This document shows, one piece after another, positions 1 to 64,000 of a stretch of DNA of 64,000 nucleotides. A program made the position numbers and the translations under genes. The notes beneath the pieces were generated by a model. The model saw nothing but the letters and a program-made list of their open reading frames with translations. It was not told where the DNA came from and did not search any database. The stretch's first letter is position 1; each line of letters opens with the position of its first letter. This DNA is from Ceratodon purpureus. Lineage: Eukaryota; Streptophyta; Bryopsida; Pseudoditrichales; Ditrichaceae. Location: the NCBI GenBank assembly GCA_014871385.1, contig CM026426.1, positions 68,936,674 through 69,000,673 of the forward strand, written 5' to 3'.

Positions 1-3000
1 ATATCGTCTCGTACCTATGGTGTGCTCCGTTGCAAACCAGTAACTCTATGCTCCAAGATACCTCAAGTCCCTTCTATGTTCACTAGCAATGTCTGTCTTG
101 TCATGTACACAGAAGTAAAAAAAAAAAAGCTAGAGTTAGTTAAATTTCTCTAGCATTTTGTAGTCCTATATTCTTGTGAAGACTGCGCACACTTCATTAA
201 TTGGGTCGTCCATCACACAATCTACCCCGAGCATGTTCTTGTAAAGACTTAAAACCTAGAATCATCGATTGGACGAAGCTTCAGGAACTAACATCGGAGG
301 TGAATTGTACGTGAACTGTTATACCTACGGATAGGCCATTCTAGTCGAAGTTCTTGTTAGTCACGGTGGTATGTTATCACACGCTTAACGATGGCATCTA
401 ACAATTCCTCTATGTTCCCTTCATACATTCTAGCCTCAATTGAGAGTCGACGCAAAGTTATTTTAGCAATTTCGTTAGAATAAGGGTTTCTAAAATGTCG
501 TCACAGAACGGCAATTAACAACAACTCTTAGACAACCACGGAAAAAGCAAATGTTGATATGAACTTCTCAATGTTCTGTGAAATGCGAATTTGGGTTTGT
601 AGATTACACTTACACAGAGTGAATTGGCGGGGCGAGGACGTAGTGCGCGTCGTCGCTGAACTAGCGTCTCCAATACCACTAGTCCACAAACTCTTAGAAA
701 AGATCATCTACTTCGTTTTTGAGTTACAAGGCAGATGGACTACTTAGTCAGTAATCCCTAAATTCATTACACAGAACTTCTGAGTTCCGTAAACTAGACC
801 TGGTTTGGACGTCACTCTAATCTTCTTTTCCTTTTCCACTTTTTTACATTCATTTCCAATTTTCACCTCCATTTCACTCACTTTGATTTAACCGTACACT
901 TGTTATATAGGTTGGGTAAGCATGTAAAAGGTGTCAATATTGGGTCTAAATGATCAATTCACTAGTTAAAAAGCACCGTGGTGTAGTGTATGTTTTTTTT
1001 ATTTGATTTAATTCTTATTTTTTTTTAATTTTTGTTTTGATTTTTAATTTATAAAACCTTCCTTTTTGTGTCATTATTATTTGATCCTCATATCGTAAGA
1101 TACATTTAATTGATATCATCAGATCCATTAAATTATTTTATTCTGTTCTTTTTTATTTTAAATTTCTTAATGTTCCTAATTTAAGTTGTTTTTTGAAAAT
1201 GCAACAACTTTTTTTTTTAAAACTTAATTTATTTATTTTCGAATTGATTTCTCTTTTTAGTAATTTAAGGCATTTTCTTTTACTGCATTTTATTCCGTTG
1301 CTTGACCGTTTCTTGTTGAATTATGTCTCCCATCATTTTTATTTCTCAATATTTAACGTCATTGATTTCTTATTACTTATTATTTTTTTTCCTCATGTTT
1401 CATTGATATTTTAATTTTCTAATTTTACTAATTGGTACACTTTGCCTACGGTGAGCTTCCAATGCCCTGTCTATGGATATGGTACTTCGATTGCTCTGCA
1501 ATCCGAATTTCACATGCATGAGTTGTGTGCTTGTTGACAAGAATTGCAACTACAATGAGCGCACCTTCAATGAGATGACCAGCTTCGGAGCATCATGTTG
1601 GTCGGTTAAGTGGAAATTTGGTTAGTCAGGACTAAACATTTCATTAGCGTTGATTATTGAGGAATTTTTTCATTTGTACGTGGATGATCATGCTGAGAAA
1701 ACTTAGGAAGCCTCCATGATCATCTTGGTCTTTGTTTTCCTAGAGCATCATTCATATTGCTTTGAATTAGGTTCTCACCTTCTCAATAAATTTCTTCCGC
1801 TCTCTTAATGAAAACCAATAGATTAGAGATAATGACATTCGCATTCAAAAATAAATCTTAATGTAAAAAATAATATAAATAATTGCATAATAGATACAAT
1901 CCGAATTATTGACTTCATATAATGAAATTAAGTATGAACTCATCATGTATATTTAAAGGTATTCTACTAATAAAATTGTCAAGTACCAATTCTTAATGCA
2001 TAATTTAAATTTTTAAATTTTAAATGGGCAAAATAAAAACATAAGGACTAATATTTTAATTAATGCCCCTAAATTAAAATCCAATTTGAATAGAAGATGT
2101 TTAAAAACAATATTAAAATCAATAATCAAGATTTTTTATAAAAATGGGTTTAATGATACGGTGGTAAAAAATTAGACTCCAAAGCTCTTTTTTCAATGTA
2201 TTTTTTGGAAACAAAAAACATAATTTCATTACTTTAAGCGGTGTTGTTCACAAAGTTTCGTTACTGCAAAACATGGTGTGTTTCATTATTAATTTTTTTT
2301 AATGATTCAATTTTTTATAAATCTCTTTTTTTTGTTTTACAACTGGATGTCAATTCATTTTTGAAGCTTGAATACTGCTTCTATAATATAATTTTGAAGA
2401 GAACTGTATCCAACTTCTTTTTAATATTTGATTTTTTAATTTTTTTAAAAGAAAAATTCATTTTAATTTCATTGCTCTTATATTAAATTAATTTCTTTTT
2501 TAGATTTTACTGTTTTTTATTATATTTCATTATTATTTTTCTAGTTTTTAATTTTTATTTCATTTCTCCTATAGTTCATTATTCTTATATTTCAACACTA
2601 TCCAGTCATTTTTTTTTTTTTTTCTTAGTTATTATTAAGAGTGTAGTGCCAAAGACTGCACCTGACAAGCAAATGCTTTAATCAGGTCCTGCTTCGATAT
2701 ATATCTCGTATTAGGAGAACTTCAAATTGTCTCTATACAAACTGCACGCTTGGGAAAGAAACTACGGTCATGCCTTCTATGGAGGAGGTAATTGAACAGT
2801 TATGTCAATATCTTTCTTGTATATTCTGAAATTATTCATTTTAATTTTCTTAAGTTCAAATTCATATATTTTATCGCACAACACTTTTTGGAATTCTGTA
2901 GGTTAAATGATGCATCTCAAACCATCCCAACAACGCCAAAATTTACTTAGCTTGTAATATGCAAAGTTTGGATTACATTAGTAGAGGCTTTTGCAGAAAG

Positions 3001-4860
3001 CTTTGGAGTAAAGATTCTTGTTGACAACAATAGAATTCCGATCTACCACGGGGACTTAGAGGTGAAAGCTCCAGTGGAATTATATTTCATTATTCTTATA
3101 TTTCAACACTGTCAAAAAAATAAAAAAATAAAAAAAAATTATTTTTTAAAATTTTATTTAATTCATGTCTCATTTTTCTTATATTGCATTATTTTTGTTT
3201 CTTGAAGTCCTCTCGTATCCTCTACCTTAATTTAATTTACATTTTCAATTATGTTTCGTTGTTTTGACTTTTTAATATTTTTCTCAACTAAGTAATTAGA
3301 TAATTCATTTTAAAAAGTATGTTCCGATCCTTCCAATATTAGTTTGCTTATTTTTTTAAGCCTAAATACAGCTTATGTAATACAATTTTTTAAAACAACA
3401 GGGTCTAAGATTTTATAATTTTTTATTAATTTTTCTTTAAATGTTATTTATTATTATTTTAAAAAAAAATCTTGTTGGTTTTCTAGTCTTTTCTTCATTT
3501 AAACTTACCATTATCCAGGGTGCTTTTATTGTCCTTAAATATAATATATATTTTTTTTTTTTTTCGCTTTAATTTCTCTATTTCCGCATGGTCTACACAT
3601 CTCGAAAATTAGGTGTTCCATAAAATTTGAAAAATAAAATTAAAAAAACAAATTAAGACAATAAATCAAAAAAATCATTAAGACTTAAATTACAATCGAT
3701 AACATCAATGAAAAGATGGTAGGCATAAGTGTGAGAACATGTGGTTCTGAGGTTTGAATGTCGTTTAAGCAACGTGTCGAGAGCAAAAGCTGCTTGAAGA
3801 GTTTGCTATATGACCTGTTTTCTTGTACTAACTCTTCCAACTAGCCATGCTCTTGACGTGGACATACTGCGGGCGTGAAATGTGGTACAGCGTAGAGAAA
3901 TGTAAAACATCCAACAAGGCTTAGAGGGCACCGTCACGGCCTACACGCTCACATCGTCACGAGAAGTTCTCATAAAGTTTCTGTAAACCATTAGTTGGAG
4001 AGGCGGGCGGTGATGTTTTCCAGAGAGGAACGGAAGCCATGTGGAGTGCATGGCACTGTTCCCATGAAAAACGGATGTCGTGGGATTTTATAAATGGGTA
4101 GGACCTCACATCATTATCAGTAATTATATAAAATGACGTCAAGGTAACGAGTGATGCTATATGGAAATGGACTCAATAGTTTTCATGCCTCTCAATTCGT
4201 ATAGACCCCTAATAGCTAGAACTGTCATCCAAGCCGTTGGATATGATTTGCATGGAATGTCATATTCTTCCAGCCGCCACCGCCGGCTGGGACATCAATG
4301 CCTATCTCCATTGGAGTGGCTCAGACTGTGTTTCACCTTTGTATGTTTAGGTTTTGGGGGGTTGGAGAACTTATCTACGCTGATACATTTTGATTTCTTT
4401 TGACGTGCTCTCTATAGTTGCAGAGTTCACGTAGTATCCCTTCCTGTCTTTAACCTATGTGAACCCAGGGCAATTCTAATACACTTGAACTACTTAAGTC
4501 TGATTCCGCTTCTAAGGACGGTGCAGATGTAGTACATGATACAATTGTGGTTATACCATCTCCCACCGTAACCCTGATGTGCTAAAATCGTACCTTCTCT
4601 TCCTCTCCTCTTCGAGAACCACATACACACCCCTTCTATTCGACATACCCTCCCAAGAAACCACTCATCGACCATTTCTCCGTATACTCTTATGCCACGA
4701 CCAAAGCAGTGCCCGTTGAAGACGTATACTTCTCCAAACTCAAGCGTGACTTTCTAACCGACTGCCGTTTTCCAGGTTCATTTGAATCTCTTCAATCCTC
4801 TTATGCGTCTGCTCATTTATGATTGTAGTTTTTTTGCTGTTTTGTAGGTAGAAACATTCT
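1..4860. other. AT-rich stretch, no gene recognised
   Basis: Long T-rich and A-rich tracts with scattered stops on both strands. The short open frames are low-complexity Phe/Leu/Ile strings and are not believable proteins. Two parts look like diverged copies of one sequence: around 2345-2605 and 3085-3410 share a phrase reading TTTCATTATTCTTATATTTC and a following A/T tract. A less AT-rich patch at about 1440-1760 and another at 3720-4480 may be decayed elements. I recognise nothing in them. Confidence 0.6.
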
Positions 4861-5008
4861 CACTCGCAGTAAATGTTTCTCCTCGAATATTGCGTTTGCT
4901 TTGTAATAATCTATACTTTCACTGTAGAGCTAGTCGGTCTAGCATTACAATTTCTCATATTGACAGAAATTGGTGTCAGCCCTCTACCGCAGTTGCAAGA
5001 CTGCCTCC

Positions 5009-5344
5009 ATGGCACCTGCAACAAAGCCGAGTCAAGGTCCAGAGCCTTGGACATCTGGTGGGAGAAAACCGAAGGTGTCAAGTTTGGAAGACAATGCATC
5101 GTTCCACTCTCGTGTCCAAGATGACAATTATGAAAGTCACCTACCTTTGCCGACTGGGAAACATCCTGAATCGTCGCTCTCAGGACGTAAGAAGACAAGT
5201 AAAAAACCTTTATCCCCTCCTCATGCTTGTACGGAGGTTAAGAGGAGTACATTTAGTTATCGGAGAAGTATTCTCATCGGACGCATTCCTCCGCTCAACA
5301 GTCAGAGCGGTCGTCACGGAACACGGATGCGCTCCGTACTTCAG
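5009..5344 (+). CDS. Candidate exon, unknown protein
   Basis: An open frame begins at an ATG in a favourable context and runs 112 codons to a possible CAG|GTATTT donor at 5344/5345. The translation is rich in Ser, Pro, Lys and Arg and looks like a disordered nuclear protein segment (residues such as GRKKTSKKPLSPP). It could be a 5' exon of the coiled-coil/transposase gene that follows from 6875, but the splice phases to the next candidate exon do not agree, so this link is not shown. No family recognised. Confidence 0.25.
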
Positions 5345-5620
5345 GTATTTCTTCTCACCGTGCGTAGTAGGATCATTTTTCAGGTTAAGTGATTTAAATT
5401 GCCACGCCGGTAAGTTGCACATGGACGTCATGTAAATTATGAATTCCCTAATACACATAGAATAGTCAAACTTAGCATGCTTTGATGCTGTGATATAGAA
5501 TACCATTTCTCTAAGTATTTGACGACACTTCAGTCGGAGGATAACTATGGATAATATGCATGTGGTAACCATGGCTGCACGTCTGTATTACATATCTCAC
5601 TTGCAATATTCTTGTGGTAG

Positions 5621-5928
5621 TGAATGATGTCTCTCCCCGTGACGCATCACTTCTCAATGATGTGGATGCTTGCAATGACCCCTTGCCGAATGGGGATGGT
5701 GAATTGCCTCGTAATTCTTTGCAAGAACCCGTTTGCCGCAATATGAAATCGCCTTCCCTCTTACCAGAAGCACACACTCTCTCGACACAACGGCAACATT
5801 TGAAGAGTGATGTTTACTTCATTTCAAGTGAAGAGGAGCGCGCTGATTGGAAGTTGAAATCGCGGCGTAACAGGATGCGTCGGCGCACTGTCTCTTTGTC
5901 TCCTTCACTTTCAGACAGATACGAGGAG
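5621..5928 (+). CDS. Candidate exon, unknown charged protein
   Basis: Open between an acceptor-like GTGGTAG at 5620 and a strong GAG|GTATGT donor after 5928. It encodes an acidic then basic segment (SSEEERADWKLKSRRNRMRR) that reads like coding DNA rather than chance. It lies about 0.95 kb upstream of the transposase-like gene on the same strand and may be one of its 5' exons. The intervening 5929-6874 would then be an intron carrying repeats. Confidence 0.3.
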
Positions 5929-6026
5929 GTATGTATAAAAGAGATCAATTGCTTATCACTTTTTTTGAATTGCCATTATCTGCAGTGAATTATTATAAGA
6001 CACCTGTAAAAGTCTGTGTATATATA

Positions 6027-6050
6027 CATTAGAGACCATTTCGGGTCATT
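6027..6050 (+). repeat. Dispersed repeat end (copy 1 of 3)
   Basis: The phrase CATTAGAGACCATTTCGGGT, followed by CATT, occurs here, inverted at 28924-28947, and in diverged form at 62251-62271. About 20 bp upstream, this copy and the 62-kb copy also share AAAAGTCT. This suggests three copies of one dispersed element whose full extent I cannot define. Confidence 0.5.
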
Positions 6051-6420
6051 ATAAGGCCTTTTAAGGGAGGCTTAGGCAGTACTCTCAAGCAAATTTTCAC
6101 CCCGGGCACGGTGCCACTGTGAGGCACAATTGAGTTTGGGCAGCCCTTTAGCGTCGCTTTCAGTCCCTGCGTGGGTACAAGAGAGCCTCGAATGTGGCCT
6201 GAGTGTCATCCTAGGCCCGCACCTTGTTAAACCCATCCTGCTAAATCAATGATGAAAGTGGAATTGGAGTGGTACCCCAGCAGATCATTTTATACTATTT
6301 CAGATCATTTTATACTATTTTGAGGTAGATCAAGTTGGCGCGAAACACTGCCAACGTAGCAAGATGTGGCGGGAGAGCGTGTGCGAAAATGTCGACTAGG
6401 ACTTCGTGTAGTCTGAGGCA

Positions 6421-6820
6421 CATTAGGAGAAAAATCAGGTCACAAAAAGGCCGTGTAAGCGGCACGTGAGAGAAAAAAACGGGCGCTGCCCGCGTACTTT
6501 TTGACATGGTATGTGAGGTGCCACCGTGGTGCCAGCAACCGCCACGGGGGCTCGAACCAATGACCTCCAAGCGAGGCGTGTGGAGGGCACATCTACAGTG
6601 TCGGGCTGACACAACCTGCCCACTTGGGACCAAAGCCCAAGCCGAGGCATTCATGTCTCACCTAATATTCCGAGGACCTTTGTTGTGAGTGCGCCACGCA
6701 GTTCTGTGCGGGCAGCAACTCTGGCATCCGCTGCCAGCGGCAGAGGTGCCCAAAGTAGGAAGTTCACCTAGAAAGGGCAGGCTTACACGGCCTTATTTTG
6801 AGCTCATTTTTCTCCTAATG
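6421..6820. mobile_element. 400-bp element with 40-bp terminal inverted repeats, tRNA-like core
   Basis: The 40 bases at 6421-6460 and 6781-6820 are inverted copies of each other, matching at 36 of 40 positions. Between them, on the minus strand, is a B-box-like GGTTCGAGCCC at about 6550 in a GC-rich stretch that resembles the tRNA-related heads of SINEs. It may be a non-autonomous inverted-repeat element containing a SINE-like piece. It sits just upstream of the transposase-like coding region. Confidence 0.45.
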
Positions 6821-6874
6821 ATTGACTTAGATTCAGGGAGGTTAGAGATTGCAGCAGGGTTTAGGTGCTACACC

Positions 6875-8217
6875 ATGGCGTTGAGAGATGTTACGAACTG
6901 TGTTGCTACTTCGTATGTCCCGCAAATCAAACTGCACCCGAGGTTTGCTCCGTTGATTAGAAGAGGACAAAGGTTAGAAGATCAGCCTACACCGGAGAGC
7001 TTTGTAGAGAGGAGAGCAGCAAATGAGACACATATCGACCTCTGGATCGGTGGCGTTATCTACCCATTAGATCCGGCGACGAAGCAACCACCTATGTTTC
7101 GGACAACCAAGCAATACATCGAATATTGCTGTGAAGGAGAGAATGGTATGTTAGGATACACCAAGCGGTTGAGCTACGGTCACACTGAGGAAGGACAGTT
7201 GAATTCGGTAAATCGGCTGCAGCAGGAGGTGAACAGTCACGAGCGTTGCATCATGCAACTACGTGCGCAGTGTGAGGATTTGCAAGTGAAATTGGACAAT
7301 ATGACCCATGATGAAAACCGGCACATAGAGGAGCGACTAAAGCTAGAAGGGGACATTAGGACTTTGGAGATATCGTGTGCGGAATTGAGGGTGCTAGTGG
7401 CCCAATCTAATGTCGTGAGGGGTGAGTTCAGGGAGCGCGAGGAGCAGTTTAGTGCTTTAGAGGCCGAATTGAGAAATCAAAGAGAGGCTTGTGAGAAGCT
7501 CCAAGAGAAGCTGAAGAGAATGGTGAAAACGCCGCTTGGATTTAGGGAGCGTGTCCATAGTCGTAAAATGAAGTGTCTGGATGAGCTTGCTCCTGGCTCC
7601 GGCCACGCAAAGCGAAGGAGAACTGCACTACGATATCAGATTCAACCATCGACAGTGTCACAAGTGCAGGAATTCAACAAGCGACAAGGAAGGAAGAGGA
7701 GGCTCGAGGGTGATGGAACGTTGCACAACAAAACAACTTCAGTTCTTGCTAGTGTATTGTCTGCAGGTGAGGCTCGCAAGCTTGCGGAGCAACCACGAAT
7801 GAGTCAAGCAACTACAGCGGCTGCAGTGTGTATTTTCAAGAAAATTAAGAAATCGATAACATAGGAAGTGATGTTGGGGACTTGTGATGCATCTGGCGTG
7901 AGTAATAGAGGATATGTGGCAATGTGTAATGCCGTAAAACATCGGGTTCAGTTAGTTGCTCCAGAACTAAAGGGTGGTCTTTTGCCATCGAAGAACCGCC
8001 TAGCGCTGTTGCAAAAGCAAATGAATGAGAAGCTTCCTCAATTTATAGGAGACTACTATCAAATAAAAGGTCGCCGAATAATTCCCGAGGTCATGGTTGG
8101 GAACAAGATTGTGCGAGGAGCAAAAGAAGTTATTCTTGATGACAAGAACAATCTCTTCGCGGAGCTGGAGGTTGTGCAGCGGTCGATGGTGCTGTTCTAC
8201 GACATGACTATGGAAGG
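6875..8217 (+). CDS. N-terminal part of transposase-like gene, coiled coil, one in-frame TAG
   Basis: I start at ATG 6875 because it lies in a CACCATGG context just after an acceptor-like TTGCAG; the frame upstream is inside the 400-bp repeat element. The first part has a ~70-residue globular-looking region, then a charged heptad-like coiled coil (about residues 110-215), then a basic Lys/Arg-rich segment. The frame meets TAG at 7862-7864 but continues in the same frame from GAA 7865 as a plausible protein (GVSNRGYVAMCN, then LPSKNRLALLQKQMNEKLPQ) up to a GAAG|GTAACG donor-like site at 8217. Position and style match the region before the catalytic core in KDZ-like transposases. The exact joint to the next exon (8828) is not resolved because phases disagree at the most obvious donor. 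Confidence 0.5.
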
Positions 8218-8827
8218 TAACGTCGTTCATTGTCACCTAAATTTTCAAGGTCTGTGAACTACTATGGAACATTGTGAAGTAAACTGTAGTGAAGTTCGAA
8301 TGCACCACGAGTTATCGTGAAGAATTACATTGAAACTCAGAAATTGATGGGAAATGCTGAAGCAAGATTAACTTGGCTGGCTCCATAATTGCCTTTGTAA
8401 GAAGAACAAATGAATAGAGAATTTGTCAACAATAGGTTGTGACATGATGCACCGTCCATAGATAATACCGACTGTCAGAATAGTGGTGCATCAACAATTC
8501 ACGGTGTGGTTTTCCAGTGGCATTGCTGAAGTTGCTGGATGCTTGTGAAAAAACTCTAAGGGGATCATTGTCTCATAGTGGAACGTGAAACACAAATTTG
8601 TGGAAGTGTTGTGCGGTCAAGGCGTTGATTCATTGTGCAGCTGCGAACAGTCGCTTAATTAATGCCTCATACCGATTATGACCAAAATATTTCAAAATTA
8701 ATAATTGTGGAACCTGGTTGCTGTACTACAAACTGGAGTCTGTTCTAATAAGTACACTGTAGATTAATTTGGGGCAACATAGTATTACTTTGTGCTGGGT
8801 CTTAATATAAATTCGTATTGTGCACAG
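8218..8827 (+). other. Probable intron of transposase-like gene
   Basis: About 610 bases with stops in all plus-strand frames between two coding stretches. It ends in TTGTGCACAG, a good acceptor, at 8827. No other feature seen. Confidence 0.4.
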
Positions 8828-10617
8828 TGCAATGGCCGGCCATTGGTCTTCGTGCTAAAATTGGACGAAGCAGAGGTGTTGCGGGAGAAGAAGTTTGAAT
8901 GTGTGAGCCTGACTTTGATGAATAGGGCCCTCGATCCCGAGATTCAACGCAATGATGAGAGATATTTTTCGGTCCAGAGTGAACAAGAGATTTGGCCCAT
9001 TGGGTGCTTCCAAGTGGAGAAGGAGTCTCACGAAATCTTGAATTGGGTATTTGAGCAGACAAGATTCCCTGAGGTAATTGCGGCTCAGAATGCAGGCCAG
9101 TTGCTGGAGGTACCGGGCCGGGGATCTTTCACGGTTGAGTGGCACTTGTCAGCGGACATGAAGACAATTAAGTGTATGAACAATCTGCAGCACGGACCTA
9201 GCTGTAAAATGAACTGCATTTACTGCGAGCAGAAGCATGAGAGAGCCAAGACCGTGACAGCTGCTGACGCCGAACGTACTGCCACGACTAGAGGGAAGGG
9301 TGAATGGCAAGGAGGCTTGTTCGCATCAAGGATTCGAGTTGAACCAGTTGATGCAGCCACGCACCCACGTTGGAAGCAGGTGCTACCTATCCCTCTATCA
9401 CGGACCCACATGTGCACATTACATGCTCTGGTCCGAATCTGTGAAAAAATATTGCATTTGCATTTTATGTTTATTTGGAACATGCAAGACAACGCTAGGA
9501 AAACGGAAGCTATAGATCTCAAGGAGAAGTCACTATCTGCCATTGGCGTGGAATCGGGAAACTGTGTGCTAAAGCAAGATGTAAAAAAATCTGGGAAGTC
9601 TGGTAATGTGGTTATGAAACCCAGCTTGCGTGGTGGAGTGGCCATAAAGTTATTTGGTCCTAGTTCATGGTCGACTCATACCAGAGTGTGGAAAGACGTC
9701 ACTATGTCCGAGATGAATAATCTAGAGAATGGTCAAGCGAAAATCAAACGACAGAGAGTGTGGGAAACGCTAGAGGACCTGGTGCCGTACTTCACTGGAC
9801 TAGTGTTGTCACCAGATCAGAGACGGGATTGCAAACATCGGATGGATGCTTTCGGAGCAGCATATATCAAGGCATTCGGCGAAGGCCACGTCACGCACTA
9901 CATTGTGAGTTTTTGGTGCCATGTCCATTGTAAATGAAGTTTTCAAGTAGTTGTGATTGAGATCACGGTACATGTAAATACTGCTGCACAATTGTCATTC
10001 GGAGGTGTTGAAGGCTTTGTTGGGATCCATTTGAAATGTGCATGTAGCTGTTCTTCATTCATGCTGAAGCTCGAATCTGGACATTGCAGCATGCTCTTAT
10101 AAAGCACGGCCCTTGGTTCGTCGAAAAGTATGGTAGCCTTTCTGTGTGGAGCTGCCAGGGGATGGAGAAATCGCACCACGTGACCAAATCGTCAAGTCAG
10201 GCACATTCTCAGCATGGGGGGACAAAGGATCGAACTAGTGTAGTTGTTCAACAATATGAATTTTGGTATCGAAACATACAACATATGTACGATGCAAAGT
10301 TGAAGAAGAGGATTGCTGATGCAGAGTTAGGCCTTCCCGACGTAGAGGTGCAGGCTGCAGGATCGAGACGGCGGGATGCTTGGCATGCTTCCAATGCTGC
10401 GGCAGCATGTCGTGAGTGGCGAGCGGCGCGCACACGAGAAGGTAGGCGTTATGTGATTGCTTCAACTGAAGGAGAGGCCGTTCAGGCAGAGGATGAAACT
10501 TCACCGGGTTCTGGCAACAGCAACGACATGGATGAAGAACTGACGGAGTCGTTGCAATGTCCAGATGAGACACAGGATTCTACTCAATCAGATTACGGTG
10601 TCACTGATATCACATAG
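8828..10617 (+). CDS. Transposase-like catalytic region, KDZ-like DDE fold (putative)
   Basis: Two exons, 8828-9904 and 10090-10617, join in phase 0 across a 185-bp intron with ATT|GTGAGT and TTGCAG|CAT boundaries. The joined reading gives the block THYIHALIKHGPWFVEKYGS and then SVWSCQGMEKSHH. This is the style of the C-terminal acidic-residue block of RNase H-fold transposases of the Kyakuja-Dileera-Zisupton kind. Candidate catalytic residues are Asp in KLDEAEV (8864-8866), Asp in SADMKTIKC (9155-9157) and Glu in QGMEK (10165-10167). Between them are a Cys cluster (SCKMNCIYCEQKH), possibly zinc binding, and a His-rich block near THMCTLHALVRICEKILHLH. The C-terminus is acidic and disordered, and the stop is TAG at 10615. 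The DDE assignment is by pattern, not by alignment. No terminal repeats of a parent element were found. Confidence 0.5.
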
Positions 10618-10861
10618 GTACATGGTGCTTGTCAGTATACACTTATTTGAAAGAGGTAAAGATGAACAGCCACAATTATCATCTCTTCAAAAACCTGATT
10701 TAACTGTTGTATAAATTGAATCTGTGTAATTTGATGTCTTGACGCAGCACATGTTATCATTCACCCTAGTGAATGCAATTGTCAAAAACTTCAGAAACTT
10801 CCAAGCTGAGTTCTCCCTAACATATGTGTACGCATGTTTGGCCATCAATGCTGAGGGTGAT
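10561..10861 (+). repeat. Direct repeat, copy A (transposase 3' end and downstream)
   Basis: This block covers the last ~18 codons of the transposase-like gene and about 245 bases beyond. It recurs in the same orientation at 13802-14094 with a handful of substitutions and a short indel. The pair brackets the minus-strand RING-like gene. Confidence 0.85.
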
Positions 10862-11171
10862 GGATGAGTTGTATTATAGCTTACTGAAGTACATTAAAAA
10901 AATGGTTACATGCAGGTGTGATGCCGCATTCCTCAACTAAAATGAACAATGACTTTACCACGAAGCAACATTCAAATTGTAATCAATCAAAGCAGAGGCA
11001 AGAGTGGGTTTTTGTATGTCATTGTTGACATTTTATGTAAATAAAAAAATTGGGATTCATGCTAAAGCAATAACATGGCAAATGTGTTTATCCTGGCAGT
11101 AATAGTTCAAAAACGGATCCATGTAGTATACTAAATCCAATTTGACTACAAGGAATATCTGAAGAACTTAT
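10862..11171. other. Spacer between convergent genes
   Basis: AT-rich, with no coding signal. It is the shared 3' side of the plus-strand transposase-like gene and the minus-strand RING-like gene, so it probably holds both 3' ends. An AATAAA-like motif (GTAAATAAAAAA) lies near 11037. Confidence 0.4.
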
Positions 11172-13232
11172 CTACCCGTCATTGGTCTCGTCGTCCTCAA
11201 CCTCTGCGGCCGCATCCTTTGCAATCGCCAACAGTTCCATGACAAGTTTGTCGTTGGAACTTGACAAGGTAAGTTCCCTTGCTGATTTCGTTCCGATCTG
11301 CGAACGGCACGGACTTTCAGACAGGTTTGGCATGGCTTCATCATCGATGTCCCCTTGTATGTCGCTGCCAGCGTCCGAACTGACTACACGCTTTGGAGAG
11401 ACATCATAGGTTTCATATGGGCGCTCCACCTTGTCTACGGTAGTCTCCGAGAGCGTAAAGTCGGAAACTGCGTGGGCACGTTTCGAAGGTCCACGTACTG
11501 CTTCGACATTGCAATCTAGGGCAGTACGCTTCCGCACCTTCAGTCGAGCCTGAACTGCGGCTCCAGGCTTTGCAATCTGCCTGACCAAGTCCTGTGCCTC
11601 CTTACGAGAGAGCGGTGGTGCACATCCCTCCGCGGACATGCATGCACGCCATGCTTCGATACTTGCCTGCATAGTTGCATCATTCGAAACAAGGCCCCAC
11701 TGCCCCATCCAAACCCCGCTTGGAACCTCATCACAACAAGGACAGTGTGGATTTCTACCGAGCACAATCTTGAACATGCAACAAGGATGAAATAAGCAAC
11801 CGCATGGGAGATTGACGAGAGCCATGTCTGCCCAAAAGCGGCCGCACATCCCACAGGGGAGGTCTCCTTTGAGTCTTCTCATTCCTGTCGGTGCAACAGG
11901 GAAAGACGAGAAGAATTGCTGTGGGCGAACACAGCTCTCTTCTATAATTATGACATCGACTTGGCGCTCTATGTCTTGAAGTAAATTAAACAAGGTACGA
12001 ACCTGCTCACCTAACGACTTTACTCTCTCGCTCTTTTCTACCAGTGCCGCCCGGTTCTCCTCAACAGCTGCGCTAGCCTTACCGCATGCGGATGATGCAG
12101 CTCGCACCTCGTTCTGCGCCGCAACTCTTGCGGAAGCATCACAACCAACGCCTTTTCTAGCTGATTGTAGCATGGCGAACTTGTCCCAAAGCTCCTCCTC
12201 TGCCCTCACGAGCGTCTGTCCATGCACCTGCTCGTCCTTAAGCTCCAGCTGCCTCCGCTCCAGCTCAACGGTCAGTTTGTCGTGCTCCGCCTGAACATGT
12301 GATTTTCTGCGTAGTAAACCTGAGACCTTCGATCCCTCTCCGTGCTGACTTGATCCCTTTGAGACCTTCGATCCCTCTCCGTGCTGACCTGATCCGTTTG
12401 CTTTCATGGATCTGCGCTGGCGTGGTGTGGTAACCTGCGTCAATGGAACGTCGACATATGCTGCGGCCGGAACCATGCTCAGTTGCTGCCGTGGAGCTTG
12501 CTGAGAATGAAGAACTCCCGACAGTGCGTGATCTATATGAGCCTCTGGGTCCACGCTGACTTTAGCGGCCTGCAGCTGCCGAATCGCTGTCGCATGGGCC
12601 AACTGCAAACGACCAACAAGATGCTGAAAAAAATCTAACAAAGCTTGGATTTGTTCCCGTATGCAGGGCGGCGTCATCTTCTGCGTGGAGTGGCGCATTG
12701 ATGTATTCATACGGTGTGAAGCCAACTCCGCAGCCCCCTCAGCCCAATTCACCTTAAGGTCCCGCGATTCAAGTTCCACTCCACGCAGGAACGCAGTCCC
12801 ATACTCACCACTATCTGGACCACATCCACCATGCACCTTCTGATGCATGCGTTGTATCTTCCAAATGTCAAGTACATTCTCCATCAGTCGCATGGGGTGA
12901 AGGTTCCCGGTTCGATTCAGCGGATACTTGCGAGATAGCTCTAGCGTGGTGAGCCCGTGGTCGTTCTTGAGCTTACGAAACGGAATTCCTTCGTTACAGA
13001 GCCCTCCAACTTCTGCAAAAAAAGAACAGGTATACTCAGCCTGCTCGCTACCCATGAGGAATGGTGCACGGCGTGTCATTGCTTTACGCATCGCCGAGAG
13101 GAAATGGTCAATGCTGAAGGCCTCTCTCCAAACAGTCAGGTCCGTTGCAAGTAGCTCTGGATTCTCTCCGTCGCCGCCTGAGTCAACAGGAGAACCACGA
13201 TGCGAAGCACGTCTCACTTTAACACGCGCCAT
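11172..13232 (-). CDS. 686-aa protein with RING-like C4HC3 cysteine cluster and coiled coil
   Basis: Single uninterrupted frame from ATG 13232. The order is: N-terminal module (about residues 40-185) with SFFAEVGGLCNEG and a following DLKVNWAEGA block; a linker with two 13-residue GSSQHGEGSKVS-type repeats; an Ala/Glu/Lys-rich coiled coil (about 310-440); a RING-like cluster near residues 460-505 spaced C-x2-C-x13-C-x-C-x2-H-x2-C-x11-C-x2-C; then a ~180-residue acidic, basic-patched tail. It is clearly related to the 488-aa protein at 21931-23397, which shares the N-terminal module and the same metal-ligand spacing. RING folds often mean E3 ubiquitin ligase activity or a protein-interaction role, but the C at ligand 4 and H at ligand 5 make this a variant. 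Function is unknown. It lies tail-to-tail with the transposase-like gene. The intact frame, in a neighbourhood of decayed genes, suggests recent activity or selection. Confidence 0.75.
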   Translation of the reverse strand: MARVKVRRASHRGSPVDSGGDGENPELLATDLTVWREAFSIDHFLSAMRKAMTRRAPFLMGSEQAEYTCSFFAEVGGLCNEGIPFRKLKNDHGLTTLELSRKYPLNRTGNLHPMRLMENVLDIWKIQRMHQKVHGGCGPDSGEYGTAFLRGVELESRDLKVNWAEGAAELASHRMNTSMRHSTQKMTPPCIREQIQALLDFFQHLVGRLQLAHATAIRQLQAAKVSVDPEAHIDHALSGVLHSQQAPRQQLSMVPAAAYVDVPLTQVTTPRQRRSMKANGSGQHGEGSKVSKGSSQHGEGSKVSGLLRRKSHVQAEHDKLTVELERRQLELKDEQVHGQTLVRAEEELWDKFAMLQSARKGVGCDASARVAAQNEVRAASSACGKASAAVEENRAALVEKSERVKSLGEQVRTLFNLLQDIERQVDVIIIEESCVRPQQFFSSFPVAPTGMRRLKGDLPCGMCGRFWADMALVNLPCGCLFHPCCMFKIVLGRNPHCPCCDEVPSGVWMGQWGLVSNDATMQASIEAWRACMSAEGCAPPLSRKEAQDLVRQIAKPGAAVQARLKVRKRTALDCNVEAVRGPSKRAHAVSDFTLSETTVDKVERPYETYDVSPKRVVSSDAGSDIQGDIDDEAMPNLSESPCRSQIGTKSARELTLSSSNDKLVMELLAIAKDAAAEVEDDETNDG
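12322..12399 (-). repeat. 39-bp tandem repeat (two copies) inside RING-like gene
   Basis: Two adjacent 39-bp units starting at 12322 and 12361 differ at few positions and add a repeated 13-residue Gly/Ser/His/Lys segment to the linker before the coiled coil. Length is a multiple of three, so the frame is kept. Confidence 0.8.
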
Positions 13233-13801
13233 GTCAGGAAAAGAGCGCACTGGTTAGGAAGAGGAGAATGTGTATAGGGTCAATAGATAGAATGTTGAAG
13301 CAACTGAAGACTACTGAAGACTACAGTAGCAAGAAGTGCAACGGAGTTGGCTGCCTAAGCAAGATAAGCTTCAAGCCTGCTTTGGGAGGTAAGTGCGACG
13401 CCTTGGTGATGTTTGCTGCAGTCCACTTCTTGGTTACTGCCTTTGGTTGCAAACATGATTTGATTGAAACACTTCGTTTACGGCAACTGTACATGGTACT
13501 AGTGTAGTTATATTTTAAGGAATTGACTTGCTGAATTCTGTATGGCGCGAGGATTTAACGGTGGATACTCTGAAGTCAAAGGGTAAGCATCGCCGGCTTT
13601 AGCCGCCACGCATTCTCGTAAGTTAGTTAGTGGGGATGTTGTATAGGACGAATTGAGAGAACCTTTATAATTTTGTATTTGAAACCACATGTCGGGAAAC
13701 TAGAACTACCAATGAGATGGAATCCGAGGTCGCAGTTGTACATTAGAGGGACATCGGCGGGCCGACTTGTTTAAGTGTACACAGCATTGTAAAATGATGA
13801 A
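13233..13801. other. 5' flank of RING-like gene
   Basis: Contains the presumed minus-strand promoter and 5' leader of the 686-aa gene. There is no convincing coding frame and no obvious TATA element. Confidence 0.3.
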
Positions 13802-14094
13802 CCAGATGAGACAGAGGACTCTACTCAATCAGATTACAGTGTCACTGATATCACATAGGTACATGGTGCTTGTTGGTATACACTTCGTTGAAAGAGGTAA
13901 AGATGAACGGCCACAATTATCATCTCTTCAAAAACCTGATTTAACTGTTGTATAAATTGAAGGAAGGATTATTTGATATCTTGACGCTGCACATGTTATC
14001 ATTCACCCTAGTGAATGCAATTGTCAAAAACTTCCAAGCTGAGTTCTCCCTAACATATGTGTACGCATGTTGGGCCATCAATGCTGAGGGTGAT
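13802..14094 (+). repeat. Direct repeat, copy B (detached transposase 3' end)
   Basis: A second copy of 10561-10861, including the last codons and TAG of the transposase-like gene but none of its upstream coding sequence. It marks a duplication or an insertion of the ~2.9-kb segment carrying the RING-like gene. Confidence 0.85.
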
Positions 14095-14936
14095 TTTTTA
14101 GGACAGTAGTTTAATGAAATAATATGAATTCCTTTGTTTCCAAGTCAACGGCCTTCCGGTACCCATGTCTGAGCTATTAACGTTGAATAGAGAATTAGTG
14201 TACTTTATATTAATTCTAGAATTTCATACTTGTAATATCTTCGGCTCTTCTCAATTGTCAAAGAAATGCTGCTTATATTGCCCATTGTGAATAACATATA
14301 TCCCAGGATGAACATTGGTATTGCAAGGTAAGTAGAATCATGTGCAAAAACAATCTTGAGATTTGAGAGCATATTCACTAAAATATCAATGTTTGAACTG
14401 GTTAGCTTACAAATGTTTAATTTAGAATAAACTATACATTTTTATGATATTTGATCCAAAAGTTGTTTGAAGAAGTAATTTTTCAGAATTCAAATGGTTT
14501 AATATATCTTAATATTGATATTCATATCTTTATAAATTTAATTATTTGATCACTTCTATGAAATAATGAAATGAACGTATAGTTATTGGTGAATACTGTA
14601 CATTTCCTTCCTCAGATTGTACGAATTCATAAAAAATTGGAAGATTTATAATAAAAACCTTGTTCACTTTGGTTATATCTGGCAGTACAGCATTTGTGTG
14701 AAAGTAACGTTTCATTTGGTGTCCACTACTTAGGATAATGGATGGGAGGTGGACGCCTATTGCCATTTTGGAGCCTTTATTTAAGTCAATTGGTGATAAA
14801 TAACGACATATGAAAAAAACGGAAAGTAGCCATAAAATATAAAACAAAAGGCAAAAAAGTAAATAATAAATGAAAGAACAAAAATTGAAGCCCAAGAAGG
14901 GTAAAAACATAATTCCAGAACAGCAAATGAAGAGAT
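14095..14936. other. AT-rich spacer
   Basis: No coding potential. The last ~100 bases (AAATTGAAGCCCAAGAAGGG near 14884) resemble, in the opposite orientation, motifs of the module array that begins at 14937, so the element may extend slightly further left. Confidence 0.4.
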
Positions 14937-16628
14937 CATTAAGGAAGAATTAGTTATTATTCACGTTTCACTGAAACTTCATTTCTCATTCATCTATTTT
15001 TCATCCACTCACAAAAGATAAGTTCACTTCAATGTTTCCTTCAATTTTCTATCATTGTGAATATTGTTTTCAACTCTTGCCATGTTGCACTATTTTAATT
15101 TTTAATATGGTTCTAATTGAGGTTAGTTTTGTGCACAATGATTAAGGAAGAATTAGTTCTTATTCATGTTTCACAGAAAATTCATTTGTCATTCATCCAT
15201 TTTTCATCCGCAAAAGATAAGTTCTCTTCCATGTTGCTTTCATATTTCATATTTACGGATACCATTTCACCCTTGTCATGCTTCAGTGCCTTTTTCTATT
15301 ATTTGGCTCTAATTGAGCTATATCTCGCACAGTGATTAAGGTGGAATTAGTTCTTATCCAAGTTCTACTGAAACTCGATTTTTCATTCATCTATTTTTCA
15401 TCCACCCATCAAAGATAACATATGAATGTTTCCTTCAAAATTCAAGAATCACAAAAACTGTTTTGACCCTTGCAATGCTTCAGCGTCCTATGGTTTAGAT
15501 GCTTCAAATTGGATTGAATTCTATGCAACCCAATTAAGGAGGGATTAATTCTCATTCATGTTTCATCGAAAACTGTTTTGGCCCTTGCCATGCTTCAGTG
15601 TTTTTTTTTTTTTTTTTTAGTTGTTCTAATTGGATTGAGTTGTGTGCAAACCAATTGAGAGAAGGATTTGTTCTGATTCATGTTTCACATACCTTCATTT
15701 GTCATTCTTTCGTTTTACCTCCATCCATAAAAGAAAAGGTCACTGTTATGTTTCTTACAAATTTCATAATAAGGGACTCCCGTTCTCACCCTTGCCATGC
15801 TTCAATGCCTTTTTCTTTTATTTGGTTCTAATTGGGGAGCTATATCTCGCATAGTGATTAAGGTGGAATTAGTTCGTATTCATGTTCAACTGAAACTCCA
15901 ATTTCCATTCATCTATTTATCATCCACCTCTAAAAGATAACATATAAATGTTTCCTTCAAATTTCAGTAATTACTAAAACTGTTTTGACCGAGCCTCCAT
16001 GCTTCAGTGATTTATTTTATATTTTTATTTGGTTCAAATTGGGTTCAGTTCCCTTCATACTAATTAGGGGTGTGTTCTTTCTTATTCATATTTCACCGAA
16101 TCTGGTTTCTTCATTCATTCGTTTATCGTTCACAAAAGTTAAGGTCACTTTAATGTTTCTTCATCCTTGCAATGCTTCAGCGTCCTATGGTTTAGATGCT
16201 TCAAATTGGATTGAGTTCTATGGATACCGATGAAGGAAGGATTAGTTCTCATTCATGTTTCATTGAAACTTCAATTTTCAGTCATCTGGTTTTCATCCAT
16301 CCACAAATGATGCACGTGGACTTCAATGTTTCCTTCAAATTTCAGCAATTATGATTTAAACTGTTTTGACCCTTGCCATGCTTCACTGGTTTTTTTTTTT
16401 TTTTCTAGTTGTTCTAATGGGATTGAGTTCTATGGATACCGATTAAGGAAGGATTAGTTCTCATTCATGTTTCATTGAAACTTCAATTTTCAGTCATCTG
16501 GTTTTCATCCATCCACAAATGATGCACATGGACTTCAATGTTTCCTTCAAATTTCAGCAATTACAAAAACTGTTTTTACACTTGCCGTGCTTCAGTGTTT
16601 CTTTTTTTTTTCCCATAAAGAAGAAAAA
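14937..16628 (+). repeat. Left array of ~200-bp modules
   Basis: About nine modules start near 14937, 15142, 15334, 15533, 15651, 15855, 16062, 16229 and 16439. Most open with a GATTAAGGAAGGATTAGTTC-like phrase and close with a CTTGCCATGCTTCAG phrase and a T tract. The last two full modules (16229 and 16439) are near-identical over ~150 bases; the right arm has only one such module. The left array has therefore gained a unit, or the right has lost one. Confidence 0.8.
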
Positions 16629-16629
16629 A

Positions 16630-16790
16630 CAAAAAAATAAAATTTTGGCACTCCAACTGTGCACTAGAAAGCGTGGTGGGGTGGGTGTCGGAGGGTGGAT
16701 TTGAACCCGGCACCAGCACCCTAGGGCTGCCACGACAGTTCGAACCCGAAGCCTCGGATCACCAAGCCACCAAGGCTTTGACTGAGGACA
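16630..16790 (-). mobile_element. SINE-like tRNA-related segment in left arm
   Basis: On the minus strand the segment reads GGTGGCTTGGTGATCCGAGG, then a B-box-like GGTTCGAACTG and a second one, GGTTCAAATCC, followed by an A/T-rich tail. This is typical of tRNA-derived SINE heads. The same segment lies inverted in the right arm at 24235-24397, so it was present before the arms were copied. Confidence 0.5.
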
Positions 16791-16878
16791 TGTACTTTCT
16801 GAGCATACTTATATGGAACCTGAGTTCGTAAAAATTGAAAAATAAAATAAAAAATAAACATCTCCTTGAAGCAAGTTC

Positions 16879-16886
16879 CTGAATTT
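16879..16886 (+). repeat. 8-bp target-site duplication, left
   Basis: CTGAATTT directly before the hAT-like element; its partner is 21272-21279. The uninterrupted right arm has the motif once (inverted, 24135-24142), which confirms the pre-insertion sequence. Confidence 0.9.
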
Positions 16887-17057
16887 CAGGGTTGTCACGG
16901 ACGTCCGGGACGCTCGGGACGTGGGGACGTCCGCGGACGTCCGCCAGCGCCACAGGACGTCTTGTGACTTAGAAACAAAATAAAACCCGCACAGGTTTCA
17001 CCCCGGGGTGAAACCACACATTGAACGCGAGGGGAGGGGTTGCGGGAGCAGAAAGCG

Positions 17058-17350
17058 GCCGTCGCCGCGGTGGTGGGGCCGTCGCCGCGGTGGGGGGGCC
17101 GTCCCCAGCGACGGCCCCTTGCCCTCGCCGCGGAGGGAGGGCCGTCGCCGCGGTGGGGGGGCCGTCCCCGGCGACGGCCCCTTGCCGTCGCCGCGGAGGG
17201 GGGCCGTCGCCGCGGTGGGAGGGCCGTCCCCGGCGACGGCCCCTTGCCGTCGCCGCGGAGGGGGGGCCGTCGCCGCGGTGTGGGGGCCGTCCCCGGCAAC
17301 GGCCCCTTGCCGTCGCCGCGGAGGGGAGGCCGTCCCCGGCGACGGCCGCG
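17058..17350 (+). repeat. GC-rich minisatellite, ~62-bp unit
   Basis: Units begin with GCCGTCGCCGCGG at about 17078, 17141, 17202 and 17266, with a partial unit before, and contain GTCCCCGGCGACGGCC. All six frames are open across it, producing spurious Arg/Gly/Pro proteins. GCCGTCCCC/GGGGACGGC motifs also recur in the right part of the element (20360-21130), but without a clear period. Confidence 0.85.
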
Positions 17351-17381
17351 GAGACGGCCGCAAATTTTTTAAAAAAAACGC

Positions 17382-18208
17382 CCGAATCTTAAAATCTTCA
17401 TAACTTCTTCAAAACGTCTCCAAATTGGGCTTATGAGGTGTTTTTTGGCATCTACATTTCCTATAGATGCCACAAAACATCTCATAAGTCCAATTTGGAC
17501 AAGTTTTGAAGAAGTTACGGGAATTTGGAGATTTCGGGGAGTTGAGGGGTCGGCCGTCGGCGGGGACGGGGGGCCGACCCCCGGTGACGGCCGTGGAGAC
17601 GGGGGGCCGTCCCCGGCGACGGCCGCGGGGACGGCCCCCTGTCGGCTTGGAGGCGGGGTCTCGCATGGCCTTCCTTCTTCTCTTGCGTTTTCTCTAGAGA
17701 CGGCCATCCTTCCCCTCCTCCCCTCGTCCAACCTTGACAAAAAAAATTCTATTTCTAGATACTCTAAAAACAAATTCAATACCGAATTAGAAATTTTAGA
17801 CATATCACTGAAATCATGGAAAATGTCCAAAAGATTTTGTAATCGGGATTGTGGGATCCGCCTTGATGTTGGGGTATACTTTAGAAGGAGATATTTATGT
17901 TGTTCAATTGTTGGTGCTCTACTATGGTTTGCAAACATAATCTCAATGTTTAGAAGGAAGAATACATTTGTTTTGGAAATGAAATTATGGCCCATGGGCC
18001 TATAGACGAGGGAGGTATACGATGGGGGGTACAACTTAAAAGGTAATGAGAAACTTATAAAAAATAATATTCTTTTATTTGAAGACATTATTTCGTTAGG
18101 TAATAAAATTAAAAGAGAACTCGACATGGATTTCTCTTACATTAATATGACAAGTTTGTATGTTTTTGGCTTTAATTTTATATGGCAAGACAAATCCCTT
18201 TTCCATAA
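17382..18208 (+). repeat. Left internal inverted arm of hAT-like element
   Basis: Reverse complement of 19788-20594 with only scattered differences and small indels. It makes the element a giant potential hairpin. Homology runs from the GC-rich sub-terminal part into AT-rich DNA. Confidence 0.85.
17401..17517 (+). repeat. ~117-bp imperfect palindrome nested in left arm
   Basis: Starts TAACTTCTTCAAAAC and ends GTTTTGAAGAAGTTA, with a short centre near GGCATCTACATTTCC/TATAGATGCC. It can form a long hairpin on its own. The matching copy in the right arm is 20453-20569. Confidence 0.85.
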
Positions 18209-19787
18209 ATGGAACATTGGAATTAAATAAAGGATAAACTTGAAATTTAGAAATGAATTTGAATGAGAGGATTTGGAAGGTATGTTGTAGAGGACGTAAC
18301 ACTTAGAAATTAGATTTCAAATTAAAGTAGATAGAAGTTGAAATTGTGTGAAGGAGGTTGGAGGACACATTAAATAGAATTGAGGATTGTAAAGTTGAAT
18401 TAGAAGTCGAAGATGGTGGACAAAAAATTCATTATAAGTGATAGAGGATAGAAATTTAAATACAACAAATTTTAGTTCTAATAATAAATAAATTGATTAA
18501 TTATTAAAAAAACCAAGCAATCTGACAAGGGTGGATGTTTAATTTTAAAAGGTGAGTGAATTTTGAAGGTTTGGGAGTTGACATTAAGAGAACTGTTTCT
18601 TGCTTTTAAAATGAAAGATATGCTAGTATTACATTTGAGTACTTGGGCAAGTGAATGCCACATTGTTTGCCTTCCATTCCTTTTAGACAAACACCGAGTC
18701 TATATGGCTTAGAGTTTAACAAATCTCGTCAATTTTTTATTCTGAGACTTATGATTTTTTTCCATCTTAAAGGTGATTCATAATCATTATTTTTATGAAT
18801 GAAAGACATAACATGTGGATTCATCTAAATGTAGAAATACAAACACATACTTCATAGCCAAAAATTTATATTTGTTTATTTATTTATTTAAGTATTTAAT
18901 TATTTTGTATTCTTTCCTTAGTCTCCGATTCTACCTTTTAATTTTATACTTTTTCCATTTGCCTTCCATTCTATCTTCTTGTTATTTTATTATTACACTA
19001 TTATTCCATTCTATACTCTGAACTTTTTATTATTACACTATTTTTCCATTCTATCGTCTCTTTAGTTTTTTATCTTAACATTATTCTTCCATTTTATCTT
19101 CTCATTTTCCTATCCTTCCATTCCTCTCCCATCATCTATTTATTTATTTAATATTCCTCTAATCTGTCTCCCATTCTATCTTTTTACTTTTGCCTATCGG
19201 AAGAAAGGAAAAATAAATAAAAGATTAGGGGATTATATTATGTACAAGACAATAATAAAAAACAAACAATTGAAATAAAATACAATATGACAGTAAATGA
19301 AACATAACAAATAACCGCGAGACAAACAAACTACAATGGTAAAAGGTTTGAAGGAAATAGATGTGTATAGAGAAGATAGATATCAAGGGAAAAAACAAAA
19401 AATAAAAAAAGTACATGAGAGGTAATAATAAATCAAAAAGATAATTAGAATAAAAGATCAAATAAAAAATAATAATAATAATTGCAAGAGTGGAAATGAC
19501 ATACAAGAAGAAATGAGGAGTATGAAGTGAATAGAAGAAACCATGTCATGGTGATAACATTATGGCAAAAGAAGAAACTAAATAAAAATATCCAACTTAG
19601 AAAGGACTTTTTTCTTAAAGATTAAAGGATTAGATAAAGCACGAGACAATAATTGGAAAATAGTTAATTAAAATTACATAGAATAAATGGTATTTGAAAA
19701 CATAAGAAATAAGTTGAATAACACTAACATATACAAACTACAGTGGACATAATTTTAAATACCCAAGAAAGCAATTAATTAAAAAAG
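18209..19787. other. AT-rich loop of hAT-like element
   Basis: About 1.6 kb of single-copy AT-rich sequence between the inverted arms. It has only short low-complexity open frames and no transposase motif. Confidence 0.6.
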
Positions 19788-20594
19788 GGCATTTTCATGG
19801 AAAAAAGAATTTGTCTTGCCTTATAAAATTAAAGCCAAAAACATACAAACTTGTCATATTAATGTAAGAGAAATCCATGTCGAGTTCTCCTTTAACTTTA
19901 TTACCTAACGAAATAATGTCTTCAAATAAAAGAATATTATTTTTTATAAGCTTCTCATTACCTTTTAAGTTGTACCCCCCATCGTATACCTCCCTCGTCT
20001 ATAGGCCCATGGGCCATAATTTCATTTCCAAAACAAATGGATTCTTCCTTCTAAACATTGAGATTATGTTTGCAAACCATAGTAGAGCACCAACAATTGA
20101 ACGGCATAAATATCTCCTTCTAAAGTATACCCCAACATCAAGGCGGATCCCACAATCCCAATTACAAAATCTTTTGGACATTTTCCATGATTTCAGGGAT
20201 ATGTCTGAAATTTCTAATTCGGTATTGAATTTGTTTTTAGAGTATCTAGAAATAGAACTTTTTTGTCAAGGTTGGACGAGGGAGGAGGGGAGGGGAGGCC
20301 GTCTCTAGAGAAAACGCAAGAGAAGAAGGAAGGCCATGCGAGACCCCGCCTCCAAGCGGACGGGGGGCCGTCCCCGCGGCCGTCGCCGGGGGTCAGCCCC
20401 CCGTCCCCGCCGACGGCCGACCCCTCAACTCCCCGAAATCTCAAAATTCCCGTAACTTCTTCAAAACTTGTCCAAATTGGACTTATGAGATGTTTTTTGG
20501 CATCTACAGGAAATGTAGATGCCAAGAAACACCTCATAAGCCCGATTTGGAGACGTTTTGAAGAAGTTATGAAGATTTTAAGATTCGGGATTTT
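19788..20594 (-). repeat. Right internal inverted arm of hAT-like element
   Basis: Inverted partner of 17382-18208. Parallel open frames in the two arms are a by-product of this symmetry and are not two genes. Confidence 0.85.
20453..20569 (-). repeat. ~117-bp imperfect palindrome nested in right arm
   Basis: Inverted counterpart of the hairpin at 17401-17517, so the element holds a hairpin within each arm of a larger hairpin. Confidence 0.85.
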
Positions 20595-21271
20595 TTTTTT
20601 TAATTTGCGCCCTCCCCGCGGCCTTCGCCGGGGACGGCTGCGTCTCCACGCGGTCGGCCACGTGGACGGCCGCGTCTCCACACGGTCGCCCACGCGGACG
20701 GCCGCGGGATCGGACGGCGCTCCGCGCCCAACCATGCCGGCCGCGGGCCGTTCGAACCCGCGGCCGACGCCGTGGCCGACCGCGGGGACGGCCACGGGGA
20801 CGGCCGCGGAATCCGACGGCCTGCGGTCGGCCGCGGCGATCGGGCGGTCCCCGATGGCCCGCGCCGGGGTCGATCTGGGCTGTCGGATCCCGAGGCCGTC
20901 CCCGTGGCCGTCGCCGCGGTCGGCCATGGGGACGGCCGGGGGACCTGACGGCCTAGGAGGGCCGCCCACATCTGACGGCCCACGATGTGCCAGCACGGCC
21001 GCATCTTGGCCGTGGGATCGAGGTGCGGCCGTCCCTAGCGACCCCGCGGCCGTCTCCGCGGCCGTCTCCGCGAACGGACGGCCGAGATGGGGCGTGGTGG
21101 CGCGATCGGCCGATCGGACGGTTGGGGGATGTTTTTATCCCCCTGGGATCGCAAAATTATTACCGCGACGTAATTCTCGAGCGTCGGGGACGCCACGTCC
21201 GGGACGGGGGACGTCCGGGTCGGACGTCCGGACGTCCGGAGCCGGGTCGGACGTCTCTATGAACAACCCTG

Positions 21272-21279
21272 CTGAATTT
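21272..21279 (+). repeat. 8-bp target-site duplication, right
   Basis: CTGAATTT directly after the hAT-like element; see 16879-16886. Confidence 0.9.
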
Positions 21280-21503
21280 GTTCTTTTCAGTGTCGACCGC
21301 TTTTAACCAATCACTTTTTTGATTATGTGCACCGCTACTTGAACATGCTTCAATGGTGTTATGCTTTATTGTGTTTATGCTTGACCCAGGCTTCTTTGTT
21401 GTATGCTTAGGCAAGGAACAATACTACTATAGCATTCAAGTGGGGCTAAAACTCTAGTTTAATTCTGTAATTATGAAACGTCCCTCAAGTACCCCTGAAC
21501 ATC
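21272..21503 (+). repeat. Inner left arm of foldback element
   Basis: Inverted match of 23911-24142. I find almost no differences over ~230 bases. It continues outward at 16886 once the hAT-like insertion is set aside. Confidence 0.9.
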
Positions 21504-21930
21504 GACATCTCAAATACAAGTTAACTAAAATAGTCAATGGAATGTGACCAGCTAAGCTCTTGCTTACCTCCAAATTGAATCATAGCTCATATTTATTGAC
21601 AGTTCTCAATTCTCGCTCAGACGATCACTTCACCTTGATGATTTATACCTTCCACTCTGAATGTTTGAGCTCCTAAACCCGGGCTGCTTCACCACTTGGC
21701 AGTCAACGTTCACAAGCTCACTTTTAAGCTTTGCACAAACAGTATCTGGAAGCTCCTTGTTGCAGCTCGTTGTGCTTCAGGTCTCGTTTTCTGCTTGTGC
21801 CTTTTGTCGTTGACGTTGTGCTGCCCCAGAAGTCTTGATTACTGCACATTGTTTTAGCAATTCACTTATGTTGTGTTCTGACAGTGTGATATCAATGTGT
21901 TTAGGAACTGCGTAGTTTGGTGTTGTCAAC

Positions 21931-23397
21931 ATGGTGTACCACAAGAAGCGGAAGTCGGGACAGGGTAGCCCTTTAACGCCAAAGCTCCGAAACACGCCCA
22001 CTGTCGAAGACGACGAAGATGCCAGAAGTGGCGACGACGAAGTGGAGGGTCTTGCTGCCGCGTATGACTGGGCGAGCTCCGAGTTTGATGCTCCTTTTGA
22101 CCTCACGGGAATTCCGGATGCTGTGCAGGACAAGTTGCTGGCGGCGGCGCCTGTGCTACGTGGCAGAAACGCAGTGTATGAACACAGCTTCTTCCGCGAC
22201 GTTGTTGGCCTATGCGACCGGGGCCCATTGGTGGACGACGTCGGTAAAGCGTACCCGCAAATTACGGAGGCGTCGGTGAAGCAGGTCTGGAGGATTGGTG
22301 CGCAGCCGAACCGATTCGAGGTCGCAAACTGCGCAGACAGGGACCAAGCACACCTTTTCCTCCAGTTCAACTATAAGGTATATGGAAATCGGCCCGACAA
22401 CTTCTACTTCGCGATGCGATTTCTGAAGGCGGCTTTTGCAACCTTCGTCCACGGTTTCGACGTCAATTGGGTTGCTGAAGCAGAGAGACGTCGTTCGAAG
22501 CGCCTGGCGACAGCAACGAAAAACCCAATGAAGCTCCGTCCCGTCGCTCTACGCCGTCAAATTGAGGGGCTCTGTGGCATTCTGAAGGAGGTGACCACTG
22601 GAGCTCCAGCGCATCGGTCGGTGCCCGCCTCCGTTGTAGCAGCGCAGAAGATGGTGGACGATGCTGTGGAGTGTGAGGCCAAAGCATCGGAGGGGCTTCA
22701 AGAGATCTCACGCCGACAGGATGACGCCACGCGGAGCTTGATGAAGATCACTATCGACGACATTGGCAGAGTTGAAGCAGAGCATACCGACGCCGTGAAG
22801 GAGCTCCAGCGTGTCTTCCGAACTGGGACGTCGGTGCAGTACAAGGAGCAGGCTGATGCAGCACGTGTCCTGTTGGTGAAACTGACGCAGATGCAGGAAG
22901 AGCACATGTTGGCTCGTGACACCGTCAACGCCCTCACTCAAGCCAATGGACCTGTGGAGCACGCCAAAGCAGAGCATTCGAAGGCGCAGGACATGGTGAA
23001 AGAAGCACATGTGGAGTTGTGGAGCGCTAAGCGAGAGAATCTCATACTACGTCCTCGACCTGTGTTTAAATTCCCCTTCAATCACTCTGTTCCACCAATC
23101 GCCTCGCCGATCCTCCCCGAAATCTGCCCACTCTGCGACAGAGGGTTTGTTGCAAAAGCTGCAATCCTGGGGCCTTGCAACTGCCTCTTCCATGCAGTTT
23201 GCATTGCGGAGATGGTCGATGCTTCTCCAGCTTACATCTGTCCCACGTGTGAAGTGAGGATGGATCCAGCTTGGATAGCACAATTCAACGGCAAGGTCAC
23301 TGAAATTCAAGATGACGAAATTGAAGCCACTCATCGGAAGTTAGAGGATGTCGCAATGTACACATTCGGCTGCTCAACTTCCGCACACGCAACCTGA
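21931..23397 (+). CDS. 488-aa RING-like, coiled-coil protein inside foldback element
   Basis: Intact single frame; the ATG at 21931 follows an untranslated stretch beginning at the inner arm. The basic and acidic N-terminus carries KKRKSG, a possible nuclear signal. Then comes a module with SFFRDVVGLCDRG and FVHGFDVNWVAEAERRRSKR (about residues 85-195), shared with the 686-aa protein; a long coiled coil (about 225-380); and a RING-like cluster at about residues 399-440 spaced C-x2-C-x13-C-x-C-x2-H-x2-C-x12-C-x2-C. The short tail is acidic. It is the only long gene in the core of the foldback element. It could be a captured host gene, an accessory protein of the element, or a tethering/ubiquitin-ligase-type factor. 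I recognise no named family. Confidence 0.75.
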   Translation: MVYHKKRKSGQGSPLTPKLRNTPTVEDDEDARSGDDEVEGLAAAYDWASSEFDAPFDLTGIPDAVQDKLLAAAPVLRGRNAVYEHSFFRDVVGLCDRGPLVDDVGKAYPQITEASVKQVWRIGAQPNRFEVANCADRDQAHLFLQFNYKVYGNRPDNFYFAMRFLKAAFATFVHGFDVNWVAEAERRRSKRLATATKNPMKLRPVALRRQIEGLCGILKEVTTGAPAHRSVPASVVAAQKMVDDAVECEAKASEGLQEISRRQDDATRSLMKITIDDIGRVEAEHTDAVKELQRVFRTGTSVQYKEQADAARVLLVKLTQMQEEHMLARDTVNALTQANGPVEHAKAEHSKAQDMVKEAHVELWSAKRENLILRPRPVFKFPFNHSVPPIASPILPEICPLCDRGFVAKAAILGPCNCLFHAVCIAEMVDASPAYICPTCEVRMDPAWIAQFNGKVTEIQDDEIEATHRKLEDVAMYTFGCSTSAHAT

Positions 23398-23759
23398 TCT
23401 GCTCTGTTCCACAAACTCTAGGACAAGTTTTCTATAAACACTCTTCATGTGCACTCACTTCTGAACTTCAAATTTGCTTGTAAATGTTGCTTCGACCGTT
23501 GGTTTCCGTCGCTTGAACTTATTGAAGCCACATTTTGAAAACCACGGTTGTTGCATTCTGAACTTCCAGTTACCGTACTCTTAATGTGTTTAAAAACCTT
23601 CTGAATTTCACTACTTTTGTATTCCAAGTTTATGTGTTGATAAACATCGATGTTTACAAGATGAAATATGCTTCATAGTTCCAGAATTTGCCTTGCTTCG
23701 GTTGCTTACGCATGGTGTCCACTTTGATGAAGCTACAACTCTGTTTTGTCAACATTATG

Positions 23760-23865
23760 TTATTTGCTTACTTTGCTAAATCTCATGTGCTCACATTTGC
23801 TATATCTCGTGTGCTTACTTTGGTAAATCTCCTTTGCTTACTTTGCTAAATTACTTTGCAAACAT
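23760..23865 (+). repeat. Short tandem repeats downstream of 488-aa gene
   Basis: Three to four diverged ~30-bp units with the phrases TTGCTTACTTTGCTAAAT and CTCATGTGCTCAC in the presumed 3' untranslated region. Confidence 0.6.
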
Positions 23866-23910
23866 TTCAGATTCTCATCAAATTCGATTGATTATTTCAG
23901 TTGATGCTTT

Positions 23911-24655
23911 GATGTTCAGGGGTACTTGAGGGACGTTTCATAATTACAGAATTAAACTAGAGTTTTAGCCCCACTTGAATGCTATAGTAGTATTGTTCCT
24001 TGCCTAAGCATACAACAAAGAAGCCTGGGTCAAGCATAAACACAATAAAGCATAACACCATTGAAGCATGTTCAAGTAGCGGTGCACATAATCAAAAAAG
24101 TGATTGGTTAAAAGCGGTCGACACTGAAAAGAACAAATTCAGGAACTTGCTTCAAGGAGATGTTTATTTTTTATTTTATTTTTCAATTTTTACGAACTCA
24201 GGTTCCATATAAGTATGCTCAGAAAGTACATGTCCTCAGTCAAAGCCTTGGTGGCTTGGTGATCCGAGGCTTCGGGTTCGAACTGTCGTGGCAGCCCCAG
24301 GGTGCTGGTGCCGGGTTCGAATCCACCCTCCGACACCCACCCCACCACGCTTTCTAGTGCACAGTTGGAGTGCCAAAATTTTATTTTTTTGTTTTTTCTT
24401 CTTTATGGGAAAAAAAAAAGAAACACTGAAGCACGGCAAGTGTAAAACAGTTTTTGTAATTGCTGAAATTTGAAGGAAACATTGAAGTCCACGTGCATCA
24501 TTTGTGGATGGATGAAAACCAGATGACTGAAAATTGAAGTTTCAATGAAACATGAATGAGAACTAATCCTTCCTTCATCGGTATCCATAGAACTCAATCC
24601 AATTTGAAGCATCTAAACCACAGGACGCTGAAGCATGGCAAGGATGATGAAACAT
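23911..24655 (-). repeat. Inner right arm of foldback element, holding the empty hAT site
   Basis: Inverted partner of 21272-21503 plus 16150-16886. It contains the intact CTGAATTT site at 24135-24142 and the SINE-like segment at 24235-24397. At the SINE-like part the left arm differs by two changes, both CG-to-TG-type transitions in that arm. Confidence 0.9.
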
Positions 24656-25940
24656 TAAAATGGAAAACCAGGTTTCAGGTTGTCATCAAACTGAACTAAT
24701 CTTGATCCTCAAATAGTGTGCATCCCGGACTAAGCCAAAAAAGAAAATTAATTTTTTTTTAAAAAAAAGTAAAAATAAAATAAAAAAATGAAATCCTGAA
24801 GTAAGGCAAGGTCAAAAAAAATATCTATAATTATGGAAATTTAAAAGAAACATCAACGTGAATTCATATTACTCGTGTATGGGTATTGTATTGGATGCCT
24901 CTCAAAAATCAAGCTTCAGATTCTCATTATAGTGAACTAATCTTGACCCTCAAATTGTGTGTACAGAACTAAACCCAATAAAATTCAAATGCAAAAACAT
25001 ACTAAAGCAAGCGAAGGTGAAAAAGAAAATCTTTAATTGTTGAAATTAAAAAGAAACTTACTGGAGAAGTAATCAATCAAAGGATGGATGATATATGGAT
25101 GGATGAAAAATCAAGTTTCACATTCACATCAAAGTAAACTAATCTTGACCCTCAAATAGCGTGCACATAAGTAAACCCAAATGAAATCAAAAAAAGAAAA
25201 AAGAAAAACTGAAGTAATGCAAGGTGAAAAACAACTAAATCCAATAATTTTTTGAAATCAAAAGAAAATTTAAAGTCATTCCCTCTATTAAGGATGGATA
25301 AAATGGATGGATTATCATAAAGTTTCACGTTCACATAAAAGCAAACCAATCCTCATCCTCAAATAGTGTGCACGGAACTGAATTCAAAAAGATTCAAATA
25401 AAAAAAAGATAATGAAGCAAGGCAAGGTGAAAAACAATATCTATAATTATTGAAATTTAAATTAAGGTGAAGTGGTCAATCAAAGGATGGATGATAAATG
25501 GATGGCTGGCAAATTGAGTTATATGTTCACTTCGAAGTGAACTACTCTTGACCCTCAAATAGTGTGCACCAAACGAAATCTAAAAATTATCAAGTTATAG
25601 AAAACATTGAAGCAAGGCAAGGCGGTAAAGAATATCTAAAATTATTGAAATTTAAAAAGAACTTCAAAGTGAACTTAAGGAAGGATGAGAAACGAATGGA
25701 TGAAAAATATTCTTTAAGTGAAACATCTGGATGTACACTCTTCTGTCAAATACTTAGAGCACAAAACTAAATCCAATTAAAATCATATTAATAAAAAAAT
25801 TGAAGCAAGGGAAGGGGAATAACAATATGCATAATTATCAAAATTACCAGAAACTTCAAAGCCTTTGGTAGATGGATGAGAAATGAATGGATGAAAATTA
25901 TAGTTTGAGGTTCTCATGAAACTGAATTTCTCATCTGTAG
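24656..25940 (-). repeat. Right array of ~200-bp modules
   Basis: Six or more diverged modules in the opposite orientation to the left array, recognised by recurring phrases such as TTGACCCTCAAATAGTGTGC and GAAGCAAGGCAAGGTGAAAA. They are more diverged than the inner arm. Confidence 0.7.
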
Positions 25941-26622
25941 ATGCATTCGTAATGATGGATTGTTTGCCGAATAGACTTTAATAATTGAAACATCAAAATG
26001 AACCAATTTTTCCTGAAAGGGTACAATGAAAAAAAGAACATTGAAAAACAGTGAGTAGGATTCAATCAAGGGTGGAATAATAAAAAATCCATAAAATTTA
26101 ACTTCACGTAACCAACCTCAAATATATCATGTTCTCAATCTACACTAAGATGTACCCTGACTGGTACACTTCTGTAGAATCTCCGCTACAGCATGTGTAA
26201 TCTTTGGTTTGGGCACCTGCTAAAGCAATAAAATCTCCGCTACAGCATGTGTAACCTTTGGTTCATGTGCATCTATAAGCAACAGCCGTGGCTTTGAAGT
26301 AATTTCTTGGTAGTAGATTTCCATGTTATCACGTACTTTATATAAAATTTATAGCCGAAATTTGTGATAGATACAAAGAAATCCTTGCCTTCTTCATACA
26401 AACAGTAGCATGCATAATCCATATGTTTTTTTTGCAGCGACATTCCTCTAAAAGCACCTCTACATGCTGCACGGTCACCAAGCCACCTAAGCACGGCTGC
26501 TATCAACATTAGTGCCGTTTTTGCTGCTCTACTCAAGATGTGAAGAAGTTGCTGAAGCACGATTCCTAAACCACCATCTTGAACCTCGCTCCCAACGGCA
26601 TGACAGCCTGGATCTCGGTGCT
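25941..26622. other. Spacer and 3' side of unknown gene
   Basis: AT-rich up to about 26150. A short duplicated phrase, ATCTCCGCTACAGCATGTGT, occurs near 26179 and 26231. The remainder is probably 3' untranslated sequence of the minus-strand gene ending at 26623. Confidence 0.4.
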
Positions 26623-27890
26623 TCATTCCAGCCGCTGGTTTATCTGCATAAACACCATATTCAAAATTCAGCAAGCATATTTGGATCACTTTATACATCT
26701 TTCAGTGCAATTCCTCTCCGATACTAGAAATGAACTACCTTTCTGTCGGGTCGACCTAGCCACTCGATAACAAGGTCATAGAAGTCCAGGATGTCTTCTC
26801 GCGATAAGAGAATTGCAATCTCGTTCCTAATTTGGGACACTGGCCATGACTTCCCAACCTCAAATGCCGGCAACACTTCACCCCTGAAAACAACCTCTGC
26901 CTTGACCTTGTCTGGAATCACAACCTGATCCATTGCCACCAATCGCTGCCCTTCCAGCCGGAATCTTACGTAGCAGAAGGTCATATATAGAGTCTGTCGT
27001 GCTAGGCGGTAACGGAAACCCACGGTCCCTTCACTGACTACACATTTGATAATGTCTTGACCACTCTGCCACTTGACATTCCAGCCAGGGTCCATTAAGC
27101 TAGCCAAAAGCAAGGAAGATGGAGATCCGAAGGTGTACATTGCTGGAGTCCGTCGAATGTCATCTGCGACCGCAAATAAATCCGCCATTACATGGACTGG
27201 CAGAAACCAGTGCACGTGGGCAACCTTACTCCCTGTGCTACCCTTCATTTCGGCCGTAACATCCTGTGCCATCTTCAAGCGGAAGGCCTCGGACGTATGC
27301 ATGTCCGGAATTGGCCAAAACGGATCAGAGAGCTCTGGGAGAGGCAACGCCTCCAAACTCCCGTAAAGCTCGGTACCAGACCGAGGTACATACACCGCTC
27401 GGAGAAAAAAAGTTCCATTCTGAAGCAGCTGCCTATGGCTTCTCCCTTGCCGTCCCGATTCTCCAATCTCATGGTGTAGCACCAAAATCACATCGAGAAT
27501 AGAGGAAGGTGGAACCAAGTCCTCCCAGTAGGAGGCGTACAGGAAATTGCAAGTTCGAGGCTCAGTGGCCCCTACAGCAGGATCAAGGTCCAATTGGCGA
27601 CGCTGGTAAGCGTGTCGCACTTTCACTGCGACAAGCTTTTGGACAACCTTGCCGCGTACCAAGCTCTCACTGAACTTAAACCTCACCACTTGTGCCTTCC
27701 ACGCACCGGCAAAGGATTCCACACCATGTACACGCGCATCCTTTGCCCAAGGTCCGCGCGTTGCTGGTTTGAGTGTAATCCACGAACCTATCTCAATTCT
27801 CAATGGTATCCACCTCTCTGTCGTAGCGTCCTTGTTGTTGAATATGACAACGCTCTGCACCTCACTTGCCGGAGATTCCTCTGTTGCCAT
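26623..27890 (-). CDS. Unknown 390-aa protein, paralogue of the gene at 62811
   Basis: I start at ATG 27890 rather than the longer frame because the paralogue begins at the equivalent point. Exon 1 (27890-26739, 384 codons) ends AAG|GTAGTT. A 95-bp intron ends TATGCAG, and exon 2 (26643-26623) adds INQRLE and TGA. Exon 1 shares roughly half or more of its residues with the 62811 gene throughout, with conserved blocks ATEPR-C-LYASYWED, SILDVILVLHHE, AVYVPRSG, LEALPLPEL, MHTSE and MKGSTGS. There are no signal or membrane segments, and Trp, Tyr and His are unusually common in the conserved blocks. The last ~40 residues (VGKSWPVSQIRNEI) have a faint ubiquitin-like rhythm. Function unknown. A distinct exon-2 acceptor would lengthen the tail, since the downstream frame stays open for another ~110 codons in another phase. 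Confidence 0.7.
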
Positions 27891-29330
27891 GATCTTCAGC
27901 CTGAAGACACGCACACCGCTTGCTTCAGCTCTAAATCACAGCTGCACCATGATATCCACCGGTCATGTCCAGAAACCCACGTACCTTATCCACCTCTTCA
28001 GCATTGCCGATTCCCGAAGTCACTGCGTAGGGACCGTTGGTGACACGCACACTCCTTGCGTCAGCTCTGAACAACAATTTCATTATGCAATTCAGTTATT
28101 CCCGATGGGTGCACAATTATCAACGTGAAGTTTACACCTGCAGAATAATGTCAACAAGTCATGCTAAGAAACTAACTTACCTTGTCCACTTCTTCAGCAC
28201 CGCCGATGTATAGTGGGCGCCGTTGGTGAACCTGCACAGCAATCAATTTGCAAGGTGAAAAATCTCAAGCCCTGCTACGCCAATTTTGAACGGCAAATAC
28301 ACATTCCTCGGAACCCTGCTCATCACCTATCTATAATATTGTCAATTCGATGGCCCATCATTTCTAATAGAGTCAAAGCAGAAATCTAAAGTGCAAACCT
28401 CCTCTCGAGCTTGCATCGGCTCTAAACAACAGCAAACTTTCAAACATTTGTTGATGGCATAAAATCACCTTGAAGCACGTTACAACCACCTACTGCAGGA
28501 GCATCTGCGGCCGCGACAGATTCTTAGCCTCCCTGATTTGCAAGCCATTGGTTGCAGCTGCTGAGTAAGCATCTCTACCGCCATCGACATGTCTCTCTCA
28601 GCGGCTTGGCTCTCTATATTCTAATCAAGCTAGGCCCATAAAAAATTCTCCTCTGAAATAGGCCGAGTACCATCGCATGCTTCCGGAGTCACAATCAGTT
28701 ACGGCCATGAAGGGGAAAATAAAATTCTCTATTCCAGTTTTGCAAGTGCACACTTGAGACACAAGTGCAGGGATTCCAACTGGATAAAATCAAAAACGAC
28801 GCTCATTGGCTTGGACGGTAGAACTTCTGATGTGTTTTGCCAAATGGCATCACTGGTAACAAGTCACTCCTCCCAGTGTCGATGTCCTATGCTTGGGTTT
28901 TCACTGCCCGGGAAGGGCCTTCCAATGACCCGAAATGGTCTCTAATGTTTGCATGACTTTGTGTCATGCCGGGTTCAAGCAGGACCCATGATGATTGTTT
29001 ATTCTCGTAAGTTCCTATTACGATCAGGCCTCTCACATTGTGTGTCTCTTTTGGAAATAGAGGAGACACAGTCGTCGAAAAAGACATAGGGGTCGAAGCT
29101 ATTCTCGATCCTCTTCCTCCCTTGAGCGCGTACACCGCCGGTCGAGACGCTCTCCAAGTAAGAGAAGACAGAAGCTCCGTCAAGAGATTCCCTTCTATGA
29201 TAGTCCCGGCACTACAAGAGACGAAGAATACATGAGGCGGAATTATGGCAGTCGCGGTCGACATCATTCTCATGAAGGGAGGAGTTCACGAGACCGCGAC
29301 ATCTAGACAACGTCTCCTATAACTCCTCGG
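27891..29330. other. Spacer upstream of two divergent genes
   Basis: The first ~600 bases probably hold the 5' leader or further 5' exons of the minus-strand unknown gene; several GT/AG-like sites are seen but no clear exon. The inverted dispersed-repeat end lies at 28924-28947. From about 29030 the plus-strand sequence becomes Arg/Ser-rich in one frame and may be 5' sequence of the following transposase gene. Confidence 0.35.
28924..28947 (-). repeat. Dispersed repeat end (copy 2 of 3)
   Basis: Reverse complement of the sequence at 6027-6050, identical over 24 bases. See also 62251-62271. Confidence 0.6.
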
Positions 29331-30777
29331 GTGTCACGTTCTGGAGCCTCTCCACACATGAAGTCCACCTCAGCAGTTGATTTAGCAAACGTGAAACTTG
29401 AAGATAGCTTACGTAAGGGCTCCACTGATCATGCACCGTTAGGTAAGAAAACGCACAGATTATTGAATGGAATGACTCTAAGAAAGGAGAGTGCGTTGCG
29501 TAGAGAGAGAAGATATAAGGAGAAGTTGCTGGAAGAAGATGCACAGGCAAGGGAATCGTCGAGGATATAGCCCCACTACTTTCACGTTAACAACAAAGAT
29601 AAGCCATACGGACCAGGCATCAATGTTTGGAACGATGCACTGGCAAAGTGTGTTCGCAGCCTTGATCCTTCTTATGTTGATGTCCGTCAGCAACCATTTC
29701 ATCTCATGGAAATTCTAACAAGAAGATTAGAGGAGGATTATGAATATAGCGCTAATGTCAACTCATCTTGGCTGCGTACTCGAGTGGGGAACGCTCTTTC
29801 TTCATACCGACACGAGTTAATAAGAAAGATTCAATTAAAAAAAGAGCGTCCTATATGGGTTAGCAAAGAGGTATGGGAGAAACTGGTAAAGATAGAAGGA
29901 TCGGAGTCGTTCCGACTTAAATCTGAGCAGATGAAATACGCGAACGCCTGTAGAAGGAGCAAAGGGCGAACAGGACCTCTTAGCGCAGTTGGAATAAGAG
30001 AGAGACTCCGTCATCAGCTAGGGCCGTTACCTGATCCTAACGAGCTTGACGTCGAGATGAGGCGGGATATGGGATATCCCGGCAAATCACGAAGAAAAAT
30101 TGTATCGCGTTCAAGTCTGCCAGAGTCAAGCGGTGATGGAATTAGCGAAATGTCAGAAAGGCCAGACAGCTTTCACATTTGCCAATGTCCTTCACCCCCT
30201 ACAAATACACTGTTTGTCCCCGGTACTATAACATCTTTCAGTGATGAAGGCATTGACAATACTGACCGCACAAATGGAACTGAGAGAATGGATGGTTTAC
30301 CTCAACAGATGGATGTTGGACCGGTTTCTCTTGTCACAATAGTTCAGAAGCAAATATCCGAGATCCGCAACAGCTCCCAGGGCGACAGTGAAGACGGTCG
30401 GTCCTTGGTCTCAACCTTAGAGAACCAACTTTTGTCCATGATGCGAAGATCAAATTCAGTGAATACTACACAAGGAGCGACTTCCACTCCTGCGAACCCG
30501 GAAGTGTTTGTTGAAATTGAAATTTTGTCAGGAGGACCGTGACGAAGTTGCAGAGGATGCGGTATGTGCCGAAATTATTGACGTCAATGGTTTAATTTTG
30601 TGAATATCACAATACTCACCTAACTCTTTATTTAACTATTCCGTATTTCAGGTGATCGACTATACCGCAAAGACGATTCTGGCTCCCAGTCCTGAACGGG
30701 TTGTTCAATCTCATGCTCCTCCCGCCCCGATTCGGAAGAGCAAACGGCCTGTTAAGAGGAAAGTTCGAGAATTTTGA
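29331..30777 (+). pseudogene. Plant En/Spm-type (Transposase_24-like) gene, interrupted
   Basis: A charged frame from 29331 is cut by TAG at 29568-29570 and continues in the same frame through a block typical of the plant Ptta/En/Spm protein (PF03004-like): WVSKEVWEKLVKIEGSESFR, then KSEQMKYANACRRSKGRTGP, then a P-D-P-N-ELDVEMRRDMG block. That frame runs to 30542. A last exon at about 30653-30777, preceded by ATTTCAG and preceded upstream by a donor GCG|GTATGT, gives a basic C-terminus ending KRKVREF. Joining the two needs a small shift near 30523, so either a further intron or a break lies there. Proteins of this type accompany CACTA transposases and bind the element's ends. No partner transposase was found next to it. 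Confidence 0.55.
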
Positions 30778-32600
30778 AGAATACGTTTATGAGTTCTGTA
30801 AGCTAATACAACCACTCATACTATTGTAATGTCCTTTTTCCCATGCGTTGATTGAGTAATGTTCACTTTCTATATTTAAATTGCTTAGAGTGGGCAGACA
30901 CAGTGTAGTTCAACACTCATATTGATAAGGTACATCATAACATCATCCCATTATCTAGTTCTGGTATTTCAAAATGTCTGATTTTATTTCTATCCTAATC
31001 ATCTGTAGGAGTGGCACAGATCAGTGGTTGCAGATATTTTATAGGCTTTCCAATATTATGAGGGAGGGATTGTTAGTCATATCGAATGAGATTATAAACA
31101 TGACGGAGGTTTTATACAAAGTACAGCTCAGTGCTGACGTTGCGGTCTTTCTAGATTTTAATCATGACCATACACAGATCACAACGTCGGTGAAACAAGG
31201 GTCCATTGGTGATTTTACGGCATCTTATACGGGTTGCTTCTTAGAGAAGTGACCACAGGATTGCGGGTTTGGAAGTACACTGCAGTAAGAAGTGTTAGAG
31301 TAGTTATGTTCTTAGTCGAAGAGAAAGAACTCAGTAGGAAAATGTCGTACCTGTGACAGACATGTTCTCTATATAGGCTGATGTTTGAGATGTTTCACTT
31401 CATATTTTGTTAATGAGCAGTCCCGTTTTTAAGCAATTTCAATTATTCTTATTTTTTTGCCATGACTTCTCTTCATCACTTTGAAGTCATGCAATCCGAG
31501 GTACAACTTCTATACTGTCCATAATTGCTGAGAACCGCATGTGTCAACTCCGTCAGTACAGGAGTTCACCGTCATTCTTTTGATGTTTAAAAAACCCTAC
31601 AAATACGTGCGCTACAGACGCTTCACTTCTGAGAAATTCTCCAAAAATCCCAGTACGCGTGTATCATCCTACAATGGCCATATGCCACTAGAATCGTGTG
31701 TCTCATTCCCACATGCATAAGCTATTGAGTAAATAACGGCACTTATCCCGGAACTAAATATGTACACCTTTATTGACCTGAAATCCCGGATGAAGGAGTC
31801 TTACAGATGAAAACATTCATCCTGTGATCATGTTCTCGTCAAGTACGCCACCGTGGCAGATAGTGACCTGTCCTCTGACGTGGAACACAGTCATCACAGG
31901 TTCCACATTGGCAAGGTTACGTGGACATGGTCGACAGGAAATAACTGAAAGCTGTTCCTCGGGTCCGAAACAAAACGTCCGATTCAACAGGCGGGAGCGG
32001 CTAAAATTTCTTGGATATTAGTTGATTTGCTGTCAAGTTTTCTTGTAGTGGTAGCAACACTTTTGGTTTTACATGATGCTCAGATAGTTTTGCAGTAGCA
32101 AGCATTCATAGACTCCTTAAGTCAGTTTCTGCTCAGACTTGTAGTGTCTTTTGTACTCTCGGCCTCACACGCCCAAACAATCCGATTCCCTTCTTATGAA
32201 ATAGACAAGGATCTTGGAAGTTCTTTTAGCTACTCGGTCTTGCATTCTACCTCTGCCTCTTTCCCTTGTATGCCCTGTGTTTGATGTCTTAAGTTGTAGC
32301 TGGTGCATCCCCGCAGATAATTTAGCTAGGTTACACGACCTCTTCCTCTCCCTTAGACTCCTCGGCTACCATAGTGTTGGTCCGTGGGGGTTAAGTTCAA
32401 CAACCACGGAATAGTAACCACCCGCACCCTCGGTCATAGGACCAGCAGGGGTAGACCGCGATACTAGGATCATAGCCCTTCTTAGTTCCCACTAAACCCC
32501 TTCCAAGTCACCAACACGCTTCTTCCAGAGTTCACCCTCACACCTGACCGTCCCTGAACCTCATCTCACGATACTCCATTGGTAATCACGACTAACAAAG
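30778..32600. other. Spacer, no gene recognised
   Basis: Moderately AT-rich with short open frames lacking any family signal (for example 30974-31252). It may hold 3' sequence of the transposase gene. Nothing else is seen. Confidence 0.4.
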
Positions 32601-32621
32601 GTCGAGGTGAAAGAGCCATAG

Positions 32622-33620
32622 TTTGATTCTGAAGAGGATGAAGATGAATTCGAGAGTGAAGGTACGTTGGTGTCTATAATGTTTGGTTATTCTAAGCTAC
32701 GGATTCCATAGATATCAATCTAGCTTACAACGTGTGGGTTATGTATTGCAGGAGCACTTCGCGGCATGAAGTCAAGCTCGGAAACTAACGTGAGTGGTAG
32801 TTCCAGCGGGAGTGATTCCGAAGAGTCGGAAGGGAATAGTGGGCCACAACGTAGAGGAGTGAAGGACGACAACGGAAGTGACATGGAAATCGATAGCAAC
32901 TGTTTCGAGGTAGATGGAGGAAATCAAGAGCATGGGAATACATGTGAGGGTACCCCTGCAGCGGACGTCTTGACTGTGGCGGGCGTCGAGAAAGCATCCG
33001 AGGTTGAGGCAGTGAAGGCATTGAGGTTTTAGGGGACGTGGAGACAGGAATGGCGGGAGTCGAGGTCCCAGCGGACGTGGAGACAACATTGGCGGGCGTC
33101 GAGGCAGGCGGGGACGCAGACAAAGTGGAGGTGACGCCAAATAAGGTGGCAGCTGCCGAAGGTGAAAAGAGAAGAAAGGGGCTAAATGAGGTGAGAATGG
33201 AGGCAAAGATACAAGAATATTCTGAGTCCGAACAAGGTTCAACAGAAGACAAACATACCTCAGGGGTTTGGGGTAAGCCGTGGACTTCGTTGGTTCAGGA
33301 GATGTCGAGTGCAGGAGATGTGAAGCTACGGAATGAGGTTGGAGAGGAAGAACAGGCGGTGGAAGCAAAAACAGGGGACGAAGAGAAGCGGGAGGGACAG
33401 TGTGGCAAGGTATCGGCTTCCAAGAGTAGGAGAAAAGGTGAAGACGGCAAGGGTCGAAAGAAGGAGAAGAAAGGCCGGAGAAAAAGTGACCGTCTAGGAG
33501 GTGAGAGCTTGGGGCCGGCAAGATCGTGCTTCCACAAGATCGACAGATGCTGGTGAAGGTGAAGACTTGACTCCGTAGAGAAAACCTCAAACCAGAAAAT
33601 CCAAAAGGGCGGTCGATTCA
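32622..33620 (+). pseudogene. Acidic Ser/Glu-rich protein, broken
   Basis: Exon 32622-32661 (FDSEEDEDEFESE) joins in phase across a 90-bp GT-AG intron (32662-32751) to an exon from 32752 encoding SSSETNVSGSSSGSDSEESE and other acidic, disordered sequence. After about 33010 the repeated motif ADVxTxAGVE continues in another frame (33038-33556), so a small indel or unrecognised intron lies there. A Lys-rich tail follows, and a further frame change leads to RKPQTRKSKRAVDSD with a TAG at 33576. The sequence before TTT 32622 ends CCATAG, which could be a splice acceptor or another in-frame TAG. Low-complexity acidic and basic proteins like this resist family assignment. Confidence 0.4.
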
Positions 33621-33621
33621 G

Positions 33622-33660
33622 ATATCCGCACATATCCGCACAAATCCGCACATATCCGCG
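33622..33660 (+). repeat. 10-bp tandem repeat, four units
   Basis: ATATCCGCAC repeated with one substituted unit and a shortened last unit. It lies at the 3' end of the acidic gene remnant. Confidence 0.8.
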
Positions 33661-34949
33661 AGTATTACCGGGTTTGGAGGGCACAACCGGGTCTTATTTC
33701 GTCTCTAACGTTGCGAGAAACACTTGGAGCGGTGCTTTGGGGGTTTGCGCTTGCGGAGGAGTAGAATCGACTTCACGCGCCACGATGTAAGGTGATCCGT
33801 TTCATCCAATTCATCCTCCCCATTCTGCTCCATGTCTTCCCGATGTCTCATTCGTTTCCTCCCTCCAACCGACCATTCTCGTCGCAGAACACCACCTCTT
33901 GCGATGAGGTTTTCGCGAGGTTTCTTACGGTTCCTTTGAATTCTCTGGGTGCAGTGGTTGCTTTCGTGAGATTCAGAATCACGATCAGGAACCGGCCACT
34001 GAGTCTTGCTTTTCATTTTTATTATTTTGGTTTGTGGAATATTGACGGAGCCGCCTGTTTTCGTGGTCGTGAATTCTCGGGCTGTTGGGATTTTGGTATT
34101 GTTAGATTTTTTAGGTTGTTGGAGTAGTTGGAATTTCTCGTATTTTTGTTTGAATTTGTGTTTTTGCGTTTTTATGTATTGAATGATTGGGTAGGTTTTT
34201 GGTTTTATGAGAAGTGATTCAAACGCAGTGACAGCCTTCGTCTTGGATTAATTCGCTCGACTGTTGTTGCTCTTGGTTATTCAGAGGGACCTCTTTTCGG
34301 TTTCTGGAACGGAAGACGTAGTTGTGCTTGGTATGCTTTGTGTCACTGGATGTGTTTTCATGCGAAGCTTTAGTTTGTTGTAAACCTTTGCAGTGAAATA
34401 CTTCTTGACTTTAGTTGTCTAATCTTAAATGGAAGTATCTTGCCCTGTGATATGCCGCAGACGGAACACGTAAGACAAGCTTTCTCGAAATATCCAGATC
34501 TCTTTGGTACAGGTATTAACTAGAATGACCAGGCCCTATGATATTTAAAGTCTTCATGTGTGGTTGAAATAGCCCAGTGCATCTGTAGGCATTCTCAGGT
34601 ACAGGTGATGATTATATCAAATTGGTAGCCAGGCCGCTTGGACATAGTTTTGGTGCAATTGTTCCTAATATTTTTGAATCCTATATTAAATTGTGTTTAC
34701 ACTAATAATTATTATTTCATTTAGTTATCGATATCTGGTCGATTGTTCCTTGTTTATCATGTATTTGTTCAACAATACATTTCATTTGTGTCACTGATGA
34801 CTGCCATTGTGTTGCAGATTCTAAGTTTGAGCGTGGATGAGAAGTTACATAGCACGGCGGTTTTATTAAGTTGCCCTCGTCAACATTATACATCTAGGCT
34901 CTGTTCAACTCGAAACGCTGGCTTATTACTTCGTTGCAGCAGCATAAGG
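33661..34949 (+). promoter_or_regulatory. Upstream region and 5' leader of SYP81
   Basis: A CT-rich stretch at about 33800-33910 and T-rich, GT-containing DNA after it look like a plant 5' leader with a leader intron. TCGTTGCAG at 34931-34939 is a good acceptor 10 bases before the start codon. The transcription start is not identifiable. The open frames here on both strands are not convincing genes. Confidence 0.35.
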
Positions 34950-37374
34950 ATGGCGAGCAGCGTCCGGGACTTGACTCAGAAGTACCGGGAGGCTGTGCGC
35001 GCTGCTGCCGTTGCGAATGGTTACGATGAGGTAATCCTTGAGGTCTGATATGTTAGGAGGTTTTAGTTTTGGATCGTGTGTTTGGAGGTTTGGTGTTGTC
35101 TGATGTCGTCTGACCTAAACTCTTGAGGCGTGGTTTCTTGAGGCTTGATTTGGTATTAGATTGTTTGCGCTTATTGTGCGGGAGTTGTTGTGACCTTGGC
35201 TTTAATAGGTTAGGGTATTGTATGAGGCGTGGTTTTTGGAGAGATTTTTCTCTGTTGTTCATGCAGTGAGTTTTTGTCGTTATGAGGAATTGTGATGTTC
35301 GTCCTCTGTGTTTGATATATTCGTGTTTGATGTCGCATGTGAATTTTGATATTTTTTGATTTGCTTGTGTGCAGGCGAGGTTGGCTAAAGTTATGGCAAC
35401 GCTTATGCTGTATACGACCTCTCCCCGCACGACGTTTTATCTGACGGCTGAAAAAATTGTGAGGCGTTTGGATGTTTCATCAGTCTGGATTTGGCCTCCT
35501 GTTTGTTTGTGAAGTCTGTTTATTAGAGATCATAATTGGAGAGTAAAGTGGTCATGTTTGTGAGATGAGCAGCTATCGAGTTTATCACTCTGTAATATGT
35601 TGCTAATGCCACTGGGATGCTGGATGTTTGGTAGGCAGCGAGCATTCGAGACTTGCAATCATTTATCGCTAGCCATGAGAGGAATTACGCGGAGAAACAT
35701 CGGAGCACAGAGCAAGACCGTGATAGCATTGAAAATGAGGTCGGGAAATTTTTAAGATAGTGGTTTTGTGGTAATTTTGGTTGCAATTTCTTGCAAAGTA
35801 ATCCTCAGAAAAGGCTCTGTTGTGATGCGCGTTCGTGCCTTGCTTCTGATGCCATATCTCTACCCTGATTGGTTGATTGACGGATTGATTGTTTGGTTGA
35901 TTGATAGTTGCCGAATGTTGACCCCTGCTTTGCAGGTAGCGTTGTTCATGAAAGCTTGCCGAGATAGCATTGACGCCCTGACGAGAAGCATAGGAGCCGA
36001 AGAGAAGAAGGAATTTGGGAAAAAATGGCTGCAGTCTTTGGGAAGAGGATCTTCAAATGCAGATCTCATTGCACATCAGCACGGTATGGTAGGTATAAAT
36101 TGACCATGTTGAAACTCGCATGAGGAAGGAATTCGGTGATCTTGTGACGGCAAAACCTGCTCACTGGTACATATCTTCCGAATTGTTGGTGTAGTGCTTC
36201 AATGTACTCCTTTGAACATATTTACAGTTCAGTTAGGGAGCTGGAAAGTTGAATTGAATTTGTGATTCCCAAGGCGATTAATAGACTCTGTTTAATTTTT
36301 GGATTACAGGTGTTAATCTTGAGTAAACGCCTCCAGACTATTGCTGAAGGTTTTGATGAACTCAGGAAAGCAAGATACGAAGAAGCAAATGCGAAGAAAT
36401 TGCAGAAGCGTCGAATGGACCTCCACCTTCTGCCCCCTCATGAAACTGTTCAGGTCTCGGCAACTGATAATGATGGTTATTCGAGGGATTGGCTCAAAGA
36501 AGAAAAACCACAGTTGCTGGAGAGTAGGCAACTGCTAATGGATCAAGAAACTGAGGCTTTACAGGTACACAAAGTTCTTTTACCTTAAACCCTGTACCAA
36601 ATTATTCCGGTCCTCGGACTATTTAGTTGCTCCTGACCCAGAAGTAAGTTGTGTATTTGTATATTTATGAGTATGGATATAGTTCATGGCTGGATTTGTA
36701 TTTCTTAAGCCATTTTTACAAGTTTACTGTGAGATGGGCTCTTTTAACATCCAGTTAAATTTCGCGTTTTTAGTAATAATCTTGGCTCTAATTGAACAGC
36801 GAGAGCTCGAGGAAACTATGGCGATGGCTGAAGATACGGAGAGGAAGATGATAGAGGTTTCGCAATTGAACAGTATCTTCGCCAATTACGTCCTTGTTCA
36901 AGCAAAGCAAATAGAACAAATTTACTTGCAGGTACGTCCTTGGACAAGATCTGTTTTTGTGGAAGATCATGCTTGCAGTTGATTCCCTCCCGCAATTATC
37001 ATCATGCCATCTTATACAGGAAGAGTCTTCACCGTATGGTCCCATCTTTCCCTAGATACTCTGATAATTTAGATATGTGCTTATCTGTGGATTTGTTGCC
37101 TTTGTCAAGGATTACCTGGTAGTGCCTTTGGGAGATGTGAAGAGGTTCAGGATTGATCCAACTTTATACAAGACGCGGCGGGGACACCAGTTGCCGTGCG
37201 TTGCTAACATTCGATATGCGTGTGCAGGCAATGAAGGCCACAGAATTCATGGAGAAAGGCAATAAAGAGCTGGCCAAAACGCAACAACGGAACAGTAGTA
37301 GCCGGCTTTACATTATTCTCATATTTTGTGTACTCACAACGACTCTGCTCTTCTTGGACTGGTACAACGGATAG
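34950..37374 (+). CDS. SYP81: Syntaxin-81 (SYP81/syntaxin-18/Ufe1 type Qa-SNARE)
   Basis: Seven exons, all GT-AG and phase 0: 34950-35030, 35375-35458, 35635-35739, 35936-36088, 36310-36564, 36800-36931, 37228-37374. They give 318 residues, close to the ~310 of Arabidopsis SYP81. It aligns with that protein along its length: IRDLQ..I..H..NY, TEQ..DSIE.EVA.F.KAC, IAHQHG-VLILSKRL, LL-MDQETEALQ, the SNARE helix with EVSQLNSIFANYVLVQAKQIEQIY, then KGNKELAKTQQRNSSSR, a 17-residue hydrophobic tail anchor and DWYNG. This family is the Qa-SNARE of the endoplasmic reticulum that receives retrograde vesicles from the Golgi. The stop is TAG. ATG 34950 is the first in-frame Met after the leader-intron acceptor and gives the family's N-terminus. 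No breaks are seen, so this is a functional host gene. Confidence 0.95.
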
Positions 37375-38110
37375 TGTTCTAGTCGATATGATTTGAAGGC
37401 AGCCTTCTAGGGCTTAACTATGTAAATAAAGTTCATGCCAAATATAGGTTTGTCAAGTCATTGCTTGATATCCCCCCTACCAGCTGCCAGAAATTTTCCT
37501 ATTGTTCAGAATCTTGTTATGAAGCCCGAGTTCGGAGCATCATCCTCACTCGTTGACCGTATCTTGTCACTCTTTCTACTGATGTGCACTCTGTAAGCTA
37601 TTCATTTCATAGGAAACTCTTCATACAGCTGCTAATCTAGCGATATCCTCTGCCCAGCTGATAGAAAAAGACTTACACGAGGAACTAAGGTACAGGGTAT
37701 CATTCGGAAGGGTGCAGACAGTGAAGACAGCGGCCTTGTGGAGCACCAATGGTGACATAAAAATTCCATGTTATAAGCTGATTCATGTAGCTCAATCCAC
37801 AATGTACAATCACAAAAAGGAAGCTGGAATTCATCAGGGTAGTCACTGACTTTTTAAAGCAACATGTAATGTTGGTTCAACTAGTCTTGGAGTAGGACGC
37901 TTGGCATCTAGACATTTTGATAAGAAAAGACGCGAGGCTCACCTCACAATATTCAATCTGATGAGACAATCCTAAAGCGTGCCATACGGAAGGAAGAGAG
38001 AAATCCCAAGTGTTGCCATCCCGCACAATCTGAAGTACTTTCTTGCAAATCGGCCTCTTCTCGACGGGCTTCTGATTTTGGGTTCGCGCTGGGATTCTGT
38101 TGTTGTGGCG
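37375..38110 (+). other. Intergenic region, SYP81 3' end and DUF1499 promoter
   Basis: GTAAATAAAG at about 37423 is a plausible poly(A) signal for SYP81. The stretch 37900-38110 before the next ATG is probably the promoter and leader of the downstream gene, which is in the same orientation. Nothing else recognised. Confidence 0.4.
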
Positions 38111-39604
38111 ATGGTGATGGGGAGCAACTCTGTGGTCTCAGCAACTCCTAGTTTTCGCTCCAGTGCCGTCGTCTCCACCAGCGCGAGTTCAAGCTCAGAT
38201 GGGTGCACGTCGGGGAGCTCCAGCGCTGGGAGGGTGGATGTTGGGAGGCGGGGTTTTCTGGGAGGTTTGATTGCTGTAGGAGTTGGTGGGATCAATGGGG
38301 GAGGTGCAGTTGGGGAGGAGATGGCTGCTCTGGAAGTCGGATTGCAAGAGGGGCGCCTGCGGGGATGTGATGGACGACCGCCGTGTGTGTCGACGTCAGC
38401 GTTTCAGAGCCCCAGTCGCTTCATGCCGCCATGGACTGTGAGTGCATGATCGCCACCCTCGCATTGCTTGACTCTGGTTTTAGTGTGTGGAATTGAAGTG
38501 AGACACTAGGCCTCGCCGAATTTTCTGAAGTCGGAAACGCAACCAGACATTGACGGCAAATTTTGAAAATCTCTGGGTGGGCGACTCTGTTTGCTGCTTT
38601 CTGGGGTTTTGTGGAGACGGGCAAATTTCGATAAAAGACGTTCTATTGTTTTACGGCGTCTCGTGGTTGCGCGTATGTAGTATCTCGGAACTCAAGAGCA
38701 TGCCTATGTCGCCCTCAAGAGCGCTCTGGCCCGAATGGTGAGGTATTTTCGTTATCCTCTCACCTAATCTTGCTTTCGATGTTTTCATCCTCTGAATGGT
38801 CCTGCATGTCTGCAATCGAAGCATAGTCATGTGTTTCCCAGTCCATGACGGTCTTTGTTCTAGTGGCGGATGAGCTTTGGGTTGAGTCTCTGTTGAGCTT
38901 GACTGTGTCGCGCCTCCTTTAACCAAATGCGCAGGGAGCGCAAGTGGTGAAGGAGGATGGGCGCCGATACGTGTATGCTGTGCTGCAGTCCGCGACTCAA
39001 TCTAAAGAAGATATCGATGACCTTGAGTTCCTCTTTAAGGTGTGTTCTTTAGTTGGATCAACTTCAACTCAGAGAAGTCATAGTCTACCTCTGGAACCTA
39101 TTCAATATGGGATAATCCTTACACATGAATTGTAGAGCCGTTTAGCATGTACTTTTATGAATTTAATTTGATTTTCTAATTACACACGCCTCACATGCAT
39201 GATTCTGGAACTAAGAAGGGTTACCAAACCTGTGATGGGTGGTTTATTGAGAATGGTGTATGCAACTGTATGCTGCAGGGGAAGGTGGTTTGTTACAGGT
39301 CGGTGTCGCGAGTGTTCATTCCCGACCCCCCGTTCTGTTGGTGGGCAGGCTGCATTAACGGTAGATTTCTAAATGCAATCCTTTTGTTTTTTAAATGCAA
39401 ATCCTTTGTTACTGTGTATATTTCGGGGACATATTCTGGATTATAAAATATAGAGCTTGAGTTACCTTTGGTTGATGGCTGTGAGTTGGGGCGAATGCAG
39501 GGCCAAGGAACAGAGGGCGATTGGAGAAGCTGAGAGACGACCTCGGCTGGATGCCTCTTGAAACCGATGAGGACAAACATTGGGTGCCGCTACTCTTGCA
39601 CTAA
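38111..39604 (+). CDS. DUF1499 domain protein, predicted thylakoid-lumen/chloroplast
   Basis: Five exons (38111-38437, 38681-38737, 38935-39039, 39279-39360, 39501-39604) close in phase to give 224 residues. The Ser/Thr/Val-rich N-terminus resembles a chloroplast transit peptide. It is followed by RRGFLGGLIAVGVGG, a twin-arginine signal with hydrophobic core, suggesting Tat import into the thylakoid lumen. The DUF1499 features come next: CDGRPPCVSTS with paired cysteines, a YLGTQEHAYVALKSALARM helix, DIDDLEFLF, VVCYRSVSR, and the plant-type PDPPFCWWAGCINGPRNRGR with two further cysteines and ending in an LRDDLGW block. The biochemical role of DUF1499 is not established. It lies 0.7 kb downstream of SYP81 in the same direction. 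I chose ATG 38111 because the transit-like sequence starts there; an in-frame GTG farther upstream is not a plausible plant start. Confidence 0.85.
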
Positions 39605-41165
39605 TTGAACAGTCTTAAGTGTGTAGGGACGAATTTGTATGTATGAATATTGTAATCAGCCTGAAAGCATTTTACTTGGGAGTTTTGCCCTTGACACGTC
39701 GTACAGATGATTACCATGTGGGAAATAGTCTTTTGGTTTATTGAAATCAGGATATCCTGATCGGGGTCTGAGTCCGGCAATGAACACAAGCCTAGCTCTT
39801 CCAGTCGAAAATTCGGTCCCGGCGTAAGCATGAAGTTGTGAATGCTTACGAGCTCCACAGGAACGAGGAAATCACATACAGGGAGCATTGTATGACTTGC
39901 CTCAGGATAAGTATGTGCTGGAACTTGCAATATGTGTAAGTCTTTTTGTTTTAGAATTGGTTAGTTAGAGCAGATACGTTGCTATGGGCATTTGACGATA
40001 ACTTGTATTGTATGCCACCGAGTCTGTATAAAGATGTGTGTAGAAAAGATCTAAAGTGAATGTCACCTGGAAGCGATGCTTTTGGAGGTGGTCCTATGGT
40101 GTGGCAGTTTATTCGCTTGGAGTTGTTTGCACATGTTTCTTTTCTGAAATGTAAATATTTTAATGTTTTGATTTATCTTAGAATGAAACTTCTGTACCAT
40201 GGGAAGAAATGTTTTTACAATCTCAAATCTGATGATATTTGTTACTTGTCTAAAAACATCTCAAAGGTCGAAGAAGGGCAGCTCATATTCCTCAACGAAT
40301 AGAAATCTCTAATTTTGGAAACCATGACTTTTTCCCTTTTGTCCTATGTAAAAAAAAAAAAAATTAAAAAAATCATGATTGGAATTGAGATCATAACAAT
40401 TGAATACAATTAATTTGATTTACACAATGTTCTTCACCATTTAATCAATGTTCACGGTATTTAGTTTTTATTTAGAAGCTCTACACAAATATTTCAAATT
40501 CAACACCTTTGATAATGATTTGTGTTGTATTCCCATTTTTTAAGAAATCCTTTAAAATATACTGGATTTTTGAAAAGAAAGGGTTAGATAAGATATTCAA
40601 TTTTATCTTAGAAAAGATTTCACTAATCTGATGCATCAACTATTTGAAAGTTCTACATCTATGCAACCTTTGGAATTTTAGTATAATTTGTCTTTTTTGA
40701 ATTCAAAATTGAAATTAAAATAGATAAATTTCTAGCTTAAAATATATATATATATAAAATAATATAAACAACTCTTATTGAAGGATGCCTATATTATCAT
40801 AGAATTGTTTCACATTGATTAAGCCAAACCATTTTAATACTTCATTGATTCTTCTTCATGTTCTAGAAGTTTATGAATTCCAGACTTGATTAATGTACCA
40901 ACTCCTCCTACTTTTGAACATATAATTTTCCCTAAATTGTATATTGATAAGTGCGTTTTACTTATAATATTTATTAATTTATTGTGTGAGTCTATTCTTG
41001 TCATGAAAATTTGCAATACAAAGGTGTTGACATAAGTCACCTAGTCACTTTTAGTTTTAAAAATTTAATCCAAACTTTGTGTAATTTCAAAAATACATAC
41101 CTTCCAAAATCTATTTTTCTAGTATGCATATCACAGTTCAAAAACATACAATATAGTATTCCAAT
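39605..41165. other. AT-rich spacer after DUF1499 gene
   Basis: The first few hundred bases are likely 3' untranslated sequence. From 40300 it is A/T-rich with an (AT)n patch at about 40744-40757. No gene seen. Confidence 0.5.
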
Positions 41166-41169
41166 TTTT

Positions 41170-41216
41170 TATTTTTTTATTTTTTTATTTTTTTATTTTT
41201 TTATTTTATTTTTTTG
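41170..41216 (+). repeat. (ATTTTTT)n simple repeat, LINE tail
   Basis: Six units of ATTTTTT with one shortened; it is the reverse complement of the LINE's A-rich tail. Confidence 0.8.
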
Positions 41217-41700
41217 AAGCAAATGAACTGATTTCATTGCAAGAAAGGGGGAACAACCAATCCTCAGCTGACCGAGGTCCAGTGTGGCAAACGACTAGAC
41301 TTCTAGACAGGAGACTAACCGGGACCAAGCGTGAACTCAGAACCAACTGAGCATAACACCTGTTGAGGGAATTAAGTTCCACTTCACTGTTAAGTTTGCT
41401 CTAGTTCCTAACAAGTTTCTAACTAACCAGGTAGCATCAAAGGTTACTAAGTTATCTTGAATTTGACTCTCCATGGCACATTTTTAACAAAGGCAAGTAT
41501 TTTCTTCCAGTCAATCCTACCGTAATCCAACAGGGATTTCCAAATCATCTGTCTAATTTTCTGAGCACTCCTAGCTCTTCCTTCAAACACCAAACCATTC
41601 TTGCTCAACCAAATGATCCACAACCCTCTGACACTAGAAGAGAACCCGTCGCTTTGGAGCCCAGGAAGGACGGAGCTTGACGCATTTGATCGAAAACAAT
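41170..41700 (-). mobile_element. LINE 3'-end fragment
   Basis: On the minus strand the frame at 41700-41410 reads GFSSSVRGLWIIWLSKNGLV, then FEGRARSAQKIRQMIWKSLL and ends in a stop. This is the style of the zinc-binding C-terminal region (zf-RVT) of plant LINE reverse transcriptases. It is followed at 41216-41170 by an A-rich tail of repeated AAAAAAT units, the expected 3' terminus. The 5' part is missing. Upstream homology fades near 41720. I could not fix a target duplication. Confidence 0.6.
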
Positions 41701-41719
41701 CTTATTTTGGAGTTCACGG

Positions 41720-44700
41720 TATCCGATGATAAGGGAAAACGTACTCAGATTTAGAAGCCTATCAGAGGGCTTCATTTGCCTGTGAACAGTAAACATGGCA
41801 GTGGCGGGGCCGCGCCCTCTTGTCAGTAAGCTGTAGTAATAGTTTTATCTTGTTTTCGTGGATAATACCTAGGATGGGTTTCGTAGGGACAAGAAGGGGA
41901 GGAATTCCAGGTGACAGTATGTGTCGAATTTGAGCACGACATGTCATTTCATGAATACAGAATCCCTTTCCCTTGTAAGACACTTGCATAGCACTACGAA
42001 AACCCGAAAGACTAAAGCAATAGAAGTACTCATGTGTAAGGCAAATGTGGAGAGAAAGCATATCCCTACGAAAGTCTGTTAAAAAAGAAATAGAGATACA
42101 GGAATGTCTAGCAGACAAAGTAAAACAACGACGTCATTCCCAACTGCACTCTGTCTTTGTACTGCAACACTCTGTGCCTGCTTTACCCAATTACAACCGT
42201 GGGGACCTATTTTAAAGTCCACTTCCGCTTCCCAAGAGACGAATCTGTCTTCGAAGTCACGTTTCAGTAACCACACCGGATGATGCACCATGTAACAACA
42301 AGGAACTCGGAGGACTTCAGGGGCGGGTGTTTCCTCACGCAGCCATATCTGTAAAAATTCCAATGCACAGAAGGCGAGAGTGAGGAATGGCAAAGCTCGG
42401 AATGTCGGAGCTACGAAACTGTGGACGTGTACAGATGGAACACTACTTTTTCTCTCCGTACATGCTGACAACGCGGGCGACGTACTATTACTGGTGGACA
42501 ACGAAAACAGTGGAGACAGTTCAATGCATTCTAAAACATGGAATGCACCAGGACAGAGGGATAGAATTATGTGGTACTTCACATTGTCCTCCCTCTGAAT
42601 AGGGACGCATGTACTCAGTTTCCAATCTCATCATAATACGACATTATGAGAGCAAAACAGAAGCACGTCATGTGCGATGGTAAAGACAGTCAAGATGAAC
42701 TTACCTTTAACAAGAACACGAAGAAAACGGGGCACACACACCTCCCCTCCGTTTGCGTAAGAAAGCTACGGATTAGTTAGGAAATTAGGTTATTTACTAC
42801 GAAGTTCCCACAGTGCACAGTGCTTACTCGAATCACAGATACTCCAGAGGAGTTCAAAGAAGACTCTCACATCCTCCATACTCCACTATTCAGAGAGAAC
42901 TTCCAACGCGGGTTAGGAAACCTACATACATATTGCAGTAAGCCTTATCAACAAACTTCAAAACAACCCTACTGCTCTTGCCAATAGAATGAAACCGGAT
43001 ATATCGACATATCATTCTGTACTATCGGAGCAAAAACAGTCATCATAGATGACATGAACTACAGTGGAATGAGGGACATATACGAATGAACAAAACAATA
43101 ATTGAAACCCTAATGCCCAACTACTCGGGTGCCTCCCGAAGAGTGACTCCCAATAACAACAACACCGGCAAATGCAGAAGTAAATGAAGAATAAGGAATG
43201 CAGCAGAGAAGAGCAGTCAATGCGAGCAATGCGGTCACATAAACAAATCAACCGAAGTCCCCCACAACAAATCAGATTCGGAGAAGGCACCCGCTTACCT
43301 CACAAAGTCCACGACGAAGCACAAGGGAGGTTCAGGAAACAAGTGCGGGTAACTCAAGGGGAGCACCTCAATTTATAATGGAAGACGGGAGTCCTTGATG
43401 AAGGTTTAGGCTGTTCGCAGTCAAGAAGAATAGCCCACATCCGAGAGCTATGGCAATCAAAGAGGAAGGTTTTCATATGACTGTCGAATAGAAGTCATCA
43501 TTGCACCATTGAGGAGAAGATGGAGTGACTGACATTGCCTAGGTATGGTAGACTGTGGGGCATTTCCATCTCAGGCACCACCATGAATGTCCACCCCATG
43601 ATTGATTTCCATTGAATGACGTTTGAGTGATTCGTTTCCACAATGTTTGATCACTGGCTTGATGAAAACGAAATTCTGCTTTTCCATTCCATCATGCCCG
43701 ATGTGTATGGGATGTCCTTGTGATATGACGCTCTCCCCATGTCGGGTGCCCTACTCTCTTATCAGCCCTGTCAGAACAGAACAGAACGTAGCAGATGATC
43801 ATGATTAGCAGACGTCGATGTCAATTCGATGCAGGCTGATTTGTTGAGGATTCCTTATTTCTTGCATCCATCATTCTAGTCAGGACGTCAGGAACTCCTC
43901 CTACCCTAGACATTCTGAGTATGATGTTTAGAGGAATTCCTAATCATTAATTCAAGCCTTACGTGTCTTAGTGATTTCAGCATTACTTTACTTTGATGAA
44001 GAGGATAGGGACTCACGAAAAGGGACAACACAGCATACATTGTAAAGATTGTAGATTTTCAGGTATGGCATGGAATTGTACACTGAGTGGAGATAGTAAT
44101 ACCAGAAGTCATTATCTTCAGTGAGAATGGAACGCACTACTCAGGTATTAAACGTACTTAACGTTATGAAGATGTACTCATCTCCTTCTCACCTCTCACT
44201 ATTACGCCACATTCGTACGCATGAAACCAATTCCTGTGTCAAGTCTGCGAATAGAATCCACAGCATGAAGTAAACATTCTTGACCTCATCAAATGAGAAT
44301 GAAATCGGGAATCGAATGGCAGCCATTACAAAGATTCGTATAGCAATGTCCTCATTCACCTTTTGCAGATAAGTTCAGTGATACTCTGAGTAAGTGAATG
44401 GAATTACTGGAATTTATACGATTATCCTTTCTTGGTGATATATCACTTCCAACATTGAGTGATGATAATACCTCTGAGATTCGGTGACTGGGAAACATTT
44501 TATGCCTTCCTCCATGGAAACCGTATTCATCCGCTTCTTCATATGACTCCCACCTCCTAAACTGCCTTACCAAAAGCAGAGGTCAATAAAAAAAAACGCT
44601 CGGTACTTCTGCCTCCGTGCTATTTTCAAGGGTCCTGCCAAAATCATAGTATAAACTGTGACGGTATGTCTCCCTTATTACAGAAAATGTCTTCCCTTCA

Positions 44701-45079
44701 CATACATCTACATCTTCGTCATAAGATTCGTAGGTATTACTTTACATCTTACAACAACCCTGCATGGTATTCTTGAATACAGTAATGGGGGGTGGGGATG
44801 TTACTCACGTAATGCATAGGTACGTCACAAACATGCTATCCCGTCGTATCATTCGTTAATGCATCCCAGCATGAGAACACAATGACCGATAGATATAACT
44901 ACGTCACGATTAACACCAAAACAAAACAGGGGAATCCCATGTTGGTAGTTGCCGAACGTGCTGAAATGAAGCAGAGCGTTACCGGGGTACCTTTCACATG
45001 CTGGATTATGGAAACGGATTTACCTTGAAACTGTTTGAAATCACCACTGAATGAGGGTACTGGGAATACTCTCCTAACT
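41720..45079. other. Probable 3' part of CACTA element, no clear gene
   Basis: Moderate GC, with many short open frames on both strands and none with family character. A CACTACGAAAA phrase at 41992 would suit a CACTA terminus, but I found no matching inverted end on the far side. A 167-codon minus-strand frame at 42582-42079 is open but not recognisable. A short reduplicated AACAGAACAGAAC occurs near 43778. Confidence 0.3.
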
Positions 45080-48000
45080 TCAATTCCGGGGGCCGGTGTT
45101 CCATGTGCTGTGGTAGTGGAAGGGAACCGTCGTAGTGTGAATCTCCGTCTCTTCCATTTCATCGACAGGGTCCGTCTCTTCCTGGAGAGTGTCGTCCTCA
45201 TCCAATTCCTCCTATGCCAGGACTTGCTCCACCATGGATGCTGGAACAGGCTGCGGCACGCCCCCACTCGTCCCTTCCCCTCTTTCGTCGCCAGTGACCG
45301 AGGATATCACTGCCGCATCTAATCTTCCTGCTGCGCTTAGTGTCGCCCCACCAAGTTCTGAGGTAACTCTTCTCGAACGTGGTTCGATCTGTTGAACTAT
45401 CTTCCACTCCGGGTCCTGAAAGTCGTCCACAAAATACACCTGCAAATTCGAAGTACCAGAGCATATGATTCTTCCAAACGGCATCATCAGCACATCATCA
45501 GTCGACACAGATTAGTGCAAGATGATAGAGAAGATAGGAAGGCACATATATATCCATTTCACAGCCCTACCTGCTGTACTTGGTTTGGAAAAACATACGG
45601 CTCAACAGCAGGTGATTGTCTTGCGGCATACTTAACAGACCAGAATCCATATTCATCCTCTCAGATAGTGGGATGACCATGTAGATTTGGTTTTATCCAA
45701 AAGCACTTCAGTGCTGTAAATTTATGTATTCCATAGTCGACTACAACTATGTCCTTTATAATGCCTACATAGTTCAGGGAAGCCTCAGCAGGGTGTCTGT
45801 CCGCACTAGACGATACACAGACCTGTGATATTATCGCCGCCACTCCAGAATCGAAAGAGACATGTCTAATCCCCTGTTCATCATCAACTTGAAAATGGTA
45901 TCCATATGTTGACATGGAGTTATAATGATTCACTGTTCGAGTTGGGAGTCTAGACATCGTTACCAGTGATAGATCCGGGTTCAGACCATCTCAATCCATT
46001 TGGCTCACACGGTTCTGCAGCCATGCACTGAAGCCACGTATCGCCTTCCCCTTCCTCGCTCATAGTCATTCTGTAACAGTGTATACTCCCTACACGAAAT
46101 GATAGAAATTCATGTCACTCGTAACCAGAGGATGTCCTTAAACAATGCATACTGAGAGAATAGAGAATGTGGTTCCACACATGCTAACTCTGATGACCTA
46201 TCCGGAACACATCGCCATCAGCCAGTCGGGACTATATGAACAGCATGGTCAGTTAACAATGATACCGAATGAACAAATGGACTATGAAACTCACTGTAGT
46301 AGAGGTTCGGTAATGTGGTTGTTCCATATAACGAAGTTGTGGAGCTCCTCTAAGTCTGCTACATTCCACTCCTTCTCCTTCGGCTTCCCTTCCAAAACCT
46401 CGCCACAGTCCTTCTCGTCTTCCTCCATGTCCCAAATAACTCGTGCTGCACCGGGATACAGACGGAAGTGTTCTGTAACAAAACCTAATGCTTCCTCATA
46501 CATGTACCCCATGGCAATTGAACCTTCAGGGCGAGCCTTGTTTCTGATGAAAGACTTCAAATGACCAAGGTATCTCTCAACTCCATACATCCACCTCGCG
46601 TGAACGGGCCCGCACTAGTAAAGTTCTCGCGGAATATGAACCATGTGGTGAGGCATAACATTCCGAAATCCGGGGGGGAAGTGTACCTCGAGTAGAGCTG
46701 CCGTTTCTGCAACATAGTTCTAGAGATTGGATATGGTACTCCTGTGAATCTCTTTCTCACAGAACCTCTTGAAACAATGACCAAGTCTGATGATGGCAAC
46801 TCGTGGCCCGGGTGGAAGAGAGGACCTGATTGCAGCAGGTAGAATCTCTTGTAGAAGGATGTGCCAATTGTGGCTCTTGAGGAACTGAAGTTTACATTTT
46901 TCTAAGTTTACTAATTTATCGAAGTTTGCACAATGTCCAGTTGGAGTTCGAACGGCTTTAATTGTTTCAAGGACGAGCTTCTTCTCTTCCGGCCGGAGAA
47001 CGTATGGAGCTTGGGGTTTGAGGTACTGCTGTCCATCACCTTCCTTTACTAGATGTATATCTGACATGACGCCTTCAGCCTCGGCGTCCTTCCTCACACC
47101 TATGGTATCCAGTTCCCCCAACAGAAACCCCACTATAGTGGCGGCAATGTTCTTTTCTATATGCATTACATCCAGAGTATGCCGGACCGGGAGAGCCTGT
47201 ACAGTCTACAGTCAATAAAGTTTTAGAAGTACAATCCGTATGTGCACAGAGGAACTACTTCTGAACAGTCTATAAACATCGCATGACGTGCACAGTGAAA
47301 GATGACCAACACAGTTAATTCATTCATAGCAATCCCTGCGCATACCGTAAATCGATTGTTGACTCCTACAACGTATTCTAATTGTACGCATATGTCATCC
47401 ACGAGCACCAGCCTTACCCTTCATAAAGCAATACATACTAATGAATACCCACAATTCTTGGCCGTTAACACTTCTCTGTAAATTAGTCCACATCTTACTG
47501 CAGTCTATTACATCTAATACCTCAGCGTAATATACATGTCTCAAGTTTATAAGGAATTCTACATAAATCAGCAACCTCGGTTTCACTCTAAGGTATTACT
47601 GTATGAAACATAAAATTGAATTGTTCCTTTGTAGACAAAATGGTGTGACGAGTCCTGACTCCTACGGCCTAGTCAGCCTCATGACTTACAGTAACATGTG
47701 GAAGTAATGCAATACCAGTCGGAACCACTGTTCTCGACCAGAACAAGAACAGAGGAGACTACAGAATTTAGAGTACTTATAATAATATTGTATTAGTACA
47801 TCACATTCCAATACATTTAATCGTACTTAAGAGTGTTTCCAACCATTACTTCATGCTGATATAGGTATGTGAAGATACTCTACTGTTTGACCCTCTCCTC
47901 ATACAAGGATGCCGAATGCACTGAGCTCTCCATTACGATGGACCACTAGGAAATAGAAACAAGCACGAAAGGTACGGAATTTTCAATGAGAATGTACATA

Positions 48001-50167
48001 CAATCAAGCGGAAAGCAATGTCAAACTCATTACCTCCCAGTATGGCAAGCGGAATAGAGCAGGGATTCGTTTGATTCCAGTTCTTCGAACAGGGTCGGAT
48101 TCTGGTCTTCTTCCAACATCATTGAGCCACCTCCTTCGCTCCTCCCCGGCCGCTTTAGCCTGTGAGCCTGTTATGGGTGGGGGTGCAGCACGATGTTCGC
48201 GGCCTTCGAGTTTACTCATGTCCGCTCTAAGGGGGTGACCATCATACAACCACCGTCTTGCACACTTACAGAATACGTTTTTATGTAGAAACTTTGACCT
48301 CCTTGATCGAAAGCCTTCTCCACAGACGGAACACCCCATGAATCCCTTAGTAACACATCCGGCCATCATCCCGTAGGCCAGATAATCCCCTACAGTCCAT
48401 ATGATCATTGCCTTCATCATGAAGTGTGAAGATCTCTTGTAATTAGCGGCATCCATACACTACACTCCATGATTCCACAATTCCAGGAGTTCATCGATCA
48501 ATGGATCGAGGAAAACATCAAACTGCTCCCCCGTTACAGACCGTGGTCCAGGTATTAGAATAGTCAGAATCATAAAATACTTCTTGGTTGTCAGCCATGG
48601 AGGAATGTTGTAATTCAACAATAGCACAGGCCATAGTGAGTACACACTGCGCTCGTCACCTGAGGGATTGATTCCGTTTGCCACTAATGCCAAACGGACA
48701 TTCCTGTCCTCATTACCAAATTCGTGTTGGAAGCGTCTGTTTATATACTCCCATTGCTTAGACTGTGATACATGTCGCATAATGTTGCCGTCGAAATCCT
48801 GAACAGCCCACCAAGTCATGGCAGCGGCTTGCTCTGGGCTACGGTACATTCTCTTCAAGCATGGTGTGAGGGGAAAATATCTGGCTACCTTTTGAGAAAC
48901 CTCTGACCTCCCAGACTGCCTCTTCCGATGTGCTCGACATCGTGGGCAGATTCGGGCGTCCTTCAGATCCCCATGGTACAGAACACAATTATTAGGGCAA
49001 ACGTCTATAGTTTTGAAGGAGTGTCCAAGGCGCTTCAAGTACTCCGAGGCTTCAAGTACTCCGAGGCTTCCTGGTATGACCGAGGTAGGGAATTCGGCTG
49101 TGGCAACACTGTCATGCTAAGTGTCCGGAGAAGTTCATCCAGATACGTGCTAGAGCAGTTGTGGAGCTTTCCCAAACTCAGGAGCAGATATGTTGCTCCC
49201 ATGCTGGAGTGCTCCGATCCATGGTATAACGGCGTAGCGGCAGCCTCCTCCAGTGCGGATACAGCTGCGTCGTCATCATTTTCATTCTCCCCCCATGACA
49301 AGTCTTTGTCTAACACAAAATCTGCAAATACACCCCCTTCTGTGCCGGGGATATCGCCTAAACCGACTCCAGCATTTTCCACCTCCATGGGCTGCGCATC
49401 GGGACATACTGGATTTTCTTCATTTGCACTTCTCATGTTCTCGTCACCTCTTCCATCTTCTGAACCGGTGACTGGTGGCTCATCCGGTACGGGCTGTTCT
49501 AGGGGATTCTGCAGCGGACTATGTTGGTCGGGACACTCCTCCGACGGTGAATGCATGTTCGTAGTTCCTACGTTGACCGTCTCCCTTGCCTTGGTAGCCT
49601 CCCTGTAGATGCGGTCCGCCATATCCAGTGACTCGATTAGCATTCGCTGGACGTCCATGCCCAGATCGAGTTCAGCTGGAACATTGCCTACACCTCCCAA
49701 TGCTACTTGTGCACCGTAGTACCAACTCATATGATCGTCCCATTCATCATTTGATGAATCACCTTCATATCCCTGAGTGCATCAACATTACACTCGAAGT
49801 CAGCAGATACTGATATTAAGAGAGTAAGGTAGAGGGACCGCAATTGTGGTTACAGAGGATGCGGCCATGACTATCCAACTTCCATGTAGGTGACAAACAG
49901 TTTTAGAGTCATAACAAATAACATCGTTCTGTCACATACCTCTGTGGACCAAAAAAACCATGGATGTCTTCTGTTAGCTCTCAGGCATCTGCGGTAATTC
50001 GTGAGAATTTTGAGGGAGTGCTGTTCCTTCATGCACAAATTGCAAGGGCATCTTAATCTAATTAACCCTTTCGTTGCAGCCAGCTGAAGTTCCCTCTGAA
50101 GTAGCTTCGCCTCCCGAGCGCGTATTCGGCGCTCATCTGGAACGGATCGTCGAATGTTCCCTGCCAT
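45080..50167 (-). pseudogene. CACTA (En/Spm) Tnp2 transposase, decayed copy
   Basis: Minus-strand exons: 50167-49940 (GLIRLRCPCNLC), 49772-48034, 47196-46295, about 46060-45571, and 45439-45080. The second holds the Transposase_21 start and core: PLYHGSEHSS, LPRSYQEASEYLK, CPNNCVLYHGDLKDARICPRC, then CVTKGFMGCSVCGEGFRSRR and IPALFRLPYWE. The third begins ALPVRHTLDVMHIEKN and includes a DUF4218-like HFPPGFRNVM, then GPVHARWMYGVERYLGHLKS and RNKARPEGSIAMGYMYEEAL. The fourth is DUF4216-like (YGYHFQVDDEQG, VGIIKDIVVVDYG) and joins exactly to VYFVDDFQDPEWKIVQQIEP in the fifth. In-frame stops lie at 48460-48462 (TAG), 46720-46722 (TAG), 46615-46617 (TAG), 45661-45663 (TGA) and 45212-45214 (TAG). 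A 17-bp tandem duplication at 49033-49066 shifts the frame. It is not functional as read. Confidence 0.9.
49033..49066 (-). repeat. 17-bp tandem duplication in Tnp2
   Basis: CTTCAAGTACTCCGAGG occurs twice in a row (plus-strand sense). Seventeen bases is not a multiple of three, so it breaks the frame between LPRSYQEASEYLK and RLGHSFKTIDV. Confidence 0.9.
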
Positions 50168-50596
50168 TATCCCAGATGAATAGCGATTGTGCTCACCCAC
50201 ATGTGTGGAAAGGTAGTCTGCATCGAAACGTATAGGCAGCTTCACTGTCTACAACACATATCAATGATACCATGAGATTAGAAATCCATCACTGAAGAGA
50301 ATAACATTAGGAAATTCTCCACAAGCGGCCACCCGAACATGGGATGAGGAGGACTTGCCGTGAACCAATGTAATTAAAGTACATATTAGATACTTCAAGT
50401 AACCCGAACCTAAACAATCAATAAGACAGTGAAACATCGAAACATCTGTCGAGGGATAATATCCGGGAAGTGAACTTAGGTTTATTAGCATAAACGGTGA
50501 ACACTGCACTGTCGTGTACATAGACGATTATTCAATAATGAATCCACTGTAGGATTCTCGACGACAGTCACCTACAAAACACCTCGTGGACGAATA

Positions 50597-51082
50597 CTAC
50601 TTCCACTGTAGCGTAAACATGGAAGTCGATGTCCAACGCAAATGGCAGTCGGGACTGTTAGGACAATGATGATGTGAATGATCAGAAACGCCCTCGCCGG
50701 TTCCGTGGGTACCTTGATCCTTCATCGTAGAAGAGCACACACTGTCGGCTTCGTCGTCCTTTTCATACGAATTAGAAAGTTTCGGACATTTCTGTCCGGA
50801 AAAGTGAGTGTGGATCTCTATGCTTCCATCATCTGCTGTATCGTCGCTGAGTTCGACGTCACTGTAATTTCTTCTACGGGCCTTCGTATCAGATAGTAAG
50901 TGGTCCTGTAATTCTGTTCCGAATTCCAGTGCTCGTCTACTTTCTAGGTGAAAACTATCGCTCTCCCCTTCATTATGCCTGTGAGGTATATCAGGGTTTA
51001 GGTCTGAGGAAGGGCTACAGCTGCGCTCTCTCTCCCCCCTATTACGTATTGTTGTGTAATCACAAACATGATGCAACTGCAC
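50597..51082 (-). CDS. Hypothetical acidic frame upstream of Tnp2
   Basis: A 161-codon minus-strand frame with acidic, Ser/His-rich sequence (RRRNYSDVELSDDTADDG; HDSHHHC-like end). It could be an exon of the CACTA element's second gene, which is often acidic and poorly conserved. Weak support. Confidence 0.25.
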   Translation of the reverse strand: MQLHHVCDYTTIRNRGERERSCSPSSDLNPDIPHRHNEGESDSFHLESRRALEFGTELQDHLLSDTKARRRNYSDVELSDDTADDGSIEIHTHFSGQKCPKLSNSYEKDDEADSVCSSTMKDQGTHGTGEGVSDHSHHHCPNSPDCHLRWTSTSMFTLQWK

Positions 51083-51825
51083 TCCAACTCAGTGTAAAAC
51101 CTATCCTCTTCAGGTCTACATTTACAACGTTCCCATTTGGATTGTATCGCTGCATCAAGGGTTACAGACCTACCCCAAAGCAGACCCATCTTGCATTTGC
51201 ACTTCGGGCTACTTAACCAGTCGAGACTCGCACATGCAATGCACCCACATGCCCCTCCGCAGTCATGCTTTGGACCAAGACACCCTAATTTGTATTCTCG
51301 AATGGCAGTGTCCAACCACCTTGGCTGACCCTCGGGGGCGTCGAACCATATGGACGGAATTCCGAAATGCTTTTGGTACTGAATTTCGAATGAATCTATA
51401 CAGCCAGGAACAAGATTGGAATAACCAAAGGGATAATGGAGGAGTTGAACACACTGACCTGTGGGAGAGTGCAGGACAGGGCATTCGACGTTGTGGACCT
51501 CGGACAAGTAAGGTCGAATCATCCGGGAGCCCGAGGTCGCCAGCGTGGGGTATGGCGTGGAGATCCAAGTCCTCCAGCCGGTGGTCACGCCCAAATACAG
51601 AGTACCTTCTGTGACAGGTAACGGTCCTTCGGCTATGTGCGTTGGATGAAGTGTCCCTGGTGTTCCTATTATCGTAGGTTTATTCGTATGGCATTCTACG
51701 TCAGAGTGAGTTGTAGATTTTCCCCTCACATCCGGATTGCTCTGTGGACAGTTCAGAGGGGGAAAAAAAACATCCACCACGCTTGGTGTACAGTGAAGAC
51801 CACATTGAAAATTATTCCTTTCCAA
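50998..51825 (-). CDS. Hypothetical Cys-rich frame upstream of Tnp2
   Basis: A 275-codon open minus-strand frame containing GCLGPKHDCGGACGCIACAS and PKCKCKMGLLWG, a cluster of about ten Cys that could bind zinc. No family recognised. It lies at the 5' side of the CACTA transposase on the same strand, so it may be a second element gene. The opposite strand is also open for 100-130 codons, which lowers confidence. Confidence 0.3.
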   Translation of the reverse strand: MERNNFQCGLHCTPSVVDVFFPPLNCPQSNPDVRGKSTTHSDVECHTNKPTIIGTPGTLHPTHIAEGPLPVTEGTLYLGVTTGWRTWISTPYPTLATSGSRMIRPYLSEVHNVECPVLHSPTGQCVQLLHYPFGYSNLVPGCIDSFEIQYQKHFGIPSIWFDAPEGQPRWLDTAIREYKLGCLGPKHDCGGACGCIACASLDWLSSPKCKCKMGLLWGRSVTLDAAIQSKWERCKCRPEEDRFYTELECSCIMFVITQQYVIGGRESAAVALPQT

Positions 51826-52274
51826 ATACCTACTGTATCCTTAAAATGCTTAAGAAGTGTATTTGATGTTCTATGTATGTAAATTATGATTTTATAAAAC
51901 GTAGTATCTTTCTACCTTCTTATACCGGCGGACCTGATATTAAGATGTGAATTGGAATTTAAACTAGAGATAAATTAAATGCATATGATAATGACTTGGA
52001 ATTAATATTTCAAATTACGGTAGAAACTGTAAGAAATGTCATCCGGAAATAAGTCATTACATTTATAGTTTGGTTTTCCATAAAATATAATTTAGTATAC
52101 ATTAAAAAACAATTAAAATGTATTTAAGCATAATTAAATGTTAACAATAAGATTTTAACCGAAGAGATTAAATGTCAATGAATATATTTCAAAACAAACA
52201 TTCTATACAGGTATGCATTTTAAATTTAACGGAATCCATATTTAAATATACAATGACAACACAATGACGCAAAA

Positions 52275-52319
<45 letters not shown>

Positions 52320-54692
52320 ATTAATATCTATGGTAGGATAATTTATAGGACAGACTAATTTAATACGAACAGAATGTAGAGTTAAAAAATTATTTCATAC
52401 TATATTCATGACCACCATTAACAATAGTTTGATTATTTGACCATTTTAGTTTACATAAGTTATTATAGTGAATGTATAATGTTTTCGACTATTCATCACT
52501 GCAATTGATTATATTAATGAAGCAATGGTTGTAGAGATGTCAACTGGATATCTTTATAGGTATAGGATGCACATTATCGATTGTGATAATGTTGATCGCT
52601 TGCATCAATCGAAGGTGCATTTCACCGAGCTCTGGGCTTATTCAAAGCCCTCCGGTTGTTGTGAAGGTGTTCACCGTAGTACTATGGACATGCAGTGACA
52701 TCCGAAATTTGCAGGGATAACTATTTCAACCTCACTTATGGACCGATTTCTATAAAATACATAGTTTCCTTTCTATTCATGAAATGCTTATGTTATACAT
52801 CAATAATAAAAGATGTATTAAAATTATATATTTCCAGATTTATACATTATTTACCAATTAAGTTGTAGAAATTTAAGATACTATAAAGGGTTATATAAAA
52901 CAAATTAACTTTTTTTGGTACGATACTAAAGAATTGTATTTTATAATTGAAATGACAGAACATATTAAGAGTGCACATTACAAGGCATCTGTTGATGTAT
53001 TTTTCCAAACGAAGACCTCCCCTTCTTGTACACATTGTACTCGTGTTTCTGTTTATTAGTATTTGGTGCATTAAAAAAAACATCATTTCTTATAAGGAGT
53101 ATGTTACTTTCATATTTTATAGTTGTTTTAAATAACTTGAAATTGTGTTCTTTATGGGATGTGGTGAACTTTTGAATGTAAAAAATGTATTCTAATTTAA
53201 AGATGCGTTTCCTCAAAACAAACCTAAGAAACTACAGAGGATGTCTGGTATCAAACGACATCCTCTAGGTGAACCTTTGAAGGTGAATGTTAATATGATT
53301 CACCTCCCTCATACAAGCGAAGCTGACTTGCTCCATGGCTGGCATGGATAAATATTGTGATTGTTAGCATGAATGTTCTTGACTGAGTCACTTCCAAAAT
53401 GATCGACTATGTGATTTCCGAATGTCAAATAAGTAGATTGAATTCAATGATATATTGAACACGGATTGTAATGAATGTTTTTTAATTACACTAACGACAT
53501 GAAAGAATGATTAAGAAAATAAATTTTCCTTTAATATGTGTAAATACTAGTTTCTGTATATTGTAGCCGAAGACCATCTTTTCCAAAATTAGTTGCACTG
53601 TACCTTTATATATATCGTGACATATATTTTGTATTTAGATATTATGCATTTCATTATTATGCTCAAGAACTTAGTACTCACTATCCATGATGAATTTGTG
53701 GTTTTAAAATGTAATTTAATTTATAAAAAATTTAACATTTAAAACAATGTTGTCAGCAATTCATGTTGTTCAATGTTTATACTTGTGGTTTAATAATTTT
53801 GTTGATTATATTTATTTCATCTAATAGTATTGAATAATTAGTTTCCACACTGTATTAAATATGTGTAAATGGTTTTTATTGCAAACAAGAAGCGTAGTAA
53901 TCACTTTTTATTTTAAGGTTTATGATTTAATGTTATAATTTTGATATTTTGTAACATTTAATTGGTATGTGTAGTTCACCATGATTTAGTGTAGTTTCGT
54001 GTTTTTTAATAATCTGTTTTTTATAAAAACTAATTCAATTTTAATTACTCAGCAGTTTCCCTATTTTTTTTAGGGTTCTTATTCGTTTTTAGGTTCATTT
54101 AAAATGTATTACTCAGTTTCCCTTTTAAGGTTAGTGTTTCTAAATGTACTAAACTTCATATTTTAAAAATTTAAGCAAATGTTTTAATTGGTACGTGTTA
54201 TTGTATGTGCATTTTAAGTTCATACAAACGTGTTATTGTATGTGCTTTTACAACTACTACAGAAATGAGTGGTATAAAATTACTCACCAGATCAATACTA
54301 CACTATTTAATTATCAATTGATGAGATTAAAAATTAATTTAAGAAAAAAGAAAAAAAGAAGTAAGTTACTCATCACATCATCAGTTTTTCATCCTTTCCA
54401 TGCAGCTCGAGCAAACCAAAAAAATTACAATGTATTAGTTAGTGAGAGAACTTCACAATAGTTTATATCAAAACTTTATACAAATAATGTCACTAATTGT
54501 ACATGTATTCTTGTTCGGATTGTGGGTGCGTGACTTATATCTCTCTTCAATGCAATCTCATACCAACAATTTGCCATCTAATATGCACTTAATATCAGAA
54601 AATTATTTCAAAATTGATGCACAAATTAATAATATACATATCAAATAAAAAAATTGGTGAACAAGAGTGGTAGAAAGTATTAAAGGACTTAC
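51826..54692. other. AT-rich stretch, no gene
   Basis: Very AT-rich with many stops. A less AT-rich patch at 52600-52720 and another at 53220-53420 are unremarkable. Contains the A38 tract at 52280. Confidence 0.5.
52280..52317 (+). repeat. Homopolymer A, about 38 bases
   Basis: Uninterrupted A run, too long to be trusted exactly in assembled sequence. It could be a retroposon tail, but no retroposed body or target duplication is evident beside it. Confidence 0.8.
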
Positions 54693-54848
54693 TTGTTTGA
54701 TCTTATCTGTTGCTGCAGTAGAGCAACAATAGAGGCTTTGTATTCATCATATTCTATACCAATACGTGACCAAAACTGAACTTCCTCACCATCTTTGTGC
54801 ACCTGCATCCTTTCCATCAAAACTACTCTCTGCAACCATTCGCTTGCC
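54693..54848 (-). CDS. Isolated exon-like segment, unknown protein
   Basis: Minus strand: acceptor-like AATGAAG, then an open 156-base segment with ordinary protein composition (EWLQRVVLMERMQVHKDGEE, then FWSRIGIEYDEYKASIVALL) ending at a strong AAACAA|GTAAGT donor. Codon use and composition stand out from the surrounding AT-rich DNA. No partner exons could be placed within ~2 kb either side. It may be a remnant of a gene or a transposon gene. Confidence 0.35.
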
Positions 54849-54863
54849 CTTCATTTGGAAGTA

Positions 54864-54906
54864 AAATAAAAAAAAAAAAAAAAAAAATAAATAAATAAAT
54901 AAAAAT
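54864..54906 (+). repeat. A tract and (AAAT)n microsatellite
   Basis: A run of A followed by several ATAA units; it lies just upstream (minus-strand sense) of the exon-like segment. Confidence 0.8.
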
Positions 54907-57649
54907 TAAAAAAACATTAGAAATGTATATATAGTTGTCAAACTTAATAATTCATTAGAGAGTGAGCATCATCTAATATAAAATAAACTAAATAATAGAT
55001 TGAATCGGGTAATGTTCATTATTGATTGGAGGTCACTACTTAAGAAGTTAAGTTTTATTAAAAACAAATTTATCCTTCACAGCAATAATCCTCATAAATA
55101 TTGATTTACTCGAAGCTTTAGCTGTTGATTGTGCCTACAATTACGTGCTTTATCAATGTTTTCAAACGTATTAATTTCTTTGAGAACTACGAATCAATTA
55201 GAGGATTCTATCATTTTTTTAATATGATTTAAAGTAATATTTGTATTTTTTAAAAATCTATGTTATACCTATTGTCATATACCTTATTAACAAATACATC
55301 ATATTACCATTCCATACCTAAAATTACACAGGATTTGAGATTTACTTGAACTAACCCAAGATTAGAGGAATAGAAAGTTCCTACAAACTCCGTTAGGATG
55401 CATGCCATAAAGAAGACAAAGTTGATGTTATAGTCTTGAGAATTCATGTGAAATTTAGTCAATATTATCTTTTTATCCAATCTATAGAAGAGGTTGAATT
55501 AGATATAATAATGCTAACTTCTTTTTAAGAAAATAAAACATGGTTTTTATTATTGAAATAATATTTCAACATAACAATGTAACTATTGAAACTATATCCG
55601 TATAAGCCCCTCCTTGAGTTCTTCATTAATATAACTTTGTAAAAAAAACCAGTCTTTGAACATTTTAATTATACATAATTATGTTGTTCATCATGTATAA
55701 TTAAAGACATTTGAAAACATAGTTAGAGCACGAAATTTGAGAAGCCTTCCATAGTTTCTGAATTCATCAACTGCATTTCATCATTTGAAGTTTAGGGCTT
55801 TGGCTTCATCTGAATTTTCATCATTTAATTTGATAATTTGGTATAGAGTCAACAAAACATTATTTAACAATCACATAATGAGAACTTAAATTCATGTAAG
55901 CGAGTGTGAATGATTTAATTGAAACATGAATATTTAAACACAAATTAAAGCCTGTTTTTTGTATAAAAATAATTTGTTTCTCAACACAAATCTTTCATGT
56001 TTATGTATGATTTTAAATATTAAAATTTATGATTTCTATAACTTTTTATTTTATTTTGGATTGATGTATAGGTTTCTCTCATTACAAAATTCTACTATAC
56101 AAATACTTCTAACATTAAAGAAAAAACTAATATAGATTTTCAACTAAAAAGACCGCGTATATTCTATTTGTCATTATCAAAAAGATAACTTCAATTTTGA
56201 ATTTCATAACTTTATCAAAAATATATTATTTTTGTATTTGAATTTACTTTTAAAATCTAATATAATGGTAAAAAGTGAAATTTGTAAGGTAAAATGTAAG
56301 GATGCTAAAAAATGTGTATTGTATTAAAAAGAATAAAATTAGAGTACTTAGACTACAGATATGGACAAAGAATCTATGCATATTACACTGTACATCATGA
56401 TATACTTGAAAGGGAAATACTTTATATATTTTTCATAGAATCTACAAATGTTCAAGATTTTTAGTTTTTAAATGCTTGGAGTAGTGATCCATTCATACCT
56501 CTATGAGAATTAATTACCTAAAAAAACAGTAACTACACTCTAAATCCATCTTATCTGTAGATAATACTAATTCTAAATGTATAGATGTGAAAGATACAGC
56601 TAGTATGAAAACACAACCACGGATGACAAATTTCCATATATGTCATAATTTTAATTTTTGATGATTTTCAATATAAGACTAATAAAATTTATATTTGGAA
56701 GTATAGATAATGAATTGAGTTTTAAATAAAAGTTTAAACTATATTACGCAATAAAGGTATAAATTGAAGGATAAAATAAAGAGTTGAAATATAAATACTA
56801 TATGTTTTTATATGTATAATTTGTATAAGTAAGGTTTTTTAATATATATTTTGCATTTTTTTAAATTTTTATACCAGGTACACAAAAACTTAAAAAACTT
56901 CTATGACACTTTCTACAAGCCTCAAATGACTATCGAATTGTGGTTTTTCACAAAAAGTACAACTAGAAAGGTGAAAAAATTAAATTTGTAAAATAAAAAA
57001 AAATAAAAAACAGTAAAGACAAACAAATTCTAACCCTAGGCGCCCAGTAACTTTAGCCATCACAACCACAGCCTCGTTCGCCACAGCAGCTTGTCCTCAC
57101 GTCGACTCCCCTTGGGCCACACCCTCCCCGCCCTCCTCTGTCCCCGCACCCCCTCGCGGCGTCGCCCTCCTGCTTGCACCCCAGCCAGTTGAGGACTATT
57201 GCAACTGATCTCTCCAATTTGGAATCATATGACATTCCGTGAAAGCTGTAATTGAGTTCGTTCCCTGCGATTCTGTGTGCTCTTGTTTTATCGTCGATTT
57301 ATTGTCAAATGCCTACTTGTTCTCTGAGTCAATACGTCTCAGGGCACTGTTATATCTTATTACCAAGTTATTGCTCTACCATTACATATGCAAACTGGTG
57401 CTGTCTGGTTGCAACGTCCACTTTAGAAAATAGATACTGGCAGGAGTCCGTCAGGACCAGGTATTCTGTGGTAACGTTTCCGCAAATAGCATGTGGGTCG
57501 TCAAATATCCGGATGCCGGAACCTATCATGTAGTATTGAGCATACTTTTTTGGGACCTTTTTGTAAAGACCTGTTGATTGCAAATAATATCTGCACAAGA
57601 ATTCTGTTAGATAATTGTGTTCCTTCCTGAGACTGTTGCTTTGTCGTAG
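54907..57649. other. AT-rich stretch with a GC-rich island
   Basis: No gene seen up to 57040. At 57055-57190 an abrupt GC-rich patch encodes nothing convincing on either strand; it could be a promoter or a retroposon 5' piece. A 76-codon minus-strand frame at 57598-57368 has balanced composition, but nothing else supports it. Confidence 0.4.
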
Positions 57650-57965
57650 AATTAGATTTAGCCTTGTTAGGAAAACTAGTAACGAAGCTATTATTCAGGA
57701 TACTCTCTTAGGTTTTGACGCAGATTGGCTAGCTCAAGGCTTACTGGGCTCTCGGAATGGGCTTTCTGTCAAGTGGAATCTTGTTCATCCTGACGGGCTC
57801 CTTCCGAACTGGCTCTAATCCTCCCTTGGTGGTTCTGTTTTTTTCCGTTTGTCATGGTCTTTTCCCCCAAGAAACTTATGTCCGAGAAGGGTTAGGTGTA
57901 TTCGTTTGCTCTTGCAACGAAGCCGCTAATTTGCTCCAAAAAAAATAAAAAAATTAGATTTAGCC
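57650..57965 (+). mobile_element. 5'-truncated LINE insertion with 14-bp target duplication
   Basis: AATTAGATTTAGCC occurs at 57650-57663 and again at 57952-57965. The 288 bases between end GCCGCTAATTTGCTCC and then an A-rich tail. The body carries the end of an open frame (ADWLAQGLLGSRNGLSVKW). Perfect 14-bp direct repeats plus a 3' A tail mark target-primed retroposition of a severely 5'-truncated LINE; the tail style is like that of the 41.2-kb copy. Confidence 0.8.
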
Positions 57966-58205
57966 CCTTTTTGTCAATGAGAACAAAACATTTCTTGTAG
58001 TGTACATTAACCTAAATTTTGTTCACTCATTTTTACTAAACATGTTTTGATTTGTATTTCTAAACTGTGGAAGCAGGAAAAACTAATGAAGTCCAAACAT
58101 AAACCAACTACTATGGATTCTCAACTGACTCCCTCTTCAAAGAAGGTGAGTAATTTACACTCCCTAAGCTGGTGTGCAGATCATCTAACAACTCAATTTT
58201 AGATA

Positions 58206-58850
58206 AAATATATTCTATGATGTTTTTATTGAATGGACTGTAGATTCCTTTTACATCAATTTATTCTTTTTACAATTAGGAACTTGATTGTATTTGTGCA
58301 AGGCTGATTGGTTGGCATAAAGGGTCATATGTTGAAATAGGAATTGTGAACAGTGTAGGAATTGTACTCTTGTGCACACATGTGCACTTGTTAGTTACAA
58401 AACCCATCACTGTTTCACAAGACCTTTCTACCTGTATATGCACCAGTAAGCAACCAACTGAATATGCACCAGTAAGCAACCAACTCTAAATAAGTTAGTG
58501 AGTGATTGTTCATATGAGTGATGTCACTGTAGACAGGTTAGTAGATCCCCCCTTTCACTGATTTCACTTCAAATTAGACTAACATCCGCTCATTCTTTAA
58601 CAAAGTGATTGTTGATGCATGGATTGTAGATTCTTTTTACATCACCTTATTCATTGACACAGTTAGGAACCTGATTATATTTGTGCAAGGCTTATTGGTT
58701 TGCATAAAGGGTCATATGTTGAAATAGGAATTGTGACCAGTGTAGGAATTGTACTCTTGTGCATTGATGTATGCACTAGTTAGTTACAAGACCTATCACT
58801 GTTTCACAAGACCTTTCTACATGTATATGCACTAGTTAACGGCTTTATTT
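58206..58850 (+). repeat. Intronic repeat dimer A (two ~330-bp units)
   Basis: Two units, 58206-58560 and about 58608-58850 (the second shortened), share GGTCATATGTTGAAATAGGA, GTGCAAGGCT and CACAAGACCTTTCTAC phrases. The pair, with its linker, recurs at 60737-61480 in the same orientation. Confidence 0.85.
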
Positions 58851-60736
58851 GTTTTGGTAAATTTCAGGTGAGAAAAGGTTGGGAATGCTCAACATGTTCT
58901 TACATTTTGTAAACTGAGATTGCTTTTGAGCAACATATTCAAGGGTTATTGCATAGAAAGAATTGTGCAAACATGAAGGCAGTTGCATTCATTGTGGATA
59001 TTCAAGCTTCGGAGAAACACTTAGAGGTGTTCAATACAGCATACATTGAGGTGATTTTCCATTTCATCAATTCATGATTGTTTTTGTATATTGTTTTGTT
59101 TTTAAATATTTATTTAATTGATTTTTTATTGTTATCTTTTTTAGGCCCAAAATCCGTTACTACCTCATCAAAGGAGATGCAAGATTTGTCCTTCTCCTGC
59201 ATTTTCGTATGACACTCAATTACAAGAGCATTTGAAAGGCAAAAAACAGAAGAAAAGAGTTAAATCTCTTCAAACCAATTGCTACTTGAAAAACGTAAGT
59301 GGATTCTTACATTTCATATTGATTTGAAAAATGTAAGAAATAAAAATTAGACTGTGATTAGTTAATTATATCTAAATCTAATCTGTTGGAACAGTATCAT
59401 ATGTGATTCTTGATTAAGATCTAATTTAGATAACTAGATGATTGTTTATTTATATTCAATATAATTTGATGTTGATATATATTTTAATTTAATTAGATGA
59501 TTCATCAGTTACCTGTAATTGTTGATTAAGATTTTTCTTAGAACAAAAGCACTTGTGGTTATTTTATTTGAAAACAGTCGTAAAAATAGACTAGGATAAT
59601 TGATTTACATCAAAATTTGAGAATATGGAACAACAATATTTGTGGATGTTGGTTTAACTCAAACTGTTGACAATGATTATTGATTTTAGATTTGATTTTG
59701 ATTTGATTTAATTTGATTTGATTTGATTTAAAAATTTGTCCAGACATCAATAGATCTTTCATATGCATTGTAGTGATTATTTTAACAACCACAACTGTTT
59801 TTATCAGGATGAACTGTTTTCCGAAAATAGAGATCAAGAACTCACTAATTTGAAAGAATACATAGATTCTTTTCAAGATCTAAAGGTAAAGAAATTTCAC
59901 TTTTAGATGACTATAAATGACTTGGATTTTACTATATTTGCTAATTATACTATATTTAGTTGAATTATACTTAACTTCCGTATTACATTGAGCTATTTAT
60001 CCATAATACTTTGGTTTGTATTACTATGTACATGATTATGAAGAGGCCATTGAGAAATCTGGCACATATTCTATGTCAATGAATATGGATGACAGTGCTG
60101 ATAGTGAAGTTATCAAGTGCTTAAGGCAAAGAGGTTACAGCATTCTACTTAGCATTTCTAAAGTGGTTTACAGACGAGATGCTTGTGACGGGCTTCTTCA
60201 AGAAATCATTGATTCATGTGCAGTGATGGGAGGAGATTCCATAGAAGCCATTATTCTGTTTGATTCTTTTTCTCCAAGCACACATAGTATGATAGCTAAT
60301 GCCTTGAATGCACTATATCCTTTGTCCAGCTTGTTAAGAAGACAGAGGGTTGATCAGAAAGATGCAATGGTATTGTATCGTCATAGAGTTATGGGAGCGA
60401 CACCATATGGTATTTACTAGCAAAATCGTCGTTCAGAAGAACTCAAATTGAATGGACCAACAAAAGAGCAACTACATGAAGTGGGAGGAGTGCTTGCTAA
60501 ATTCATGAGTGATAACTTGGATAATCACTTCAAGTCATGGATGGATGCGTTGAGGGATTTGACAAGTCCAGACATGGGTCACTTTATGGGTAGACTAAGG
60601 GATACACCCTTTACTACCATGAGATTGACCAGAGATTTTTGGGCAATCCCGCACATCGACCGTGGAGATGCTGCTTTCAGCTTCATTCTCTGGTTTGAAA
60701 AAGGTATGTTTTCTAATTTACAACTGAATTTTAAAT

Positions 60737-61480
60737 TAAATATATTCTATGATGTTTTTATTGAATGGGCTGTAGATTCCTTTTCCATCACCTTATTCAT
60801 TGACACACTTAGTAACCTGATTATATTTGTGCAATGCTGATTGGTTGGCATAAAGGGTCATATGTTGAAATAGGAATTGTGACCAGTGTAGGAATTGTGA
60901 CCAGTGTAGGAATTGTACTCTTGTGCACACATGTGCACTTGTTTGTTACAAAACCCATCACTGTTTCACAAGACCTTTCTACCTGTATATGCACCAGTAA
61001 GCAACCAACTCTAAATTAGTAAATGAGTGATTCTTCATATGACTGATGTCACTGTACACAGGTTAGTAGATTCCCCCCCCCCCTCACTGATTTTACTTCA
61101 GACTAGACTTACATCAGCTCATTCTTTGACAAAGTGATTGCTGATACATGGACTGTAGATTCTTTTTACATCACCTTATTCATTGACACAGTTAGGAACT
61201 TGATTGTATTTGTGCAAGGCTGATTGGTTGGCATAAAGGTTCATATGTTGAAATAGGAATTGTGACCAGTGTAGGAATTGTACTGTAGTGCACTGATGTA
61301 TGCACTAGTTTGTTACAAGACCCATCATTGTTTCACAAGACCTTTCTACTTGTATATGCACTAATAAGCAACCAACTCTAAATAAGTTAGTGAGTGATTG
61401 ATTATATAAGTGATGTCACTGTAGACATGGTAGTAGATTCCCTCCCCTCACTGATTTTACTTCAGATTAGACTTACATCA
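60737..61480 (+). repeat. Intronic repeat dimer B (two ~340-bp units)
   Basis: Units at 60737-61075 and about 61137-61480. Linker bases (CAAAGTGATTG[CT]TGAT[AG]CATGGA) match those of dimer A, so the dimer was copied as a whole. It lies in the 1.1-kb intron between the two halves of the oxygenase domain. Confidence 0.85.
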
Positions 61481-62085
61481 GCTGATATGTCCAGTTAGTG
61501 ATATGTAGAACACTTGGGTAACAATTCTGGAAACGAATGATTGATTCCCCAAACAAATCTGAGTTCTTATTTGGTAGTAATTGACTATAATTTAAATGTA
61601 TGTTTTCTTATATCATATAGTAATCTGCTGTTTAGAATAAGTTTTAGAACAAAAGTTTGGATTTAACATCAAATTTGTGTAGCTTACCACCAAGTCAGTA
61701 AACATATCATCAAATTAAAGTATCTGAGTGTATTTTTGTGATTATACAAATGTAGAAAGTGTTCTGATTATAGTGAAAAAAAATTATGTGCTAATGAGTA
61801 ATTTGTTGCAATTTGAATACAGAACTTGAAGGGGAAACAGGAGATTGTATCAGGACTCAGTTTCTTTTACCGGATTGTGGTTATTTTCTAAAACCAGGAA
61901 AAGGTACCGTTGTTGGCCTCAACTGTGCAAAAATCAAGCATGGATCACTAGAAAATGAGGGCTATAAACAGTATGGAGTTGAATTGACCTATAAAAAAAG
62001 AGTGGTCTTTGGATGTAGGAATGAATTGGCAAAGAAGTTTGGCTTCGATTTCACTATTAAAGAACCTGAGCAGGAGTCTTGTTAA

Positions 62086-62810
62086 ACTACTACATGAATT
62101 ATTTCACATTTTTCAATCAGGATATAGAAGTAGTTCACATTTTTCATTTAGAGAACCTAATGTGTAATTTCATTAAACTTATACAAAGACTGAGTGAAGG
62201 GTTGACTGGTAGGAAGCTATAGAACTATGTGAAAAGTCTTTTCCTAGTATCATTAGAGATTATTTTGGGTCTGGGAGAGGCCCTCAACATGTGCCTCGGT
62301 TGTGCCCTTGGTACAGTGCCCGGAGTGAAGTAACCGGTTCAGCAGGTAATCACCATTGGTGCCAGCCTTCGGTTCCAGCATCATGTTCGCAGGGTTCGGC
62401 CAATGGCTGCAAGAGGTTGAGTTTCCCATTGTGACCTAGGTAGAACTCACACATGTTTGGACTGTACTCAATCGGATTTATTTACTAGAGAGATTTGGAC
62501 ATCTCTGTACCATGGTGGGCTGATTATACTCGAGTGACTATCCTTGAAGCCGCTTGAGTTTTCATATTATAAGATTCTATTTCTGTATTTTATGTGGACG
62601 GGGTAGTGGAGGGTTAGCCATGTCAGCTGAAACAGTGACATAATGGCCCGGGAAAATGGATGCCGAGGGTAATTGGTTCGCACACAGTCAGCTTCGGAGA
62701 TTTGGAGTAGTCTTTTGGGCCAGAATATTTGGCTTCCTCGGTGGTCTGTTGCGGCAGCAGAGTAGCGCTTCCTGCTGTATTACTTGGTTTGTGATACGGG
62801 TATATAATCG
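62086..62810 (+). other. Spacer between TET/JBP-like gene and unknown gene
   Basis: Holds the third dispersed-repeat end at 62251-62271. The part before 62811 is the presumed promoter and leader of the unknown gene. No other gene seen. Confidence 0.4.
62251..62271 (+). repeat. Dispersed repeat end (copy 3 of 3, diverged)
   Basis: CATTAGAGATTATTTTGGGTC differs from the 6027 copy by C-to-T-type changes at three places; both have AAAAGTCT about 20 bases upstream. Confidence 0.45.
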
Positions 62811-64000
62811 ATGGCAAATAGTCGGCGTCCACGGGCAGGGGTGCAATCAATAGTCGTCTACAACAACCAGGACGTTGGTGGACAGTGGATCCCGTTGCGA
62901 CTGGAGGTTGGCAGCTGGGTGACGCTGAAGCCTGCGTCCACTGGGCCGTGGGCTCGAGACTCACGCAGACAAGGAGAGGAGAGTAACGCAGGTGCTTACA
63001 AGGCACGGATCGTTGAGTTCCAGTGGAGTTACAGCACTGTTAGAGGCAAGGTTGTGATGAAACTCGAGTCCGTGTTAGTGAGGCATGCATATGAGCGTAG
63101 GCAAATCCATTTGGACCCTGTAGTTTCAGCCACCGAGCCTAGAGCCTGCAACTATCTCTATGCATCATACTGGGAGGATTGGGTCCCGCCCACGTCGATT
63201 TTAGATGTCATCCTTGTGCTGCATCATGAGGTTGGTGAGGCGACTCGTAATGGCCGAGGTTACAAGGATTTGAGGGCTGTGTATGTGCCGCGGTCTGGCA
63301 ATCAGCTCTATGGCACTCTAGAGGCACTTCCCCTTCCAGAGCTAACGGACTCAGAGTGGCCCCTCCCTGACATGCACACAAGTGAGTTTTTTAGAAGAAA
63401 GCTTGCTGTCGACATTGCTGCCGCAATGAAAGGCTCCACAGGCAGTAGGGCTGTTCATGTGCACTGGTTCATGCCGGTGCATGTGATGGTGGATTTGTTT
63501 GCCTGTGCGGATAGTGTCCGGAAAACCAGATCCATGTACATTTTTAACAACCCTTCAGAGGAACTTTTGAGTAGCTTGATGTCACTGGGTTGGGATGTCA
63601 AGTATGAGAAGGGGCGGGATGTGTTGAAGTGTGTAGTGAGTCATGACAGCATTAAGTTTAGATATCATCTGGGTCGGCAAATGCTTTATGTGAACTACCA
63701 GTACCTGCGTTATAGATGTGTGGAGGGAGACGCTTGGACTGCCATTGATCAAGCAGTTGCTGTGGAGATGGTTAGGACCTCTGTAATTTTGGAAGAGTCT
63801 TTGTTGCCGGCCATTGAAGTGGGCAGAACGTGGCCTGTGTCGCATCTTCGGAACGAGATTTCGATCATCCTCTCCAGAGACTCACTTCCAGAAGAGTATG
63901 ACCTAGTCATACAGCGGCCAGGCCAGCCTGATACCAAGGTACAATCGCAAGTTCAGTTGGTTGGTAATGGACATTGCAGTATTAATCAAAGACTGTATGT
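62811..64000 (+). CDS. Unknown protein, paralogue of the gene at 26623-27890 (cut by window end)
   Basis: ATG 62811 opens a frame with no stop through 63938 (376 codons), where AAG|GTACAA gives the same exon end as the paralogue. Conserved blocks include PLRLEVGSWVTLKPA, VRHAYERRQIHLDP, EPRACNYLYASYWEDW, SILDVILVLHHEVGE, LRAVYVPRSG, LEALPLPELTD, MHTSEFFRRK and VHVHWFMPVHVMVDLFACAD. Beyond the intron, ATTAATCAAAGACTG (63980-63994) matches the paralogue's exon 2 (INQRL), but the phase does not fit at the first AG, so the joint is open. The gene runs off the window. No recognised domain. It is intact as far as seen, and lies 0.7 kb downstream of the TET/JBP-like gene in the same direction. Confidence 0.75.
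   Translation, partial: MANSRRPRAGVQSIVVYNNQDVGGQWIPLRLEVGSWVTLKPASTGPWARDSRRQGEESNAGAYKARIVEFQWSYSTVRGKVVMKLESVLVRHAYERRQIHLDPVVSATEPRACNYLYASYWEDWVPPTSILDVILVLHHEVGEATRNGRGYKDLRAVYVPRSGNQLYGTLEALPLPELTDSEWPLPDMHTSEFFRRKLAVDIAAAMKGSTGSRAVHVHWFMPVHVMVDLFACADSVRKTRSMYIFNNPSEELLSSLMSLGWDVKYEKGRDVLKCVVSHDSIKFRYHLGRQMLYVNYQYLRYRCVEGDAWTAIDQAVAVEMVRTSVILEESLLPAIEVGRTWPVSHLRNEISIILSRDSLPEEYDLVIQRPGQPDTKVQSQVQLVGNGHCSINQRLY

What the first reader, a model, noticed from the sequence alone, without database searches (positions are those of the whole stretch)
58086..62085. TET/JBP-like oxygenase gene with zinc fingers in a plant-type genome
All core motifs of a 2OG/Fe(II) oxygenase are in order (HID, distal KIKHGS, basic residue), with two finger-like exons before it. 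Flowering plants remove 5-methylcytosine by glycosylases, so a TET/JBP-like enzyme here would be notable. The gene retains perfect splicing architecture but carries one TAA and one TAG in frame.
Basis: partly seen in the sequence, partly recalled or inferred. Interest (0 to 1): 0.75.

Follow-up and report, generated by a model that had tools for sequence, protein, structure and literature searches.

The report
Broken gene for a TET-like DNA oxidase
A eukaryotic genome, possibly a plant's, carries a broken gene for a zinc-finger protein whose enzyme part is related to the TET/JBP enzymes that oxidise methylated DNA bases, most closely to an algal one that uses vitamin C; this would be notable in a land plant, but the host is not identified.

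Summary
Six exons at 58086-62085 (+) with GT-AG introns encode 463 codons with two internal stops, against a mean of 33 in shuffled copies. Two finger-like exons precede an oxygenase domain. Best Pfam match: Tet_JBP, E 2.1e-5, below the curated cut-off. Among PDB sequences only Chlamydomonas CMD1 matches the oxygenase region at E up to 10 (E 0.0015). CMD1's own segment scores worse against Tet_JBP (E 0.10), so the missed cut-off does not exclude membership. Six reversed or shuffled controls gave nothing.

Most likely: a disabled copy of a zinc-finger TET/JBP protein whose working relatives bind nucleic acid and oxidise (or, CMD1-like, glycerylate with ascorbate) 5-methylcytosine. The stop before the HxD motif means this copy, as read here, makes no enzyme. 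No genome is held for the window, so intact paralogues, expression and host could not be tested.

The parts
57650..57965 (+). retroposon-like insert in the 5' flank (14-base target duplication 57650-57663 / 57952-57965, A-rich 3' end); not part of the coding gene
   Evidence: exact 14-base repeat, A-rich stretch before the second copy
58086..58145 (+). exon 1, start codon and 20 codons
58146..58867 (+). intron 1, mostly one full and one partial copy of a repeat shared with intron 5
   Evidence: GT-AG; self-BLAST 58188-58834 vs 60720-61363, 86%
58868..59050 (+). exon 2, U1/matrin-type C2H2 finger 1 (ligand codons begin at 58886, 58895, 58934, 58952), in-frame TAA at 58910-58912
   Evidence: Pfam zf-C2H2_jaz E 3.3e-4, 21.2 bits vs cut-off 22.6
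59145..59294 (+). exon 3, finger 2 with the fourth zinc ligand position held by Gln
   Evidence: sequence; zf-met E 0.017, below cut-off
59808..59885 (+). exon 4, acidic linker
60046..60703 (+). exon 5, first half of the oxygenase core and the stretch before it: in-frame TAG at 60418-60420, HID (His 60652-60654, Asp 60658-60660), Trp373 at 60691-60693
   Evidence: Tet_JBP, CMD1 alignment
60704..61822 (+). intron 5, splits the oxygenase core at phase 1; two copies of the intron-1 repeat
61823..62085 (+). exon 6, second half of the core: FLLP, KIKHGS (distal Fe ligand His 61939-61941), Tyr427 at the usual Arg position (61972-61974), Tyr433 (61990-61992), terminal TAA

Best explanation
This is a disabled copy, probably recently disabled (a unitary pseudogene, a dead paralogue or a null allele), of an intron-bearing eukaryotic gene of the TET/JBP superfamily. 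Working relatives would be proteins of about 463 residues with two tandem U1/matrin-type C2H2 fingers and a C-terminal double-stranded beta-helix oxygenase. Proposed mechanism of a working copy: the fingers bind nucleic acid; the core holds Fe(II) with His360, Asp362 and His416; a flipped cytosine is read by Asp365 (CMD1 Asp350) and stacks on Tyr433 (CMD1 Phe416); its 5-methyl group is then oxidised. Because Trp373 aligns with CMD1 Trp358 and the usual 2OG arginine is replaced by Tyr427, ascorbate or some other small co-substrate is at least as likely as 2-oxoglutarate. Shown here: gene structure, homology, presence of the Fe triad residues, the stops, the missing zinc ligand. Inferred: fold, substrate, co-substrate, targeting, time of loss. 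As read here, this copy cannot make the enzyme, since TAG at codon 282 comes before the HxD motif and TAA at codon 35 lies in finger 1.
For: Tet_JBP E 2.1e-5 for the 181-residue C-terminal part and 1.5e-4 for the whole; no other oxygenase family except the related Tet-like PF20515 (E 0.094). CMD1 is the only match of the oxygenase region among 177,635 PDB sequences at E up to 10: E 0.0015, 0.0037; 0.0062 with the whole protein. CMD1's own 93-residue segment scores E 0.10 against Tet_JBP, our 98-residue segment 4.3e-5. One reversed and five shuffled copies: no family at E up to 10. Alignment with the CMD1 segment: 31 of 92 aligned residues identical, but 8 of the 11 residues named for the active site in PMC7854593 that fall in it (hypergeometric p 0.006; without the three Fe ligands 5 of 8, p 0.06). 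Two stops against a mean of 33.
Against: The family scores are below Pfam's curated cut-off (24.3 vs 34.9 bits at best). CMD1's segment itself fits PF20515 (E 0.037) better than Tet_JBP. CMD1's upstream residues Arg244, Phe245 and His249, each essential there, could not be located; none of the 12 Arg between residues 231 and 359 has a His five residues on (list). Ser335 is Arg and Val342 is Ala. The Tyr427 placement rests on spacing beyond the end of the alignment. No fold was obtained (exon 5 alone: mean pLDDT 34.6). No relative was found: 3 scans of viral contigs found none; 1 scan of prokaryote genomes gave one 19-residue match (63% identical), which I take as noise. 'Recently' rests on two stops and no frameshift, with no homologue for comparison.
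Confidence: 0.68

Rival explanations
1. The gene is not broken in the living organism: one or both stops are assembly errors, a minority haplotype, or are avoided by splicing (exon 2 is 183 bases, phase 0, so skipping it keeps the frame), and an active enzyme is made.
For: No frameshift in 463 codons, GT-AG at all five introns, Fe triad residues present. Exon 2 can be skipped in frame.
Against: Two separate stops; the second lies in the largest exon upstream of the HxD motif; finger 2 has also lost a ligand. No reads could be consulted.
Confidence: 0.2
2. The gene was cargo of a transposable element, as TET/JBP genes are in fungal DNA transposons, and has decayed with it. (Compatible with the best explanation: it concerns origin, not enzyme class.)
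For: A tnp2-type transposase lies in pieces at 48.0-49.1 kb (Transposase_21 E 4.7e-36; second piece E 7.7e-16). PMC12730594 (passages read) describes TET/JBP genes in several fungal DNA transposon superfamilies. Two inverted-repeat pairs straddle the gene: 57558-57582/62842-62866 (25 bases, 76%) and 57171-57192/62828-62849 (22 bases, 82%).
Against: The transposase is 9 kb away and on the other strand. No long inverted repeats brackets the gene: of 68 pairs in 55500-64000 the 25 longest, the ones shown, have arms of 16-34 bases, 70-94% complementary; whether any exceeds chance was not tested.
Confidence: 0.12
3. Contaminating or horizontally acquired fungal DNA.
For: Fungi carry many TET/JBP genes (PMC12730594, passages); the host is not identified.
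Against: Introns of 94 to 1119 bases, whereas fungal introns are usually under 100 bases (recalled); the PDB match is algal, though I did not check which fungal TET structures that library holds.
Confidence: 0.06
4. The organism reads TAA/TAG as glutamine, so the frame is open.
For: Both internal stops are TAA/TAG, none TGA.
Against: Seven long ORFs hold 136 CAA/CAG and no TAA/TAG in 2979 codons, one of 693 codons with 36 Gln; this count is biased, as the ORFs were chosen for being open.
Confidence: 0.02
5. Another 2OG-type oxygenase (protein, RNA or metabolite substrate) only remotely related to TET/JBP.
For: Scores below the family cut-off; CMD1's base-stacking Arg244 was not located; U1-type fingers would suit an RNA substrate too (recalled).
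Against: No other oxygenase family but PF20515 at E up to 10; the residue aligned with CMD1's base-reading Asp350 is kept.
Confidence: 0.15

Closest known systems
CMD1, 5-methylcytosine-modifying enzyme 1 of Chlamydomonas reinhardtii (PDB 7cy4-7cy8; PMC7854593)
   Same: Only PDB match of the oxygenase region; Fe triad, Thr337, Asp350, Ile356, Trp358 and Phe371 identical; Thr399 is Ser.
   Different: Ser335 is Arg, Val342 is Ala; Arg410 position is Tyr by spacing; Arg244, Phe245 and His249 not located; two N-terminal fingers here.
TET/JBP family, Pfam PF12851 (human TET2, NgTET1, fungal TETs, kinetoplastid JBP)
   Same: Best Pfam match; HxD...H residues; an aromatic at the base-stacking spacing.
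   Different: Score below cut-off; no arginine at the 2OG C5-carboxylate spacing; U1-type fingers, and no CXXC domain seen in the Pfam scan.
Tet-like 2OG-FeII_Oxy_6, Pfam PF20515
   Same: Weak match over the core (E 0.094).
   Different: Scores far below Tet_JBP for this protein, although CMD1's segment prefers it.
U1/matrin-type C2H2 fingers (zf-C2H2_jaz PF12171, zf-met PF12874)
   Same: Finger 1 has all four ligands and a near-cut-off score (21.2 vs 22.6 bits).
   Different: Finger 1 carries the TAA; finger 2 lacks its last His.

Membership tests
TET/JBP (PF12851) | Pfam score at or above the curated cut-off | tested here: not met
   24.3 bits vs 34.9, E 2.1e-5. The 93-residue segment of CMD1, a proven member, gets 12.3 bits.
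TET/JBP (PF12851) | HxD...H Fe(II) triad in a double-stranded beta-helix | tested here: inconclusive
   Triad residues present and aligned with CMD1 His345, Asp347, His397; fold not shown (pLDDT 34.6).
TET/JBP (PF12851) | Arg for the 2OG C5-carboxylate (Arg1896 of TET2, Arg289 of NgTET1) | tested here: inconclusive
   The aromatic 6 residues after this Arg (Tyr1902, Phe295; Phe416 after CMD1 Arg410; PMC7854593) would be Tyr433, which puts Tyr427 at the Arg position. Rests on spacing, not on an alignment or structure. CMD1 has the Arg but does not use it for its co-substrate.
TET/JBP (PF12851) | oxidation of 5-methylcytosine or thymine in DNA | not testable with these tools
   needs protein from an intact relative
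CMD1-type (ascorbate-using) subgroup | Trp358, Thr337, Thr399 (Ala at each abolishes CMD1 activity, PMC7854593) | tested here: inconclusive
   Trp and Thr337 kept, Thr399 is Ser.
CMD1-type (ascorbate-using) subgroup | Arg244, Phe245, His249 (Ala at each abolishes CMD1 activity) | tested here: inconclusive
   No alignment reached this stretch; none of 12 Arg at residues 231-359 has His at +5.
functional gene | open reading frame | tested here: not met
   TAA codon 35, TAG codon 282.

The most novel reading that the evidence does not exclude
A land-plant lineage had, and may still have in intact paralogues, a zinc-finger-targeted CMD1-type enzyme that attaches a vitamin-C-derived glyceryl group to 5-methylcytosine, an epigenetic pathway so far reported only from a green alga, and is now losing it in favour of glycosylase-based demethylation.
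Probability: 0.12. Interest if true: 0.88.

Novelty: new member of a known kind. Interest (0 to 1): 0.5.

Why it matters
[quoted passage not shown] PMC10573277 (passages read) says that plants were long believed to lack 5-hydroxymethylcytosine and that recent methods point otherwise. A TET/JBP-type gene in a land plant, even a broken one, would offer a candidate enzyme and a direct test: look for intact copies and for 5gmC or 5hmC in the same species.

Tried and rejected
AlphaFold of exon 5 alone gave mean pLDDT 34.6 and was not used; exon 6 was not folded, because without relatives I expected no better. A profile of our sequence plus the CMD1 segment (A1) brought back only CMD1, by construction, and did not extend upstream; its E-value is not counted as evidence. 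Scans of viral contigs found no relative; the prokaryote scan gave one 19-residue match in Micromonospora out of 46 stretches with a pattern, which I take as noise. A Tet_JBP search of that genome found nothing, but nothing rang in the 14 control genomes either, so it says nothing. PHROGs (E 0.23 and 0.81) and NCBIfam (E 0.2) gave chance-level matches. Rfam and tRNA scans of the window were empty.

Host identification failed. 16 of the 32 ORFs of 150 aa or more listed were scanned with Pfam: a tnp2 transposase in two ORFs, a weak Transposase_24 (E 0.0061), a weak RING (E 5.6e-4, below cut-off), AAA_13 (E 0.0019, far below cut-off, likely coiled coil) and matches of E above 0.01. Six frames of 29001-44000 gave no family at E up to 0.01; this scan also missed the weak Transposase_24 hit that lies inside it, so it is not sensitive. 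The other 49 kb were not scanned in six frames. The protein was compared with the window itself by tblastn: apart from the gene's own exons and their flanks, 8 rows with E from 0.10 to 9.5, taken as chance.

Literature: searches showed no title on a land-plant TET/JBP or CMD1 protein, but six of these lists were capped (20 of 709, 20 of 58, 15 of 53, 15 of 921, 12 of 26; one search showed all 4, all 2, all 24, its 1), and only the papers named in the report were opened, in passages or named sections. The two founding papers on the family (Iyer 2009, Iyer 2014) are not held. Novelty is therefore not established.

Full report
Observation. The region 58086-62085 (+) holds a six-exon gene: 58086-58145, 58868-59050, 59145-59294, 59808-59885, 60046-60703, 61823-62085 (the start of exon 5 was set to 60046, because one search's 60043 has no AG before it). 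All five introns begin GT and end AG; they are 722, 94, 513, 160 and 1119 bases long with 17 to 35% G+C, the exons 30 to 41%. The acceptor of intron 4 is weak. The joined frame of 464 codons has stops at codon 35 (TAA, 58910-58912), codon 282 (TAG, 60418-60420) and the terminal TAA. Shuffling the CDS 2000 times gives a mean of 33.1 stops and never fewer than 16; the two other forward frames hold 28 and 40, the reverse ones 22, 25 and 31. The frame is therefore coding in origin, beyond chance.

Homology. With X at the stops, the best Pfam match is Tet_JBP (PF12851): E 1.5e-4 for the whole, 2.1e-5 for the last 181 residues, 24.3 bits against a cut-off of 34.9. No other oxygenase family appeared at E up to 10 except the related PF20515 (E 0.094), with the caveat that HMMER's filters drop most matches above about 0.1. 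PDB searches returned CMD1, the Chlamydomonas 5-methylcytosine-modifying enzyme, as best match: E 0.0062 for the whole protein (where the four other matches, E 0.077 to 0.99, fall on the N-terminal finger part), and as the only match for the 306-residue (0.0037) and 181-residue (0.0015) parts. Taken alone the PDB values are modest; agreement of two libraries carries the argument. As a yardstick, the matching segment of CMD1 scores E 0.10 against Tet_JBP and E 0.037 against PF20515; ours scores 4.3e-5 and 0.24. A reversed and five shuffled versions gave no family.

Active site. PMC7854593 (section 9 in full, part 1 of 2 of section 11, and passages) lists the CMD1 residues. In the alignment A1 31 of 92 aligned residues are identical. 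Eleven of the listed residues fall in it: Thr337, His345, Asp347, Asp350, Ile356, Trp358, Phe371 and His397 are identical; Thr399 is Ser; Ser335 is Arg; Val342 is Ala. Eight of eleven against 31 of 92 gives p 0.006; leaving out the three iron ligands, five of eight, p 0.06. Past the distal His the alignment ends, and I used spacing: in TET2, NgTET1 and CMD1 the arginine (1896, 289, 410) is six residues before the aromatic that stacks on the base (1902, 295, 416) and eight before the next base-reading residue (1904, 297, 418). In our protein Tyr433 fits the aromatic and Lys435 the latter, which leaves Tyr427 at the arginine position. This suggests, without proving it, a co-substrate site of the CMD1 kind. 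Against it: Arg244, Phe245 and His249, each essential in CMD1, could not be located; none of the 12 Arg at residues 231-359 has a His five residues on.

Fingers. Exon 2 encodes C-x2-C-x12-H-x5-H, near the cut-off of zf-C2H2_jaz (21.2 vs 22.6 bits). Exon 3 encodes C-x2-C-x13-H-x5-Q: the last ligand is missing (zf-met E 0.017). Such fingers bind double-stranded RNA or other nucleic acid in their families (recalled), so they could bring the oxygenase to its target. That the fingers and the oxygenase are one gene rests on splice phases only.

State of the gene. The TAG comes before the HxD motif, so a truncated product would have no iron site. In this CDS 5.2% of single substitutions make a stop; two stops with no frameshift would fit about 40 unconstrained substitutions, near 3% (inference, wide error). 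Either the loss is recent or the stops are not real in the living organism; reads are needed.

Setting. No genome is held. The window holds pieces of a tnp2 (CACTA-type, recalled name) transposase at 48.0-49.1 kb and a weak Transposase_24 match (plant Ptta/En/Spm family, E 0.0061); most other ORFs scanned have no family above its cut-off. No gene was found that fixes the host. 'Plant' is my guess from intron make-up and these transposase matches, not a result; 'flowering plant' is not supported.

Known or new. [quoted passage not shown] My searches showed no title on a land-plant member (several lists capped), but plant protein databases were not available and the founding papers are not held. 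I therefore file it as a new member of a known kind: a broken TET/JBP-type gene with U1-type fingers and some CMD1-like active-site features. The rivals listed are not all exclusive of the best explanation or of each other.

Noticed in passing
58188-58834 and 60720-61486: Introns 1 and 5 of the gene are largely made of copies of one repeat with a period of about 386 bases (one full and one partial copy in intron 1, two in intron 5, direct orientation, 83-89% identical in pairwise BLAST), starting 42 and 16 bases after the donor sites; self-BLAST at E up to 1e-5 showed no further copy of 60 bases or more in the window.
   Followed up: partly
57650-57965: Retroposon-like insert of about 290 bases with a 14-base target duplication and an A-rich 3' end, just upstream of exon 1.
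   Followed up: partly
26727-27935 (-) and 62808-63998 (+): Two related ORFs of 403 and at least 397 aa (DNA 64% alike over 482 bases) without a Pfam family beyond one chance-level match; the second runs off the window end.
   Followed up: partly
48004-49116 (-): Transposase of the tnp2 family (PF02992) broken into at least two pieces.
   Followed up: partly
11172-13253 (-) and 21916-23397 (+): Long ORFs (693 and 493 aa); the second has a RING match (E 5.6e-4, below cut-off), and by eye both carry a similar Cys-rich motif in the C-terminal part.
   Followed up: partly
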